Shown piece by piece: positions 1-64,000 of a stretch of DNA of 64,000 bases; the first letter of the stretch is position 1; each line of letters opens with the position of its first letter. Under the pieces are notes generated by a model. It made no database searches. It was not told the DNA's origin and was given only the letters and a program-made list of their open reading frames with translations. The stretch lies in NCBI GenBank assembly GCA_011316305.1, contig SAUG01000007.1, positions 1 to 64,000 on the forward strand. Reading direction: 5' to 3'. The stretch is from Rusavskia elegans (taxonomy: Eukaryota; Ascomycota; Lecanoromycetes; Teloschistales; Teloschistaceae). Made by a program: the position numbers and the translations under genes.

Positions 1-33
<33 letters not shown>
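1..33. repeat. Poly-G homopolymer at window edge
   Basis: The first 33 bases are all G, after which ordinary sequence begins. Nothing else in the window resembles it. It may be a genuine homopolymer, a contig-end artefact of poly-G base calling, or the edge of a longer G tract cut by the window. Confidence 0.95.
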
Positions 34-34
<1 letters not shown>

Positions 35-752
35 GGTCATGTAAATTGAGCGGTGGAGTTGGGAGATTAGCGGTCGGTATTTCTGGGATTTATAGGCGTT
101 TGTTGTGTTAGGCATTGTCGTGGTCATCTGAGTATCATTCAGATTATGTTTTGGAATTATTGGGTTCGGTATTCCTTGTGGACGGACCAGCTAGCTATTG
201 CTTGAACGGATTTGATGCAACCGGGCAAGATGGACATGATAACTCGCCGTACCACATCTCATCGACTGGCCGAGTTGGCAACAGTGACAGTCAGGTCATT
301 TAAAGCACAGCATCGAATCCTCGACGATCAGCAATCGATTACAAATGTATTCCATGGAACTATCAGTAAAGCTAATAGAAAAACCTGCCTGTTCGTCTAT
401 CCATGGTTGAAACAGCTTACAAGCAGGAGACCAGTTGGTGTGTATGTGTGGCTGTGGTTGTGATGGTATGGTGTGGTGTGAAGAGAATAAACAAGGCCTG
501 AGAGCAGCAGCAGCAGCTGTAGCAGTCCAAAGCACCCCATGGCTCCCAACAAGTTGTCCTTGCTCTGCTCTGCACCCGCAATACTGCCTATCCACTGGTT
601 GAAGGATGTAGTACGCTCCAAAGAGACCTCCAGCCTCTTCCCTTCCTAAGCTCCATTTACCTGAACATTTACCTTGGTTTGCCGACACCAAAGTCTCTGC
701 TGCCTTGTGACCTACGTCTCGATGCTCCGCCAACATGATGGCTGGTGGCCTT
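34..752. other. Intergenic, 3' flank of the first gene
   Basis: No coding sequence is supported here. Short frames on both strands lack domain similarity and splice logic. The stretch includes a CAG-rich run near 506-520 and probably the 3' untranslated region of the minus-strand gene that ends at 753. Confidence 0.5.
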
Positions 753-3700
753 TTATACCAGTACACCAGTCTTGTTATTCATGTTGGCGGTGTTGTAGTA
801 CCAATTAGGCTTCGCTTCCCGCTGGATCCCCTCGCGATGTCCCCTTAATGGTGGACCAGAGTTTCCCTGGCTGGCATTCCTCTGCGGTCCGCTTTGAGGA
901 TATTTCCCACCGTTGTTATAATGATTGGAGCCGTCCTTAGACTTTGGACCACCTCTTGTTGCTTTCGAATGATTCGACACATGTCGTTGTGGACGTTGAT
1001 TGCCGGGCTGTGTTCCTGTCTGAGATGCACCTTGGCCCTTTCCCCGCAGAAGAGTCCTCGATCGCTTTTCCGAATTAGGTAGACTGATCAATATCATCAG
1101 GCCTTCTGGAGTTTGGTTCTCTCTCGTGTCGGGCTCAAAGACGCGTTTCGACTCCGGATCGACTGTCTTCAGCGTCCGTACTTGCCGCTTCGGTTTGGTG
1201 GCGGTAACGAACCCAACACCTTCTGGTGCTTTGGCAGGGAGAGACACTTGAGGCACAGATCCAAATCCGCGGTCCTCGAACAGTTCTTCTTCATCTTCCA
1301 CATCTTTGGAAGTGACCTTCCCAACTTCCTTGAAGACTGCAGAATCTTCAATTGCCGGAGGCAACGAAACAGACGCTGAGGTTACCGTTGTGGGAAGATC
1401 CAATGGTATCTTGGTTGAAGCAGAGAAGTCAACAAGCTGCGCCCTCTTGATCTCTGGTGAAGGTCTTTTGCTGACACCAAGCAATCCATTGAATCGATCC
1501 TGCCAGCTGGGGTTATTGATCAGTGGTTGCGACATCGCTCGGAGTGGAACCACAGTTGCATGTGACGCGACCGGTGACTGAGTCGGAGTCACCGCAGATG
1601 GCGGCAAACGGACAGTTGGCCTAGGCTTTGATATTGGAAGATTTACCAGAGGTCGACCTTCATGAGCATATGCTGGGTGACTCGAGGTATCTGGAGGTGG
1701 AGGGGAGGGTTGCTGGAAGAAGCCACCGGGAAGGGTGACGGCGCGTGCATTGAAGCCCTGTCCATAGGCTGGGAAGAAACGTGAGTTCCGTCCTGCGTTG
1801 ATCGGAGGCATTGGGCCTGGTTCCGTGGCGAAAGATGGAATTCTGACATCCCCGTTGACCTGTTGAACCAGTTGGACCTGCTGATGTGTTTGTCGTTTTG
1901 TGACGTTGATCGTCTCCCGCTGGCCGTTCTGTTCTGAGGTTTGACGCCATGTTTCTTGCATTGGCGCCAACTGAGGTACGTGCCGTATACCCGTGCGAGC
2001 CTCCTCCTCCAACTGAGCCACTTCTTTCTGTGCGAGTTGTTGTCGTCTCTCCTCCGCTTCTCGCGCAGATGTCACATGGAAGTTTCCCCAAGCTGCTAAA
2101 GTGGATTTCATATCACCATTTTCGCGTCGCTGAGACAGGCCAATAGGGGCCGGAGACGGTGCGGAAATGCGTGGCTGGGTTGTTGTCTGCATCAATTGAG
2201 GAGTTGGCGCCTGCGTAACTGAGTTGGAAGCACTCGCCGCGGGCTTAGCAGAAGAGTCGGCGGAAGGAAACGTCGGTATGGTTTGCATATCCTCGATTAA
2301 AGGAACCGAAGTTGCTTCTGGAGCTCGAGCAGCCTCTGGTGACTGACGAGGTCTTTGAATTGACCGAGGAGGTCCGATAGGCTGTGGTACTGGCGCTTTG
2401 AAATGCTCTTGGTATGGGGCTTGCCTCGACTGAGGTCTTTGAACGCCCTGGTCAAACGTACCGTTCCCCAGTGCTTTGTGGTTACTGGGAGGGCCCCATA
2501 GATTACCACCGGCAGCCGAGTGCGTTGTCATGCTGCCGCCAGTCCAACCCTTGTAGGTTTCGACATCGTTAGGCAGTGTAGACCAGGGCTGTTGTCTGGG
2601 AAGCCTGTTGTTGTGCTGTGAAGCACGTTGATCCAGATTTGAAAGAAATGGTGGATCCGGTAGCTGAACAGGCACATCTCCATTCACCATACGCGGCTCG
2701 TTAGACTCTTTTGCTAACTCACTGGGCGTGTGCGAGTACCCTAAGATCTGTTGACGGTTTTCGGATGCTGACTCATAGTTTTTGGTCGCCTGTCTACTGT
2801 TACTCTCAGTGAAGGGTGTTTCGTGGCTTGTAACACCATTTGTCAATACTTGGCCATGCACCTTCATCATGCCATATTGTTTGGGCTCTCCAGATGCATC
2901 TGGCATAGGGGGTTTTGGTGGCGAACGAACGGCGGGCAGGGCTTGATCAGATTCAGGGAAAGTTGCTGGCGTGGATTTTTGTTCCTGGGAGCTGTTTCGC
3001 TCGTCCTCTCTCACCTCAGACTTGATTTGACCTTCGACGTTTGAAGCCGTAGGAGTAATTGTTTTGACAGCATGCTTGTCGTCTGACGGTAACGGTTCCA
3101 ACCCAAGCTTTTCCATTTTCTGCCTGATACGCTCCTTTTTCTCCGCTTCTTCTTTGGCTTCCTCCTCAGCCTTCCGCTTGATCGCTAGATCTCGTTTCTC
3201 ACGCATAATCTTCTTCTGAGCTTCCCGCTCGGCATCTATCGAATCATTGCCACGAGGGGCAACCTGCGAACCCATTGGCACAGCCTTCTGTAATTGAGGC
3301 GACGCCCCAGCGGAGCTTGCATCGGTCAAATGCTGATTCGATAAGGCGGGTGAGCGCAAGGGCTGCGAGTCCCTTCTCTGCTGTAGCATTTCGTCGTTCG
3401 TCCGAGGGACATCCATTCCTCTATTCATTTGAACCTTTTGAGCAAGCGGTCCACTGTCCCCACTGACTGTGGACGAGCCACGCCTAGTCCAGAGGCCGAC
3501 TTCTTGTGGGCCACCAGTACGATTGGTTTGGAAATTCGCTGATGGTTCTGCCGACTTTCGTTGATCTAGGTGGGAAGGTCGCTGGAGCACAGCAGGAGGC
3601 CGAAAATTCTGCTCCTTCCGCATTGAACCTCTACGACCTGTGGAGGCGGGCTCGTACTGTCCCGACTGAGAATTGAAAAGTTGTCCAGGTGGGGCATTCG

Positions 3701-4869
3701 GAGAATCCCTCCGATTTCTCGTGAAGGAATCGGCGGCAATTTCCATGGCCACCGTTGCTGGGGGTGGCATGAGGTCCGACTTCTGTTGCTCCGTTTGCTG
3801 TGGCCGTTGCTGCGATCCTTGTGGATGAGTGGCTATTGGCACGGGTGGGACTTTGTCTACCGCCGGTATAGAGGCCCATGGCGACTTCACAGGCGCCGGG
3901 GCTGCAGGCTTGGCGACCAATGTTGGCTTTTCCATTGGGGATTTCAATACCAGTCCCCCTTTCGGTTGCCCAGCTTGTCCAATCTTCAAGACCGTAGCAT
4001 TGGGGCCCACTGTTGTAGCAGGCTTTGACTGGGCGGCCTTGGCCTTGGCCTCCGCTTCTTGCTTCTCCTTGAGTGCCTGGGCAGCAGCTTGTTCTTCGGC
4101 AAAGGCCGCAGCAGCGTTACTATCGGCAAGAGTGATTTTTGTACCATCATTCCACTCGATCGTGTCAGGTGCCCAATCGTCCTCGTCGTCGTCGATATCC
4201 GCCCACTTGGCCTCCTTGCCATCTGCGTCTGCTTGTAGTCGGGTTGCAAGGTGGATACCGTATTGTTGCTTGAGTTCTTCATCGGTGAACGTTTTCGCAG
4301 CCGTCGGCGGGGCAGCTGATAAAGCCAGTTAACAGCAGAATCTCCAGCAAGCTCGAAGCCATTACCTCGGTTTCTATTCCACACTTGTGACGCATCGGGT
4401 CCTGATCCTCCACCGCTCCGGAATGTTGAGCCTGGAGGTCTAGAAGTGGTGGCTTGATGGCCGCTGGCGGTTTTGGCGACAAGCCGAGGTCGAAGGGCCG
4501 AGTGAGCAATATTGACAGCAGTTGTACTTGTTTCTGCGGCTGTCCTCGTTGTCAGCAGAATCATCTCTGCAAAGGAAGAAAAGTACATGGTATACCGTTA
4601 TCGCCAGGACCTTTGACAGCGGGCGCAGTGGTTCCGGCCTTGGCAAGGAAGTTCTTGGTCACAGACACGGCTTTGAAGGTAGCGGGTTTCTTGACGTTGA
4701 CGGAATTTGAGCGTGCATGATGATGAATGTCTGATGGATCCTTGCTCGCAGTGTCTGAAGTCAAAGGCTTGCTGGTGTCGGTGTCTGAGCCCACGCTGCC
4801 GTCTATGACCGCCTGCTCGGCCGATACTTCGGCTGTTTCGCGCTCGTGATCATTTTCGATAGATGACAT
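753..4869 (-). CDS. Large disordered conserved fungal protein, unknown function
   Basis: Three exons are read on the minus strand: 4869-4596, 4533-4366 and 4315-753. Removing the introns at 4534-4595 (62 nt, CTGAC branch point) and 4316-4365 (50 nt) leaves 1334 residues in one frame. A shorter 29-nt version of the first intron is also in frame but is implausibly short. The N-terminal part has the most conserved-looking blocks: KKPATFKAVSVTKNFLAKAG, then RPRLVAK and a QVWNRNR segment, then YGIHLATRLQADADGKEAKW with an acidic DIDDDEDDWAP stretch. The rest is Gln/Pro/Ser-rich and probably disordered, with a short basic/acidic coiled-coil-like segment (EREAQKKIMREKRDLAIKRK). There are no membrane segments and no catalytic motif. 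I do not recognise the family by name; a scaffold or RNA-associated role would be guesswork. The start is chosen as the first ATG of the conserved first exon. Confidence 0.8.
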
Positions 4870-5563
4870 ACGTATTGAGGGACGTGAGCTTTGGTGTCCT
4901 CTGTGTGGAGATTTGCCGATGTTCTGATGTTAGGCAAGCGTGAGGCGGGTGCGCCTTTGGTCTTACGGGTGTTATTTGACTCTCCTGATGATGAGGTGCT
5001 GTTGAAGGTGGTTGCAATTACCTCGACCACTTGCCACAAGTAGATTAGCGTCGGAGAATCGTGGCTTGGCACTCGAGTCACGGAGAACCGAGGGAACATC
5101 CACCCCCAAGATGCCTACCTTACTTTAGCAACAGCAGCTTGATGGGACGTTCTGGCGGTATCACTGGAATAATATCAGTCAGTATATGCAGCAGTCTGTG
5201 TCGTGTGCAAAATCGGGAGTATCGAGGAGAATCGATGGAGTAAAGGTAAACAACTTCGCTAATTCACTACGCCTTAACTGCTTCACTGCTGAGGTATCTC
5301 ATCGTCAACAACCCTAAGGCCGATTGTATTTTGAATATCTAGTCGCGAGGTTCACGGCTTGCAGGGCTGTGTTTATCAAAAGTCTTGCTTTCGAGATTTC
5401 TTTTCCATACACATTCTTGGAGTGACCATGTCAACTCACGTACTAACTTTATCACGTACGCTTGCGAGATAAGGGTCGCCAGGATATCGCGAATCGCAAC
5501 AGAGTCATGTCTCCTTGCCTCCTGCCGAAAACGATGGTGCGTCGGAACGTACGCTGTAGTCAT

Positions 5564-5988
5564 TCACAGGCTCAACTTTGTCGATACATGCTTTTGCAAT
5601 TCCGCCAAAAACTTGCCGGTGTGACCACTATCTACAAACTCCTCGAATTTATCGACTTTGCGACGGTCTTCAGTCATATGAAGCTTCAACATGTACTCGT
5701 TGTGGTATCGCCAATGTCGGTGGAGGCGATGCTAGTCATATGCATGACGACCTTGCGAGCAGCTTCGTCCACCACCATATCGTGGATTGTGAGATTGAAG
5801 TTTCGGAATGGAGGCATCCTAGGAGCAAAGAAAGCCATGTACTGCTCGTTGTCCATAGGCTTCTGGCCCAAAGAGAGTGGGAGTATGCAGTTGATACAAT
5901 CGGAAGCTCTCACATCCATTATGTTCTCCAACGTCCAGGAGTTGTAGGCAGTCACAAGAGCCTGTGCTGTTTGACTGCAGGATGCCAT
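5564..5988 (-). pseudogene. SnoaL-like (NTF2-fold) protein, frameshifted
   Basis: Reading from ATG 5988, the frame encodes MASCSQTAQALVTAYNSW, then a SnoaL-like core (ENIMDVRASDCINCILPLSL, NFNLTIHDMVVDEAARKVV, MHMTSIASTDIGD), and then runs into a premature stop. One base out of register, the expected C-terminal strand follows at once (YHNEYMLKLHMTEDRRKVDK, then FEEFVDSGHTGKFLAELQKH) and ends at a TGA at 5564. Adding one base near 5710 would give a 141-residue protein, the normal size for this family. No GT-AG pair explains the shift, so this is either a disabled gene or a one-base sequencing deletion. Members of the fold include polyketide cyclases and many fungal proteins of unknown substrate. 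Confidence 0.7.
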
Positions 5989-6381
5989 TGTGATATCGCA
6001 GGCCTTTAAATACTTCGCTTTTTCCAGGTACTTTTGGAAAGGTCGAAATGTTGTTTTATCTGTGTGCGATGTTGGAGAGAGAACAGATGATGCCAACGTT
6101 TTCTTCAATTTGCTTCAGGCAAACGCCAAGCCCGGATAGCGTCGCCGTCAGCCTCCCGTCATCTTGACGCCTCCCAACGCTCAATTCTGCGAAATGAACT
6201 GTGCGTGGGCCTTTACCATCTAGCATGGTTGGACTGATTGTCTACTGTTTCCTGATAGCTTGAAATTTGACTCCAACATGGGCTTCACAACCCGATGGTA
6301 CCGCATACCGCGGCCGCAGGTTCGACATTTTCTACAACCTGTTGCGCTGTGACTGACCCCCGTTAGACCTTCCTTTACCTG

Positions 6382-7353
6382 ATGTCTCTCCGGACCGGCA
6401 CAGAGCTCATCACCCTTTCGCTCCTCTTAAATAAAGTCTCCGGCGTCTACGGTCTCCTGGCACTTCTCACCGGCCTCCATCTCTCTTCCCTACAACTGTC
6501 CATGTACATCTATTCCATACTCGCACTCGTCATTACCGTTCTCCTAGCCTCCCACATCCGAACGCAATCGCCATTCCATTGCTTGGCCCTTGCCTGTTTC
6601 TACATCCTCGACAGCATAATCAATGCCGCATACACCGCTGCGTTCGGCATCACATGGTTCCTCGTCATCTCCCAGCACCATAGTGATGCCAGCGGCGGCA
6701 AGGCTCCCGGCGCCGGCGGCTCGACCATCGACGAAACAGCTGGCTTCACAAACCCGCAGTACAACGTCAGCCATGTAGACGTAGCCATAGCTCCGGACCA
6801 AGGCATTGGCCCGGGCGATGAAGCAGTCACCGTCGGTCATCCCGGCTTCTCCACCACGGCGCCAGGACCGAGTCTTGGCCACGGCGTCCTACAACCGGAG
6901 AGTATGAGCAGCATCATCACCATTTGCGCTCTCTGGGCTGTGCGTATTTACTTCGTGCTTGTCATCATGAGCTATGCTCGTCTCGTACTGCGCCAGCATG
7001 TCGCGGCAACTTCCAGAGCTAATACGGCGTTACACACCGGCAGCAAATCTGCCACCATGGTCGAAAATCCTTTTTCACCCCATTATGCTGAGGGACGGGG
7101 CTGGAAAGGGAAGCTTGGGAGACTTATGGTGGCCTTGGGGAGGACTTACTGGCTCCGAAGCGAAGAAGGTGATGAGGCATGGATGAGCAACGCGCAGAGC
7201 TATAGAAGGCGGGAGGAAGGGCTGGCATCACCCGTGCCGGGCGTTGTGGAAAGGGAAAGGCGAAGACGCTCAGGTACAGGGCCACCACCGCCGATGCCCC
7301 CTTTGCAAGCTGGGCAGTACTTGCGTGTGCAGGATGCTACAGATGGAAGATGA
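6382..7353 (+). CDS. KEI1: Inositolphosphorylceramide synthase regulatory subunit Kei1
   Basis: Single-exon 323-residue membrane protein. The N-terminal half carries about four hydrophobic segments (roughly residues 10-35, 40-60, 66-95 and 179-203) with the family's typical core: SILALVITVLLASHIRTQSP, then CLALACFYILDSIINAAYTA and AFGITWFLV. Kei1 is the Golgi partner of the IPC synthase catalytic subunit Aur1, needed for transferring phosphoinositol to ceramide; that role comes from yeast. A Gly/Ala-rich loop (about residues 108-175) is longer than in yeast. The cytosolic tail has MVENPFSPHYAEGRGWKGKL and a Pro-rich end. The start is the first ATG and directly precedes the first hydrophobic segment. 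It lies alone between a relic and the YPT6 gene. Confidence 0.88.
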   Translation: MSLRTGTELITLSLLLNKVSGVYGLLALLTGLHLSSLQLSMYIYSILALVITVLLASHIRTQSPFHCLALACFYILDSIINAAYTAAFGITWFLVISQHHSDASGGKAPGAGGSTIDETAGFTNPQYNVSHVDVAIAPDQGIGPGDEAVTVGHPGFSTTAPGPSLGHGVLQPESMSSIITICALWAVRIYFVLVIMSYARLVLRQHVAATSRANTALHTGSKSATMVENPFSPHYAEGRGWKGKLGRLMVALGRTYWLRSEEGDEAWMSNAQSYRRREEGLASPVPGVVERERRRRSGTGPPPPMPPLQAGQYLRVQDATDGR

Positions 7354-7504
7354 CCTGTTGTGGCGCCCTCGGCGGGAGCACATTTCGTCGTCCAGGCTGC
7401 GATGCTTTTGTTCAGGAGAAGTAACCTTGGTCGTTTCTCAGCGTTCGTTAGCGGGGTTTGTGTGGGTAGCATGGGATTGGCGTTGCTGGTATACAAATAC
7501 ATGT

Positions 7505-7715
7505 CTTCTCTCAAGCTCGTTATCTGAATAATCAATCGCAATGAGAGGCATACAACAGTCGATACCTCGATAGCGCTTTTCGTTGTAACGATTGCTTAGA
7601 TCTTGCCACGTAGCTGCGATTGTAACCACAATCATCTATTCGATAAGGAACAGAGTTGTGACTCGGAACAGGACGTAAGGACTTGTTTGGTGGTTGCTGT
7701 GGGCCACATTGCGAT
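7505..7715 (-). repeat. Dispersed repeat, copy C
   Basis: Read on the minus strand, this stretch aligns with plus-strand sequence at about 52110-52310 and minus-strand sequence at 59213-59360. The best block (about 7545-7570) reads ATCGAGGTATCGACTGTTGT followed by ATGCC, with downstream similarity (GCGATTGATTATTCAGATAA here versus GCGAATGATTTTTCAAATAA at 52 kb). It sits in the KEI1-YPT6 intergenic space. All copies can be read as peptides containing RG-x-x-CC-x-P. Confidence 0.6.
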
Positions 7716-8079
7716 CGATGTTTTTCACGGGTCAAAGAATTCCATCTCCAGACCTTTTTCCTTTCTATGATGTACCAAGTGGCCATTCCAAATAACGACA
7801 GGATGGCCTGTACTACATCATATCGATCACTGGAGCTGAAGCGATGGAAATCGGAATCCACCTACAGCAACCACTGGGTCAAGCTGTAAAGTATCGTACA
7901 ATCTGCAATACATGGTTTTCCTTCCCCCAACATGACCCACGAACCCGAACGCCTCGCTAAATATGCGACGACACTGTAATGCACGCAGGTCGCTCATTCC
8001 ACCGTATCTGGTCTCAAAATGCAGTAATATGCAACATTTTCCATCTCCCATCAAGCTTGCGCCAACCTCAGTTGATGGC

Positions 8080-8954
<875 letters not shown>

Positions 8955-9261
8955 AATGGATCGAACAAGCACAGACTCTAGGCGCCTGTACAAGATGAGT
9001 AGAACTCAACGGGAAGCAGATGGTGAATAGTGAAGAATATCGCAACAAGTTGCTTGCGGAATACAATGAAATGTCTCCTGCATCTTCAGCGGTGCTGCAC
9101 AGCCGTCAGGGGACCGAGACCCTTTGCGGACAAATAGCGCCTTGGCATCGGATCATCGGCCTTTGGAGATCCCGCTAATCGATAGCCGAGAAATCGTGAA
9201 TTCGATGAACTACCGCAGTCCCAAAGAGACGGATTTGGATTACATTCAGGCACTGAGCAAA

Positions 9262-10732
9262 ATGCCATCTTCCGTGGGTGCTCCTCAAACTCACGGACAA
9301 CGATCGCGGAAAGGCAAGAAGGCCTGGAGAAAGAATGTCGATGTGTCAGAAATCCAGGAAGGGCTTGAGAATGCCCGAGAGGAGGTGATCAAAGGGTCCG
9401 TGTAGTGTTCTTCGAGGATGCTAAACACAGCTAACAATCCTTCGAAGCGGTATCGTCGCCGAGAAGCCTTCTGACGCTCTGTTCACCCTCGACACTACCG
9501 GTTCGGATGTCATAAGAAAAACCCACAAAACCATCAAGCCCCTCAAGATCGACGAGATCATCGCAGCTCGCTCTGCAGTCCCAATCGTATCCACTCGCAA
9601 ACGATTGGGAGTCACAGATGGCGTCATAGAACCGAATAGCAAGAGACACAAGGGTAATGGCGTCAAACCTCCAGAGTATGAACGTCTGCGAAGAGTAGCC
9701 TATGGCGGAGAAACTTCGATCAAGGATATAGTGAAACCCGACAATACCCCAATCCATGATCCATGGGCACCTACAGATAACACAGAAGATCGAGAATCTC
9801 AATTACCATATCTCGAAAAGCCCAAGCCCATTAGACCACCCTCAACCCTGAAGAAACAACCAATATCACTCCTCGCCAACGCCTCGACCATCCCCGCTAC
9901 CTCCAAGCCCAAACCGGCTACAAGCTACAACCCAGACTTCCAAGACTGGCACGCTCTCCTCACCTCCGCCGGCGCCAAAGAAGTCTCCGCCGAGCGCGCC
10001 CGCCTCGCCGAAGCAGCCGCAGACGAGCAAAACCAAGCCCGCATCGCCGCCGCACAAATCGACCGTGACGACGATTACAAAACCGAAGAAGAAAGCGCCT
10101 GGGAAGGGTTCGAAAGCGAATATGAAACCGGCGAGTGGTTGAAGAAGAAGAGACCGGAGCGGAAGACGCTGGCGGAGAGAAATAAGGTGAATAGGAGGAA
10201 AGAAGGTGAGAGGCGGGCTAAATGGGAGGCGCAGATGAAGAAGAGGGATAAACAGCAAAAGCAGATTGAAGCAATTGCGAAGCAGGTGGAAAGGGATGCT
10301 AGAGCTAGAGCTAGAAATGCCTCTACTGCTGTTGCTGCCGTGAAGGATGGGAACGAGGACAGTGACGACAGTGAGACCCATGATCAGATCCTCAGACGGA
10401 GAAAACTAGGCAAAACCAAGTACGTCTTCCCTTCCATCATGCGGCCTTCTGCCCTCGTTCTTTTCCGCAAAGGATCTACTCATAAGAACACCCACTGACA
10501 TTCCACCCCCAGACTCCCAGAACCGTATTTAGAACTGGTCCTCCCAGACGAACTCCGCGATTCTCTACGTCTCCTCAAACCAGAAGGCAACCTCCTCCGC
10601 GACCGTTTCCGGAACATCATGCTCCAAGGGAAACTCGAGACGCGGAATCCCATCTCGCAGCCGAAGAAAGCGAGGCGGTCCGAGACAGAGAAGTGGACGT
10701 ACAAGGATTTTAGAATTCCGGGCGAGGTGTAG
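9262..10732 (+). CDS. NOP53: Ribosome biogenesis protein Nop53
   Basis: Exons 9262-9395, 9448-10419 and 10513-10732 give 441 residues. The start at 9262 is chosen because RKGKKAWRKNVDVSEIQEGL, the usual N-terminal signature, follows within about 15 residues; in-frame upstream codons also exist. Next comes LFTLD (about residues 56-60), which fits the arch-interacting motif LFx-phi-D that docks Nop53 on the exosome helicase Mtr4. A middle block (KPPEYERLRRVAYGGETSIK, DPWAP) precedes a long charged coiled coil, and the C-terminus has LPEPYLELVLPDELRDSLRL and the RDRFRNIMLQGKLETRNP segment. In yeast the protein is nucleolar, binds the pre-60S foot and recruits the exosome for 7S/5.8S rRNA trimming. 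The first intron has an atypical GTCCGT donor; its acceptor follows a GCTAACA branch site. Confidence 0.93.
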
Positions 10733-11119
10733 TGGAAATAGTCATGGAATTTATGTAGCTTTGTCAAGCGATTTCATGATTGTTTTTTCTGGCCTTACGT
10801 TACTGATTAGGACGTGAATTGGTCTCACATGATTATGACAGTACTCTCCTCTGTTCTTAAAGCTTGAGCAAGTTCACAATCAAGCAATCTCCATTCAGTG
10901 AAAACCCATACATTGATCGCAAATCTATTACCACGAAAACTCTAGCATTATGTTCTCCCACATCTCAACAAATAACATCGCATACATGTAGCTCACACTC
11001 ACCAAGTCCCCTCAAAATCCCAAACATCAAACATCAAATTCACAAATCCACCCAACTCTTCCTTCCCTTTCAAGCTTTTATGTCTTTCCCCCCATCAAAC
11101 CTTTCTCCACCTTGCACTC

Positions 11120-13329
11120 TCAAACAAACAACCCCACCCCCACCGCAACTACCAACGCAAGCAAACTCCCCGACGCCTTCGCCTCAAACCCACCCGCCGC
11201 TTCACTGTCGTGCTGGATTCGGAAGAACTCGCGCTGGGGCTTGGAGGGACGTAGGTTTCCGTGTAAACTTGCGGCGCCGGTGGTGGAGGAGCGGCTTCGG
11301 TGATGGTTTCGACGGGCGCGGGGGGAGGAGGGGCAGGCGCTTGTGTTTCTGGAGCCGGGGCTGGGGGTGGAGCGGGCGTTTCTGAGGCTTGGAGAGGAGC
11401 TTCGGTTGGAGCTTGGATTTGGCCGTCGCTGATTTGGCTGATTGGTGCGGAGGCGGAGGTCGGTGCTTGGATTTGGCCATCGCTGAGTTGACTTACGGGG
11501 GTGGCGGAAGATTGGGAAGTCGGGGCTTGGATTTGGCCGTCGCTGATTTGGCTGACCTGTGCGGAGGCAGTGGGCTGCGAGGTAGGTGCTTGGATTTGGC
11601 CATCTCTGATTTGGCTGACAGGTGCGGAGGCGGTTGGTGATGAGGTGGGTGCTTGGACTTGGCCATCGCTGATTTGGCTTACAGGGGTAGCGGACGATTG
11701 AGAAGTCGGGGCTTGGATTTGACCATCGCTGATTTGGCTGACTGGTGCGGAGGCGGTTGGGGATGAGGTGGGTGCATGGACTTGGCCATCGCTGATTTGG
11801 CTTACCGGCGCAGAGGCAGTCGCCTGTGAGGTAGGTGCTTGGATCTGTCCGTCACTCAATATCCTTACCGGAGTAACCGTTGATTCTGAAGTCGGGGCCT
11901 GTACCTGGCCATCGCTCAGCTGGCTGACCGGAGTGGCAGTTGGCTTCGAAGTTGGTGCTTGGACCTGACCATCGCTGATCTGGCTTACTGGAATAGCGGT
12001 CGACTTAGAGCTGGGAACCTGCACTTGACCGTCGCTGATTTGAGTGACTGGAACAGCAGCTGACTTTGAGGTAAGGACCTGCACTTGTCCATCGCTGATC
12101 TGGCTTACGGCCTGGCTAGCAGTAGAAGCTGAGGCCAAGACTGGGACTCCCTTCGTGCTTTGACTGACGACACTTCCACTAGACGCAGGAGGCGCTTGGA
12201 TCTGCCCGTCGCTGATTTGACTGACTGGGGTAGCTGTCGATTTGGAGGGTATCGGGCCTGAAGTAGGTGCTTGGACTTGACCATCACTGATTTGACTGAC
12301 TGCGGTACCAATCGACAAAACCTCGAGTGTAGACATGACAGCTGATGCAAAAGATTGTGCTGCACTGAAGCCGCTCATAGTTGCGACGTGGGAAACAGAG
12401 GAGGCGACGGCACTCGGGCAAACGACTGTAGAGCTGATAGTTGAGGTAACTGCCAAAGTGATGGTCGTTGGGCCGTTAGAGGAGATGATGTAAGTGTCAG
12501 TAGATTTGGCAGCTGGGAAGGTCGCAGGCATGGAGCTGTTGGTATAGCTGAGTGATTGCCTCGGGGTCCTCGGCGTATGTACGCTGGTACTGAAGGGCGA
12601 GGCTGGTGCAGAGCTCGACGGTACTACAACGTGGGTCGAGTTGGCAATAGGATATGGAGGCGTTGCTGGACGCTGGCTAGGTTCGACAGGACCGGCACTC
12701 GCTTGCACCTGACCGTCACTGATTTCGCTGACAGGGGTAGCAACGGACACACTGCGAACTTGCACCTGACCGTCGCTGATTTGGCTGGCTGGCAAAGTGG
12801 CTGGCTCGCTGGGGGCTTGCACCTGACCGTCGCTAATTTGACCTACAGGAGTAACGACTGGCATGAAGGGAGACGGTCCGCCATGGGAAGCAATGGTGTG
12901 TGGTGCACTGCTTCCAGAACCGGTCGGGCCAGTTGGCGTGGAAGAGTTCTGTACGAGATAAGGAGGTTCGTAATTCCTCCTGGCGCGATTAAACAATCCG
13001 AATAGACGACTGGGACTGTCGATGGTGCTGGTTGCAGTAGGAACTTCTGGCGCAGGCGAGCTTAAAGACGAGGAAGTGGTAACTGTTCCCAGGAAGATTT
13101 GTCGTCGAATCCACCGCAACGGCGCGGTAGTGCCTGTAGGACATGGTGGCTCGGTCGAGTTGCTCAGGGGATATGATGGGTTGTTTCGAGCTCTAAGAGG
13201 GCTCCCAGTGCCAGTCGCAAGGGCGGCCTTGTCAACATGGTCGGGTGCCGTGTAGTTGACGGCGTGACCCAAAACGGCCTCGAGGGCAGGGATCACGACT
13301 AGAGTACAAAGTAGGAAGCCGTGCTTCAT
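11120..13329 (-). CDS. Pir-repeat cell-wall protein, probable GPI anchor in shifted frame
   Basis: The open frame 13329-11149 encodes 726 residues. It starts with a secretion signal ([21 protein letters not shown]). About 17 copies of the Pir repeat SQISDGQ(I/V)QA follow: three near residues 160-220 and the rest in the last half, most spaced by Ala/Thr/Pro/Ser linkers, then a Pro-rich tail. In Pir proteins the Gln of this repeat forms an alkali-labile ester bond to beta-1,3-glucan. Unlike classical Pir proteins, no four-Cys C-terminal domain is present. The annotated frame ends in an implausible basic tail ([11 protein letters not shown]). In the -1 frame the same DNA encodes [20 protein letters not shown] and ends VGVGLFV at a stop at 11120, a textbook GPI-attachment signal. 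A 56-nt in-frame intron (donor GTTTAC, acceptor CCAG just before the shift) or a one-base indel would connect them. The coordinates include that tail. Confidence 0.8.
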
Positions 13330-14457
13330 GATTGCAAAAGGCAGCAGGTACTGGAAACGAGTGACTTGAGTAACGAACGTGAGATGCAGTACAAGACTGA
13401 GGAATTCGACAGATGACTTTCACACGAAGGTGGGAATCGAGTCTTTCTAGTATCTCCAAAACCAAAACAAAGTGGTTCGCGTCGAAGTCAAGAGAGGTTC
13501 GAAACATCACGTACCTCTGAATTGGGGATATGGCCCGGACTTGCAACGGCAAAGGTGGGCCCATTGAATCGATGAACTTGGTAACCTTCTCGATCCCGCG
13601 CGTACTGAGCAAATTGAACATGGTAGCCTCTACATACCGTGTCTACATGTGGATCCCGTACGTTCCGACATTTTTGACGTCTTGGATGTTGTCCTCAGAA
13701 GCACTTTTCCAATGTCTGGATCATATGCTCCAATAAAAGTCGAAGCAACTGTCACAACGCCCCAGTAACAGTCAAATAGAGCATGTCGGATTATACATAC
13801 TGCAGGAACAATTATTCTCCGATGGGAGAAAGTGAGTAGATGTGAGATAAGCCGACGTAAATGAGAATAGGTTCACTAGGAACCCATAATTCTATCAGAC
13901 TCATACGTGAGGAGAGCCATATACGTTGACTGAAGGCCCCATGAGAAATTGAGGCTTGAAAATCCAAAGCTTGGAGCGGCTAGCGATTCGATACTTGCTC
14001 ACTAGCTCCAAGCCCGGACACTCACCTCGATGGATATTGTATGACGCAATGGGAAAGCAGACCGTGGATGGCAAGATTGATCTTCGTAAGACCCATAACG
14101 CGGCTCTTGGGAAACCTGGGCGTTGTTGCTCAACATAGTTGAGCCTGTCTTTCGCAAGCGGCACAAAACAACAAGGGTGGTGTGGTGAGTTCTGTCTCGC
14201 GGCTGCTGGTAGGCGACATGGTCTGGTCCATCCTCTTGCATCCAAGTAGAGCGGAGTCAGGGCGCGTCTTATAGAATTGAACACCAGTCGGCCATGCCAC
14301 TTACAATCTCCACAGCATTTGCGTCCACGTCCCAGACAAACGATATCGGGAACCTGCGGGAAGGTATTCCCGGATCCTCAGTGATTCCGTTTCCTTTGGG
14401 TGTCTTTACCAGATAGATCCGAACGCCAGCCAATGCAAATGCGATATGCTGGTTGCA
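13330..14457. other. Intergenic, no gene seen
   Basis: Short frames occur on both strands (for example 13530-13736 + and 13901-14284 -), but none has domain similarity, codon structure or splice support. The part nearest 13330 is presumably the promoter and 5' leader of the Pir-repeat gene. Confidence 0.5.
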
Positions 14458-15306
14458 TTACATCTGATAGAGACGCTCCACTTCTTCTACTAGACTCTTG
14501 ATATCGCTCCCACCCGGGCAGTCCTTCCATTCTCCGCCGTCGCGCACGCACCAGGTCTTGTTGTTCACCCTTACTGTGCAGCTTCTTTTCACCCCGGCCG
14601 CCTGACTCCGTTCCACGCTAGCCATCAACAAATCGAGACCTTTGCCCTCTTCACTGATGCAGCCGTTGAGATCCTCGAAGGCTATGCCATGCTCGAGGGC
14701 GCAGGGCTCAACAAGATCTCTCGATGGGATTTGACCGTATGACGAGATTAGGCAATTACTGAAGCCAAGGTATATCACCGGATCGTCTGGGTAGAGATCG
14801 ATGGCGCACAGAGATAGCATATCTCCCAGGCATTCGCCTGGACCGTGCATACAATGTATCGAGTTGTTTTGATCGACGCTGTGTTCAATTGTCGATTTGG
14901 TTAGCAGGGATCCATCAGGACAGAGACTCATCTAGAAGGTCAGGAGAGGGAAATCGTACGATCCAATAAAGGACAGAGTAAAGTTGACCTTGTTGACGAC
15001 TTGCTCCATTGCTGGGACGACTAGATCCCGCAGGCAATCTCTAGCATCGGGGCATTTTGACATGATATGAGCTTCGAGTGGAACGAGAGAATGGTTTGAT
15101 GCCGTCATTGAGGCAGACGTTGAACTGTGCAAGCTAGTGGGAAAAGTTCTTGGGAGCAACGAGAGTATGAGATACACCGGTAGGACAACAGTGAGGAGGG
15201 CCATTAGGAACTTGCGAGAAGAGAGGCGTTGGTTAGGCATCGTAGCGTGATGTCTGTCCGGCGGTGCTATCCTGGCTGGCCCTGCTTGAAAGAGCTTTTC
15301 CTCCAT
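14458..15306 (-). CDS. GILT-like secreted/lysosomal thiol reductase
   Basis: Exons 15306-14960 and 14878-14458 (81-nt intron, CTAAC branch site, acceptor ACACAG) give 255 residues. A signal-anchor lies at about residues 34-53 (FLMALLTVVLPVYLILSLL). The thioredoxin-like domain starts VPLEAHIMSKCPDARDCLRD, where Cys-x5-Cys replaces the CXXC of animal GILT, as in other fungal members. The GILT signature follows as CMHGPGECLGDMLSLC (CQHG-x2-EC-x2-N-x4-C with substitutions), then YLGFSNCL, ALEHGIAFEDLNGC, CTVRVNNKTWCVRDGG and a final Trp-Lys-Asp-Cys-Pro-Gly-Gly block. Animal GILT reduces disulfides in lysosomes; the fungal substrate is unknown. It is transcribed divergently from the sulfite reductase gene. 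Confidence 0.88.
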
Positions 15307-15514
15307 GTTGAAGACGACGTGTATAGATAAGGTAATGCTGGTGATGGTGTCTTCATAATTTCGATGGATTGCAGTCTGGTCGCACTACGACCACCAGACG
15401 CTAACCACAAAGGGTTCAACGGCGAGGTCAACTGAAGGTCCTCATGCTGCCAGCCTGCCAGCGAGCCAGCCAGCAGCGAAGGATAACCATTCTCCCTATC
15501 ATCTCATGCCTTGG

Positions 15515-15580
15515 TAGGGCATCTGATTTGGCTTGCAGTCGAGGTATCGGATACCCACTCCTCATACCTCGACTGCCCAC
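15515..15580 (-). repeat. Introner-like fragment (possible)
   Basis: On the minus strand this contains TACCTCGACTGCAAGCCAAA, matching the internal block of the degenerate introner-like intron of the aldehyde dehydrogenase gene (TACCTCGACTGCCAGCCAAA on the minus strand at about 22804-22823). The neighbouring copy of ACCTCGACTGCC on the plus strand makes the site partly palindromic. It lies upstream of the GILT gene, possibly in its 5' leader. No intron boundaries can be assigned. Confidence 0.4.
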
Positions 15581-15960
15581 TCCTCCAAGTCGAAGTGATC
15601 GCTGAAGTGCCCAAACGATTCTGCTCACCGCGAGCCGTTGATGTACCAAAGCCGATAGAAGCTCGACATAGCACGCGAAGCCACCAGTCCTGCCGTTCTC
15701 CTGGCTTGCCTTGTATTACAATGTGCTTTGTGTACTATTCTCGTCCGGAATGCAGTCTAGACTCGGGTAAGTTATTAGCGGGTATGGCGTCAACGGCATC
15801 AGAAGATTTCCTCGATTGGTCATTGGACGAAACACGACAATACGACATCTCCATAGTCTCACGCCACTCGCTGCGGAATATATGATCATCTTGATGGCTT
15901 ATACCTTACTGCCCTTCGTATCATCGAACAGACGGCGGTCTAGCTATCAATTGAACTAGA

Positions 15961-18900
15961 ATGGATAGAATGGCTCTGGCAAAGACCGCTGGAGAGGCTG
16001 GTACGTACAATCGCCAATGATTTCCTTTTCGGAACTCAGTTTGGGGCATATATCAATCGTACCCATGCTGACGACCATGATGCAGTCGCCAGGATTGCAT
16101 ATCTTTCCAGTCATGTCGTCTTATCCATACAACCCGCCCTTGCCATCGACTCCGAGTTCTCAAAAAATCTGCACACCTACTCAACTCGATTACCAGGTTT
16201 GGGCGAGAAGGCGCCAGAGGTTTGCCTCCAAGATAATGGAAGAACTCGTAGGCTGACAATCTGCCTAGGTTGTCACACTCAGGCATAATGTCGATCCGTT
16301 ACTGTCTGCCTTCCAGCCTTTGCGCGACGGGAAATTTGTGTCCGTAACGACCTCATCATCGGTCATGCTACCGTCCGTTCCTCACCTCTACAAATTGGCT
16401 CAATACCCCATCGTGATACATGTTTCGTTACATGCTTCGCCGAATCCAGATTACTCGGATATTACCGCTATTCGGCAATCAGGCTTTGTCTTCCTGCAAT
16501 CCGAAACCTTGCAGGAAGCCCAGGATCTAGCTCTTACCGCACACGCTCTCGCTATCCAGTCAGGGAAGGGTGTAATACATTTCTTCGACCCAGCAAACTC
16601 GAGAGACGACTCGCCAATAGAACCTGTAAAGGCCGACCTACTTAGAGATGTATTGGGACTCTATACTACTATTCTACCAACACCTGACAACAGCACTTCT
16701 CTCTATGTGGATGATGGAAGGAGAGCGACAATAGTTGAAGAAAATACGTTGGCCTCTGGAGGCAGCCCTAGTGAGAGTCTCACCACGAAAGACACAACCT
16801 CCGGAGCAGCCCTTGAGAAGGCCTCGAATGGTGGCGGGTCATCAGTGGGGTCTTCAGTCCGTGAGAGTAGTGCCGACAGCAGGCCGACTGTATCATCAGC
16901 GACCTCGATTGGGTCATCGAGTACCCGACCCGTTACGTCAGATGATGTCTACGAACTACTGGAGACGATATGGTCGAAGATCAACCGAGCCACCGGCCGT
17001 AGCTACCGGACATTCGAATATACTGGCCCAGAAAATGCAGAGTCTGCGTTATTCATCTTCGGGTCTACTGGCTTATTTGTCGACGAGCTTGGCGCCGCCA
17101 AGTCTTCTGATGAGTTCGCAAAGTGTGGCCTGATCACAGCACGGCTCTATAGACCTTGGAATGGTCTTCATCTGGCTGAATCTCTCCCTACTTCAGTCAG
17201 GCGCATTGCAGTTCTGGAGCAAATTCGGAGAAAGACTACGAAATGGGGACCACTATTGTTGGATGTTTTGACCAGTCTACGCACGAGACCCTCAGCCAGC
17301 GGCTCGATCATGGTGGTGGGTCATCAATTGGGGTACATTGAACCAGCCACTGTTCATCAAGCCCTCCGTGGGATCTTCCAGAATTTGTCTTTGGCGACCC
17401 CTTATCAAAACCTCGAAGTCGGCAGCCGAGCTGGCCCACTGCAAACTTCGGATCAGTATGGCCTTACTCAGCCAAAAGTTGAGAGCGCCTATATGAAGAT
17501 TCTTAATCAAGTATTTGGCGAAAGGCTATACATAGCAAATCGCCTAGATGCCGCAAACGCTGGATTATCGGCAACCATCGGTGCAAGCTCAGAGTACGGT
17601 TTTGGGTCGCTCCTGGCACGGAAAGACCACCGAAGCCGTTTCATCGGTGATGTCAAAACTGCTGCAGCCACTCATGATTTCGCTACAGATGTACCACGAA
17701 GCTGGTTATCCAAGTGGGCATTGAGTGCTGAGGATGACACAGTAGTAAACACTATCGCACCCGACGTCATATCCCGTCTAAGCAATGATGGCTCGAAGCT
17801 TGCTTCGACACTGCTAGAGTCAAGGTCTCTATTCTTCAAGGAATCCCAGTGGCTCATAGGCTCGGACGCGTGGGCATATGATCTGGGCAACTCTGGCGTT
17901 CACCACGTACTTGCTTCCGGTGCCAATGTCAATATGCTCATCATCGATTCGCAGCCGTGGTCGGAGCGGGCAGCTACCGATGCAGCAAGGAGGAAGAAGG
18001 ACATTGGTCTCTACGCGATGAATTTCGGTAACGCTTACGTCGCTTCGGTAGCCGTCTACAGCTCTTATACACAGGTTCTGGAGGCCATGATCGAAGCAGA
18101 CAGATTCAAAGGACCCTCCGTTGTCCTCGCGTATTTGCCGTACAACAAGGAGGATGACTCGCCCCTGACTGTGCTGCAGGAGACCAAAAAAGCAGTGGAC
18201 CTTGGTTACTGGCCATTGTACCGTTGGAACCCAGAGAATGAAGAGAACGGCGAACCCAACTTCTCTCTTGACTCTGAGAGGATCAAGCAAGAATTGGAGG
18301 AATTTCTCAAACGGGACAACCATTTGACTCAGTTGATGAACAGGCATCCAAAGTTTGCTGCCAACCTTTCAGAATCCTATGGAACAGAGGTCCGCGCGTT
18401 GCAGAAGAGAAAGGCTAAGGACGCATATGATGCGATGCTCGAAAGTCTATACGGTGCCCCAATGACGATACTTTTCGCATCAGACAATGGAAATGCCGAA
18501 AGCTTGGCCAAGAGGCTTGGGAACAGGGGCAAAGCCAGAGGTTTGAAGGCAATGGTGATGGCCATGGACGACTATCCACTGGAAGATCTACCTACAGAGG
18601 AAAACGTTATCCTGATCACTAGCACAGCTGGACAAGGAGAATTTCCGCAGAATGGTCGTGCTTTTTGGGACGCGGTCAAAGATACAACCGAGCTCGACTT
18701 GTCCCAAACGAAATATGCCGTTTTTGCCTTGGGCGATAGCCATTACTGGCCGCGTAAGGAAGACAAGCACTACTACAATAAGCCTGGCAAGGATTTGGAC
18801 GCAAGGATAGCCTTCCTGGGTGGCCAAAAACTGGCCGATATCGGACTTGGGGATGACCAAGACCCGGACAGCTATCAAACTGGATACGGCGAGTGGGAGC

Positions 18901-20693
18901 CAAAGCTGTGGCAGGCATTGGGGGTCGATAAAGTTGAGGGCTTGCCCGAGGAGCCTCCACCAATCACCAACGAAGACATTAAGATTCAATCAAACTTCCT
19001 CCGGGGCACCATTGCTGAGGGTCTTAACGACACAAGTACAGGCGCCATTTCGGCTTCCGACCAACAACTCACCAAATTCCACGGTACTTACATGCAAGAC
19101 GACCGTGACCTTCGTGACGACCGGAAAGCTCAAGGTCTCGAGCCAGCTTACGCGTTCATGATCCGATGCCGGTTAAACGGTGGTGTTGCCAGTCCATCTC
19201 AATGGTTACAGATGGATTCGATTAGCAGCTCTTATGGCAACGAGACGATGAAGCTCACCACCCGCCAAACTTTCCAATTCCACGGCGTTGTCAAGAGCAA
19301 ACTCAAATCAGCTATGCGAGGCATCAACAAAGCGCTCATGACCACGATAGCTGCCTGCGGTGATGTCAACCGCAATATCATGGTCAGCCCCTTACCAACC
19401 AAGTCCGCCTTTCATCGTGACGTTCACCACATTTCCGCCAAAATCAGTGACCACCTCCTTCCCTCAACGACGGCCTACCACGAAATTTGGCTCAAGGACA
19501 ACGACTCCGAGGAGAAGCAGACTAAAGTAGCCGGCGATGCTGTTGTCGACAACGAACCACTCTATGGACCCACATACCTACCTCGCAAATTCAAGATCAC
19601 CATCGCCGTCCCTCCCCATAACGACACTGACGTGTATGCCCACGACATAGGCCTCATCGCCATTAAGGACGCCGACGGCAAGCGGCTAGAAGGGTTTAAC
19701 GTCCTCGTCGGGGGCGGCATGGGCGTCACGCACAACAACAAGAAGACCTACCCTCGCACTGGCAGCATGCTCGGCTACTTCCCAGCTTCGCAGATCCACA
19801 TCGTCTGCGAGAAGATCATGCTTGTTCAACGCGACCACGGTGATCGTAAGAACCGCAAGCACGCACGTCTAAAGTACACGGTCGACGACATGGGTGTCGA
19901 CGTTTTCCGTTCCAAGGTCGAAGAACTCCTGGATGCAAAATTCGAAGATCCCAAACCATTCGAATTCAAAAGTAACATCGATACCTTCGGCTGGCAGAAG
20001 GACGAATTTGGCATGAACCATTTCCTCATGTTCATCGAGAATGGCCGCGTCGAGGACACGGCCGAGTTTCCCATGAAAACTGGTCTCCGTGAAATTGCGA
20101 AGGTGCATAAGGGTGACTTCCGCCTTACGCCGAATCAGCATCTGTGTCTATCGGGTGTTCCGGATGATGACTTAGACATGATCAAGGGCATGTTGAAGAA
20201 GTACAAGCTAGACAACCTGCACTTTTCGGGGCTGAGGTTGAGCTCGAGCGCTTGCGTGGCTTTCCCAACATGCGGCCTCGCCATGGCGGAGTCGGAACGA
20301 TACCTACCGGAATTGATCACCAAGCTGGAGGGCTGTCTCGAAGAGAACGGCCTGAGGCAAGACAGTATCGTGATGCGGATGACTGGTTGCCCGAACGGAT
20401 GTGCAAGACCTTGGCTTGCGGAAGTAGCATTCGTGGGCAAAGCGTACGGTGCTTACAACATGTACCTGGGTGGCGGGTATCATGGGCAGCGGCTCAACAA
20501 GCTGTATAGAAGCTCCATCATGGAAGAGGAGATCTTGGATATCGTGAAGCCACTACTAAAGAGATATGCTTTGGAGAGGCAAGAAGGGGAGAGGTTTGGG
20601 GATTTCGTCATCCGAATCGGGATGATCAAGCCGACGAGAGAGGGGAGAGATTTCCATGAAGATGTCGCTGAAGAGGAGAGTGATGCGGAGTAA
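15961..20693 (+). CDS. MET5: Sulfite reductase [NADPH] beta subunit (hemoprotein)
   Basis: Exons 15961-16000, 16086-16219 and 16269-20693 give 1532 residues, in frame throughout; the third exon has no ATG at its beginning, so the two short 5' exons are required (MDRMALAKTAGEA, then VARIAYLSSHVVLSIQPALA). Domain order: an N-terminal pyruvate-ferredoxin-oxidoreductase-like region with a low-complexity Ser/Thr insert (about residues 195-260), a flavodoxin domain from about 785 (MTILFASDNGNAESLAKRLG, then STAGQGEFP), and two nitrite/sulfite reductase repeats. The siroheme-4Fe4S ligands are visible as CVAFPTCGLAMAESERYLPE (about 1386) and MRMTGCPNGCARPW (about 1427). The enzyme reduces sulfite to sulfide with electrons from the alpha flavoprotein, feeding cysteine and methionine synthesis. 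Intron 1 (85 nt) has faint introner-like features (TTTTCGGAACTC, CATGCTGAC). No CYS3/MetR-type palindrome was seen upstream. Confidence 0.94.
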
Positions 20694-22655
20694 GGGTACA
20701 TGTGTCGGCACAGCATTTCAAGGAGGTTCAAAGCATCTAGCGGCATGTCCTGGAAATCACGAAAGGTATTGATTGGGATTCATGCAGATCAATCATGATG
20801 TACATACGACAGCTACGTTCCTGTATATAACTTACCTATGACATTGAAGCTGTGAAAAGCCTTTACGAACAAGCTGGTTATAACGAATACGATGTCATGT
20901 CATACATACCCCCGACAAGTACAAAAACCGTGAGAGTGAAAGGGGTGTCCAGTTTCAACTAGGGGATCCCTACTCTTAATTCCTCAACGCCTTTGTCGCC
21001 GGATCCGAAGGGTTTCCTACGTAAGGGAAGTAGGAAACCGAGTTCACCATCCAAGCAACCCGAGAAGATAGAAAAAGTAGACCATCACATATTCCATCTC
21101 ACTCGACGACATCACCAACAGCATCGTCTGTTTCCCAGCTATGATTGAATCTCAAGTGCAGGAGCAGGAGCTCCCACTCATGTGGTCACCGGCTATCCCT
21201 TCGTCTGCTACAATACGCGTTCCCTCCGTCTGGCCCAGAGGACTTTGTCTTATCATGTCATGTCATGTCATAGCAGACCAATTGTAACGGGAATCGTCCA
21301 AGAAATAAAATAAATTTATCTCCATCTAGATGAAATGACAAAACTTTTATTATGAGGGTGGGTGTTGCATTACAGTATTACATTGTTGCTATGGTGTTAC
21401 AATCGATCCATGCAAAACGAACGTTCTCTCTCTGCGCTTTTGCAAGACTCTGAAATATATATGTTCATTCACGACGTTGTTCCCTGTCCTTTCTCTTTCG
21501 TCCTTTTATATTCCTTGATTCCATGGAAGTCCTCGTGGGACGCTCGCTAGAATGGCTTGTCGGATCGGACACACAGGGAACCAAGAAGCTAGCTCATACG
21601 TGTGCCGGACCCCTCTCAATCAGGTGTGCCGTGGAGGAGACGTCGGACATTGGGAGTCCATGATAGGGCAACTCGGCCGTACTTTCGGTTCGTGGATCCG
21701 TAGTCTCTCGACCATGTCCAGGTTTCGTCGCTTGGGCATATCTTGTCATGTCGTGAACCGAGGGAAGCTCGTGGATCGTCGAACCTCTGTTTCCTGAATT
21801 AGCTAGTTCTATACAGCGAGATCTAAGCAATCGTGAGATGGAATTCTCATGTCGAGGTAACGATGGGCATATGTGTTGATCCCAGTAAGGTTCTCAATAC
21901 GTACCGGTGCTGGAGGACGTTGGTCATGCTGGCAAAGGGATCACTCTCTTTCCGGAAGTTGGTCGGAAGGCCCTACAGCATCGGTCAGTAACAGTGTCAG
22001 ACATAGTCATATCGACCTGATGAATCTCACTATTTCACGTCCGCGGGGACGAGAGCCTGATCGAGTCCACGATGGACGCCACCGCCCGATGCGTCGTTTC
22101 AGCGGTTCAAGACGATCAAAGCAGCCCATAGCTCGTTTTCGTAAACTTTTCATACACTGAGGTGTGGGCGAGAGAAACAAGGTCAAGGAGCAAGTACAAG
22201 CTACGGAAGGAAAAAGAGATACGCCGGCAATGCTAACACAAGCTGGAGAGCAAAGGAAAGAAGTGTACAGAGACTGGATCCAAGTTCGGACAACTTGATG
22301 GATGTGAAGCTTCGTCACGTTGAAGTGGAAGAAAGACCTTCAAGTCTGGAGATTGGTAGGGCAACGGAGAAAATGTGCACAGCAAGGAGCCGGGTCCGAA
22401 ATTGGCATATCCCAGGATTGTGGGTTGCCCTGATGATGACCACGCGGCGAATCATGAAACCTTTCCATGTCTAGATGTCAAGGAATGCTCGGCTGCTCTA
22501 CCTGGAGCATGAGTGGTGGATAGCTCTTCCAATGTATATTCGTATTAAGAACGGATATCGTCCTTGAAAGCGCCCCTTGCATCGTTCATTTTGTTAGTAG
22601 TATTCGTCTCCGAAAAGACAGCATTCCTCGCGATTACATATATGATCTGGATCGA
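20694..22655. other. Gene-free stretch of about 2 kb
   Basis: I see no supported gene. There are short unrelated frames, a small TCATG tandem run near 21255-21275 (four units), and AT-rich flanks that probably hold the 3' ends of the sulfite reductase and aldehyde dehydrogenase transcripts. Confidence 0.5.
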
Positions 22656-24217
22656 TTACCTAGGATAATCTTTCAAATGGTAACTCTTCTTCTGCACAAA
22701 CTGCTCGAAGCCAAATTTACTCAACGATACTCCCTTGCCGGAGTTTTTCCACCCAGTCCATGCAAGATCCTATTCCGCGTCAGCTGCTGTCTTAGCCTAT
22801 GCCATGATTTGGCTGGCAGTCGAGGTAGCGAATGCTCATCCTGCCATTCGAAGGGATATCAAGACTTACTGGACTCGGATAATCGCAGCGATTGACAAAG
22901 ACAGTCCCAGCCTCGACTTCTTGAGCTAACCTCTCTCCAGCTGGTACGTCAGCTGTCCAGATACTAGCTGTCAAACCGAATTCACTGTCGTTCATTAACC
23001 GCACGGCCTCTTCATCGTCGCCAACCTTCATGACGGGAATCACTGGCCCGAATGTCTCGTCATTCATCACATCCATATCATGAGTTGCACCGAGCAGGAG
23101 CGTAGGTGCAACATAATTGCCACCGGGTTGGGGGTTCTTGAAGCTCTGGTTATCCGGCGTTGCGTTGGTTGCGCCTTTGTTGGTTGCATCCAGGATTTGG
23201 CTGTTGATGACTTCGGCAGCGCGCTTTGAAACCACTGGGCCGACGTTGGTGCTCTTATCCAGTGGATCACCTAGCTTGTAGCCCTTGAGAACTTCTTGAA
23301 TTGCCGCGACGAGTTGGTCGTGAATCTTCTCAGCAACATAGACTCTCTCAATGCTGCAGCAACTCTGTCCTGAGTTGAATATTGCTCCATCAACTATCTC
23401 TTCTGCCACCCATTTCACATCAACGTCAGCTCGTACGTAAGCCGGGTCCTTCCCACCCAATTCCAGGCCTACGGATGCAATTCGGTCGGCTGCGGCTCGC
23501 TGCACAGCCAACCCTCCCGCTACAGAGCCTGTAAAGCAGATGAGTCGTACCTGTGGGGATTTGACGACGTTTTCGATCTGCCCCATAGACCCACTGTGGA
23601 AGTATTGAATGACATTTGGCGGAAGCCCGGCCTTGGAGAATATGTCATGGATGTGCTCGACTATCGTAGGTGTTTGGGGCGATGGTTTTAGGATGACCGA
23701 ATTACCAGCGAGCAGGGCCGGTATCAGCGAGTTGACGAGTATAAGGTAGGGGTACTGGGCACGGAACATCAGCAGGCGCTTGGATATTAAGCATGAGCTG
23801 TGGGTGGCTCACGTTCCAGGCAAAGATGATAAGGACTGGTCCTATGGGGAGTTTCTGAATATACCTTTTGAAACCACCTTCGGGTTCACCTTCCGTATCC
23901 TTCAAGGCATCGTCACTGATCTTCAGCAGATATTTTCCTCTGATCACCGCCGTAGTGATTTCCTTGGCCCCGTAGGCGATGGGTCGCCCCATCTGTTCGG
24001 CCAACTCTTTCGCCAGAACATCTTGACGATCATTCAACAGCTCGAGAGCTTTCGCGACGATCTGTTGCCGCTGCTTCAAGGGACTTCGACGGTAGTCGAC
24101 GAAAGCTTGGGTAGCTGTGGCCGGTAGGAGGGCCACATCCGAATCCGCTAGGCCGTTGCGTGTGAGGATTGGTTCGTTTGTCGATGGTGAAATGGTGGTG
24201 ATGACTTCAGTGGACAT
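22656..24217 (-). CDS. Aldehyde dehydrogenase (NAD(P)+-dependent)
   Basis: Exons 24217-23813, 23754-22870 and 22769-22656 give 467 residues, in frame with a TAA at 22656. Landmarks: MSTEVITTISPSTNEPILTR at the start, PIGPVLIIFAWN spliced to YPYLILVNSLIPALLAGNSV, the nucleotide-binding FTGSVAGGLAVQ, the general base in LELGGKDPAYV (about Glu232), the catalytic FNSGQSCCSIERVYV (about Cys266), NDETFGPVIPVMKV, and the C-terminal exon DLAWTGWKNSGKG. These are family hallmarks of the ALDH superfamily; the aldehyde substrate cannot be told. The second intron (100 nt) carries a degenerate introner core. The gene is divergent from the MDR oxidoreductase gene (about 390 bp between starts), so co-regulation is possible but unproven. 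Confidence 0.92.
22770..22869 (-). repeat. Degenerate introner-like element, intron 2 of ALDH gene
   Basis: This 100-nt intron (GTAAGT donor, GCTGAC branch point, AATAG acceptor) contains GAGCATTCGCTACCTCGACT, recalling the internal GGGCATTCGAGACCTCGATT of the intact introner in egt1, and then GCCAGCCAAATC. The terminal TTTTCGGAG / CTCCGAAA blocks are lost. It is in the same sense as its host gene. Confidence 0.5.
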
Positions 24218-24606
24218 GGTTGGACGATGGTGGTCCTTTCCAGCTCACAGTCCCTGGGGAGTTGCTATCTGAAGATGATATTGCTGATGACGTCGGCGTA
24301 GGAACGAACCGAAGAACGCCCGTGTCTAAGCCTGAAAAAGAAGTTACCTCGGCCTGGATTCTACGTCATCGCCATCCCTTCTCCAATCCATTCCAATTCG
24401 AGGTCGAAGTAGACATGTCGTAAGCTTGGTAATTCAAGATTACTAATGGCTGCAATTGTCATCATGGAAGAATCAATCCTTCCCGAAGGTAATCCATATA
24501 TATTTCGGGATCAATTCATTGTTCGCCCAATTGGTGTACACAACAGGAACCATCTTGATACCCCGTCTCATACTCCGTTATTCAGATTGAGTACTTGGCA
24601 GCGACA

Positions 24607-25880
24607 ATGGCGCCTACCACCACCAAGCAATGGACCGTCGCCGGCAAGGATGGCTTTGACAGTCTCAAGCTTGACGAAAAAGCTCAGATCCCAAAACTAG
24701 GTGACCACGATGTCCTTGTCCATTTTCACTACGTCTCTCTCAACTACCGAGATCTCATTATACCTAAGGTCTTCTACACTCTACCTCCTTTGATCCCACC
24801 TCTCGTCTTACCTTTGAGAGTCTGACTTCTGTTCCAGGGCAAGTATCCTTTCCCAACCAAGGACAACGTCGTCCCGGGTTCCGACGGCGCAGGCACTGTC
24901 GAAGCCGTCGGTTCTTCTGTCAAATTATTCAAGCCCGGAGACAAGGTCTTAACCCTCTTCAACCAAGCCCATCAAGCTGGTCCCATCAGCGTCGCAATCG
25001 TCGGAACCGGCCTTGGAGGTGTCATGGACGGGGCACTACGCCAATATGGTTCCTTTGAAGAATCCGGTCTTGTTCACATGCCCACCACCCTCGACTTCAA
25101 AGAGGGTAGCACTTTACCCTGTGCAGCATTGACCGCATGGAATGGTCTGTATGGGCTGGAATCGAAGGCCCTGAAGCCTGGTGATACCGTTCTGACACAG
25201 GGAACGGGCGGTGTAAGCATTTTCGCTTTGCAGGTAAGCCGAGAAATCTCCCATTACCGCCCCATCAAGCAGCAACATGTGTATCAACGTTGAAATTACT
25301 CTAGTTCGCCAAAGCCGCCGGCGCCCGCGTCATCGCCACAACAAGCAGCGCCTCCAAAGCCGACGCCTTGCGTAAACTTGGCGCAGACACCGTCATCAAC
25401 TACAAAGACGACCCCAACTGGGGCGAAACCGCCAAGAAGGCCTCTCCGCACGGCCTCGGTGTCGATCACATCCTCGAAGTTGGCGGACCCAAGACCATGG
25501 CCCAGAGCCTCAAAGCGGTCAAACCGGAAGGCGTCATTAGTATTATCGGCTTCTTGGGCGGCATGAGTAAAGAGCAGCCGAGCTTCTTGGAGTGTTTGAA
25601 TAATCTCGTTACGGTCAGGGGCGTACTGGTGGGAAGTCGACTGCAGTTCGAAAATATGAATGAGGCGATTGATGCCAATGGGATCAAGCCGGTGGTGGAT
25701 GAGAAGGTGTTTTCGTTGGAGGAGCTGAAGGATGCGTATCAATATATGGTGAGTCTGCTCTGACAGCGTGTCACTGTGCAATGATTCTTGAGAGAGATTG
25801 TGCTGACAATTGGATAACAGTGGGATCAAAAGCATTTTGGCAAATTGACGGTCAAGATCGATGCCGCGCCTAAGCTATAG
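24607..25880 (+). CDS. MDR-superfamily oxidoreductase (zinc-type alcohol dehydrogenase-like)
   Basis: Exons 24607-24768, 24838-25233, 25305-25748 and 25821-25880 give 353 residues, all junctions in frame. The N-terminal GroES-like domain has HDVLVHFHYVSLNYRDLIIP and PGSDGAGTVEAVGSSVKLFK; the Rossmann domain has TVLTQGTGGVSIFALQFAKA, ARVIATTSSASKADALRKLG and VDHILEVGGPKTMAQSLKAV. The structural-zinc Cys lobe is absent and catalytic zinc ligands are not obvious, as in the quinone-oxidoreductase-like branch (fungal relatives of bacterial AdhP/YhdH-type NAD(P)H enzymes). The substrate is unknown. The ATG at 24607 is the first in this frame. The gene ends about 230 bp before the large CTC tract. 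Confidence 0.9.
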
Positions 25881-26113
25881 TAATTTCTCAGAATAGATCT
25901 GGTTCGGTTTCCAAAGTTCCTTGACTCATAACCAGATCCTCTCTTGATGCATGGCTGGATGTCATATGGCTGTTCACAGCAGCAACTCCGAACCAATACC
26001 TTTGTTCTCCACCGCAATTCTCGCCCAGTCTACTCCCTGCACACACACGTATTACAATATTCATCCTTTAGCCCATATCATCTGCAACCTGATAACTTGT
26101 CTCTCAACAATTG

Positions 26114-26843
26114 CTCCTCCTCCTCCTCCTCCTCCTCCTCCTCCTCCTCCTCCTCCTCCTCCTCCTCCTCCTCCTCCTCCTCCTCCTCCTCCTCCTCCTC
26201 CTCCTCCTCCTCCTCCTCCTCCTCCTCCTCCTCCTCCTCCTCCTCCTCCTCCTCCTCCTCCTCCTCCTCCTCCTCCTCCTCCTCCTCCTCCTCCTCCTCC
26301 TCCTCCTCCTCCTCCTCCTCCTCCTCCTCCTCCTCCTCCTCCTCCTCCTCCTCCTCCTCCTCCTCCTCCTCCTCCTCCTCCTCCTCCTCCTCCTCCTCCT
26401 CCTCCTCCTCCTCCTCCTCCTCCTCCTCCTCCTCCTCCTCCTCCTCCTCCTCCTCCTCCTCCTCCTCCTCCTCCTCCTCCTCCTCCTCCTCCTCCTCCTC
26501 CTCCTCCTCCTCCTCCTCCTCCTCCTCCTCCTCCTCCTCCTCCTCCTCCTCCTCCTCCTCCTCCTCCTCCTCCTCCTCCTCCTCCTCCTCCTCCTCCTCC
26601 TCCTCCTCCTCCTCCTCCTCCTCCTCCTCCTCCTCCTCCTCCTCCTCCTCCTCCTCCTCCTCCTCCTCCTCCTCCTCCTCCTCCTCCTCCTCCTCCTCCT
26701 CCTCCTCCTCCTCCTCCTCCTCCTCCTCCTCCTCCTCCTCCTCCTCCTCCTCCTCCTCCTCCTCCTCCTCCTCCTCCTCCTCCTCCTCCTCCTCCTCCTC
26801 CTCCTCCTCCTTCTTCTTCTTCTTCTTCTTCTTCTTCTTCTTT
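26114..26843. repeat. Giant (CTC)n trinucleotide tract with (TTC)n edge
   Basis: From 26114 to about 26810 the plus strand is an uninterrupted CTC/TCC triplet repeat (about 232 units), followed by about 11 TTC units to 26843. I see no interruption in the first block. All three frames are open on both strands, giving meaningless poly-Pro, poly-Ser, poly-Leu and poly-Gly frames. One strand is pure pyrimidine for about 730 nt, so the tract is capable of H-DNA (triplex) formation. It lies between the convergent ends of the MDR oxidoreductase and RPO41 genes, so it does not interrupt either. Exact unit number is uncertain in short-read assemblies. Confidence 0.97.
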
Positions 26844-27504
26844 CCGCCGCCCCCTCAAAACACGCCTATTCCATCTAACCGAGAAGTCATGGGAGGTAGG
26901 TAATTACCCCCAACACCATCGACACCTCGAGGTCGGAATTCAAGTCGATTGGAAAAACCCATACTATATCGAAGAAGTCGAAATAGATAGACCTAGGAAG
27001 GGAAGGACGGCATTTATGATGTAATTTTGTAGTGGGCATCTGATAACAGATATTGGACGATCAGGTTAGGTGGCAAACTGATAGCAGTACTGGTTCGCAT
27101 TATGGTCTTTTACAGTAAAAATACAACACACGTTTTTATTTCCAAAGGACAATTCCCAAGTAAATTGTTTGAGCTTTGTGGGCTGCTGTCGAATATACTT
27201 GGTAGAGGCTACCGTTGATATGGCTGCAACTCTTATGACCGTGCTATATACACATTGTACAACTCATTCTCTCCTCCGTGCGCACATCCATTGCCACAAG
27301 AGGCGGACTCGGCCCAGAATTTTCGGAGAAGAGAAAACGCCTCCGGTGCAATGCCGCTAATTGTCTACCAAATACAAAGTATGGGGGTGGATATATAGTT
27401 ATCTTAATCCCCAGAGGATGCACACAAAAGTAATCAGTGTCCCGGGTATATACATCAGCTGATTCCATATGTGTTCCACCACTTCTTAGAACATGACTGG
27501 AGAT

Positions 27505-30500
27505 CTAAGAGAAGAAGTATTGACTTTTTTCAATCCTCGAAACATCAAACTCGCCCTTTTCTGGCACGGGCGGGAAAATCAAGGGCCGCCATAGCCAGAC
27601 TTTTCTTCCCGGTGCGGCTCGCGCTGTTCGTTCCGTTTTCGACTGTTGTGAAGGAATAGGGGGTTGAGCTTCGTCTACCGTGGTTCTCTCTTCGATGGAG
27701 CTTTCATCTTCCACGCCCATACCGATGGTCTCGGTCGCATCCATACTTCCGATATTATCTTCGTCTCCAACGGAAATTTGCTCGTTGGCCTGAAGTTTAT
27801 TTACCCGTGCAGACGACGTACTTCCCAGAGCGACATCGTCAAGTTCATCTTCGACCGCAAGATCATCCTCGCCTGACGAGCTTTCGAAAATGGAGTTTGC
27901 TGTAACCATCGCTTGACCCTCTTCCCTTTCTTCCGGCTTTTCAGAAGCTAGGAGCTTCATTCGTCGCCGTTCCATCAGCAATTCTTGAATGTGGACCCCT
28001 TCCAGCTTCTTACCACGACGGTTGAGATTCGATTGGCCTTTTCGCCACTTCTTGATATTTTTACCAACACTGCTTTTATCTTTGACGGCGGTCATGTACA
28101 TGCAGCCCTTGTAGCGGATGGCGAATTCAGCTCCAAGACGTCCGATGATATCCTCGGAATGCATCTTAATGAAGGTATCGCGGAGGAGTCCGTTCATGGT
28201 ATCTACATCCGAAGCGTGTGTCCAAAAAGAGTCGTGTACCGCGGTAAAGGTGAGGCCTTTCTTCTCGCACTGCATAGCTGAGAGCAGCATGTGCGTGGCA
28301 TCGAGGGAGTGAATGAAATTGGGAGGGAAGGCCTGGAGCTGTTTACGCTTGTTGACCGGATCTGCGAGCGATGGGTTGTGGAGGGTGATTCTTTGAAGGC
28401 TGGTAGCGACGCTCTCCATCGTCTTTTGACGATACGGTTGCACGACGGGCATCTTCAGAGGTGAGGTCCAAATGACGCTCTGCTTGAAAGCAAGGAGCTT
28501 GTCTTTGCCGCCGGGCTCGGCCTTGCGTCTCAACGGTGTCTTTCGGAACTCATCCGGTTCGTCCAAGGTCCCTGCGATGGCTGCCTCGATATGCTCCATT
28601 TGTTCCGGAGTGATGGCAGTAGCAATCCTGCCTGCGCAGTCTCCAAGCCAATATTGTATATCGTGGGCGCCGTTGAACATGTTGGCCAGTGCCTTGAAAA
28701 TTTTCTTCGCAACATAAGCTCCTGCGGTTGAGTGATCGGGGAGATCGGGATAGATTTCCTTCAACTGTCTGATGACTTGTAATTTAGCTCCTGTGAAAGT
28801 GACTCCATATACGTTGGTCATGACAGTTTGTTTGACAACCTTTCTCGTGATTTTCCCATCCAAAAGTCGGGCGATTTCGTGACCCTGCATTGCTTCTTGT
28901 GCAATATCACCCTTGACTATCTCCGCCACACCGGTGTAGATATCTGATGGTCGGTCACCCGGTTCGAGATTAACTTGTCTGGCACCAATTGAGTCTCCTC
29001 CAAGAGCTGCATAATGCTGTAAGCCGTTGCAGGTTCCATCCTGATGGACGGCAAGCTTTGATACATAGCCTTGCGCATCTGGAGATTCGAGAGCGTTTCG
29101 GAGTTCTTTACAGGCGGCAAGACATTGCCATGGATCTTCGGCTTGAAGCCACCATCTTTTTCCCTTCAAGGGGTTACTGGCCGAATCGAAAATATCTCCA
29201 CGGTGGTCCTCAGCGAAGGCAAGACGTTCTTCGAAGCTCGCTTTGTCGTAGCCAAATACATTCGCAAGATGAATCTTGAGCCACGTCAGGCCATTCAAGC
29301 CCAGCGGCTTGCCGACGCCAAAGGTCAATAGACCACGGCACAAGTCGGCACCCATGTAGTTGAGAAAAGGTGACATTGGATACGCTCGGCCGCGAAAGTC
29401 AACGTTATGAGGGAAATAGAACGTCTCATTAAGATAGGCACGCGCTATTTCCAGCTGAAAGTTTTGATAGCACCGTTGGCTTTTGTATGCCATCTTCTCG
29501 TTTCCGATGCGTCTGACCTCATGGAGATACTTGGCGCGCGCACCTTTGTCGTCGACCACTGGTTCTGGGGGAAGTTCTAATTTAGGATTGTCGGGGGCGA
29601 TGGTGCCAATGGCCTCGCCGCTATTCCAGACTTCGAGCATGACCTCAAAGATCGGACCATTGATTTGCCACGGAGTTCTAGAAAGCACATCGAGTCCAGC
29701 AGAAACCTGATCCATATCGCCATTTTCGGTGGCTATCATGCAGTAGCGTCGGCTCTGTTCGTCACCTTGAGGGATGCGAACTATGGGTTCACTGCTCGTC
29801 AAGAAACCACCTTCTCGAAAGCCTGCCCAAGGTTTAGGTTCGACGACCATTGGAAGGTGTTTCTGAGACAATGAGGCTGCAATTGGCTCTGTTGTAAGCT
29901 TGTCGTACATCGAACTGTTCAGCGAGACCATGCCGACACGCCTACCCCATTGGTATAGAGATTGGTGTAGGAAAGCCGGCTGCATTTCTTCACGGGTGCT
30001 ACCATTCTCGGCGTGTTTGCGGAAGACTGGGACTTTTGCGTTATCTATCAGTTTGGAGAGCAAGACGGCACCGATACGCGCCTTCACCGGTTTGCTCCAC
30101 TGATAGTCTTGTAGAGCCTGCGCTGTTAACTTGGGGGAACCAGCCAATATACTGGCAACATCATGTCGTCGGTGACGCCGCGCCTTCAGTCGCTTGGTAA
30201 CCTCTTGTACACGTGGACCACGGACGAGGTCCCGCAAATAAGCCCGATCGAAGTGGACAGATTTCAGGAAACCTGCCATACTTTCGTCTTGTACTGCTTC
30301 TCCAATAGCCATCACAATCGAAGTGACTGTGTTTCCACGATCACCCGAGCGTGAGGTACTGAGGGATGTCATACAGGTAAGTATCGTGATAGCCGAAAGC
30401 TTCTTGGCATCCAGGTATTGCAGGAAGGGTCCGTAGTGGCACCGATCTTCGTCCACAGGCTTCTTCACAGCCTTCATTTCGGCCTCGTTCGCCAGCTTTA

Positions 30501-31841
30501 TTTCCTCCCTGACTGCAGGTATCATTGCCTGGTGCCATTGCCACATCAACGCTCCAACAGAAGTCTTTTGCAAGGTGCCATTGATCCCTAGACGTTTCAA
30601 ATCTTCGTGGTCTGAACGCCACCTTTCGATCGCAGACTCGTAAGTATCTTGTTCCATCCGCAATTGGCGTTCGAGATCATGCCTTTTAGCCTTTTCTTCA
30701 TCAGTACCTTCCAGAGTAGCTGAAGCGGACACCACAGAAGGATCAGAAAAGACCGACAGAGATTTCCTCAGGGCTTTCCAACCGGGAAGCTCCCGATCCA
30801 CGGGCCGCACTTCTGGTAAATCCAGATTCGCGATCTTTGTTGGCGCAGTGGAACTCGAACCTTCCAGGAGGGTCTCTGATGCGGCGACTTGTATGTTTGG
30901 TTTGAACGTAGCGTACTGGTGTGCATTTTAGTCTCTTGGAAAACGGACCGAACTGATAAGGAAGGACGTACGCTCGTCACGATGCCAACATCCTGTTCGT
31001 TCAGGACCATCAATAGAACGTTCATCAGCTCGTCCCGCATTCCTTGCTCCTCGGCAAGATGAAGGTAGCGCCTGACACTGCGACCGCTCCGAGTCCTGCT
31101 AATATCTTGTAGAACAGCCTGGATCATGAAGGCGTACGTTGTGGCATTGGGTGAGACACCTCGAGCACGCAGGTCGACTTCGAACCAAGCCTGCAGGTTG
31201 TTTAACAATCGCTGATCCCTGGTGCTAACAATTTTCCAGGCGGTTTCGCGTATATAATCGTTGTGTGCGGCCAGCAAGGCCGGGGAGTCAGATTTGTATA
31301 TGCCGTTCAATCGACGCATCAAGGCAGCGGCACGTTCGAAGCGACCGACATGGAGACAGGCCTTCATAGTCATGACAAGATCGCCTAGTTCGCCGGTGAT
31401 GGCATCGAATGACCTAAACCTGGGGGGTCTGGTGGTCAGGGAATCTTTGATGACCAGGGGTTGGTCGAGGTCGAAGGGTTGATGAGTGGCGGCCTTGTTG
31501 GTGGCCAACCAAGGCAGCTGGAAAGCATCCGGTACATGTTGACGGGGTGGATTCTCGAAAGGGATGTATTCGTCGGCAGAAGATACAAAGTCGAAGGCGG
31601 CTGCAGAGGCAAGCCGCCTGGCGTTGCTTTGTGAAGTAGGCTCGGAGCTCTTGAAATCCTGCAGTAGCGGTCTTTTGTGTGTGATAGGGTGTAATGGCGT
31701 CAAGGTTGAAGAGGGTCGGTGAGGAGGTTTCTGGGAGTATAAGGCAGGACATAGCCAGGGCAAATAGAAATCCGTTGGCGACGGTTGCAAGTGCTTCGAG
31801 GCATGTTGATTGAGCTTTCGTCTTGAAGCTCGGGCGAGCAT
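27505..31841 (-). CDS. RPO41: Mitochondrial DNA-directed RNA polymerase (T7-like)
   Basis: Two exons (31841-30972 and 30915-27505, 56-nt intron) give 1426 residues. The basic N-terminus (MLARASRRKLNQHASKHL) fits a mitochondrial presequence. An N-terminal PPR-like helical region follows (about residues 150-290), and then the single-subunit polymerase. Catalytic motifs are intact: motif A HQDGTCNGLQHY (about 912), motif B KQTVMTNVYGVTFTGA (about 985) and motif C AVHDSFWTHASD (about 1183), which supply the two metal-binding Asp residues, Lys and Tyr. After the fold there is a fungal-type acidic, poorly conserved tail ending KVWLWRPLIFPPVPEKGEFD, which is a conserved-looking closing block. The enzyme transcribes mtDNA and primes replication. 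The start is the first ATG of the long 5' exon. Confidence 0.95.
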
Positions 31842-32717
31842 GCTACGATGACGAGCGAGAGAAGGAGAAGATGTCGATGTAGCGAAGCACGTACCACATG
31901 CGCAAGGGTTATGAAGGCAGAAAGCTGCGCTCTACTGTAGTAATCGCCACTTTGAATTGGCCCTGTCGCAGCAAAATATCACGAAAGGAGTTGATGATCG
32001 TCAAAAAAATCATCAGTCCCTTTTGCGGCTAGCGTCCGGTCGTCTGAACACTGAGACCGAAACACCCGAGGGACCATCCCTCGAGCATTTTCATCCTGCA
32101 AATCTTGAGGTCCTCAACATACCCTGCAACGGCCTCACAGAACCACCCCGCCTGGAACGTGTTGGTGTGTTGAGCTGAGTGGGCGAAGACATAACAATGA
32201 TGACGTGGTATGCTATGGTCGAGGCTAATCGTCGCCAAGTGGACGAATTTAGGGTACGACAGGTCATATCATCCTGGACATTACCTTCAGAAACCATGCA
32301 CTACCTTGTCAGGAGGCAACATCTCGAACATCATACCATCAAGAAGCTCTCGTGCTGATCCTATAGGACTACCTCCCATCGTCACCGCCATTACTTGAAA
32401 ATATCCTGGCCTACTCCCAATCTCCATTCAACGGTCCCTTGTTTCATTGTGGTTATGGTAATCGTTCGAGCTGCCTAACAAAGTCTTTGTCCCGAGCACT
32501 GTCCGAACAATGAAATTACACTTGGCTTTACTATACATATTTCATTGATTTGGAACTTGCCCTGTTCCCTCGACTTACTACTAATATCCAAGAGGACAGC
32601 GCAGTGTTCTCCTCGACGTCGAAGAACTTCCGTCCGTCTCCGGAGCTGTAGCAAAACACAGAAACCAGTTTCATTCCAGAGCCTTCTCGGTTGGGACTAC
32701 TACGGTAGGAGTATATC

Positions 32718-33635
32718 ATGGCTCGTCTGTCCCACGATTCGCCGAGACCTAGCCAAAACCCGAGCTTCGATGATCTACTGAAAACCATCGATTATCTGAG
32801 GGCCAAGCGGCGAGCTCAGTTGCAACATCTACAGATTTCCTATCGAACGATCCAGGAACTTAGGCAACAGGCTCGGCGTGCCAACATGCTCAAGCAAGGT
32901 AAGTCGATACAGCAAATCAGTGAGATCCCAAGGTGTTTGTCAGATCTATTACATGAACACCAGCACTTGCCTGCCGTTGCAAATCGTGCCACGTGTGGTC
33001 AAACCCGAAGCTACGACAATCTGTTGGCTACCATTCAGTATCTTATGAACGACAGCAGATCGCTGTCGCAGCATCAGACTCTAGCTTTGAAGACCATTCA
33101 GGAATTCCTTGAACAAGTTCGATATGCCTACACATTTGGAACTGGAGTATCGAGATCTGTTCCGAAGCCATCAACGTGGATCGGTGGATCATGGCTTGCC
33201 CCTTCAGCAGATATCCTCGTGCCGGCGGAAACGTTGTGGCAAAATGGTAACGCCGAAGGTGCCCTAGCGTTGGTGGACTCCGTACTCGTCCGACATGACT
33301 TGACAGTCCAGGACGACGTCCACGCCAATTTGCTGGTATCGGCTATCAAAAGGGTATTGGGTGACCTTGGGCAGGCCAGCAAATGTGCTGAAGACGCGCT
33401 GGTCATAGCTCGTGAGGCTGATGACTATATGCTAGCCTCCAAAGCTCAGTTCCATCGAGGTCTCTGCTTTTTGAACCAGCATCAATACGCGCAGGCACAT
33501 TTCTGCTTTGCTTTGGCTTCGCATCTGGACGGATATCAGGAGCAGATCGAGGTGAACTCCCTCCTCGTGGAGGACATATGTCGCCAATTGCCTCTGGATC
33601 ATCCAGGCAGAAGGCTTGACTTGACTTCGCTTTAA
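32718..33635 (+). CDS. Hypothetical protein with internal helical duplication and TPR-like end
   Basis: A single open frame of 305 residues. Residues about 16-57 (SFDDLLKTIDYLRAKRRAQL...) and about 97-138 (SYDNLLATIQYLMNDSRSLS...) are a visible internal duplication of a helical unit with the pattern S-[FY]-D-x-LL-x-TI-x-YL and TIQE-x3-Q-x-R. The C-terminal half (about residues 165-290) looks like degenerate tetratricopeptide helices (ALALVDSVLVRHD, ASKCAEDALVIAREADDYML, AHFCFALASHLDGY). A perfect GTAAGT at 32899 is present, but the obvious acceptor at 32963 would break the frame, so I keep the open frame. No known family is recognised. The next gene downstream has a similar helical region, so the two may be distant paralogues. 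Confidence 0.55.
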   Translation: MARLSHDSPRPSQNPSFDDLLKTIDYLRAKRRAQLQHLQISYRTIQELRQQARRANMLKQGKSIQQISEIPRCLSDLLHEHQHLPAVANRATCGQTRSYDNLLATIQYLMNDSRSLSQHQTLALKTIQEFLEQVRYAYTFGTGVSRSVPKPSTWIGGSWLAPSADILVPAETLWQNGNAEGALALVDSVLVRHDLTVQDDVHANLLVSAIKRVLGDLGQASKCAEDALVIAREADDYMLASKAQFHRGLCFLNQHQYAQAHFCFALASHLDGYQEQIEVNSLLVEDICRQLPLDHPGRRLDLTSL

Positions 33636-34139
33636 TCTCGACGGGTTGTAATGAAAGCTAAGTGCTACCGAACTGTTGTTGGTTGTTTTCTAAAATCACT
33701 CACTGCCTCAAGCACTTGCTCCCTTAAATTTAATCCAAATCCTCTATGCGCCCAATGATGTTGTTAATTCCTGATTCAGATCCAAAAGGGCATGTTGTTT
33801 GTAAGTTGGATATGATGTTCTTTGTCTGCGTCAAATATGTTGTCCCTTTCCATTTCCGGCGACAGAATAACCTACTTAGTCATAACAAGTGAGCTTTGTT
33901 CGAGCGAACCCACGATATCGCAATTAATACACCTGCAATTGACACGTCGCAAGTATCGTGTTTGTATAGTCAAACAATCATGTACCTCAAATCGTCATCG
34001 TTCTCCCGATTCTTCCTGCATTTCGAATTGTCGATCTTCCCTCCAAGCCCCTATACGAGAACCTAAGCAGAACAACTCCGCTCGTGGATTGCGATTGTGC
34101 GTGCGACAGAATTAGCCAGAAGCACGCCGAGGTCTTGAA

Positions 34140-36651
34140 ATGTCAACTAATTCGGATACATCTCCTGCACATCTGCGTACTCCAGAGAACCGTTTCACGC
34201 TAAGCTCGGGCACACCTGTGAATCTCAATGCGATCAGCGAGGCCAATGCTGCTGATGGAGTGCCATCACCAACGGAGCCCTCGTTGACAGTGAACCCTCA
34301 TGGTTTCGAGCGCTCGCCTGACGATCGACCACATCGAAGGACGGCTTATCCCCAACCAAGCTACAGCCCAAGCTCATTCTTCGATAACTCCCCCCTTGTC
34401 CAGGCTTTCAACGAGGCTGATGAAGAGCAAACAAATGTGGCAACGCCGACAACCCGCTCTTCAGATCCGCTAAAGGCCCCCGGATACCGATTTGGACCCC
34501 CTTCACTGGAGGTTGCGAATCCCGACAATGACCCGGAGTTTTATGACGCTATGTTTGTCTCTGTATGTGATTTATACCCTCCCTCTTGCATAAGAGCGAA
34601 ATTTCAGATGAAAATTACTAATTGCTTGGACACAGACCAAAGCAGACCGGCAACCCATGGGATCAAAACGGGCTACAGAAGGCTCTACGTTGCCTGCAGA
34701 TTTCATGGAGTATAAAGTACATGTTGACGAGCAGCTCGTGGAAGCCCGGAGAATATTAGCTAAGAGCATGCAGGAAAAAAAATCCCTCGAACGCCAGCAT
34801 GCCCAGCAAAGGGCCGCATGGCAAGATGAGCTTGAACGCGCGCGCGTTGCTGCGAATCGATGGACTCGACCCGTAGGAGCAACTGTCAGAAGGCCCAAGC
34901 TCATCAGCGATCAAGAGATTGACGCAGAAGCTTACCAGGTTGGGTTTAATGGTAAGACTGAGTCCGCACACGAGGAACTGCCATTTGCAGAGTCCGAAAA
35001 GCATCCACCATTGTACAACAATTTCCCCGATCAGTTGCGTCAGATGGCTGTGGAGATTCTGCTACAACGGTCAAAGGTAGCATATACACTCAAGGACTGG
35101 AACACAATGGAAAGCTCTAGCCGGCAAGCCTACAACCTCGCTACATACTTCAAGTGGGAACCTTACCTTGCTCGATCCGCCTTCTGGATAGGGATAGCGC
35201 TATACCACCGAAAGAAGTGGACGGAAGCCTATGAGGCATTTGAAGAGGCTGACAAAACGAATGGCTATTACATAGCGCGCAGAATCATATTGCACTGGCT
35301 GCGTGAAACAAGCAAAAGGCTGGAGGGATCCCCCTGGTCAACTGGCCTTTCCGCGATACGAGGAGAGAACCCGCCAGTCTTGACACCGCTAGACACAGTA
35401 GTTGAGGAGGAAGACAGTTTTCCTTTCCCGGACACTGGAAACCCGTACCGCGCAGATCAAAAAGATGCCTCGTCGAACACTGTAGCACCAACAGATGATG
35501 AGTCGATCCATGCGACAGAGACCATTCTGCTAGCATACGACCCTGTCCCGCAACGCAATGCAGGATCCGGCGAGATTGGTCTAGGTCGCAATGCTCAGAG
35601 TCGGGTTGTTGCAGACTCGCCAAAAGATCGACGAGTGAAGCCTCAACCGAAAGCTATCACGCTTCCTAGCATTGTAGAGCCTCCCCGTGTCCGTACACCT
35701 CGATTGTATGAGCCACAGCCGAGCGGTGGTTTTAGCGTTGCTGGAAACGAGTCGTCGTTACTGGCAATGGGACAATCTTTAGCCACAATTTCAGTGTCCG
35801 AACCGTCCGTCAACGCCAGTCAGCAAAGTCAATCAGCGAGCGAGGAAGAATACCGTGTGCGCCCGTTAGATCAGCCAGCTTTTCCGGAAGACCTATCTGG
35901 ACGAGGATATCGGCAGCCTCTGAGCCCGACTTCACTATCGTCCACACTCATAGCACCATCTGTCGACCAATATCAGTCATCACCAACAGCAAACAATCCA
36001 AATGGACAGGACAATGACTATTCGCCAAGCTCCTATGGATCCCCGGATTCGCAAACGCCACAAGAGCCGTCACCAAACATCCTACTACCCACAAGTGCAC
36101 TTCCCTCTCCAGCCCCCACGACCGCTCTAAACACAAGCCCACATCAACCTCAAACCGCAAGCGCCTCTCTCCCACCCAAAACCCCACCCCTTTCACCCGA
36201 GTCGTCAGAACGCCAACGACGCAGAGCAGCCCTCATCTCCCAACGCCTTCTCGAGGACGAAAGAATCGAAGCCGCCATCCGCAACGTCAAAGCCGTAGCC
36301 TCCCCTCGGGTCGCTAGCACGAAGTCTGCGTCGTCCCGGTACTCCGAGGTGATGTGGCCTAAACCCATCAGTCGGAGCGAGAAGGTGGACAGCCTTATCG
36401 GACGTAGCCAAAGTGTACGGACCACTGAAGGGGCGGGCAAAGGTGGACGGAGGCCGGGACCAGCGACGAGGGTGTCGGATAGTGCGGTTGTGACTATTGC
36501 GGGGACTCCGATGAGGGTAAGAGAGAGGAGAAGTCGGATGGATTGGGTGGAGGATCAAGGGGCAGATATGAGTGAGGAAGGGGAGAGCGGGGCGTCACGC
36601 AGTTTTGACGAGCGGGAATTCCCTAGGTTCGCGGAGGATGTTTTTGAGTGA
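34140..36651 (+). CDS. Hypothetical protein, coiled coil plus TPR-like region, disordered tail
   Basis: Exons 34140-34562 and 34636-36651 (73-nt intron) give 812 residues. The N-terminal 140 residues are Ser/Pro-rich. A coiled coil follows (DEQLVEARRILAKSMQEKKS to about residue 225). A helical TPR-like block begins around residue 275 (LRQMAVEILLQRSKVAYTLK, AYNLATYFKWEPYLARSAFW, GIALYHRKKWTEAYEAFEEA). The last 450 residues are low complexity with many SP/TP sites. No enzyme motif is present. The block resembles the C-terminal part of the protein encoded just upstream on the same strand. I do not recognise the family. Confidence 0.7.
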
Positions 36652-36779
36652 TTCTTGAGGTGATGGACATGCGAGAAGAAGAAGGGCTGTCAGTGAGGGT
36701 TACAGTGACTGAGATACTTGGCATGGAGATAATAATCGAGCGAGTGCGAGACCAAGTATTCGAGGGGGGTTTTCTGTAT

Positions 36780-36821
36780 AGGGGGTCAGTCTAGGGGGTC
36801 AGTCTAGGGGGTTCAGTCTGG
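36780..36821 (+). repeat. Small minisatellite, AGGGGGTCAGTCT x3
   Basis: Three tandem 13-14 bp units (AGGGGGTCAGTCT, the last with an extra T) follow the hypothetical gene that ends at 36651; the nearby GGCAGGTCAGC is a weaker fourth. The rest of 36652-37320 holds no supported gene. Confidence 0.85.
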
Positions 36822-37320
36822 CAGGTCAGCATTAGATGGCAGGAAAGAGCAACATAGACGACTGACGGGCATGGAGTTTCTTTATCACGACGATCCCTAC
36901 AAAGATCGCCAGGGTCTAATCACTGACTGTGACCGTTGAGATGAATTGAGTACATTTCCGGTATCGATTCTATTGAAAAGACCTGCTTGGTTCACCCGGT
37001 TGAGCGAGATGTTGAATTCCAATCGTCCACAACAAATTTTCGCAATCTCCACTTCATTCCTCATCTCAAGATTCTGTCCTGTCTTACTTGCTTGAATCAA
37101 GCATCTGCGACTCATCGAACCCCGCTAACGAGGCCGCACACCATCTTCACGATGGCGCTGGAAGCCGCAGCTCGAACCTACTTTTCAGCAGGTGATCGAC
37201 CCCGATATCAGGGTAGTGATTGTCCATACGACAATAATGGATTTCCCAGTCAAAATCCGGTGTATCCAACAGATTCAACGACCCTCATTTCGTTGCAGGG
37301 TCGTGTCGCCATCCGCTGGC

Positions 37321-38373
37321 TCAGCCTTTCCTCCCCTCTTTCAAGGGTTGGAAGACTTCGGTCCACAATTCGTGGGATTCGCCGAGGGTGTATGTTAGAC
37401 TCACGTCGTCCATCCCCGTATCTTCACCACCGGACAATGATTCGAGTTGGGAGATGATGTTTTCGAGGCTGAAAGCTTTGCCGATTGCTTGGGTGCTGGT
37501 GGGTTCGAGCATGACGTGGACTACGTGGATGTGGAGATGATAGAAGGTTGGCTGATCTGCAGGAGGTGTTAACATGAGTACTCAAAATGCAGATGATGAT
37601 GGACCCTACAGTGCATGTAAAGTTTCAATTGGTCAAGATCAATCTCCGGGTATTTCTTTACCGTTGCCTCTACAACTTTCTCCCTCATATGCTTGAGCCA
37701 TACGATATGGGACTTTTTCAAATCGCGGAGGCTCCAGAGATCTCGCCTCTCCACGAGCGCCAACAGATGGAGGCTCGTCAAGGTCTTCCGGTCCCAGTTC
37801 AGATCGGGTGCAAGCAGAAACGCTTCTTCTTTTGCTCCATCTTGGCCTGAGTCGCGGAAGATGATATCGTCCTGCTCTTTGCGACCTTCGAGGATATTGA
37901 ACACCCAGTCCAGACGGCCTTCTTCTCGCTGCTTGGCGATGTATGGCCGGGTCTGGTTTTTGTAGATCTCCGGTGTTTCCGTCACCATACGAACGCCTTG
38001 GGGAGAGTATTTCTTGATGTGTTTTTCCGTACAAGGGCTGATAAGATTGAGTTTGAGATCGGGCGGGCTGTCCTCGGCGTGGCCGACGGAGCCCAAGTAC
38101 CAGTGATAGATGTCATTAGTTCCAAGATTCTTGACATCTGCCAGGTTCCTGTGGAATGCTTCTAGTGTCTTGATGTCGGAGGGAAATGCTGCTCTCTCTG
38201 CCGTCAAGAGCGTGGGCTTGTCCCCGATGGATCCAAGAAGTGTGATACGACGCCCTCCTTGATCTGGTAGGGTCTTAGCCAAATCCTTGTCATACAGCTC
38301 CATTACAAGGATTCATGCCCTGGTTAAGCAGTCGGTCGAGCTTGAACTGTGGCACGAGAGCCTCTGAAGCCAT
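37321..38373 (-). CDS. DCS1: Scavenger mRNA-decapping enzyme DcpS (m7GpppX diphosphatase)
   Basis: Three exons: 38373-38319, 38263-37610 and 37556-37321, giving 314 residues. The N-terminal exon reads MASEALVPQFKLDRLLNQ; then comes RRITLLGSIGDKPTLLTAER. The domain-swapped middle has YHWYLGSVGHAEDSPPDLKL and LISPCTEKHIKKYSPQGVRM. The HIT active site, created across the second splice, is QPTFYHLHIHVVHVMLEP (His-x-His-x-His-x-x-His). The enzyme hydrolyses capped oligonucleotides left after 3'-5' mRNA decay. Intron 1 is ambiguous: a GC-AG intron (38264-38318) gives LLNQDQGGRRITLLGSI, colinear with other fungal DcpS, while a GT-AG choice (38264-38306) adds four residues. Both keep frame. The start codon lies about 100 bp from a TIR element. 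Confidence 0.92.
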
Positions 38374-38465
38374 CTTCTCCTCCATTGCTCCTCATCAGCT
38401 GTCAGCAAGTGAGTGATACACTTCAAAGATGGAACCTCAAAGAATTACATGGTGTGAACGGTGAA

Positions 38466-39038
38466 AAGATTAGGGTTTCCCTCCCAGTACACCATATGGT
38501 GTACGATTCTGGCGACGCGCTGCAGCGCGTTATAGTAGGGGGTACCCGCCTAAATCATCTACTCCCTTTCTTTTTCAAGTGAGATATCCTTAAATCCTAT
38601 CATTGATATATAATTCCTGACCCTCCTTTCCCTCCAACATCGTTCCCGAACCATCCCTAACGCCTCTACTACAGCCTGTATTATGCGCCCGCCGACCAGA
38701 TCGTTATAACAGGTCACGCTGCGTGACGAGCAGTCATTACTCGATGCGCAGCTCGCTGAGGAGCTCGATAACCATAAAGGTGTCCAGGATCTCAGAGAGG
38801 TGGTGGAGCTGAGCAGTGGTCGAGAGAATTGGTTCATATTTTGAACGCTCGAACGAAGCTGGAACTGAGCACTTATATCATCTTCAATTAGTGCACCAAT
38901 CAGATTGCAGATAAATAAAGCGAACAGGCAGAATGTTGCGGGGAGGAGTGTTATAGCGGAGTTGAATGCGGAGTTAGGGCTAACCCTACTCCCAATCGTC
39001 CACCACGTGGTGTACCGGGATGACGACCCTAAGATTAG
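38466..39038. mobile_element. TIR-flanked non-autonomous DNA element (MITE-like)
   Basis: The two ends are imperfect inverted repeats of about 40 bp. The left end (from 38472) starts AGGGTTTCCCTCCC and then GTACACCATATGGTGTAC and GATT; the right end read inward from 39030 starts AGGGTCGTCATCCC and then GGTACACCACGTGGTG and GACGATT. AAGATTAG occurs directly at both outer borders (38466-38473 and 39031-39038), a candidate 6-8 bp target-site duplication. Each end also contains its own palindrome, and a 16-bp palindrome (ACGCGCTGCAGCGCGT) lies at 38515-38530. The inside (about 560 bp) has a short coding-like stretch (SLLDAQLAEELDNHKGVQDL near 38733-38792 +) but no intact transposase. Confidence 0.7.
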
Positions 39039-39117
39039 ATTGCAAGCGCGTTCGATAAGATCTGTAGATCATTCGCTTCCCATGTCCTCCGTTCCCCAAC
39101 TTCACAACTCAGGCCGA

Positions 39118-40426
39118 ATGCCACGTACTCTTCCTTGGTTGAAAAATCAAGGAGCATCACAGGCTAAATCAACCCGAGCTCCACCTCCAAAGCGGTCCCG
39201 AGCCCTCGACTCGGAGTCGGACGCGAGCGACCATGCGCGCTCTGTCCAGCGAGCCCAAGCCAGGCAGCGGCGAGAGCTTGCCCAGAGAGCAGGTCAGTCT
39301 CCTATCATTCGTTATTGGTTTGAACAAACTCAATAAATACCCAGGACGCACTCCTTCGACATCTCCTCCACCCGCTCCACCTTCAGTAGAGTATGTCTAG
39401 AGCACTCCACTTGCTCCTCCGTCCCAATCTGACAGTGACCTAACTTTTATGGAAAGGTACATGCACGAGGGCCTCACCCACGATGACATATACATCATGG
39501 TCGAAGACGAATTCTTCTCCACCGCCCAACTCTTCACCTCCCACCTCCACCACGCCGAATACGTGCGCCTCAAAAATGCCGCCAAAGCCCGCAACAGCTA
39601 TCTGCATCCTACCGCAAACGCTCTCTTTCGACCTACAGATTCCATCACGGCCATGCGAGCCGAAACAGAGAAGAAAAAAGAGGCAGAGGTACGGATGGGG
39701 AAAAACAAAGCAGCTCTAGACAAAATGAAGTCGGACGCCCGAGGCAACATCCCCGTAACCTCCGACGAAGACAAATCCGAAGACGAAGAGGACGAACAAC
39801 CTTGGGCAGGAACATCACTACAAGGGCTCATGGCGCCAGCGGCGCGAAAGAACCTCACCTCTTTATCCGGATTGCAAGGGATTCAATCCAGTACCAGAGC
39901 TGCAAACGGATATTCAAAGCCAGACGACGCAAACCAAAGCACTCGAACTCATGATATCTTTAAACCTTCTCAACCACAACCAGCAGCAACACGGACCCAC
40001 ATACCACCAACTCCATCCACGTCGAAAGATCATCGACCGACCCTACGACGCCTCTCGGACCTCTCTTCCTCCGACTCCTCCGACGATCTCGACGCACCCT
40101 CCACCCGCCCTCCACGTACCTCCTCAAAAACACACACATCCTACCAGCCACCACCTAAGCCAAAACCCTCCAATCCCCTCACCCTCGCCGCCGAAGATCT
40201 CTTCCGCGATAAACAGCATCATGTCCCCAACGCATCGCCCCCACCGAAACAAAAACACAACCGCAAACTACCGGATTCCAGCCCACCGAGTCGAAACGAC
40301 GAGGTAGCCGCCGCCAGACGGAGGTTGGAGCAAAGACGGGAACGGGCTGCCGCTGCAGCGAAGAAGATGGATGAGGGTGCGAATGGCAATGTAAATATTA
40401 ATGAGATACCCGTTTTCTTGGTCTAA
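39118..40426 (+). CDS. Conserved fungal protein of unknown function
   Basis: Exons 39118-39292, 39345-39390 and 39457-40426 give 396 residues. The start MPRTLPWLKNQ is preferred over an in-frame ATG at 39082. The only clearly conserved block is created by the second splice: EYMHEGLTHDDIYIMVEDEF, followed by FSTAQLFTSHLHHAEYVRLK. The rest is basic and Ser/Pro-rich (KRSRALDSESD near the start, SDEDKSEDEEDEQPWAGTSL in the middle, SSSDSSDDLDAP later) and a Lys/Arg/Ala-rich helix near the end. It may be nuclear, given the basic clusters, but no named domain is recognised. The divergent promoter toward DCS1 is occupied by the TIR element. Confidence 0.8.
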
Positions 40427-41151
40427 ATAGTGATTTTGCATAAGGGGGTAATGGAAGTGTCATTGGCGCATGGGGTGTCTCTCATTCGGATTTGGAATGG
40501 AATTTCGGCGGGAATAGCACTCGATAGCGAAATGAATCATGGGACACGTGCGTTTTGAATTTTTCAGTACTGAAGCTCCCAGTTTCACGAGCGCGTCTGG
40601 CGTGAGAAATCGGGGTTGAATCTCCTTAATTCGAAATTATCATGGTCTATCTCTTCTAACATTCTCTTTCTCAGGCCCAAAATCGTCGGCATCTATTTCC
40701 TTGAACGCCCTCCACCCGGTAAAACTCGATCGAATAGAAGTGAAAACCTTGGTATCAAAGTGCAAAAATATCCCGAATTCCACCGAACATGTGCAAACAA
40801 AAAGAAACAAACATCACCAAAAAGATGATCACCATCATCGAAGAGAAACGGGTCCAGATCTTGTAAGTGAAGAAAGTATTCCACATCTGATACCGCAAAG
40901 TCCCCTGCGGAATCTTTCATGAGCAAAGAAAGGAATGATGCAAGCTAGCAGGGATATTGCCAGTGCATCCGGCAACTGATACCGCTCAGTGTACCGAAGT
41001 TTTAACAACCGTCAGCCATAAAGCCCCCAGTCACAGCCAATGAGTGTTTTCTTGAATGCCAGGAATGGTGCGCCTCCAAAAAGCACGTTCCATCCCAATC
41101 AAAGCTGTACAACGAGCAGTGTCATCGAGGGGTCCAGCTGTAAGCCATCGG
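40427..41151. other. Convergent intergenic region, no gene seen
   Basis: Lies between the ends of a plus-strand and a minus-strand gene. Short frames (40616-40828 + and 40693-40926 -) overlap each other and show no similarity to known proteins. Confidence 0.5.
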
Positions 41152-43247
41152 TCATTGGGTCTGCTTCTTCAGAGCGGCTGCGTAGGTTGGTTTTCCTGGA
41201 CGTGAGCCCTGCCTTTTGACCGTGGTCCATGAATTTGTCGTCTCTACAAGTGGACCTGTCGAAGGAATTTCCAACACCTTGATACTATTCGTATACCCCA
41301 ACCGCCGGTTAAGACCTCCCTTAAGACCCTCCAGTGAATCGTAGTGGTTGTGGGGGTCATGGTGTGGGGGAGAGAAAGCATTGCGGGTGCTGGGCTGCGA
41401 GGGCTGTGAGGGCAACGAGGTCGACCGGGTAGGAAGAGGGGAAATGGAAGGCAAGCGCTCCTCGAATTTGTGCGTGGCAACAGTGGCAGGTATCTCGTAA
41501 TGCCGAAGATCTTTTTCGAGAGCAATAAAGGCAGAACTCGGCCTTTCTGGGGTCCCTTCGGGCCTTTGGTTCCTGATACTGGACTCGACCGCCCTGGGCT
41601 TAGATAGATGGGCTTTCGATGTACTGTTCGAGGTCGTATCCTGCTCTTCTATTCTGAAGATTATCTGGCGGGAATCCTTATCACCGAAATGGGTATCACT
41701 CGTATTATCCTCAATTTCCTTCTGAGGAGTTCCAGCGCCACTGCGAGAAGTCCCAATCGTAGAAGCGTCGTCCCAAGCTTCGTTACCAAGCTCCTTATCC
41801 AGTTCACTTTCGACTTCTTCCTCAATCTCTTCGAGTTTCTGTCCTGTAGCCCAGTCCCAGATTTGGTTGTGACGAACCATGAAATTGTAGGTTTTCCGGT
41901 TGACATAACGCCAGTAGCCAGCCATTCTCATCATCGTATCTCGATTCTCGTTCTCGACCTTGTCAATGTCGTCCCTGATAATATTTCGGAGTTGCTTTAG
42001 CAGGGCGACACGTTCTTTGGAAGGTCTTGTTGGTGCCGGCGAAACACCTAGTTTCTCAAGGATCGCCACCATTTCGACCTCGTTCCGAGGGACCTTCGAA
42101 GGTACTTTGCCGATGCCACTCGATTTAAGCAGCCTTTTGGTATGGACACTTTGACGCATGGAGGCTGGCTTGAAGCAGCCAGTATTGAAGGAAATGTTAT
42201 CTTGGATTATTTGATGGGACAAGGCCGCATCGTTGCCGTCGCCTGGTCTGTCTGACTTGTCTTCCAACGGACGACTTTCTGGGTGCAGTGTAGCGTGAAC
42301 TTTATCCATGAGCAACGGAGTCACGACTTGTAATGGGTTCGAGTGTCTTGCTTGCTTTCTTGCGGCTTTGCTCGTTCTTCCCGGAGTATTATTTTCTTTC
42401 ATGCTAAGTATGCAAGGCCTTTTTGTTTCCAGCTCGTCGTCGTTGAGAGTGGGGGTAGTGCTTGTGTCTGCCCAATCATCATTTTCGCCTATCCTTTCCA
42501 GTATTTGGGAGTCGAGGAGGTCGAATTCGAGGGTATCCCTTCTCCTGTGTCTTCGCTTTCCATTGGGCACAGAGTTCAGTACTGCTTCGCTATTGTCGTC
42601 GAGAATTTCGATTTTCAAGATCAGGGAAGCAATCTCGCGGTGACGTTTATCGTGTAGCTCAGCGCTTTTGCGACACCTAGTCCAGAATTAGCTCAAGCTC
42701 ATGGATGACGCTCTGATTCGGACCTACGCGTCGCATTTGTTCGAATTACCTGGGATTGATCACTGTTAGCGAGCCTGGAGGAATATAGAGTCGATCTGAG
42801 GACTCCTCACCGATGTAAAAGAGCGTGAAGTGGTACTTTGGACATACTTCTTCGTGGACACCAAAGCAGGTCTTCTTAGCCCTTGGGCTAGATAGGACGG
42901 TCTTGCATATACCACACTTGTGATCTGCGCCTTTATCAGCCAAATAGCTTCTCCAGTGAATTGTGGGGTCTACCCAGGCCGCTATTCTTTTCCTGATACC
43001 AGTGTCAGCTAGAAGTGCCTCGAAAAGTCATCTCGTGATACACATACCCATTTATACAGCGTTGCTTGGGGCATATCCGGATGATTCCTTCTCTCAAGAT
43101 AGCTTCGAATTCCTGAATAACGTACAAAAGGCAATGCTTGTTTTGACTGTCGACGTGATGATGGATTTGTTTCTGGTAGATGATTGATGGGCTGGGCCGT
43201 GTAGACGTAGACCAGGTTGTATCATGGGCCGTGTAAGCGCGATGCAA
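41152..43247 (-). CDS. Conserved fungal protein with Cys/His N-terminal region, unknown function
   Basis: Exons 43247-43048, 42992-42750 and 42676-41152 (introns of 55 and 73 nt) give 655 residues, in frame. The N-terminal 165 residues look folded and rich in Cys/His: REGIIRICPKQRCINGKRIA, AWVDPTIHWRSYLADKGADH, KCGICKTVLSSPRAKKTC, then CPKYHFTLFYIGEESSD and PPGSLTVINPRCRKSAELHD. The CxxC spacing suggests metal binding but no named zinc finger is assigned. A second ordered block is MAGYWRYVNRKTYNFMVRHN, followed by QIWDWATGQKLEEIEEEVES. The rest is disordered and Ser/Pro-rich. The start at 43247 is the first ATG in the long first exon; it is the least certain part of the model. Confidence 0.78.
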
Positions 43248-43965
43248 ATACTAATATAAATTTGAAGTGTTGATGTGCGCCTGGAATGAAACGTTGTAGA
43301 CAAAAAGAGTATATGTTGACAACTTGTGTGAAATATGCACCACGTGAACGCCGGAATGACCGAAAAGTAGAAAGAATTTGTTGGATGTCTTGATGTCGAG
43401 ATCTCAACACTATTGTCGCATCAGCATAGAGGTCTGGACAACGAGTCCCAGGAAAATCGAACACTTAATATCGGAGGTCTCCTATGCGGCCTCCCGTTCG
43501 GATCCCGCTGTGTATACCAATTGAATCTCTGCGGGCTGTAGCTTGTCACTTGGTAGTATGAGGGCGTCGTGAGGGCCCCCGTCATAAAGGGAGCCAGCAT
43601 AGTCACAAGATCATCAAATATTGTTTTGCCGTTGAGGTTGAGGTGGTCTAGGCAGGAGCGGTGGAGCGATCGCGCAGGGTAAATCGAGGTACCGAAATCT
43701 CCAATTTTGAATTCCACCAGATTGCAAATTTCAGATCGTCTACAATTATGCCCTTAAAAGCGGTTGCAGATAACACTTGGCCACTTACGCTAAACTAAGC
43801 CAATAGAGTATAGGTACTTGAGGTGGTTACCATTCGTAGATGTTGAAATAACTTTCTTTTTGCGCCCCGTGCAGGCCTCACGCTTCGCTTTTTCTCCAGC
43901 ATTATTAGGTGGAAGCTTGTTGAGAAACTCCTTTCTAATGCAGATGGCCTCGATTACATTGCGGC

Positions 43966-46900
43966 TCAGTCACGCACCAAGCGTGCACCACACCAAGCTA
44001 GACCAATGGTCAGTATAGAAAGATTGGATCTAAGTAGCATCCACTTGCCATAAGGATAGTTGCGCTGGAACCAGTTGACACTGCTCATCGTCAGCATATC
44101 ATCTCGTGGAATGTGATGTGTCATCCGTCCTCACAATGATTTCCTCCCGGCGATCCTCGGATGAGTCGCCCAAGAACCTCCAAGCACGCTGCTTGGCGTC
44201 AGCATATCATCTTTTGGATTGTCTTGTGTCGTCAATTGCCCTCACATGTTGTGTTTTCCATCAAAGAAGTCCGCAGTCTGCAGTAGATTTCGGAGTCAGC
44301 ATGCCTGTAATGGAAGTGTCTCGGGAGTTCGAATGTGATTAACCATAGTAAGTCTCACTGTGGCTTGGCAGGACATCCGATTGACGTGTCAATCGAGGTC
44401 TCGAATGCCCAGTATGCCAGAGATAGCTCCAGAGAGCCATGCGGGATTGGGGCAAAAGAGCTCCGAAAATTACTCACGTATCCAGGATACTGCTCCATGG
44501 CGGCGAATCCCTCATGTTCTTCCAGTGTCGAGCTTGTCCATTCCCACACACCTCCTAATTCACCCCGTCCACACAATTGGTTCCCAAGATGAGTAACGGG
44601 GGTCGGGTGGAAGTGGCGGAATCCCACGTTGATTGAATCATTTTCGAGGTCGACGAAAAGATCGCTGGGAGTCGGACGAGTGCTGACGCTAGAAGAACCA
44701 TTCACAGCAAGGGCTGAAGGGGGGCTCTCTTCCACCCCGTTGTTCGACAGATGACTTGAACATCTATATCAGCATGACGTTTCCCATCACAGCCAGAGGA
44801 ACGTACCCATTGACGGCGTCGATTTTTACAGTTTGCACCTTTTCCGCTTCCTTCTTCTTCGCTACATCGACGTGCTCGTAGATGCTTCGAACCTCCTCAG
44901 CGGTCGGAATCCGTCCATGCATGAATTTGGCGCACCCAGCTAGCTCATCATAAGAAGCAAAGACGGGCCAAGCGAGAGCATGCCGAAGCGCAACAGGTCC
45001 GTAGATCGTCTTGACGAATTTGCCATCCAGGAATGTCTGGTCAAACGACTCGCCGTAGCCATGAAGGTAGTGACTCCTGAGATTTCCGTTTGCAGTTTTG
45101 GCGTTGTCCAGTCTAGAGCTGGTCTGCTGGGTCCACGATGCTGGCAAAGTTTCTTGGTTCGTTCCGTAAAGGTAGCGGGCGAAGTCTTCGTTCGTGAGAG
45201 GTCGTGCTTTGGCTTCGAAGGCGGGCACATGCATATTCCGCATTGGTTTCTCGTTGTCCCATCCAAAGTAGCAGGCTGAATCGCTTTCATCTTCGGGATC
45301 ATCCATGCCTACAAGAATCGTGGTAGCAGGGATCTTGATCCACTCATTGTCAACAGCGGTCTGTTTGGCTTTCTGGCCTAGTGCCTCAAAGTTGGGTACT
45401 GGTCCTGGCGGCGGGAGTATCTTCTCACTCTGTAGAAAAATGTAGAGCAGTGTTTCTACGTGCATGGCTGTGTTGAAGTATAAGCCCACGTATACCTGAG
45501 AGTTAGGTTCTTTCACCTTCATGCTCGAACCCCAGCCATAAGGCTCGTCCTACACCTTCTCTGTTTGCTTCATCACGCTCGCTCAATAATTCGCCGACCC
45601 GAGCTCTCACCCTTGCTTGATAGTCAAGAATCTCTTTTACAGGTGGCCACGAATCAGGTATCTCGCTATGGTCGTGACAGAGTTCGGGATTATCCACGTC
45701 CCTTAGAAGCTTTGTAAGTAGGAATTGGAGTTTCAGGAGGATCCTGGCGCTTACGGATCTATTCCCCGTTCGAAAATGGTCTGATAATACTTGGGTTCGG
45801 TAGCCCCCTGCGCTGTCGCCCTGGTCAAATGTATGTCGAGAAAGGTTGGGATGTGGCCAAGATAGAAGATGCAACACTGGAGAAGTTTCAGAGTCAGCAT
45901 GTCTTCATCAAGCACCGGAGAACGTCTGAGTATGTCTTGTTAGTAGCTCTTCATTTAGCAATCTGGGCATCCGACACCTCGACTAGCAACATCCGATGTC
46001 TCGATCAGAAGTCCAATCCGATACGGTGGAGCCATGTCTTGCAAATCTAAGCCGAGGGGGCTTAGGGTATTGTGGCTCCAGAAATCACTCACATTGCGCA
46101 GTTGTATTGGTTTGTGAAGGAGCTCGTCCTCTGGGATCATAGAAATGATGGCATCCCATGCGGCCCACAACTGTTTGAAGTCTTGGAGATTCGGGACTGG
46201 TTCGGCCGCATATTCTTCTGCCCTGAGCGGAAACGCTAGAGTCGGCTTTGCCAGGACATAGAAGTCTACGGCCATTATCAGTCAGGCAGTGAAACTTTCG
46301 GGGAACCCAGTAGAAGCTAATGTGCAAAGGACATCTGGGGAAGTCGAAGCTGGGACGTTTTACAAAGAAGTGTAACGCAAACACCCACGGATGGTGATTC
46401 CTTGATAGTGCGATAAACGACAAATAACGATAGAATGGTTGGTATTGGAAGGCATAGAAGAGGTGACCTTACGATAATCATCGATCCAGTTGCCAAAGGA
46501 GGCTCGCGGCACCAACCCCGCTTTTCCCCAGAGCTTTCTGCTCTGTTCGGACGACCATTTATAGCTCTCCTCAACACGGATCTTTTCTCCATTTTCAACG
46601 TACACCCCATCGATCATCAGATCTTTAGTAGGGGAATAGAAGGCTTGATGGCGTCCGGCTGATTCGTCATACTCGCCAATGACTTTCCAGTCCTCGAGCC
46701 TGAAGACATCTTTGGCCAGGATCCGATTGGCATGCACGAGCCCGTTCAGGACAAACTCATGAGTCTTCCCATGGCTGTCATTGTATGCAGAATACACCTT
46801 GTGACTGTCTTGACAAGCATCCAGGCCAACGAGTATGCAGTCGTTGCTGCCCAACGTGTTGGCAAAGCCTTGGAGGAAAGTTGCAGCCTCCTCGCGGCCA

Positions 46901-47771
46901 AAATTCCCGACTGAGGAGCCAAGGGTTAGGATCCATTTGTGCCGCTGTTGCTTCTCTGGTCGTTTCAGCCATCTCAGGGCATCTTCGTACTGGAGTGGAT
47001 TTCGGGGTCAGCAGGTAACCTTGGAATGGGATAACAGAGTTCTGAGAAGTCTCCGGAGCTTAGAAATTTAAAACCGCGGTTATGCCTCTTGGATGAAGTC
47101 TCATATGCTGATTGGGAAAAGTATAGGCAATGACGACTCCGAAAAATGCCTTACCGTCCCAAGAAGCCCGTGGCATCGCACATACCGGTAATGCTCTGGG
47201 ACAGCTGAAAGAGTTCTTTCCAACTCCGGCTTTGAAAGATCCAACGCAAAGTAATGGACCCGTTTCCTGGCTAGCTCAAGAGCATCTAAAAGAATCTTCA
47301 CTTTACGTAAATTACTGCTGTATTATTAGTGCCATGGAGATCTTCGGGAACAGCTGTGGTAGCGGCCTCGAAAAGGGCACATTGTTGCTTGAAGAGGGTC
47401 AACTCGTACCCACTCCCAAGTTCGAGAACATCACAGTCGTCTGGCGCCAAGTCGGCGATCGCGGCAGCGTTATTCTCCAGAACCTCAATCTCCGCGTTTG
47501 TCAAATAGTACTCGTCAAGATATGTGATGTCTTCGAAAAGCTTGAGACCTTGTTCATCATACAGTAAGAGAGTCGGTAGCCTCTTCTCACCTCCATCCTG
47601 TGGACGGAGAGAGGTTCTGATCTCATCGAGAAGAGGAATTCCGGCTTGATCACGGCGAATGTCTTGGATATCTTGCGGCATTGTTGGGACAACAGGCGAA
47701 AGCTCTATCGGAAAAATCTGGGCAGATGGATGACCCGGCATTGATGTATATCTTGTGATTGACGAATCCAA
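43966..47771 (-). CDS. egt1: Ergothioneine biosynthesis protein 1 (EgtD-EgtB fusion)
   Basis: Twelve exons (47771-47410, 47314-47155, 46989-46473, 46265-46093, 45876-45755, 45701-45517, 45467-44807, 44754-44478, 44277-44246, 44188-44135, 44080-44049, 43997-43966) give exactly 868 residues. The N-terminal domain is a histidine N-methyltransferase (LLYDEQGLKLFEDITYLDEY, DVLELGSGNLRKVKILLDAL, ILTLGSSVGNF). The C-terminal half is a DinB/FGE-type sulfoxide synthase: FYLGHIPTFLDIHL (about residue 411) and FEHEAMHVETLL (about 505) supply the three-His iron site; GGVWEWTSSTLEEHEG, TADFFDGKHN, VLGGSWATHPRIAGRKSFVN and WFQRNYPYAWCGARLVRD close the fold. It converts histidine to hercynine (SAM) and then, with cysteine and O2, to hercynylcysteine sulfoxide. 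Introns 2, 4 and 8 are introners; introns 9 and 10 are near-duplicates; intron 11 is GC-AG. Confidence 0.95.
44278..44477 (-). mobile_element. Introner-like element 1 (egt1 intron 8)
   Basis: A 200-nt intron, phase 0, between QYPGY and TADFF. The donor end is GTGAGTAATTTTCGGAGCTC and the acceptor end ACTCCGAAATCTACTGCAG, preceded by CATGCTG. It carries the internal block GGGCATTCGAGACCTCGATT. This is one of the least decayed copies, together with those at 58031 and 51327. Confidence 0.93.
45877..46092 (-). mobile_element. Introner-like element 2 (egt1 intron 4)
   Basis: A 216-nt intron, phase 0, removed between LRN and CCIFYLGHIP. The donor is GTGAGTGATTTCTGGAGCC and the acceptor end is ACTCTGAAACTTCTCCAG preceded by CATGCTG. 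It contains the family's GATCGAGACATCGGATG block twice in altered form. More diverged than elements 1 and 3-8 at its ends, but the layout is the same. Confidence 0.88.
46990..47154 (-). mobile_element. Introner-like element 3 (egt1 intron 2)
   Basis: A 165-nt intron, phase 0, between CHGLLGT and YEDALRW. The donor end is GTAAGGCATTTTTCGGAGTC and the acceptor end ACCCCGAAATCCACTCCAG preceded by CCTGCTG. The middle no longer resembles the other copies, so only the termini are conserved. Confidence 0.88.
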
Positions 47772-48245
47772 AGCAGGTTTGATCTGACGTTTGGGTGGTC
47801 AAGGAGAAACGTAAGAGCCCGGCGACTTTTGCTCCCAACGACGATCACTAGTTGTGCCGGGTCGATCCATGTGTACCTGCCAAGGCAAGCCTTGCCATAC
47901 GTTGACTAATCCAGACGGGAGTCTCCACTATGGCGTGATGGGAAAGCATGTTCTGCTGATCCGGGCTGAGAGGTTCATCCAAACAGAAGTCGAGATGATG
48001 ACGCTGTAAGAATCTAGCGGGAGGAGAAGGGTCCGAGGCCCCATCATTGGATCACAATGATCATTGCTGTGCATGTCTAGGGCCCACTGATTCCTAATCA
48101 TCAAGTTTCGCGGGGATTACTGTCACTGGAGTGTATACCCGAGGAGAAAAGAATACAAGTAGAATGAGGAAAAGTTGCCCCTGCGATATCCCTTAGCGCG
48201 CCAAGAAACCCTGGATGTCAAAGCAACCCTTTAGCCGGGTTCTGA

Positions 48246-48300
48246 TATCGAGGTACCGACTGTTGTACGCCCGTTGCTGCGATTGTAAGACAACAATAAT
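48246..48300 (+). repeat. Dispersed repeat, copy A (partial)
   Basis: ATCGAGGTACCGACTGTTGT followed by ACGCCC at about 48248-48273 matches the core of the repeat copies at 7.5 kb (-), 52.2 kb (+) and 59.2 kb (-). Similarity fades within about 30 bp on the 5' side and continues weakly 3' (TTGCTGCGATTGT). It ends about 50 bp before an F-box-like scrap. Confidence 0.55.
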
Positions 48301-48350
48301 ACTCCCACATCAAATTTCTTACAAGCTCGCTGTTCAATACGCACACAGCA

Positions 48351-48533
48351 ATGGATAGACTACCGCGAGAATTGTCATCGCACATTCCTTCGTTCCTAGA
48401 CCGTCATGATGACCTACCAGACATCTTGCTGCAGAAGAAGCGCGTGTCTAAGGATCACCAATTAAGAATTCTGCCGCCCTTGGTTGAGTTAAGAGAGAGG
48501 TGGCAAGGTGACTGGGCCTTATCCGAAAGCTGA
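48351..48533 (+). pseudogene. F-box N-terminal fragment
   Basis: The 60-residue frame starts MDRLPRELSSHIPSFLDRHD, which fits an F-box first helix, and contains RVSKDHQ, similar to the usual (L)RLVSKDF that follows. It then degenerates and stops. F-box proteins are normally several hundred residues, so this is at most an exon or, more likely, a truncated relic. It lies between egt1 and a Pir gene, close to a dispersed repeat. Confidence 0.4.
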
Positions 48534-48811
48534 AGCTTGAGAATAACAGGTGGATCTGAAGACAGAGCGATTGCCGCAACATCGTCGATGATATTCAAGT
48601 GAGAATTGAGTATAGGACGCCGCTTGATACACGGATATCATGTCAAGTACAACGATTGTAATTCTCGAACGATCTAAGTATACGACCAAAAGCCAAGATC
48701 TAGCAACATAACTTTTCGACTACCCAATTGGTCATCTGTTCATAAGCATCAATGCTATCCCTCTCCGGTGCAACGCAAAGAATGCAAAATTGTCAATATC
48801 CAACCCGATCC

Positions 48812-49731
48812 TCAGGAGCAACTCTGCAGCTGAAGGAGATTGATGGTGATTGGCGAGCACTGCGGCGCCCACGATCTATCATAAAGATTATAGAATTCAC
48901 CGCTGAGGCACTGATAGAAAACATTCGAGCCACCGAGGGCCAGCGTACCGTTACCGCAAGCGGAGAAGCCAGTGGTGTATATGGCACCACTTTGGGGCGG
49001 GGCGTCGAACTGGAACTGGAAGTTGGAAGCAATGTAGCCTGTACGTCCCTGAGCGTCCTTGAGGACGCCATCAGCTAGGGTGATGGCGAGAGTGCCTTCG
49101 CTTTCGCAAGCCACCATGGTGATGCCACTGTCTGTTGAGGATTGAGGGGGGTCGGATGAGGCAGGTCGCTGTAGGATGGAAGGAGCCGAGGGAGAGGGGG
49201 GAGACGCGGCAGTGGAGGGCGCTTGTGGTTGAGCATCACCAATTTGGGATACTGGGACCATGGTGGCTGTGGATGTGGGTGTGGGGAGAAGGGGAGCCTG
49301 AGGTTGACCGTCTGAGATGACGGTGACGGGAGCGTAGGTTGTTGTCTGAGCCTGGATTTGTCCATCCCCGATTTGGGCAGCCATGAACATCATGGTATGG
49401 ATCCCAGCTTGAGGCTGCCCATCGCTCATAGTAATGGGCGCCATGGTCTTGACTTCGGGTTGGCCGCTGTGGTCCTGATCAGCAAGTAGCCTCTATGGAT
49501 GAATTTGGAATGGATAACGTACTCGCTTAGCTGTGCAACCTGTCTCTTCATCTGAACGGCCGTATTGCTCACATTTTGCACAGCAATACCGTAGGTCCCC
49601 GACGCGGAAGGTGTGCAGCCTGGAGGAGGAGAAGCTGAAGGCGAGATTGCCTCGGTCACGGCTTGGGGCATTGCAAAGGGGTTGGCATGAACGGTGACCG
49701 CAATGGCGAGAAGAAGATAAGAGTATAGCAT
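48812..49731 (-). CDS. Classical Pir cell-wall protein (four-Cys C-terminus)
   Basis: Exons 49731-49523 and 49466-48812 (56-nt intron) give 287 residues. The signal peptide is MLYSYLLLAIAVTVHANPF, followed by a Kex2-type KR site (VQMKRQVAQLSDGQ). The splice creates the first Pir repeat (QLSDGQPE); further repeats read TMSDGQPQAG, QIGDGQIQAQ, VISDGQPQAP and QIGDAQPQAP. The C-terminal domain has the Pir four-Cys pattern: ACESEGTLAITLADGVLKDA, then TTGFSACGNGTLALGGSNVF, YQCLSGEFYNLYDR and APQCSPITINLL. Pir proteins are linked covalently to beta-1,3-glucan through repeat Gln residues and through the Cys domain; they support wall strength. The choice of the later acceptor (at 49467) is supported because it alone continues the repeat frame. 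Confidence 0.92.
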
Positions 49732-50951
49732 CGTGAAGACAGAGAGATTTTGAGACGGGATATCCGCAGTAGGATACAGAAGTAACAATGAGCGAAAAGA
49801 TGCTGCTTCGAGAACGAACGGTAGAGAACGTGGTGATGAAGAAGGAGAGGACTCTTGATTATGTCTATGGGAAGTAGATACAGACGAATGATCCGAGCTA
49901 TTATACTATTGCAGGCAGCGGGGCATCCCGTCTCTGGTGTTTGGAAGCATCCGTATTGGGAGAGGAGAGTACTATGATGGAACGGTAGAATGTGGACAAT
50001 ACCTTGGGTTTTGCATCCCGAATATCACGTACCATACAAACAGAAGAGGGTCCACCTTGAGCCTGTGCTTGATGCTACATCTTCAAACATCACATGCTGT
50101 CTTTCAGTGTAGTGGTCGACGCAAGTGCTTGGGAAACAGTGGACTTCGGCCCAGGAGTTTGGCCGTCAGATCTCAATGTGGCTGGATGGTCCTGCAAACA
50201 TCCAGTCCAGAAAACCGTGGTACAGATTGATGTGGTGATGTATTTCTCAAGCTTCGAGGGAAAAGACTCTTCGACTGGTATGGAGACATCGAAAGTATGG
50301 CTCCTGTCAAAATGACGCGGCCACCCACTCACCAGCGATGGCGTGGTTACGTAAGCGGCATGACGCCGTGCGTGTCCAATTGACCATTATATTCCTACAC
50401 CCGCACTATGCATATAGGCTTTCTGGACGATTTATCCATCGAGCCGCGCCGCCAACTGCCCTTTGATGCATAAGTATGATCTCTTTTGTGTTGTCAGCAG
50501 CAGCATCTTCTCAAGCTCGCTGTAAGGTTCCACGTCTCTCTGGACCCAAACCCGAGAGAACCGTCATGTATAGCCTGGGCGTTCTTGCACATTCCCAGTC
50601 ACCGCAAATGTCGTCCGATTGAGATGTTACTACCCGGCAATATCGACCATCTTGAAGCATGGAAATAGAACGCAACGGCTGGGCTACCCGTCTTCATATC
50701 TGGCCAATGCGGATACCACAGCGGCTATACAACCTTCTTGTCAGCCTGACCCATTTTAAGGTCAGCTACACTCAACGCTCGGATGTATCTTGCCTGGCCG
50801 CTGGCCGCTACTCAATGGGTGTAAAAACTCTTCTATCTTCATTTTTCGACATTGACTCACCTTTCCTCCACTCCCCACAAGCTTGCCTTGAGAGGAGAAT
50901 CGGATAGAGAAAAAACAGGGGACAATACATGTTATGATATCCCTCCATCGT

Positions 50952-51653
50952 ATGACCACTCTGTTTGCAATCGCTGTCACTGCACTTACACAGAGAACAC
51001 AGCCGCCGCCGCTCTTGCTTTACTCCTTCTCCTCCTCGCCAACTTCATGGTCCCAACAACAGCCGCCAGGGACGCCGTATGCTGGACGCAGAAGACTCCA
51101 ACCAGCGAGAAGCCCATTCCTACCGTTTTTAAAGCATGTCATGACGCGATCAAAATCATGTTCCCCGACCCCGCGTCAGGCCAAAAACCGATCCTGTTCA
51201 GCCGGAAGGAGAATCACGGTTATCAAGTTCCCGAACAGTGGCGGAGGGGCAACTGTGTCATCAAGATTGACATGCATGATGACGATGCAGAGGATACCTT
51301 GACGTTCCTCGATCTCGCCACCGCAGGTAAGGCAATTTTCGGAGCTCTTATTACCCAACGGATCCCAATTTAGCATTCAACATATAATCCTAAGGCTCGA
51401 GCGTAGTTCCCAAATCCTTTAAGCTCCGAGGATATTTTCTTAGAACTCTATAACATCTCCTCAAGCAGACATGCTGACTCCGGAATCTGCTATAGCTGGC
51501 ATCGTCAACATTGTCTGTGTAGCTAGACCGCCGCATTTTGGGGGGAGCGTGGCCGTTGGGGCCAATCAGGTCATGAATGTTAGTGTGTTTGGATGGCCCT
51601 TGCAGAAATCGTTTCTGAATCTAGGCCTGGATATTTCCACGGCGAAGGAATGA
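50952..51653 (+). CDS. Small secreted protein, N-terminus unresolved
   Basis: The conserved-looking part is two exons joined across an introner (51327-51495): DAVCWTQKTPTSEKP, FKACHDAIKIMFP, FSRKENHGYQVPEQWRRGNC, VIKIDMHDDDAEDTLTFLDL, ATAAGIVNIVCVARPPHFGG and SVAVGANQVMNVSVFGW. The Cys spacing and the GNC-x-I-x-I-DM pattern are typical of small secreted fungal proteins of unknown role. A hydrophobic segment (AAAALALLLLLLANFMV) before it would be the signal peptide, but this frame has no nearby ATG. The only good ATG (50952, MTTLFAIAVTAL) is one base out of register and no plausible intron connects them. Either a one-base indel or a missed 5' exon is needed. Function is unknown. Confidence 0.6.
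51327..51495 (+). mobile_element. Introner-like element 4 (secreted-protein gene)
   Basis: A 169-nt intron, phase 1. The donor end is GTAAGGCAATTTTCGGAGCT and the acceptor end ACTCCGGAATCTGCTATAG, preceded by CATGCTG. It is in the sense of its host. The acceptor is TATAG instead of the family's TGCAG. Confidence 0.9.
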
Positions 51654-52109
51654 CTGGAGCTTGGTTGCGACGCCCTATCATCATCCCTACCGATTCCAAA
51701 CGTCAATCAGCAGGTGCTTGCACGAGGGCTCGTCGTATTAAGATTGATCGCATTCCTAAATACAAAACAATCTAGTTTTCGATATAGGAATTCGGGCCAA
51801 CGATGACCTGAACATCTACCTATAGCGTCTGCGAGCGCATATTGAACTGAGCAACGCCCATAATGACGACACGAAATGGTACCGGGTGCTTACGAGTAGT
51901 GACCTGCTCGGTGGTGGTTGTGCTGCCCATATCACGACTGTATCTTAACACAACGAAGGGAAGGAATTGCTTTGCTCTTGGTGATCAGAAAACACTATCG
52001 TGGGATACATGGTGGTGTCTATATAACAACCATCAAAGGTCTTGCTGAAGTGGTTGTACGTTCAAATCACAAGCTACCGTCAGGTCTCGCCTTTCGATCA
52101 GGCTCAATC

Positions 52110-52310
52110 ACCTTCCGATTTGTAATCGTAACGTGGGCCACACAACAACCGCCTCACCAGTCACTAAAGGCCGAGTTCCATTCCACGTCATTTGTACGGT
52201 CGATATAGCTGTACAGTGACAGCCAAGCGATCGTTTGAACGGAATACTACATCGGGGTATCGACTGCTGTACGCCCCCAGTGCGAATGATTTTTCAAATA
52301 ACGAGCACCC
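52110..52310 (+). repeat. Dispersed repeat, copy B
   Basis: Aligns over about 150-190 bp with the minus-strand copies at 7.5 kb and 59.2 kb: a GTGGGCCACACAACAACC block, TCACTAAAGGCC, TAGCTGTACA, GATCGTTTGAACG, then the core ATCGGGGTATCGACTGCTGT and ACGCCC, and the tail GCGAATGATTTTTCAAATAA. No intact reading frame is present. Nothing else of note was seen in 51654-52560. Confidence 0.65.
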
Positions 52311-52567
52311 CATGACCAGGTAGATAGACTCTCGTGATGGGCAGTGAAAAAGGAACCTACAATCCGAAGCACGCACTACATGGAGCCAGGCCCCCTACCG
52401 TTCGCATTCCCACACAACAGGGAAAAATGGCCATTGGCACGCCTACACAAGAAGAATATGGTTACGTATCACCCTTTTGGTTTTGATCTATGACCGCTTC
52501 AGCTCTTGATTGATCAGACCCCCATGTGGCTGTACATCGCAGACCTCTGCCCCTTTTCTTTTGAGAT

Positions 52568-52650
52568 TGCGAGGGGGCCAGGAATCGAACCCAGAACCAG
52601 ATGCAAGACACTCGTACATGATACGAAATGCCTTCAATCTGGCCATCATA
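52568..52650 (-). other. tRNA-like sequence with Pol III B box (pseudo-tRNA or SINE head?)
   Basis: On the minus strand the sequence has a perfect B box (GGTTCGATTCC), an A-box-like D arm (GGCCAGATTGAAGGC), and a possible anticodon hairpin (TTCGT-ATCATGT-ACGAG, anticodon CAT). A G-rich 5' end faces CCCCC after the T arm. A 7-bp acceptor stem cannot be formed without mismatches and the variable region is long for a CAT anticodon. I regard it as a degenerate tRNA or tRNA-derived repeat, not a working tRNA gene. Confidence 0.35.
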
Positions 52651-52671
52651 CCCCCCAAAAAAGGGACACTA

Positions 52672-53107
52672 ACGCCGGAGCGAAAAGTCTCAAGTGCAGA
52701 CGAGAAGCCGGAGCAACAAGTTTCAAACACGTGCCAGACAAGACGCCGGAGCGACTAAGTCTCAATAGATTACAGACTTGACGCCGGAGCTGCAGACGTC
52801 GCAGGAGCGGGAAGTCTTTTGAGCAACCTACCACTTGCAGAAGCTTGGATCACATATCTGAAGAAGAAAAAGAGTGATCAACCTCACTTTGCCCTCTTGT
52901 GTGAACAGCTCGGCTACCTTAAGCGCGTTAAACAAGCGCCGAACACTGATATTCATTTGATTCTACCTTCTTCTTTCTTCTCTTCAGTGCTTAGCATAGG
53001 AACTTGCAGCAGCAGATTCACTACTCTAGCTCTCTGAGACTTTTCGCTCCGGCGCCTCGTCTGTCGGTTCGTTTGAGACGTGTTGTCCTGGCACACGTCT
53101 GTCATGG
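52672..53107. repeat. Minisatellite array with inverted copies
   Basis: Four forward units of 34-38 bp start with (A)CGCCGGAGC at 52672, about 52706, 52743 and 52781, each followed by AAGT(C/T)TCAA-like sequence. The same units recur inverted at about 53033-53107 (GAGACTTTTCGCTCCGGCGC on the plus strand). Between them lies about 240 bp of single-copy DNA. The right arm reaches the ATG of the next gene at 53104. Confidence 0.8.
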
Positions 53108-54618
53108 CCTCAAAGGAAAAGACAATGGCTCCGGCAAAACTCGCCCAGACTCAGAAGCCGTCGGACAGTCAATGGAAGACGAAGACAGCGCAGAGGCGCG
53201 GCCGTCTGCAATACCGTGCAATGCCGAATGGTCAGTGGTTTTCGGCGCTTCTTTACCCAATCCTACCTGACTTTGAAACCACCCCTGGCAAGCTGGGCAT
53301 CCAAGACCTCGATTGACAGACAGTTGTATTGAAGGCATGCTGAGTCCTAAATCTACTGCAGATCCATGGCAGTCTTTGGAGTCGAGCTATGAGGTGGAGA
53401 ATATCGAGGGGACACACCCCGAGCCACCCAATGTACAGGAGATCATCCTGTCAAAAGAAAGTATTGTTGTCCAGCAATACAACCTCAAGTTCGATCGAGC
53501 AGCCGCCAAAGAGCTCGAGGTTCCATTTCTGGGCTGGGAACTTGAGTTTCCAGTAAAGGCGATGAAGGAGATCGTCTGTGAGGAACGTACCGTTCCAGGC
53601 CGAGCGAGCCCCGGATGATGCAAAACGTACAATCAGTAAGTAGTTTTCGGAGCTCCTCAATCTCATTTGTACTCCCGATAATGCTGACTCCAAATTCTAC
53701 TGCAGATAGCATACGTTTCCAACTCGTCGAGCGGCCAAAAGGCAAGGACAATAGCAGATTTCCGGAACTCACTGATGATGCCGGTGCCACTATAGAGGCG
53801 GACGGCAAAGCCGAGCAGTTCCCACTAGCGAAGCTTGACTTGCAGCCAGAAATGGAAATCCGGCTCGCCTTTGAAGGTTTGATTGCGCATCAACCCAAGA
53901 AGGTCTACAGCTGGATCTGGCCTATGATTGTTCACCTTCTAGCCGGCCGGGGATACAACGTCAAAGACAAGGACCAGAACAAAGCGGCTCTGAATGTAAG
54001 CAGTTTTCGAATCTACTTTACCCCAATACCACTCGACTTTGGAGCTATCCCCAGCAAGCTAGGTCTCCAGGACGGCGACTGACACCAGTCGATGTCTCGG
54101 AGTCAATTGCGAGCTATGGGACGAGACACACTCTGTTGGTCCAATGTCAAGCATGCTGACTCCGATATCTACTGCAGACTTGGGCCGAAGCGAACCCAGA
54201 CCGACTCGAGAAGATCACATCCCTTGAAGGGGTTGAATGGCGCCTGCGTACGAAGTCGTAAGTATTTAAATCCTTCCACAGATTACAGACTGATAACTTG
54301 CCTAGGCTTCCCAAGGCGCAGCCAGGCCCTCACAATGTTCCAGAGCCTCGTCGACCTGCAAAGAGGTCGCTAGATGTCGAGTTCGAGCGGCCAGAGAAGC
54401 GGGAATGCAAGACCCTGTGGGAGAAGAGAGCTGAGTCGGACCGTCTCCTACATGGGTTCGAAAGGATCCAGGCGCAAAGAGTAGCGGCCGAGATTGAACT
54501 CCGTGCCTTGCAGTCCAAGGTTTCTAAGCTGAGGAATACCGAGCAGGTTTGGAGCGATACATATCTCCAATCTATAAGGGACCGCGACGATGCTGAAGAG
54601 AAGGAGCGGAAAGGTTAA
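53104..54618 (+). CDS. Orphan protein with three introner introns
   Basis: Exons 53104-53230, 53362-53552, 53599-53635, 53706-53995, 54178-54257 and 54306-54618 give 345 residues, exactly in frame. The N-terminus is Lys/Gln-rich (MASKEKTMAPAKLAQTQKPS). The middle is predicted folded: VVQQYNLKFDRAAAKELEVP, DDAKRTINSIRFQLVERPKG, LDLQPEMEIRLAFEGLIAHQ and KKVYSWIWPMIVHLLAGRGY, then WAEANPDRLEKITSLEGVEW. The C-terminus is a charged coiled coil (QAQRVAAEIELRALQSKVSK) with a KR-rich stretch before it. I recognise no domain. Introns 1, 3 and 4 are introners; introns 2 (46 nt) and 5 (48 nt) are ordinary. Intron 2 is inferred from the frame: without it a stop occurs at once. Upstream is the inverted minisatellite. 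Confidence 0.7.
53231..53361 (+). mobile_element. Introner-like element 5
   Basis: A 131-nt intron, phase 1. The donor end is GTCAGTGGTTTTCGGCGCTT and the acceptor end AGTCCTAAATCTACTGCAG, preceded by CATGCTG. The internal block GGCAAGCTGGGCATCCAAGA and CCTCGATTGACAG match element 1 and the SET-gene copy. Confidence 0.92.
53636..53705 (+). mobile_element. Introner-like element 6 (internally deleted)
   Basis: Only 70 nt long, phase 1. Both termini are kept: GTAAGTAGTTTTCGGAGCTC at the donor and ACTCCAAATTCTACTGCAG at the acceptor, preceded by ATGCTG. The internal block shared by the longer copies is absent, apart from a TGTACTCCCGA motif. Confidence 0.92.
53996..54177 (+). mobile_element. Introner-like element 7
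   Basis: A 182-nt intron, phase 0. The donor end is GTAAGCAGTTTTCGAATCTA and the acceptor end ACTCCGATATCTACTGCAG, preceded by CATGCTG. The middle keeps TTTGGAGCTATCCC, AGCAAGCTAGG and a CGATGTCTCGG motif. Confidence 0.92.
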
Positions 54619-57405
54619 TGGGTCACGGAGCATAGAGGAAACTTTTCGCCTTAATCAGCGACGATGCTGCGAGTGAGGTCTCCAAGTTATAGCGACTGCA
54701 GGAACACTTACAAAGAAAGCAAGACTGGAAGCTCCATTACGTAAGGAGTTAGATCTCAATGATACGTCAAAGACTGCTGAAGATCGTTGACTCACGTTCC
54801 ATGCGTGTCGGACGTGTTCAAATGCAATGTCCTACTATCTCATACACATCTCTTTGTATGACCCCACCAGTTCGTTAAGTGGAAAATCAATCTACTGCAC
54901 CAATACGCATTGGTTGCCAATATATTCTCCCCCTGCTATTGTAGACGTAGTGCGAAGATCTCCGATCAATGGGTGTCGTTTGGTCGGACATGTATAAGCA
55001 TCATTCGTGAATTTTTGATAACGCAACTCGATCTCCAGAATCTAAACATCCATGTCTACGTTAAAGTGAGCCATATTCAAATGGAATGCAAATACACGTC
55101 TTTACACTCACTCACCCAGGTCTTTAATAATTTTGACCATGAGAAAAAGAGCATGTTAGCAGTAACTTTGAGTCAGAAGGGCTTTCTGATAGGTAACAAG
55201 TTGAATTCCTCGATGATGAATGGCAGGAAGGAGTTCTTCATCTTCAAAGTACGGTGGCCAGAGTATATCTCCTAATTATTACCCATGTATAGCCTTCAAA
55301 TAGCTTCCCAGATGATTCGACCGAGGTCATTTGTTTCCACCTTGTCGATTACCCATCGGGCTACCCCCACGCTTGCTCTGTAGTTCTGCCGACAACTTCT
55401 GCAGACATCGAATGCAGGCTTGTAAGAGAACTGATTCGGCCGTGGTTTTCATCGGCCTGTGTTGGGCAACATCTTCCAGAGGCCACAGTTCGCAGTCGGT
55501 CAGAGCTCTTTCGTGGCATCTGGTGTCTCAGATTGCACTTGCACTTGCACTTTGCTTTGAGAAGCTTGTCGTTTGGGTTATAGAGATCGCGGTAGTTGAC
55601 GAAACGGAGCCATCTTTTGTCTGCAACCAACTGCTCTACAATAATCAGACTAATTGCAACTGAGAATAGGGGTTTAGTGTGGACTTACGGATGATACGGC
55701 GGGGAAGATGAAGGCCTCGATGTCTAGTCGGGTTGACGTTCTATGATATGACCAGCACAAAAATAAGCGACGACTTCGGTGGTCCTCTTGAAGCTTCCGA
55801 AGTCATTGAAGATCCGGCAGGGGTACAGAAGGGATCTTGCGTCCAGAGACTCTCAGAAGGTCACTATCTTCGGCAATGCCAATGCTTGGCGTTTGGAATA
55901 GAGACCCGTGAAAATCGCCTATGTCGATCATTGTCGTCTATTGATTGTCCTGGACTTAAGAGCAACTTCTCGTCCATTCTATCTACCCACCGAACGTGTC
56001 GTCTCATCTAGGTTTGCGCGATTCGATTCGAGGTCGCTTAAATTTTTAGCTTTTGCAAAAGGTATTCGAAAACGAAGAGTCTTGGCAAATCCTTCTCTAC
56101 GACACGGGAACTTTAGGTATGGAGATGAGATCAGTATTCCATGTCAATTCGAATGTCACAAATGCCGACCATTTGTTTCAAGGCTAGATTACGGTGCGAG
56201 TGAAATATCAACCATCTTCTCAACCGGCTGCCTTGGTCGAGTCACGCCCTGGAGATAGCTATCGTGCCGATGAAATGAGACGCTCGATGCTGGTCTGGAC
56301 TTTGGATGGTACATCTCAATGGCTCAAACCCAGATAGCTGCTGGAGCTCAAGACTACATGCCCAGCAGCCAAGGTTACATCGACGTGTGATAGTAGGTAA
56401 CTTCTATGGTATGTGCATGCGTCCGCCCTAGACAGAACAGTCTCATTTGAAAAAAGAGGAAAGATACCTGTCTCTTCACCCTTTGTCAGAGTTCCCTTTC
56501 CACACACGCCCTGATTGTCTTCACTGCTGGTTATCCTCCTATGATAAGTTGAGTCTTATCGATGCCCGCCATGAGCCCCGCGATTGCTTTAACAACATGG
56601 AAGAGACTTCGGAGATTCGAATCACTGGGGGCGGATAGTTATGACGGGTGGCGGATAGTTATGCCTGGACCAACCGAAGCCCCATGCAAGAGTCTTTTGG
56701 TCCAACACTGCACCTGTGAGGTTGACTCAAAGGCGACTTGTGGGGTTGCTCCGGAAGCCGATCCTGGAGTTTTGGATCGGTGAGACTGCCTTGGGAGACA
56801 AGTCTTTGAAGCTATGGATTAGCAATGCCCAGAAACACTATCAAGATTTGAGCTGGGCCAGACGTTGATGACCATTGAGCTGCTCTTTAAAGGGATTTAT
56901 AATATTCAAAAGATATCAGAGGTATTTTGACTTTGGGTTTGGTAAGCGCTCGTTGTGGCATTCACTTCACGGGTCGGCCTACATGACGTCTCTCCGTTGC
57001 AGTCAAGACCAATTGCGATGTAGGCCACACGCCAGCTATAAGTCAAAGAATGATTAAGGTACTCGTTACCACCAGAGCCTGTTGTACCCTTTATTACGAT
57101 TGACTGTTGATTCCGCAAGCTCCTGAATCAAATGTCCTAACGTAAACGATGACAGAGGCCATGTTTCTTTCCAGTGAAGGGGGACCTCGGCTGACGTATC
57201 TTGATCATCAGATCTGACGTGGGAAGGGGTGATGATCTTGGTTTCGGTATAATCAACAGAGAAGCTTCGGCTCACTGTTGAGCAATGCGTTATGATCCTC
57301 GTCGTTGCTATCCGGGAAGACTCTACGCTCTTACTTCCTGATCTTTACTGTTGCGTTCACTCTTCTTGTCTTTCAAATTACATCCTCACCACTACAACGA
57401 CAACA
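54619..57405. other. Gene-poor stretch of 2.8 kb
   Basis: No gene is supported. Frames such as 55331-55663 (+) and 55361-55630 (-) overlap in opposite strands and lack domains or splice structure; the minus frame (KRWLRFVNYRDLYNPNDKLL) has a slightly protein-like composition and may be a relic. A CGGATAGTTATG direct repeat occurs at about 56632-56660. Confidence 0.45.
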
Positions 57406-58748
57406 ATGGACGTTAAGAAAGCTGCAGACAGCACAGTTGACGAAACTGAACTCTCCAAGGATCTTCAGGATCTGACATTCGACGATTCCCACAGCGCGAC
57501 ACAGACGGCAAATGGCAAGAAGCGGAAGACCCATCGTGGTGGGCACAAGAAGAAACAGAAGAATGGTCAAAAGTCGAGCAAAGAAGCAATACAAGGCTCC
57601 GAAGGAGATGCTTCTGTACAGCTGTATGAAGTGAGGGCAACAGCGAGCAAAGGTCTGGGTGTCTTTGCAACGTGTGCCATTCCACGCGGGATTCGGATCA
57701 TGTGTGAGCCCGCGTTACTTTACATCAAACACGCCAACCTACAGTTCATACATGTTCTTTTCTACAAACTCTCCCCAGGGGATCAAGCAAAATTCCTATC
57801 GCTTCATGCCCACTTCCCAAAAGGCGAAAAGGCCGCAATGGAAAAGGCCCTTCGTGCTTTCAAAGCAGCAGACCCGATCTTGTTTGCTCCACCGATCGAA
57901 GATCAGCTCAGAATCCGGGCCGTCGTTGAATCAAACGGTTGCAAAACAAACAGCGGTGTCGCTGTTCCATATGATCTAGGCCGTATCAACCACTCGTGCC
58001 TACCTAATGCCTGTCATGCCTGGAACAACGGTAAGTATTTTTCGGAGCTCCTGGACCCCAATCGCGCTTTACTTTAGAGCTACCACTGGCAAGCAGGGCT
58101 TTTGATACCTCGATTGACACATCAGCTGGATGCGTTGCTATCAGTTTTATCTGTACTCCCGAGACAGCTGCATTGTAGGTATGCTGACTCTGAAATCTAC
58201 TGCAGTGATCGAGTGGGCGACAGTACACGCGGTACAAGATATAGCGGCTGGACAAGAGCTCCTTACAACATACATCAGAGCCTACGAGCCTCGAGCACAG
58301 CGTCAGTCTTACCTCTTACAACGATGGGGCTTCCGATGTGATTGCCAGGCGTGCAACCCGTCATCAACGTTCGGTAAAGCTAGTGATAGGAGGCGGAAGC
58401 GTCTCTTGGAAATCAGCGAATTTCTGAAGTCACACAATCATCTATCATCCACAAGAGCCAGGGCCAGTAACAGGAAAGCTTTAGCTGCTGCAACCAAGTA
58501 TTTGAATCTGCTTCAGGAAGAAGGAATACACAACATGGAGCTGGCCATTGCGTAAGCTGATCTAACAATTCTTCGACGGAAATCAGCAAGGCTGACAGCG
58601 AAGTAGTTACGGAGACGTTGCAAATATCAACGTGAATATGGGTAATCTGAAAGCGGCTAGCGAATGGGAAGAAAAAGCAATGGAAGTAGCTGCTGCTTGT
58701 GCTGGAACCGATTACGAGACCTATCTCGAGTCACAAGTGACAATGTGA
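57406..58748 (+). CDS. SET-domain protein (SMYD-like class)
   Basis: Exons 57406-58030, 58206-58551 and 58607-58748 give 370 residues. A basic N-terminal tract (GKKRKTHRGGHKKKQKNGQK) suggests nuclear localisation. The SET domain begins LYEVRATASKGLGVFATCAI with PRGIRIMCEPALL; the catalytic core is LGRINHSCLPNACHAWNN (the NHSC motif) continued across the introner by VIEWATVHAVQDIAAGQELL and TTYI (the terminal catalytic Tyr). A post-SET Cys cluster follows (RCDCQACNPSS), then a helical TPR-like end (LAAATKYLNLLQEEGIHNME, NMGNLKAASEWEEKAMEV). The target protein is unknown. The acceptor at 58606 was chosen because it alone keeps the frame after GC|TTACGG. Confidence 0.9.
58031..58205 (+). mobile_element. 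Introner-like element 8 (SET gene intron 1)
   Basis: A 175-nt intron, phase 1, inside the catalytic core. The donor end is GTAAGTATTTTTCGGAGCTC and the acceptor end ACTCTGAAATCTACTGCAG preceded by TATGCTG. The middle has GGCAAGCAGGGC and TACCTCGATTGACACATCAG. Among the best-preserved copies. Confidence 0.95.
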
Positions 58749-59212
58749 AGGATACATCAGTTGATGTACCAGAAAAGGGTAAGGACGCGAAGCCATTGAC
58801 TTGGGTTCCGAGAACGGTTGATGGCATACAGAATATTGTAATCTATGGAGGCAGACAGCTTTTCGGATTCGGGAGAGGCAGACGGTATTGCAGATCTGGG
58901 AGGAGTCTAGAAAAGTGGCACACATGGATATGATAGCAGACCCAGAATAGGATGGTCCAATCACGCCTGGAAGACTTGTTTCTGATAACAAGCAGTGTTT
59001 TAGACCTACTAAGTTTCTCGTTAGGTGAATTCCAGCTCATTGGCATGATGCTGACGGCCTTGAATTCTCCGGGAGCTCAGTGATCAGTAATGGTAGTTCC
59101 ATATATGAAGGCGGCTCAGCGTAGTGCTCCTCGGCCCTCAACGTTTCGGTGCAAACGCCCTATCGTGATGCAGTTGCCAGTGAAGTGCCACCCTCGTCAT
59201 GTCAAAACTCAG

Positions 59213-59400
59213 TTGCAACGAGAGGCGTACAACAACCGGTACCTCGAAAGGGGATATCGTTCTGACGATTGCACAGATATAATTGTACAGCTGCTACGTG
59301 GACCAGTAACGTTATGTTTAATGGGACAATGGCCTTGTAGTGACTTGGATCTTTATCATAAGGTGTGCGTCGAGCCAGCCGCGGCCGAGGGCGTTGATTA
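59213..59400 (-). repeat. Dispersed repeat, copy D
   Basis: On the minus strand: TCACTACAAGGCC, GTAGCAGCTGTACA, GCAATCGTCAGAACG, then TCGAGGTACCGGTTGTTGTA and CGCC. These are in the same order as in the copy at 52.2 kb, with about 65-70% identity by eye. The frame 59405-59202 (-) encodes FRGTGCCTPLVAT over the core. The rest of 58749-59536 holds no supported gene. Confidence 0.6.
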
Positions 59401-59536
59401 AGCACGGTCAGCTTACCACAAAGGGTCTAGTTTCGGAGAATATTCGGTCTGGGATGGGGCTAGAATTCACTCCCTGTCGAGCCCGTCGTGCTTTCCTTTA
59501 GATTTTAACTGCAGCAGAAGAACAGATCAATCAGAA

Positions 59537-60520
59537 ATGGCCCCTCGGATATACAACGAGTTCCTTGACGCTGGTCCTAGCGACGATGAAACGTCCCATA
59601 GCCACAACTCAGACGACGCACAAGAGAGCAAAGGAAGACGGACCACGGGCTTGAACAACCAGTCGAAGAGACAGAAAACAGGCCACGAGTCGAGCGAAGA
59701 GGGCTCAGACGATGATCATGTCTCAGAGCTGGAAGACCCCAGAACTACACCTCCTAAAACCCCCATTGAATTGTCGCCAAAACCCACCGTGATTAGGAAT
59801 GACATACCAGACAGCACCTCACCAACTTCGCCCGCATCCACAACTACCAAGCCTTCCAAACCCAAGTCTGGAACCACCACTTCCACCCGTCCCCGAAAAC
59901 CAGGCGTAGTATATCTCTCACGTATCCCCCCCTTCATGCGCCCCTCCACAGTCCGACACCTCCTCTCGCCCTTCGGATCCATTACCAAACTATTCCTCAC
60001 CCCCGAACCCCCTGCCCAACACACCTCCCGCGTGCGCTCCGGCGGCAACAAAAAACGCTCCTTCACGGACGGCTGGATCGAATTCGCCTCGCACAAGTCG
60101 GCCAAAACGTGCGTCGCGGCTATCAATGGGCAGACGATGGGTGGGCGTGGTTGGTATCGGGATGATGTCTGGAATGCCAAGTATCTACGCGGTTTTGGTT
60201 GGGAAGACCTTATGGAGGGGGTGAGGGCGGAGGAGAGGGAGAGGGAGGAAAGGGTGAGGGTGGGGGTGAGGCGGGATCGGAAGGAGAGGGAGGAGTTCTT
60301 GAGGGGGGTGGAGAGGGCGAAGGTGGAGGAGGGGATGAAGAGGAAGAGGGAGGGGAAAGGGGAGAAGGCGAAGGAGTCGAGGGTGGATAATGGATTGGTG
60401 GTGGGTGAGGAGAAGCAGGAAGGGTTCGAGAGGAGGTTCAGGCAGAATGAGGTCAGGAGTAGGAAGAAAGTCGAGGGGCAGCCTGAGGACGTGAGTAGGG
60501 TACTGAGTAAGATCTTCTGA
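59537..60520 (+). CDS. ESF2: Pre-rRNA processing protein Esf2 (ABT1 family)
   Basis: A single exon of 327 residues. An acidic, Ser-rich N-terminus (about 110 residues) precedes an RRM-like domain: GVVYLSRIPPFMRPSTVRHL, LSPFGSITKLFLTPE, RSFTDGWIEFASHKSAKTCV and AAINGQTMGGRGWYRDDVWN, then AKYLRGFGWEDLMEG. These are the Esf2/ABT1 signatures. The C-terminal third is a highly charged coiled coil ending RRFRQNEVRSRKKVEGQPED. Yeast Esf2 is a nucleolar SSU-processome factor that stimulates the helicase Dbp8 in 18S rRNA maturation. The coding strand of the coiled coil is strongly purine-biased (GA-rich, about 60210-60480). The start ATG follows a short leader without competing ATG. Confidence 0.93.
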   Translation: MAPRIYNEFLDAGPSDDETSHSHNSDDAQESKGRRTTGLNNQSKRQKTGHESSEEGSDDDHVSELEDPRTTPPKTPIELSPKPTVIRNDIPDSTSPTSPASTTTKPSKPKSGTTTSTRPRKPGVVYLSRIPPFMRPSTVRHLLSPFGSITKLFLTPEPPAQHTSRVRSGGNKKRSFTDGWIEFASHKSAKTCVAAINGQTMGGRGWYRDDVWNAKYLRGFGWEDLMEGVRAEEREREERVRVGVRRDRKEREEFLRGVERAKVEEGMKRKREGKGEKAKESRVDNGLVVGEEKQEGFERRFRQNEVRSRKKVEGQPEDVSRVLSKIF

Positions 60521-61029
60521 GATGAGTTGAGATTGAATATCTCATCTCTCGCCATTGCAACAACCTGCAAGCAAATTATAAATGGCATCATTCTATTTGC
60601 CATCCTGGCCATCTTATGCACAATCCCACACGCCTGCCCTAACTGAGTTCCGAGGATTCTCCACCCCGAAGTTTTCCTGCCGGAAGAGTATCGAAGATCA
60701 CTTGGATTCTGTATACAGCTACGCACACCCCGTATCCTCGTTCACTTTAAGATCCAAATCAGACCTGCCCAGGCTCGTCACCCAGACTCTCTCCCTCCAT
60801 TACGTCGATATCCATGAACTTGTGAACACAGTGGCAATGCTAACTAAATCAATTCTCCTCATGGCTTCTGTGCAACACATCTGTAAGTTGATTTGCTGGT
60901 CAGTTGTCAGCAGGGGACTTACTTCTATCCCGGTCTTACACGCATCGAGATCTTTCAGAACCATCTCTCTGATCTTTGCTGTTATCCCCCTTTTGCAGGA
61001 TGTGCTTCCTCGTCGGGCAAAACATCTGA

Positions 61030-61156
61030 GAACGAAGGACAGTGGTGGTGGGACGAGAGAAGCGGAGAGGATCCGAGAGGAGATACAGATAAGGCAAGAC
61101 GTTGAAGGACAGCCAGAAGACGTGCGAGCGGTACTTCGTGTGTAAGATCTTCTAAA
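61030..61156 (+). pseudogene. Partial duplicate of the ESF2 3' end
   Basis: The frame ending at 61145 reads AERIREEIQIRQDVEGQPED followed by VRAVLRV, matching the ESF2 end RKKVEGQPEDVSRVLSKIF. At the DNA level, GAAGGACAGCCAGAAGACGT then aligns with GAGGGGCAGCCTGAGGACGT of ESF2, and both continue to GTAAGATCTTCT just before the (former) stop. A few extra bases near 61135 shift the frame. No RRM region was found upstream, so this is a 3' fragment about 0.6 kb downstream of the parent. Confidence 0.6.
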
Positions 61157-62078
61157 TTCAAGCAAGTTACATGCATCAACGACATATCGTTTCTCAATCT
61201 TCCCTCCGGTTTTGAACGCAGCTACAGCTTGTGTTATACTACCTGCTTCCTCACCACCTCATCCAAAAAAAACCCCCCACCCGCCTTACCTTGTAGCTAC
61301 GCTCAAGTACATCGCAAGTATTACTCTGTTATCTAACACAGGGGGGACATGGGCAGGGGTCGCCCGCTTCGAGCTCAAAGTATTTGGTGATCATATTGAC
61401 GATTTCAGGAGGCAGATGGCACGCAGCGGGCCCCCAGCTATTGCTATAGTCAGCTGGAGACGGCAGAGGATACTTGCTAATAAGGATAACCAGGACGATT
61501 AGCTTACTTTACCAGCTCTCGTTCATAGTATCTCAATATCCGTCGCCAGACCCGGATCTCGTCGTGTTCCAACTTTCGAACTCTTTGCATCCAAGGAGAC
61601 CCTATCACCTCGAGGGGAATAGGGGTTGCTGGGGTACCGACTGAGTTTTTCGCATCTGTAGGCGTCGTTCCTGGCGTCGCTGTAGGCGATCTCCAATTGT
61701 ATCAATTTCTTACAAGCTAATTCGTACCGGGAGACTGCTTTCATGAAGCCTTTTTCGACCTGGTCTTCAGCGGTCCGTAGAGGATGCTCTAGATGAGCCA
61801 GTGATAATGATTATGTAGCTAAAGTTTGGAAAATCGCTAACGAGCTAATCACAAATGTCGATGCGTTGTAAAATAAAGGCGCCAGGAGAACTGTATATAA
61901 TTGTGTTGAAGGCCTAGAGAAAGTGAAATCTGGTAGTGGTATTAGGAAGGATGAAATCATCTGAAAAGTTATAGCTGCTCGTCATCATGTAATACGAGAG
62001 TACTATATAGTCGCAATGAACTAGCTGAAAAAGTGCGCTAAATGTGCTAACCACAAATTCTGCTTGAATATGAGAGCA
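61157..62078. other. No supported gene
   Basis: Frames at 61212-61502 (+) and 61744-61523 (-) are open but unrecognised. The minus frame (MKAVSRYELACKKLIQLEIA) has a helical, protein-like look and may belong to a relic. Confidence 0.4.
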
Positions 62079-63860
62079 TTAGGGCGACACGGAGGAGATA
62101 TTGAGGTAATCACCGTAGAGCGCACTTTTCGTCTGAATTTGCAAGCTAGCGGGTTTGAGGGAATTTCCCATATGCTGCACTGATACGGGGAATTCCCCTA
62201 GTAGTCTTTGAATGGGAAAAGAGCCAGACCCCGAATGAGGAGGGTATGTGGGAAGTACAGCAGAGGCTGCGTAGCGATCTTCCTGTGACTGACGAGACGT
62301 CGTGAAAAATGCTGGGGTGAAAGCATCTGCACTCTGGGCTTCCCAGACACAATGTGTTGTCTGTATTGGCTGGTGCAAAATATACGACACCATCATCTGG
62401 TTCAAAAGCTCCTCGTATCGCTGTAAAGATAGTGGACATCATTGACTTCTGACATAATGCCAAGGTACCAGACTACCCGTTGACGGATCCTTATTCCTCC
62501 GCGGCGTTTGTTCGACTCAAGTCTCAATCGAGGTATTAATCACCCAACTTGCCAGGCAACGATGTATATCTCCGAGAAGGACTGGGCGAATGATCCAAGG
62601 TGTCCGCAGATATAGAATTGAGCCTCAATGCCATAGATATAACATGACACTAAGTCCGATGCGATACGCTGGCAGGGTATTTGATCTGTACGACCGTCAA
62701 AGTATCCAGTGCCCAATCCACCAACGCATGTGATAGATATAATATAACCAGATCATGTCAAGAATCATAACCACGATTTCCGTAGGTAGAGAAGATCCAG
62801 CCGGTCCTGATCTGATACATAGTGAGTACAAGTGTGGCGGAATTAGAAGGTATCTACAAGGGGCTCATCGTACCAGAGCATTAGACATTTCAACACATCG
62901 CGTCCAGCCACTCTTAGACTATCCAAATATATTCTTCTCTGCGCCTCGAGTTCGCTTTCTCTTCTGTCCCATATTTTGCCGCCAATTTGAAGACGTGTTG
63001 TAGCGTCGACTCGGAGCTCTAATGTCGTGTAATCCAGACAACCGTCGAGCAAGCGTGCCATGGAATATGCCGCTGAGTATTGTAGTAAAAGCTCGTTTGA
63101 GGGTTTCCTGAAGCTGGCCTCGAGAGAGATGCTGCTCGCCCTGGGATGTCATGTTGTCCGTTGCTATCAGGAAAAACTAGAAAGATGTAACGGTTGCAAG
63201 AAATCTTCGTCATTCGTGTAGCTATCCTTTACTTAAGGCTGAGCAAGGGGGTCGTACGACGCCGTACGACGTTGGCATTGGTTACACATACTTGAGCAGG
63301 TTTACCGACGCGAATAAAGTACTCGGGTGTTGAGGAGTAGGAAAGCTTCAATTGAGCAAAGTGCATACCACCCACCATAATCCCGGAAATCTTCTCATCC
63401 CCAGACTCACACATGATCCATACTCATGAACGGATTTAATTGATGACTGGCTGAGTATGTTTCACACATATCCGACTGCATCTCATCCGCAAAAATCTCC
63501 AAAGCTGCTGTGTTCTCAATCCAATCCATCCAAGATTCACTACATGATGCATCTAGGTTCGGACTGTGACGATGATAAAGAAACCCACCTTAGAACCTGA
63601 ATCTCAGTTATCTCCAGGCCATTGGTCAATGAAGGAACGGTACAACTATGAAGGCATCGTTGTCTCGGGTTTCCGTTGTTTTGCCTTCTTGATCCGACAT
63701 TCTGAACCCATTTTCTTCCGGGAAATTGGCAATAAAGCTGTAGAATCCCGTAGCATTCGTATGGAAATAGAGCGAATCTCCGCTAATCGTAATGAGGGGC
63801 GCACAACATCCGGACCTCGATCTTGAATTTCGTTCCATCAATTGCTCAAATATCACTGTA
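62079..63860 (-). CDS. Probable multi-exon gene of unknown function (model unresolved)
   Basis: Several minus-strand blocks have coding-like composition in consistent order: CCAPLITISGDSLYFHTNAT and GFYSFIANFPEENGF (about 63800-63690), ISGIMVGGMHFAQLKLSYSS followed by TPEYFIRVGKPAQ (63390-63290, followed by a GTATGT donor), ASFRKPSNELLLQYSAAYSM and RLLDGCLDYTTLELRVDATT with WDRRESELEAQRRIYLDSLR (63120-62860), AQFYICGHLGSFAQS (about 62625-62580), and QRYEELLNQMMVSYILHQPI, QTTHCVWEAQSADAF to LNISSVSP stop (62427-62079). Exon borders between blocks are not all fixed, and I do not recognise a domain. An introner-like fragment lies before the last block. It could be a real gene or a decaying one. 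Confidence 0.4.
62428..62590 (-). repeat. Decayed introner-like sequence
   Basis: On the minus strand: TTCTCGGAG near the putative donor (about 62584-62576), then CCTGGCAAGTTGGG and TAATACCTCGATTGAGACTT, matching the SET-gene introner (CTGGCAAGCAGGG, TACCTCGATTGACA). The end CTATCTTTACAG is a possible acceptor at about 62428, directly before a coding-like block. Confidence 0.5.
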
Positions 63861-64000
63861 CGAGCGTAGATTGAATGGGGTAATGGCCATGGTAGTGATA
63901 CGGAACGGAAACTAATGGACGGGATAAATTTGTTGACATATCCTGGCTGGTGCCATGGAAAAGAAAATGATTGAAAGATATGGGTGAAACAGCCCTGACG

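Follow-up and report, generated by a model that had tools for sequence, protein, structure and literature searches.

A genome-wide intron family, very probably of introner-like elements, in the lichen fungus Rusavskia elegans

The eight introns clustered in 14 kb of the Rusavskia elegans window (the whole stretch of DNA analysed here, 64,000 nt of contig SAUG01000007.1) are real and are members of one genome-wide family, whose identity as introner-like elements (ILEs) we hold with high confidence. Family members are introns of ~200 nt with inverted matching ends, and copies are found across many unrelated genes. How genomes acquire spliceosomal introns is unsettled, and the clear end structure of the R. 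elegans family makes it a useful new place for studying intron gain. Lecanoromycetes is, moreover, a fungal class for which our literature searches found no earlier report on introners.

An earlier sequence-only reading had placed the eight introns correctly, each running from GT to AG in the sense of the strand given. Model R1, a sequence model derived from 34 copies that include three window copies, recovers seven of the eight; copy 53636-53705 is among these solely through two low-scoring fragments (E 0.005 and 0.011). Outside the cluster, model R1 gives only a minus-strand match at 15449-15558 and minus-strand fragments at 62505-62568 and 62639-62723 (E ~0.001), which agrees with the claim that the remaining 50 kb contains no copy of equal clarity. 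The features of the window are listed below.

44278..44477, minus strand: introner-like intron in egt1, 200 nt, subfamily 1; junction ...EQYPGY / TADFFDGKHN...
44461..44473, minus strand: 5' arm of the near-terminal inverted repeat of copy 44278 (element positions 5-17); consensus-fold pairing transferred by position
44283..44294, minus strand: 3' arm of that repeat, between branch point and acceptor; consensus-fold pairing transferred by position
45877..46092, minus strand: introner-like intron in egt1, 216 nt, divergent; junction ...KPIQLRN / CCIFYLGHIP...; model R1 E 3.3e-10
46990..47154, minus strand: introner-like intron in egt1, 165 nt, nearest subfamily 2; junction ...GLLGT / YEDALRWL...
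51327..51495, plus strand: introner-like intron in a small-protein gene, 169 nt, subfamily 2; open frame across the junction, phase 1
53231..53361, plus strand: introner-like intron in an orphan gene, shortened, 131 nt; junction MPN^DPWQ, residues adjacent in homologues; found by model R1
53362..53635, plus strand: orphan-gene exon with a ~4-nt frameshift and TGA at 53616-53618, by homologue comparison
53636..53705, plus strand: remnant copy in the orphan gene, 70 nt, both ends kept; junction IN^SIRFQL, compared by eye with P0121, P0123 and P0125
53996..54177, plus strand: introner-like intron in the orphan gene, 182 nt; junction ALN^TWAEA, residues adjacent in P0121; found by model R1
58031..58205, plus strand: introner-like intron inside a SET domain, 175 nt; junction HAWNN^VIEWATVHAV, spanned by the Pfam SET alignment; found by model R1
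15435..15629 (ends placed by eye), minus strand: likely degenerate family copy; model R1 match 15449-15558, E 4.7e-07

At seven of the eight window junctions, exact splicing is backed by protein homology or domain evidence. The claim that these are exact in-frame introns stands for the SET gene, through its domain, and for the three junctions of egt1, through homologues: the protein is continuous across the junction in 8 of 11 homologues at 44278..44477 (one lacks the region and two diverge at the site) and in 10 of 11 at both 45877..46092 and 46990..47154. In the orphan gene, each of the three junctions unites residues that are adjacent in homologues, but the claimed divisibility of its exon totals does not hold. 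Exon 53362-53635, read in frame from the ATG at 53104, meets the TGA at 53616-53618, and by hand count it is ~4 nt short upstream of the intron relative to the Calogaya homologue P0121. The small-protein gene, for which no Pfam match was found, is open for 219 codons, stop to stop, across the 51327-51495 junction and probably encodes a small secreted protein.

Across the genome, we assembled 62 elements, of which the odd 322-nt row L043 was removed to leave 61, seven of them window copies. Three of the 61 spliced readings, including that of egt1 copy 44278, had short flanks and were left unscanned. By hand count, 33 of the remaining 58 have a Pfam match in the sense orientation (28 above Pfam's own cut-off), and in 21 a Pfam domain runs across the junction (17 above cut-off). 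Judged by sequence, the copies have all that splicing calls for, namely a donor, a branch point and an acceptor; they are predicted to be spliced and would represent gained introns, not old ones.

Egt1 finds its best matches in Teloschistaceae lichen fungi, and the orphan gene has 12 matches, of which all eight named ones are Teloschistaceae; the gene appears to be Teloschistaceae-restricted. These matches rule out a Dothideomycete host, the setting in which the introns had at first been viewed. Genome-derived proteins exist for many related lichens.

Family size and diversity were assessed by pattern and alignment searches of the genome. The acceptor 25-mer has 66 matches (0 for the reversed control) and a relaxed acceptor 24-mer 140 (9 for the reversed control), while copy 44278..44477 as a query yields 40 scored matches, the best other copy at 89%. 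Likeness between copies extends over the whole 200 nt, and the family comprises at least two subfamilies. The copy at 51327..51495 has five related copies elsewhere at 75-80%; that at 46990..47154, whose acceptor carries one mismatch under the relaxed pattern and which model R1 missed, has its closest relatives in the second subfamily, at 0.74 identity only; and the likely degenerate copy at 15435..15629 reaches 0.70 to the nearest copy compared. The two ends that all eight introns were said to share are sound as a consensus but are not common to all eight: with up to three mismatches, the donor is found in 3/8 (chance 0.00) and the acceptor in 6/8 (chance 0.01). Nearest-relative identity has a median of 0.81 and a maximum of 0.947 among the 58 full-length sequences compared, and no full-length copy among them has a relative at 95% identity or above, so the suggestion of recent activity is unsupported. 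An acceptor scan of viral contigs gave 0 matches. Proteins of other species were also searched for copies retained and translated; no candidate emerged, which says little because the search requires three shared words.

The copies are mostly genic and in sense orientation. The coding score favours the sense strand in 40 of the 62 elements, the antisense strand in 2 and neither in 20; at a score of at least 5, the counts among 61 elements are 21 sense and 7 antisense (null 4.9%). Of 61 copies examined, 60 have a recognisable CTRAC, and in 59 of these the distance from the branch A to the last intron base is 18 nt. Two ordinary egt1 introns also carry TGCTGAC. Among the 61 elements, direct repeats at the junctions show no excess save one 5-base match (expected 0.03), and no target-site duplication was found. 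At many sites the copies sit in exons as exact, sense-oriented introns without added exon bases, a mark of ILEs; this, together with their presence as related introns in many unrelated genes and the lack of target-site duplication, bears out the introner-like reading.

Splice sites decay in some copies. A query lacking the ends scored 40 copies, of which 33 were seen with usable sites at both ends, 2 at one end only, and 5 have lost a splice site. The flanks of these five (L003, L045, L082, L095 and L096, kept from 25 rows classed as not intact after their sequences were read) are all without coding signal. Automatic classing of splice sites by projected consensus ends was wrong for many copies owing to indels, and we do not count as evidence a rank test on these unreliable classes (p 0.07). 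L095 and L096 keep the repeat core, but their outermost bases, matching at 4/15 and 2/11 positions, are unrecognisable at both ends, whereas L082 retains its outermost bases save point changes. Copies outside coding sequence offer a natural control for splice-site upkeep.

Eight copies in 14 kb is an extreme density. Elsewhere, an alignment-based count found a second copy at 7 of 51 other loci, while pattern density predicts 0.45; this expectation is too low because the alignment-based count is more sensitive than the pattern, but with the density raised three- or fivefold the expectation is still only 1.36 or 2.27 (p 0.0005 or 0.009). By acceptor alone, clustering outside the window is modest: 10 of 95 have a neighbour within 5 kb (mean under uniform placement 2.1; maximum in 500 simulations 10). 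For each window copy the closest relative lies outside the window, copy 46990 by 0.74 versus 0.73 only (the 70-base copy 53636 has no comparable partner inside), although this is also expected by chance because the copies compared come mostly from there. Firmer evidence comes from neighbouring copies, whose likeness is no greater than the all-pair median identity of 0.725: six of seven neighbour pairs elsewhere are at 0.67-0.75, below each member's likeness to a copy elsewhere, and the seventh (L003) can be aligned over just 29 nt. There is thus no support for local duplication as the origin of the cluster. Since neighbours resemble one another no more than they resemble copies elsewhere, it seems that the same loci took repeated hits from copies without close kinship. 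The proposed local activity thus survives as an insertion hotspot and not as local copying. So extreme a hotspot could be compared across related lichens.

The copies have short, imperfect near-terminal inverted repeats, with the 3' arm lying between the branch point and the acceptor. Aligned by eye, 13 of 14 consensus bases are alike in the two ends. The consensus folds with a z of -3.06, and single copies fold more weakly (n=56; median z -1.38 sense and -1.71 antisense). No covariation of stem pairs was found within copies. Given this and the equally good folding of the antisense strand, the data do not support selection on the stem within copies, and the stem is not RNA-specific.

Similar families are known from other ascomycetes. 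In the available text of PMC4457414, the ILEs of the Dothideomycetes Fulvia fulva, Dothistroma septosporum and Zymoseptoria tritici are likewise multi-copy spliceosomal introns in unrelated genes, with several families within one species, more than one copy in some genes and decay towards ordinary introns. The R. elegans family, compared with them by its features, differs in its host class and is more diverged than active ILE copies, which are reported to be 98-99% identical. Because the same text reports older ILE families at lower identity, this divergence lowers recency, not kinship. The [D1,2] stwintrons of Xylariales, as far as described in the text available of PMC12403724 and PMC8469720, share the near-terminal inverted repeat with its 3' arm between branch point and acceptor, as well as seamless sense insertion without target-site duplication. 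Their branch point-acceptor spacing is 14 or 19 nt, compared with 18 nt in R. elegans; they are nested twin introns of other sequence, whereas we treat the R. elegans copies as single introns; and their arms pair at the RNA level, G-U pairs included, whereas in R. elegans neither strand folds better.

We consider the following account likely as a whole; the introner-like identity of the family is its surest part, and for spread through a step linked to RNA or transcription our preference is milder. A ~200-nt spliceosomal intron of at least two subfamilies would have multiplied into many unrelated genes of this Teloschistaceae fungus, each time entering an exon as a complete sense intron (donor, branch point and acceptor) and adding no exon bases. 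Spread would proceed via intron RNA after its excision, or via some other step linked to transcription, with the near-terminal stem keeping the two ends together ahead of insertion. Copies would then drift until, with mainly the splicing signals conserved, they resemble ordinary introns. Against this explanation stand the 20 of 62 elements with no coding signal on either strand, the nearest-relative likeness of only ~81%, the stem with its lack of covariation and equal folding on both strands, and the inverted ends, which would also suit a DNA transposon.

An overlapping explanation, less probable in our judgement but deserving consideration, is that intron RNA or cDNA was caught at DNA breaks by end joining, with complete copies persisting as introns in exons and trimmed ones only outside coding sequence. 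Insertion is seamless at weakly selective sites (AG precedes the intron in 8/61 and the final exon base is G in 29/61), the same loci are used repeatedly, and the stem resembles that of the Xylariales stwintrons, for which break repair is proposed in the accessible text (PMC12403724; PMC8469720). The unrecognisable outermost bases of non-coding L095 and L096 fit trimming, but these are the only two trimmed copies seen, and non-coding L082 keeps its outermost bases; the sense bias, too, requires an extra reason. More speculatively, the inverted repeat with its 3' arm between branch point and acceptor could be an architecture shared across ascomycete classes through a common RNA-hairpin-dependent route of intron gain in Pezizomycotina. 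In R. elegans, intron copies might then be rejoined time after time at one set of loci prone to breaks or under transcription stress, with complete copies surviving as introns in exons and end-trimmed ones only outside coding sequence.

We think it unlikely that the family is a non-autonomous MITE-like DNA transposon, with terminal inverted repeats and both splice sites, moved by a transposase as in algal and other introners. In the available text of the survey (PMC9860276), introners spread by DNA transposition in diverse eukaryotes, many with target-site duplications, and like the R. elegans family they are gene-enriched whole-intron families that create introns. The alike inverted ends, equal fold symmetry on both strands, copies in non-coding DNA and the repeat core kept in L095 and L096 would suit such an element, but the lack of target-site duplication and the bias towards the sense of genes do not, and neighbours that are not close relatives argue against local hopping. 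Ascomycete introner families have neither TIRs nor TSDs according to the survey and are the group least resembling DNA transposition; the R. elegans family, also without TSD, differs from them in its short inverted ends. Lichens and Lecanoromycetes are unnamed in the survey's main text, as far as available (PMC9860276). Finally, that the likeness arises from common splice signals or duplicated host genes alone is highly improbable: the introns of this fungus all have donor, branch point and acceptor partly in common, as with TGCTGAC in the two ordinary egt1 introns, but homology spans the full 200 nt, the reversed-pattern controls gave 0 and 9 matches, and the host genes encode varied Pfam domains.

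The sequence-only reading placed all eight window introns correctly, with the right coordinates and strands: each starts with GT, finishes with AG and lies in the sense of its host gene. The end motifs that it described as shared by all eight hold as a consensus, but with up to three mismatches the donor matches only three of the copies and the acceptor six, against chance expectations of 0.00 and 0.01, respectively. Alignment of the eight showed that most copies also share sequence inward of their ends. A sequence model built from 34 family copies, of which three lie in the window, recovered seven of the eight in a window scan and missed the copy at 46990. Copies that stood out in the alignment, and further model matches in the window, are as follows.

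46990 (minus) and 51327 (plus): copies of a different type
53636 (plus): 70-nt remnant copy
15449-15558, about 15435-15629 (minus): likely relic, a degenerate family copy outside the cluster, from a sequence-model match
62505-62723 (minus): two weak, neighbouring model fragments, perhaps a very old copy

The egt1 intron at 46266-46472 (minus) is, at 207 nt, long for this gene. It has no match to the family model and is possibly a family copy that has drifted past recognition.

Comparison with homologous proteins bears on the exactness of these introns. In egt1, 10 of 11 homologues have the residues joined at the 46990 junction next to each other, and the count is the same for 45877 and 8 of 11 for 44278; the R. 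elegans homologue P0002 diverges at all three junctions, and at 44278 P0008 also diverges and P0021 has no corresponding region. The SET domain alignment spans the 58031-58205 junction, and at the orphan-gene junctions the joined residues lie side by side in homologues, Calogaya P0121 being the clearest case (the 53636 junction was compared by eye, the query having been read with another donor). The small-protein gene reads openly through its 51327-51495 junction, as judged by its reading frame. Exon 53362-53635 of the orphan gene is shifted in frame by about 4 nt relative to P0121 and contains a TGA in frame (53616-53618), so the argument from exon totals divisible by three, made from the sequence, fails for this gene. 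The gene may be decaying; alternatively, its donor may be one further upstream, GTGAGG at 53578, the equivalent of which the Xanthocarpia lactea gene model P0126 seems to use.

Among the best 120 of 1044 matches, the spliced Egt1 reading is closest to Teloschistaceae lichen fungi, with Xanthoria calcicola (81%) and Rusavskia elegans (84%) at the top, followed by Squamulea and others. The orphan gene has 12 protein matches, and all eight that bear a species name are from Teloschistaceae. Given these matches, the class is Lecanoromycetes and the earlier Dothideomycete premise was mistaken. P0002 is 88% identical across its alignment to the spliced reading, and much of the mismatch sits where its gene model drops out of frame. 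Since this public model leaves the Egt1 frame at every egt1 introner site (3/3), as well as near the first ordinary intron, we infer that R. elegans also has introns at the three sites. Public gene models of Teloschistaceae lichens may therefore be wrong wherever such introns sit.

Genome-wide, the acceptor 25-mer gave 66 matches versus 0 for its reversed control (up to three mismatches), a relaxed acceptor 24-mer 140 versus 9 (100 of the 140 being listed), and the donor 20-mer 73 versus 18. The loci examined contained 62 elements with both ends; coding scores favoured the sense strand in 40, the antisense in 2 and neither in 20, and left and right phases agreed in 42 of the 62, the chance level being one third. 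A second scoring, of 61 elements, put 21 at 5 or more in sense and 7 in antisense, compared with 4.9% of random excisions. For 58 elements the spliced reading was taken in whichever of the three phases scored best; by hand tally, 33 of these readings have a Pfam match (E ≤0.001), with 28 exceeding the Pfam cut-off, and 21 have a match spanning the junction, with 17 exceeding it. The hosts are unrelated and include transporters, an aminotransferase, a carboxylesterase, a ketosynthase, a helicase, kinase-like and SET genes, and others.

A core-only query, from which the ends were excluded, yielded 83 candidates, of which 40 copies were scored. One or both splice sites are lost in five (genome loci L003, L045, L082, L095 and L096), whose sense coding scores range from -1.9 to 1.7; the median is 3.9 for both-end elements and 1.24 for random places. 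Usable sites are present at both ends in 33 of the remaining 35 and at one end only in two; the 33 include copies with a shortened 5' end (L078, L098) or a shifted acceptor (L039, L061). The maintenance of splice sites in genes, and their loss where no coding signal was seen, is indirect evidence that the sites are used. The L082 copy lies about 60 nt beyond the stop codon closing a glutathione transferase-like open frame. Core identity at L095 and L096 is about 84%, and the outermost bases match the consensus at 4 of 15 and 2 of 11 positions, respectively. Because the flank examined was only about 200 nt, and L096 has open frames on its antisense strand, these two sites are no more than likely non-coding.

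L095:196-383 (minus): repeat core, no sense coding signal, outermost 5-8 bases unrecognisable at both ends
L096:203-397 (minus): repeat core, no sense coding signal, outermost 5-8 bases unrecognisable at both ends
L003 near 1416 and 1597 (minus): a pair of neighbouring copies belonging to separate subfamilies, with splice-site loss in each

No target-site duplication was visible at element junctions, the sole departure in junction direct repeats being one 5-base match versus 0.03 expected. Of 61 elements, 8 have AG directly before the intron and 29 have G as the final exon base; all three intron phases occur (19, 25 and 17).

The consensus ends are inverted repeats, predicted to fold with GTA.GTAG.TTTTCGGA paired with TCCGAAA.CTAC.TGC (z -3.06; none of 200 shuffles equally good). 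The 3' arm occupies the interval from branch point to acceptor: in 59 of 60 copies the distance from branch A to the last base measures 18 nt, compared with 10 nt in two ordinary egt1 introns that are short. In 81% of cells the stem is formed; covariation within copies does not exceed permutation (p 0.25), and the two strands fold equally well. In our reading, the stem belonged to the element as it spread and is not maintained in resident copies.

In its main features the family matches introner-like elements. In contrast to DNA-transposon introners, it shows sense-gene bias and lacks target-site duplications. Its end architecture resembles that of the propagating stwintrons of Xylariales (PMC12403724). 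According to a eukaryote-wide survey (PMC9860276), ascomycete introner families have neither TIRs nor TSDs. Among papers judged by title we found none on introners in lichens or Lecanoromycetes, and the main text of the survey names neither group.

Across 58 full-length sequences, identity to the nearest relative has a median of 0.81 and a maximum of 0.947, and the all-pair median is 0.725. Active ILEs in Zymoseptoria and Fulvia are stated to be 98-99% identical (PMC4457414), a level that the nearest relatives here do not reach. The 14-kb cluster holds 7 of the 140 relaxed matches versus 0.04 expected at genome density. Among 51 unique 3-kb loci from outside the window, 7 carry a second copy, always on the same strand as the first, versus 0.45 expected at pattern density, rising to 1.36 if that density is tripled (p 0.0005); the reversed control gave 0 of 40 loci. 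Neighbouring copies are no more alike than random copies. We infer that the same loci were struck repeatedly by different family lineages. GC content and skew are unremarkable in the 44-60 kb stretch. Elsewhere, positions 24001-28000 stand apart from the remaining window in their strong GC skew (-0.27).
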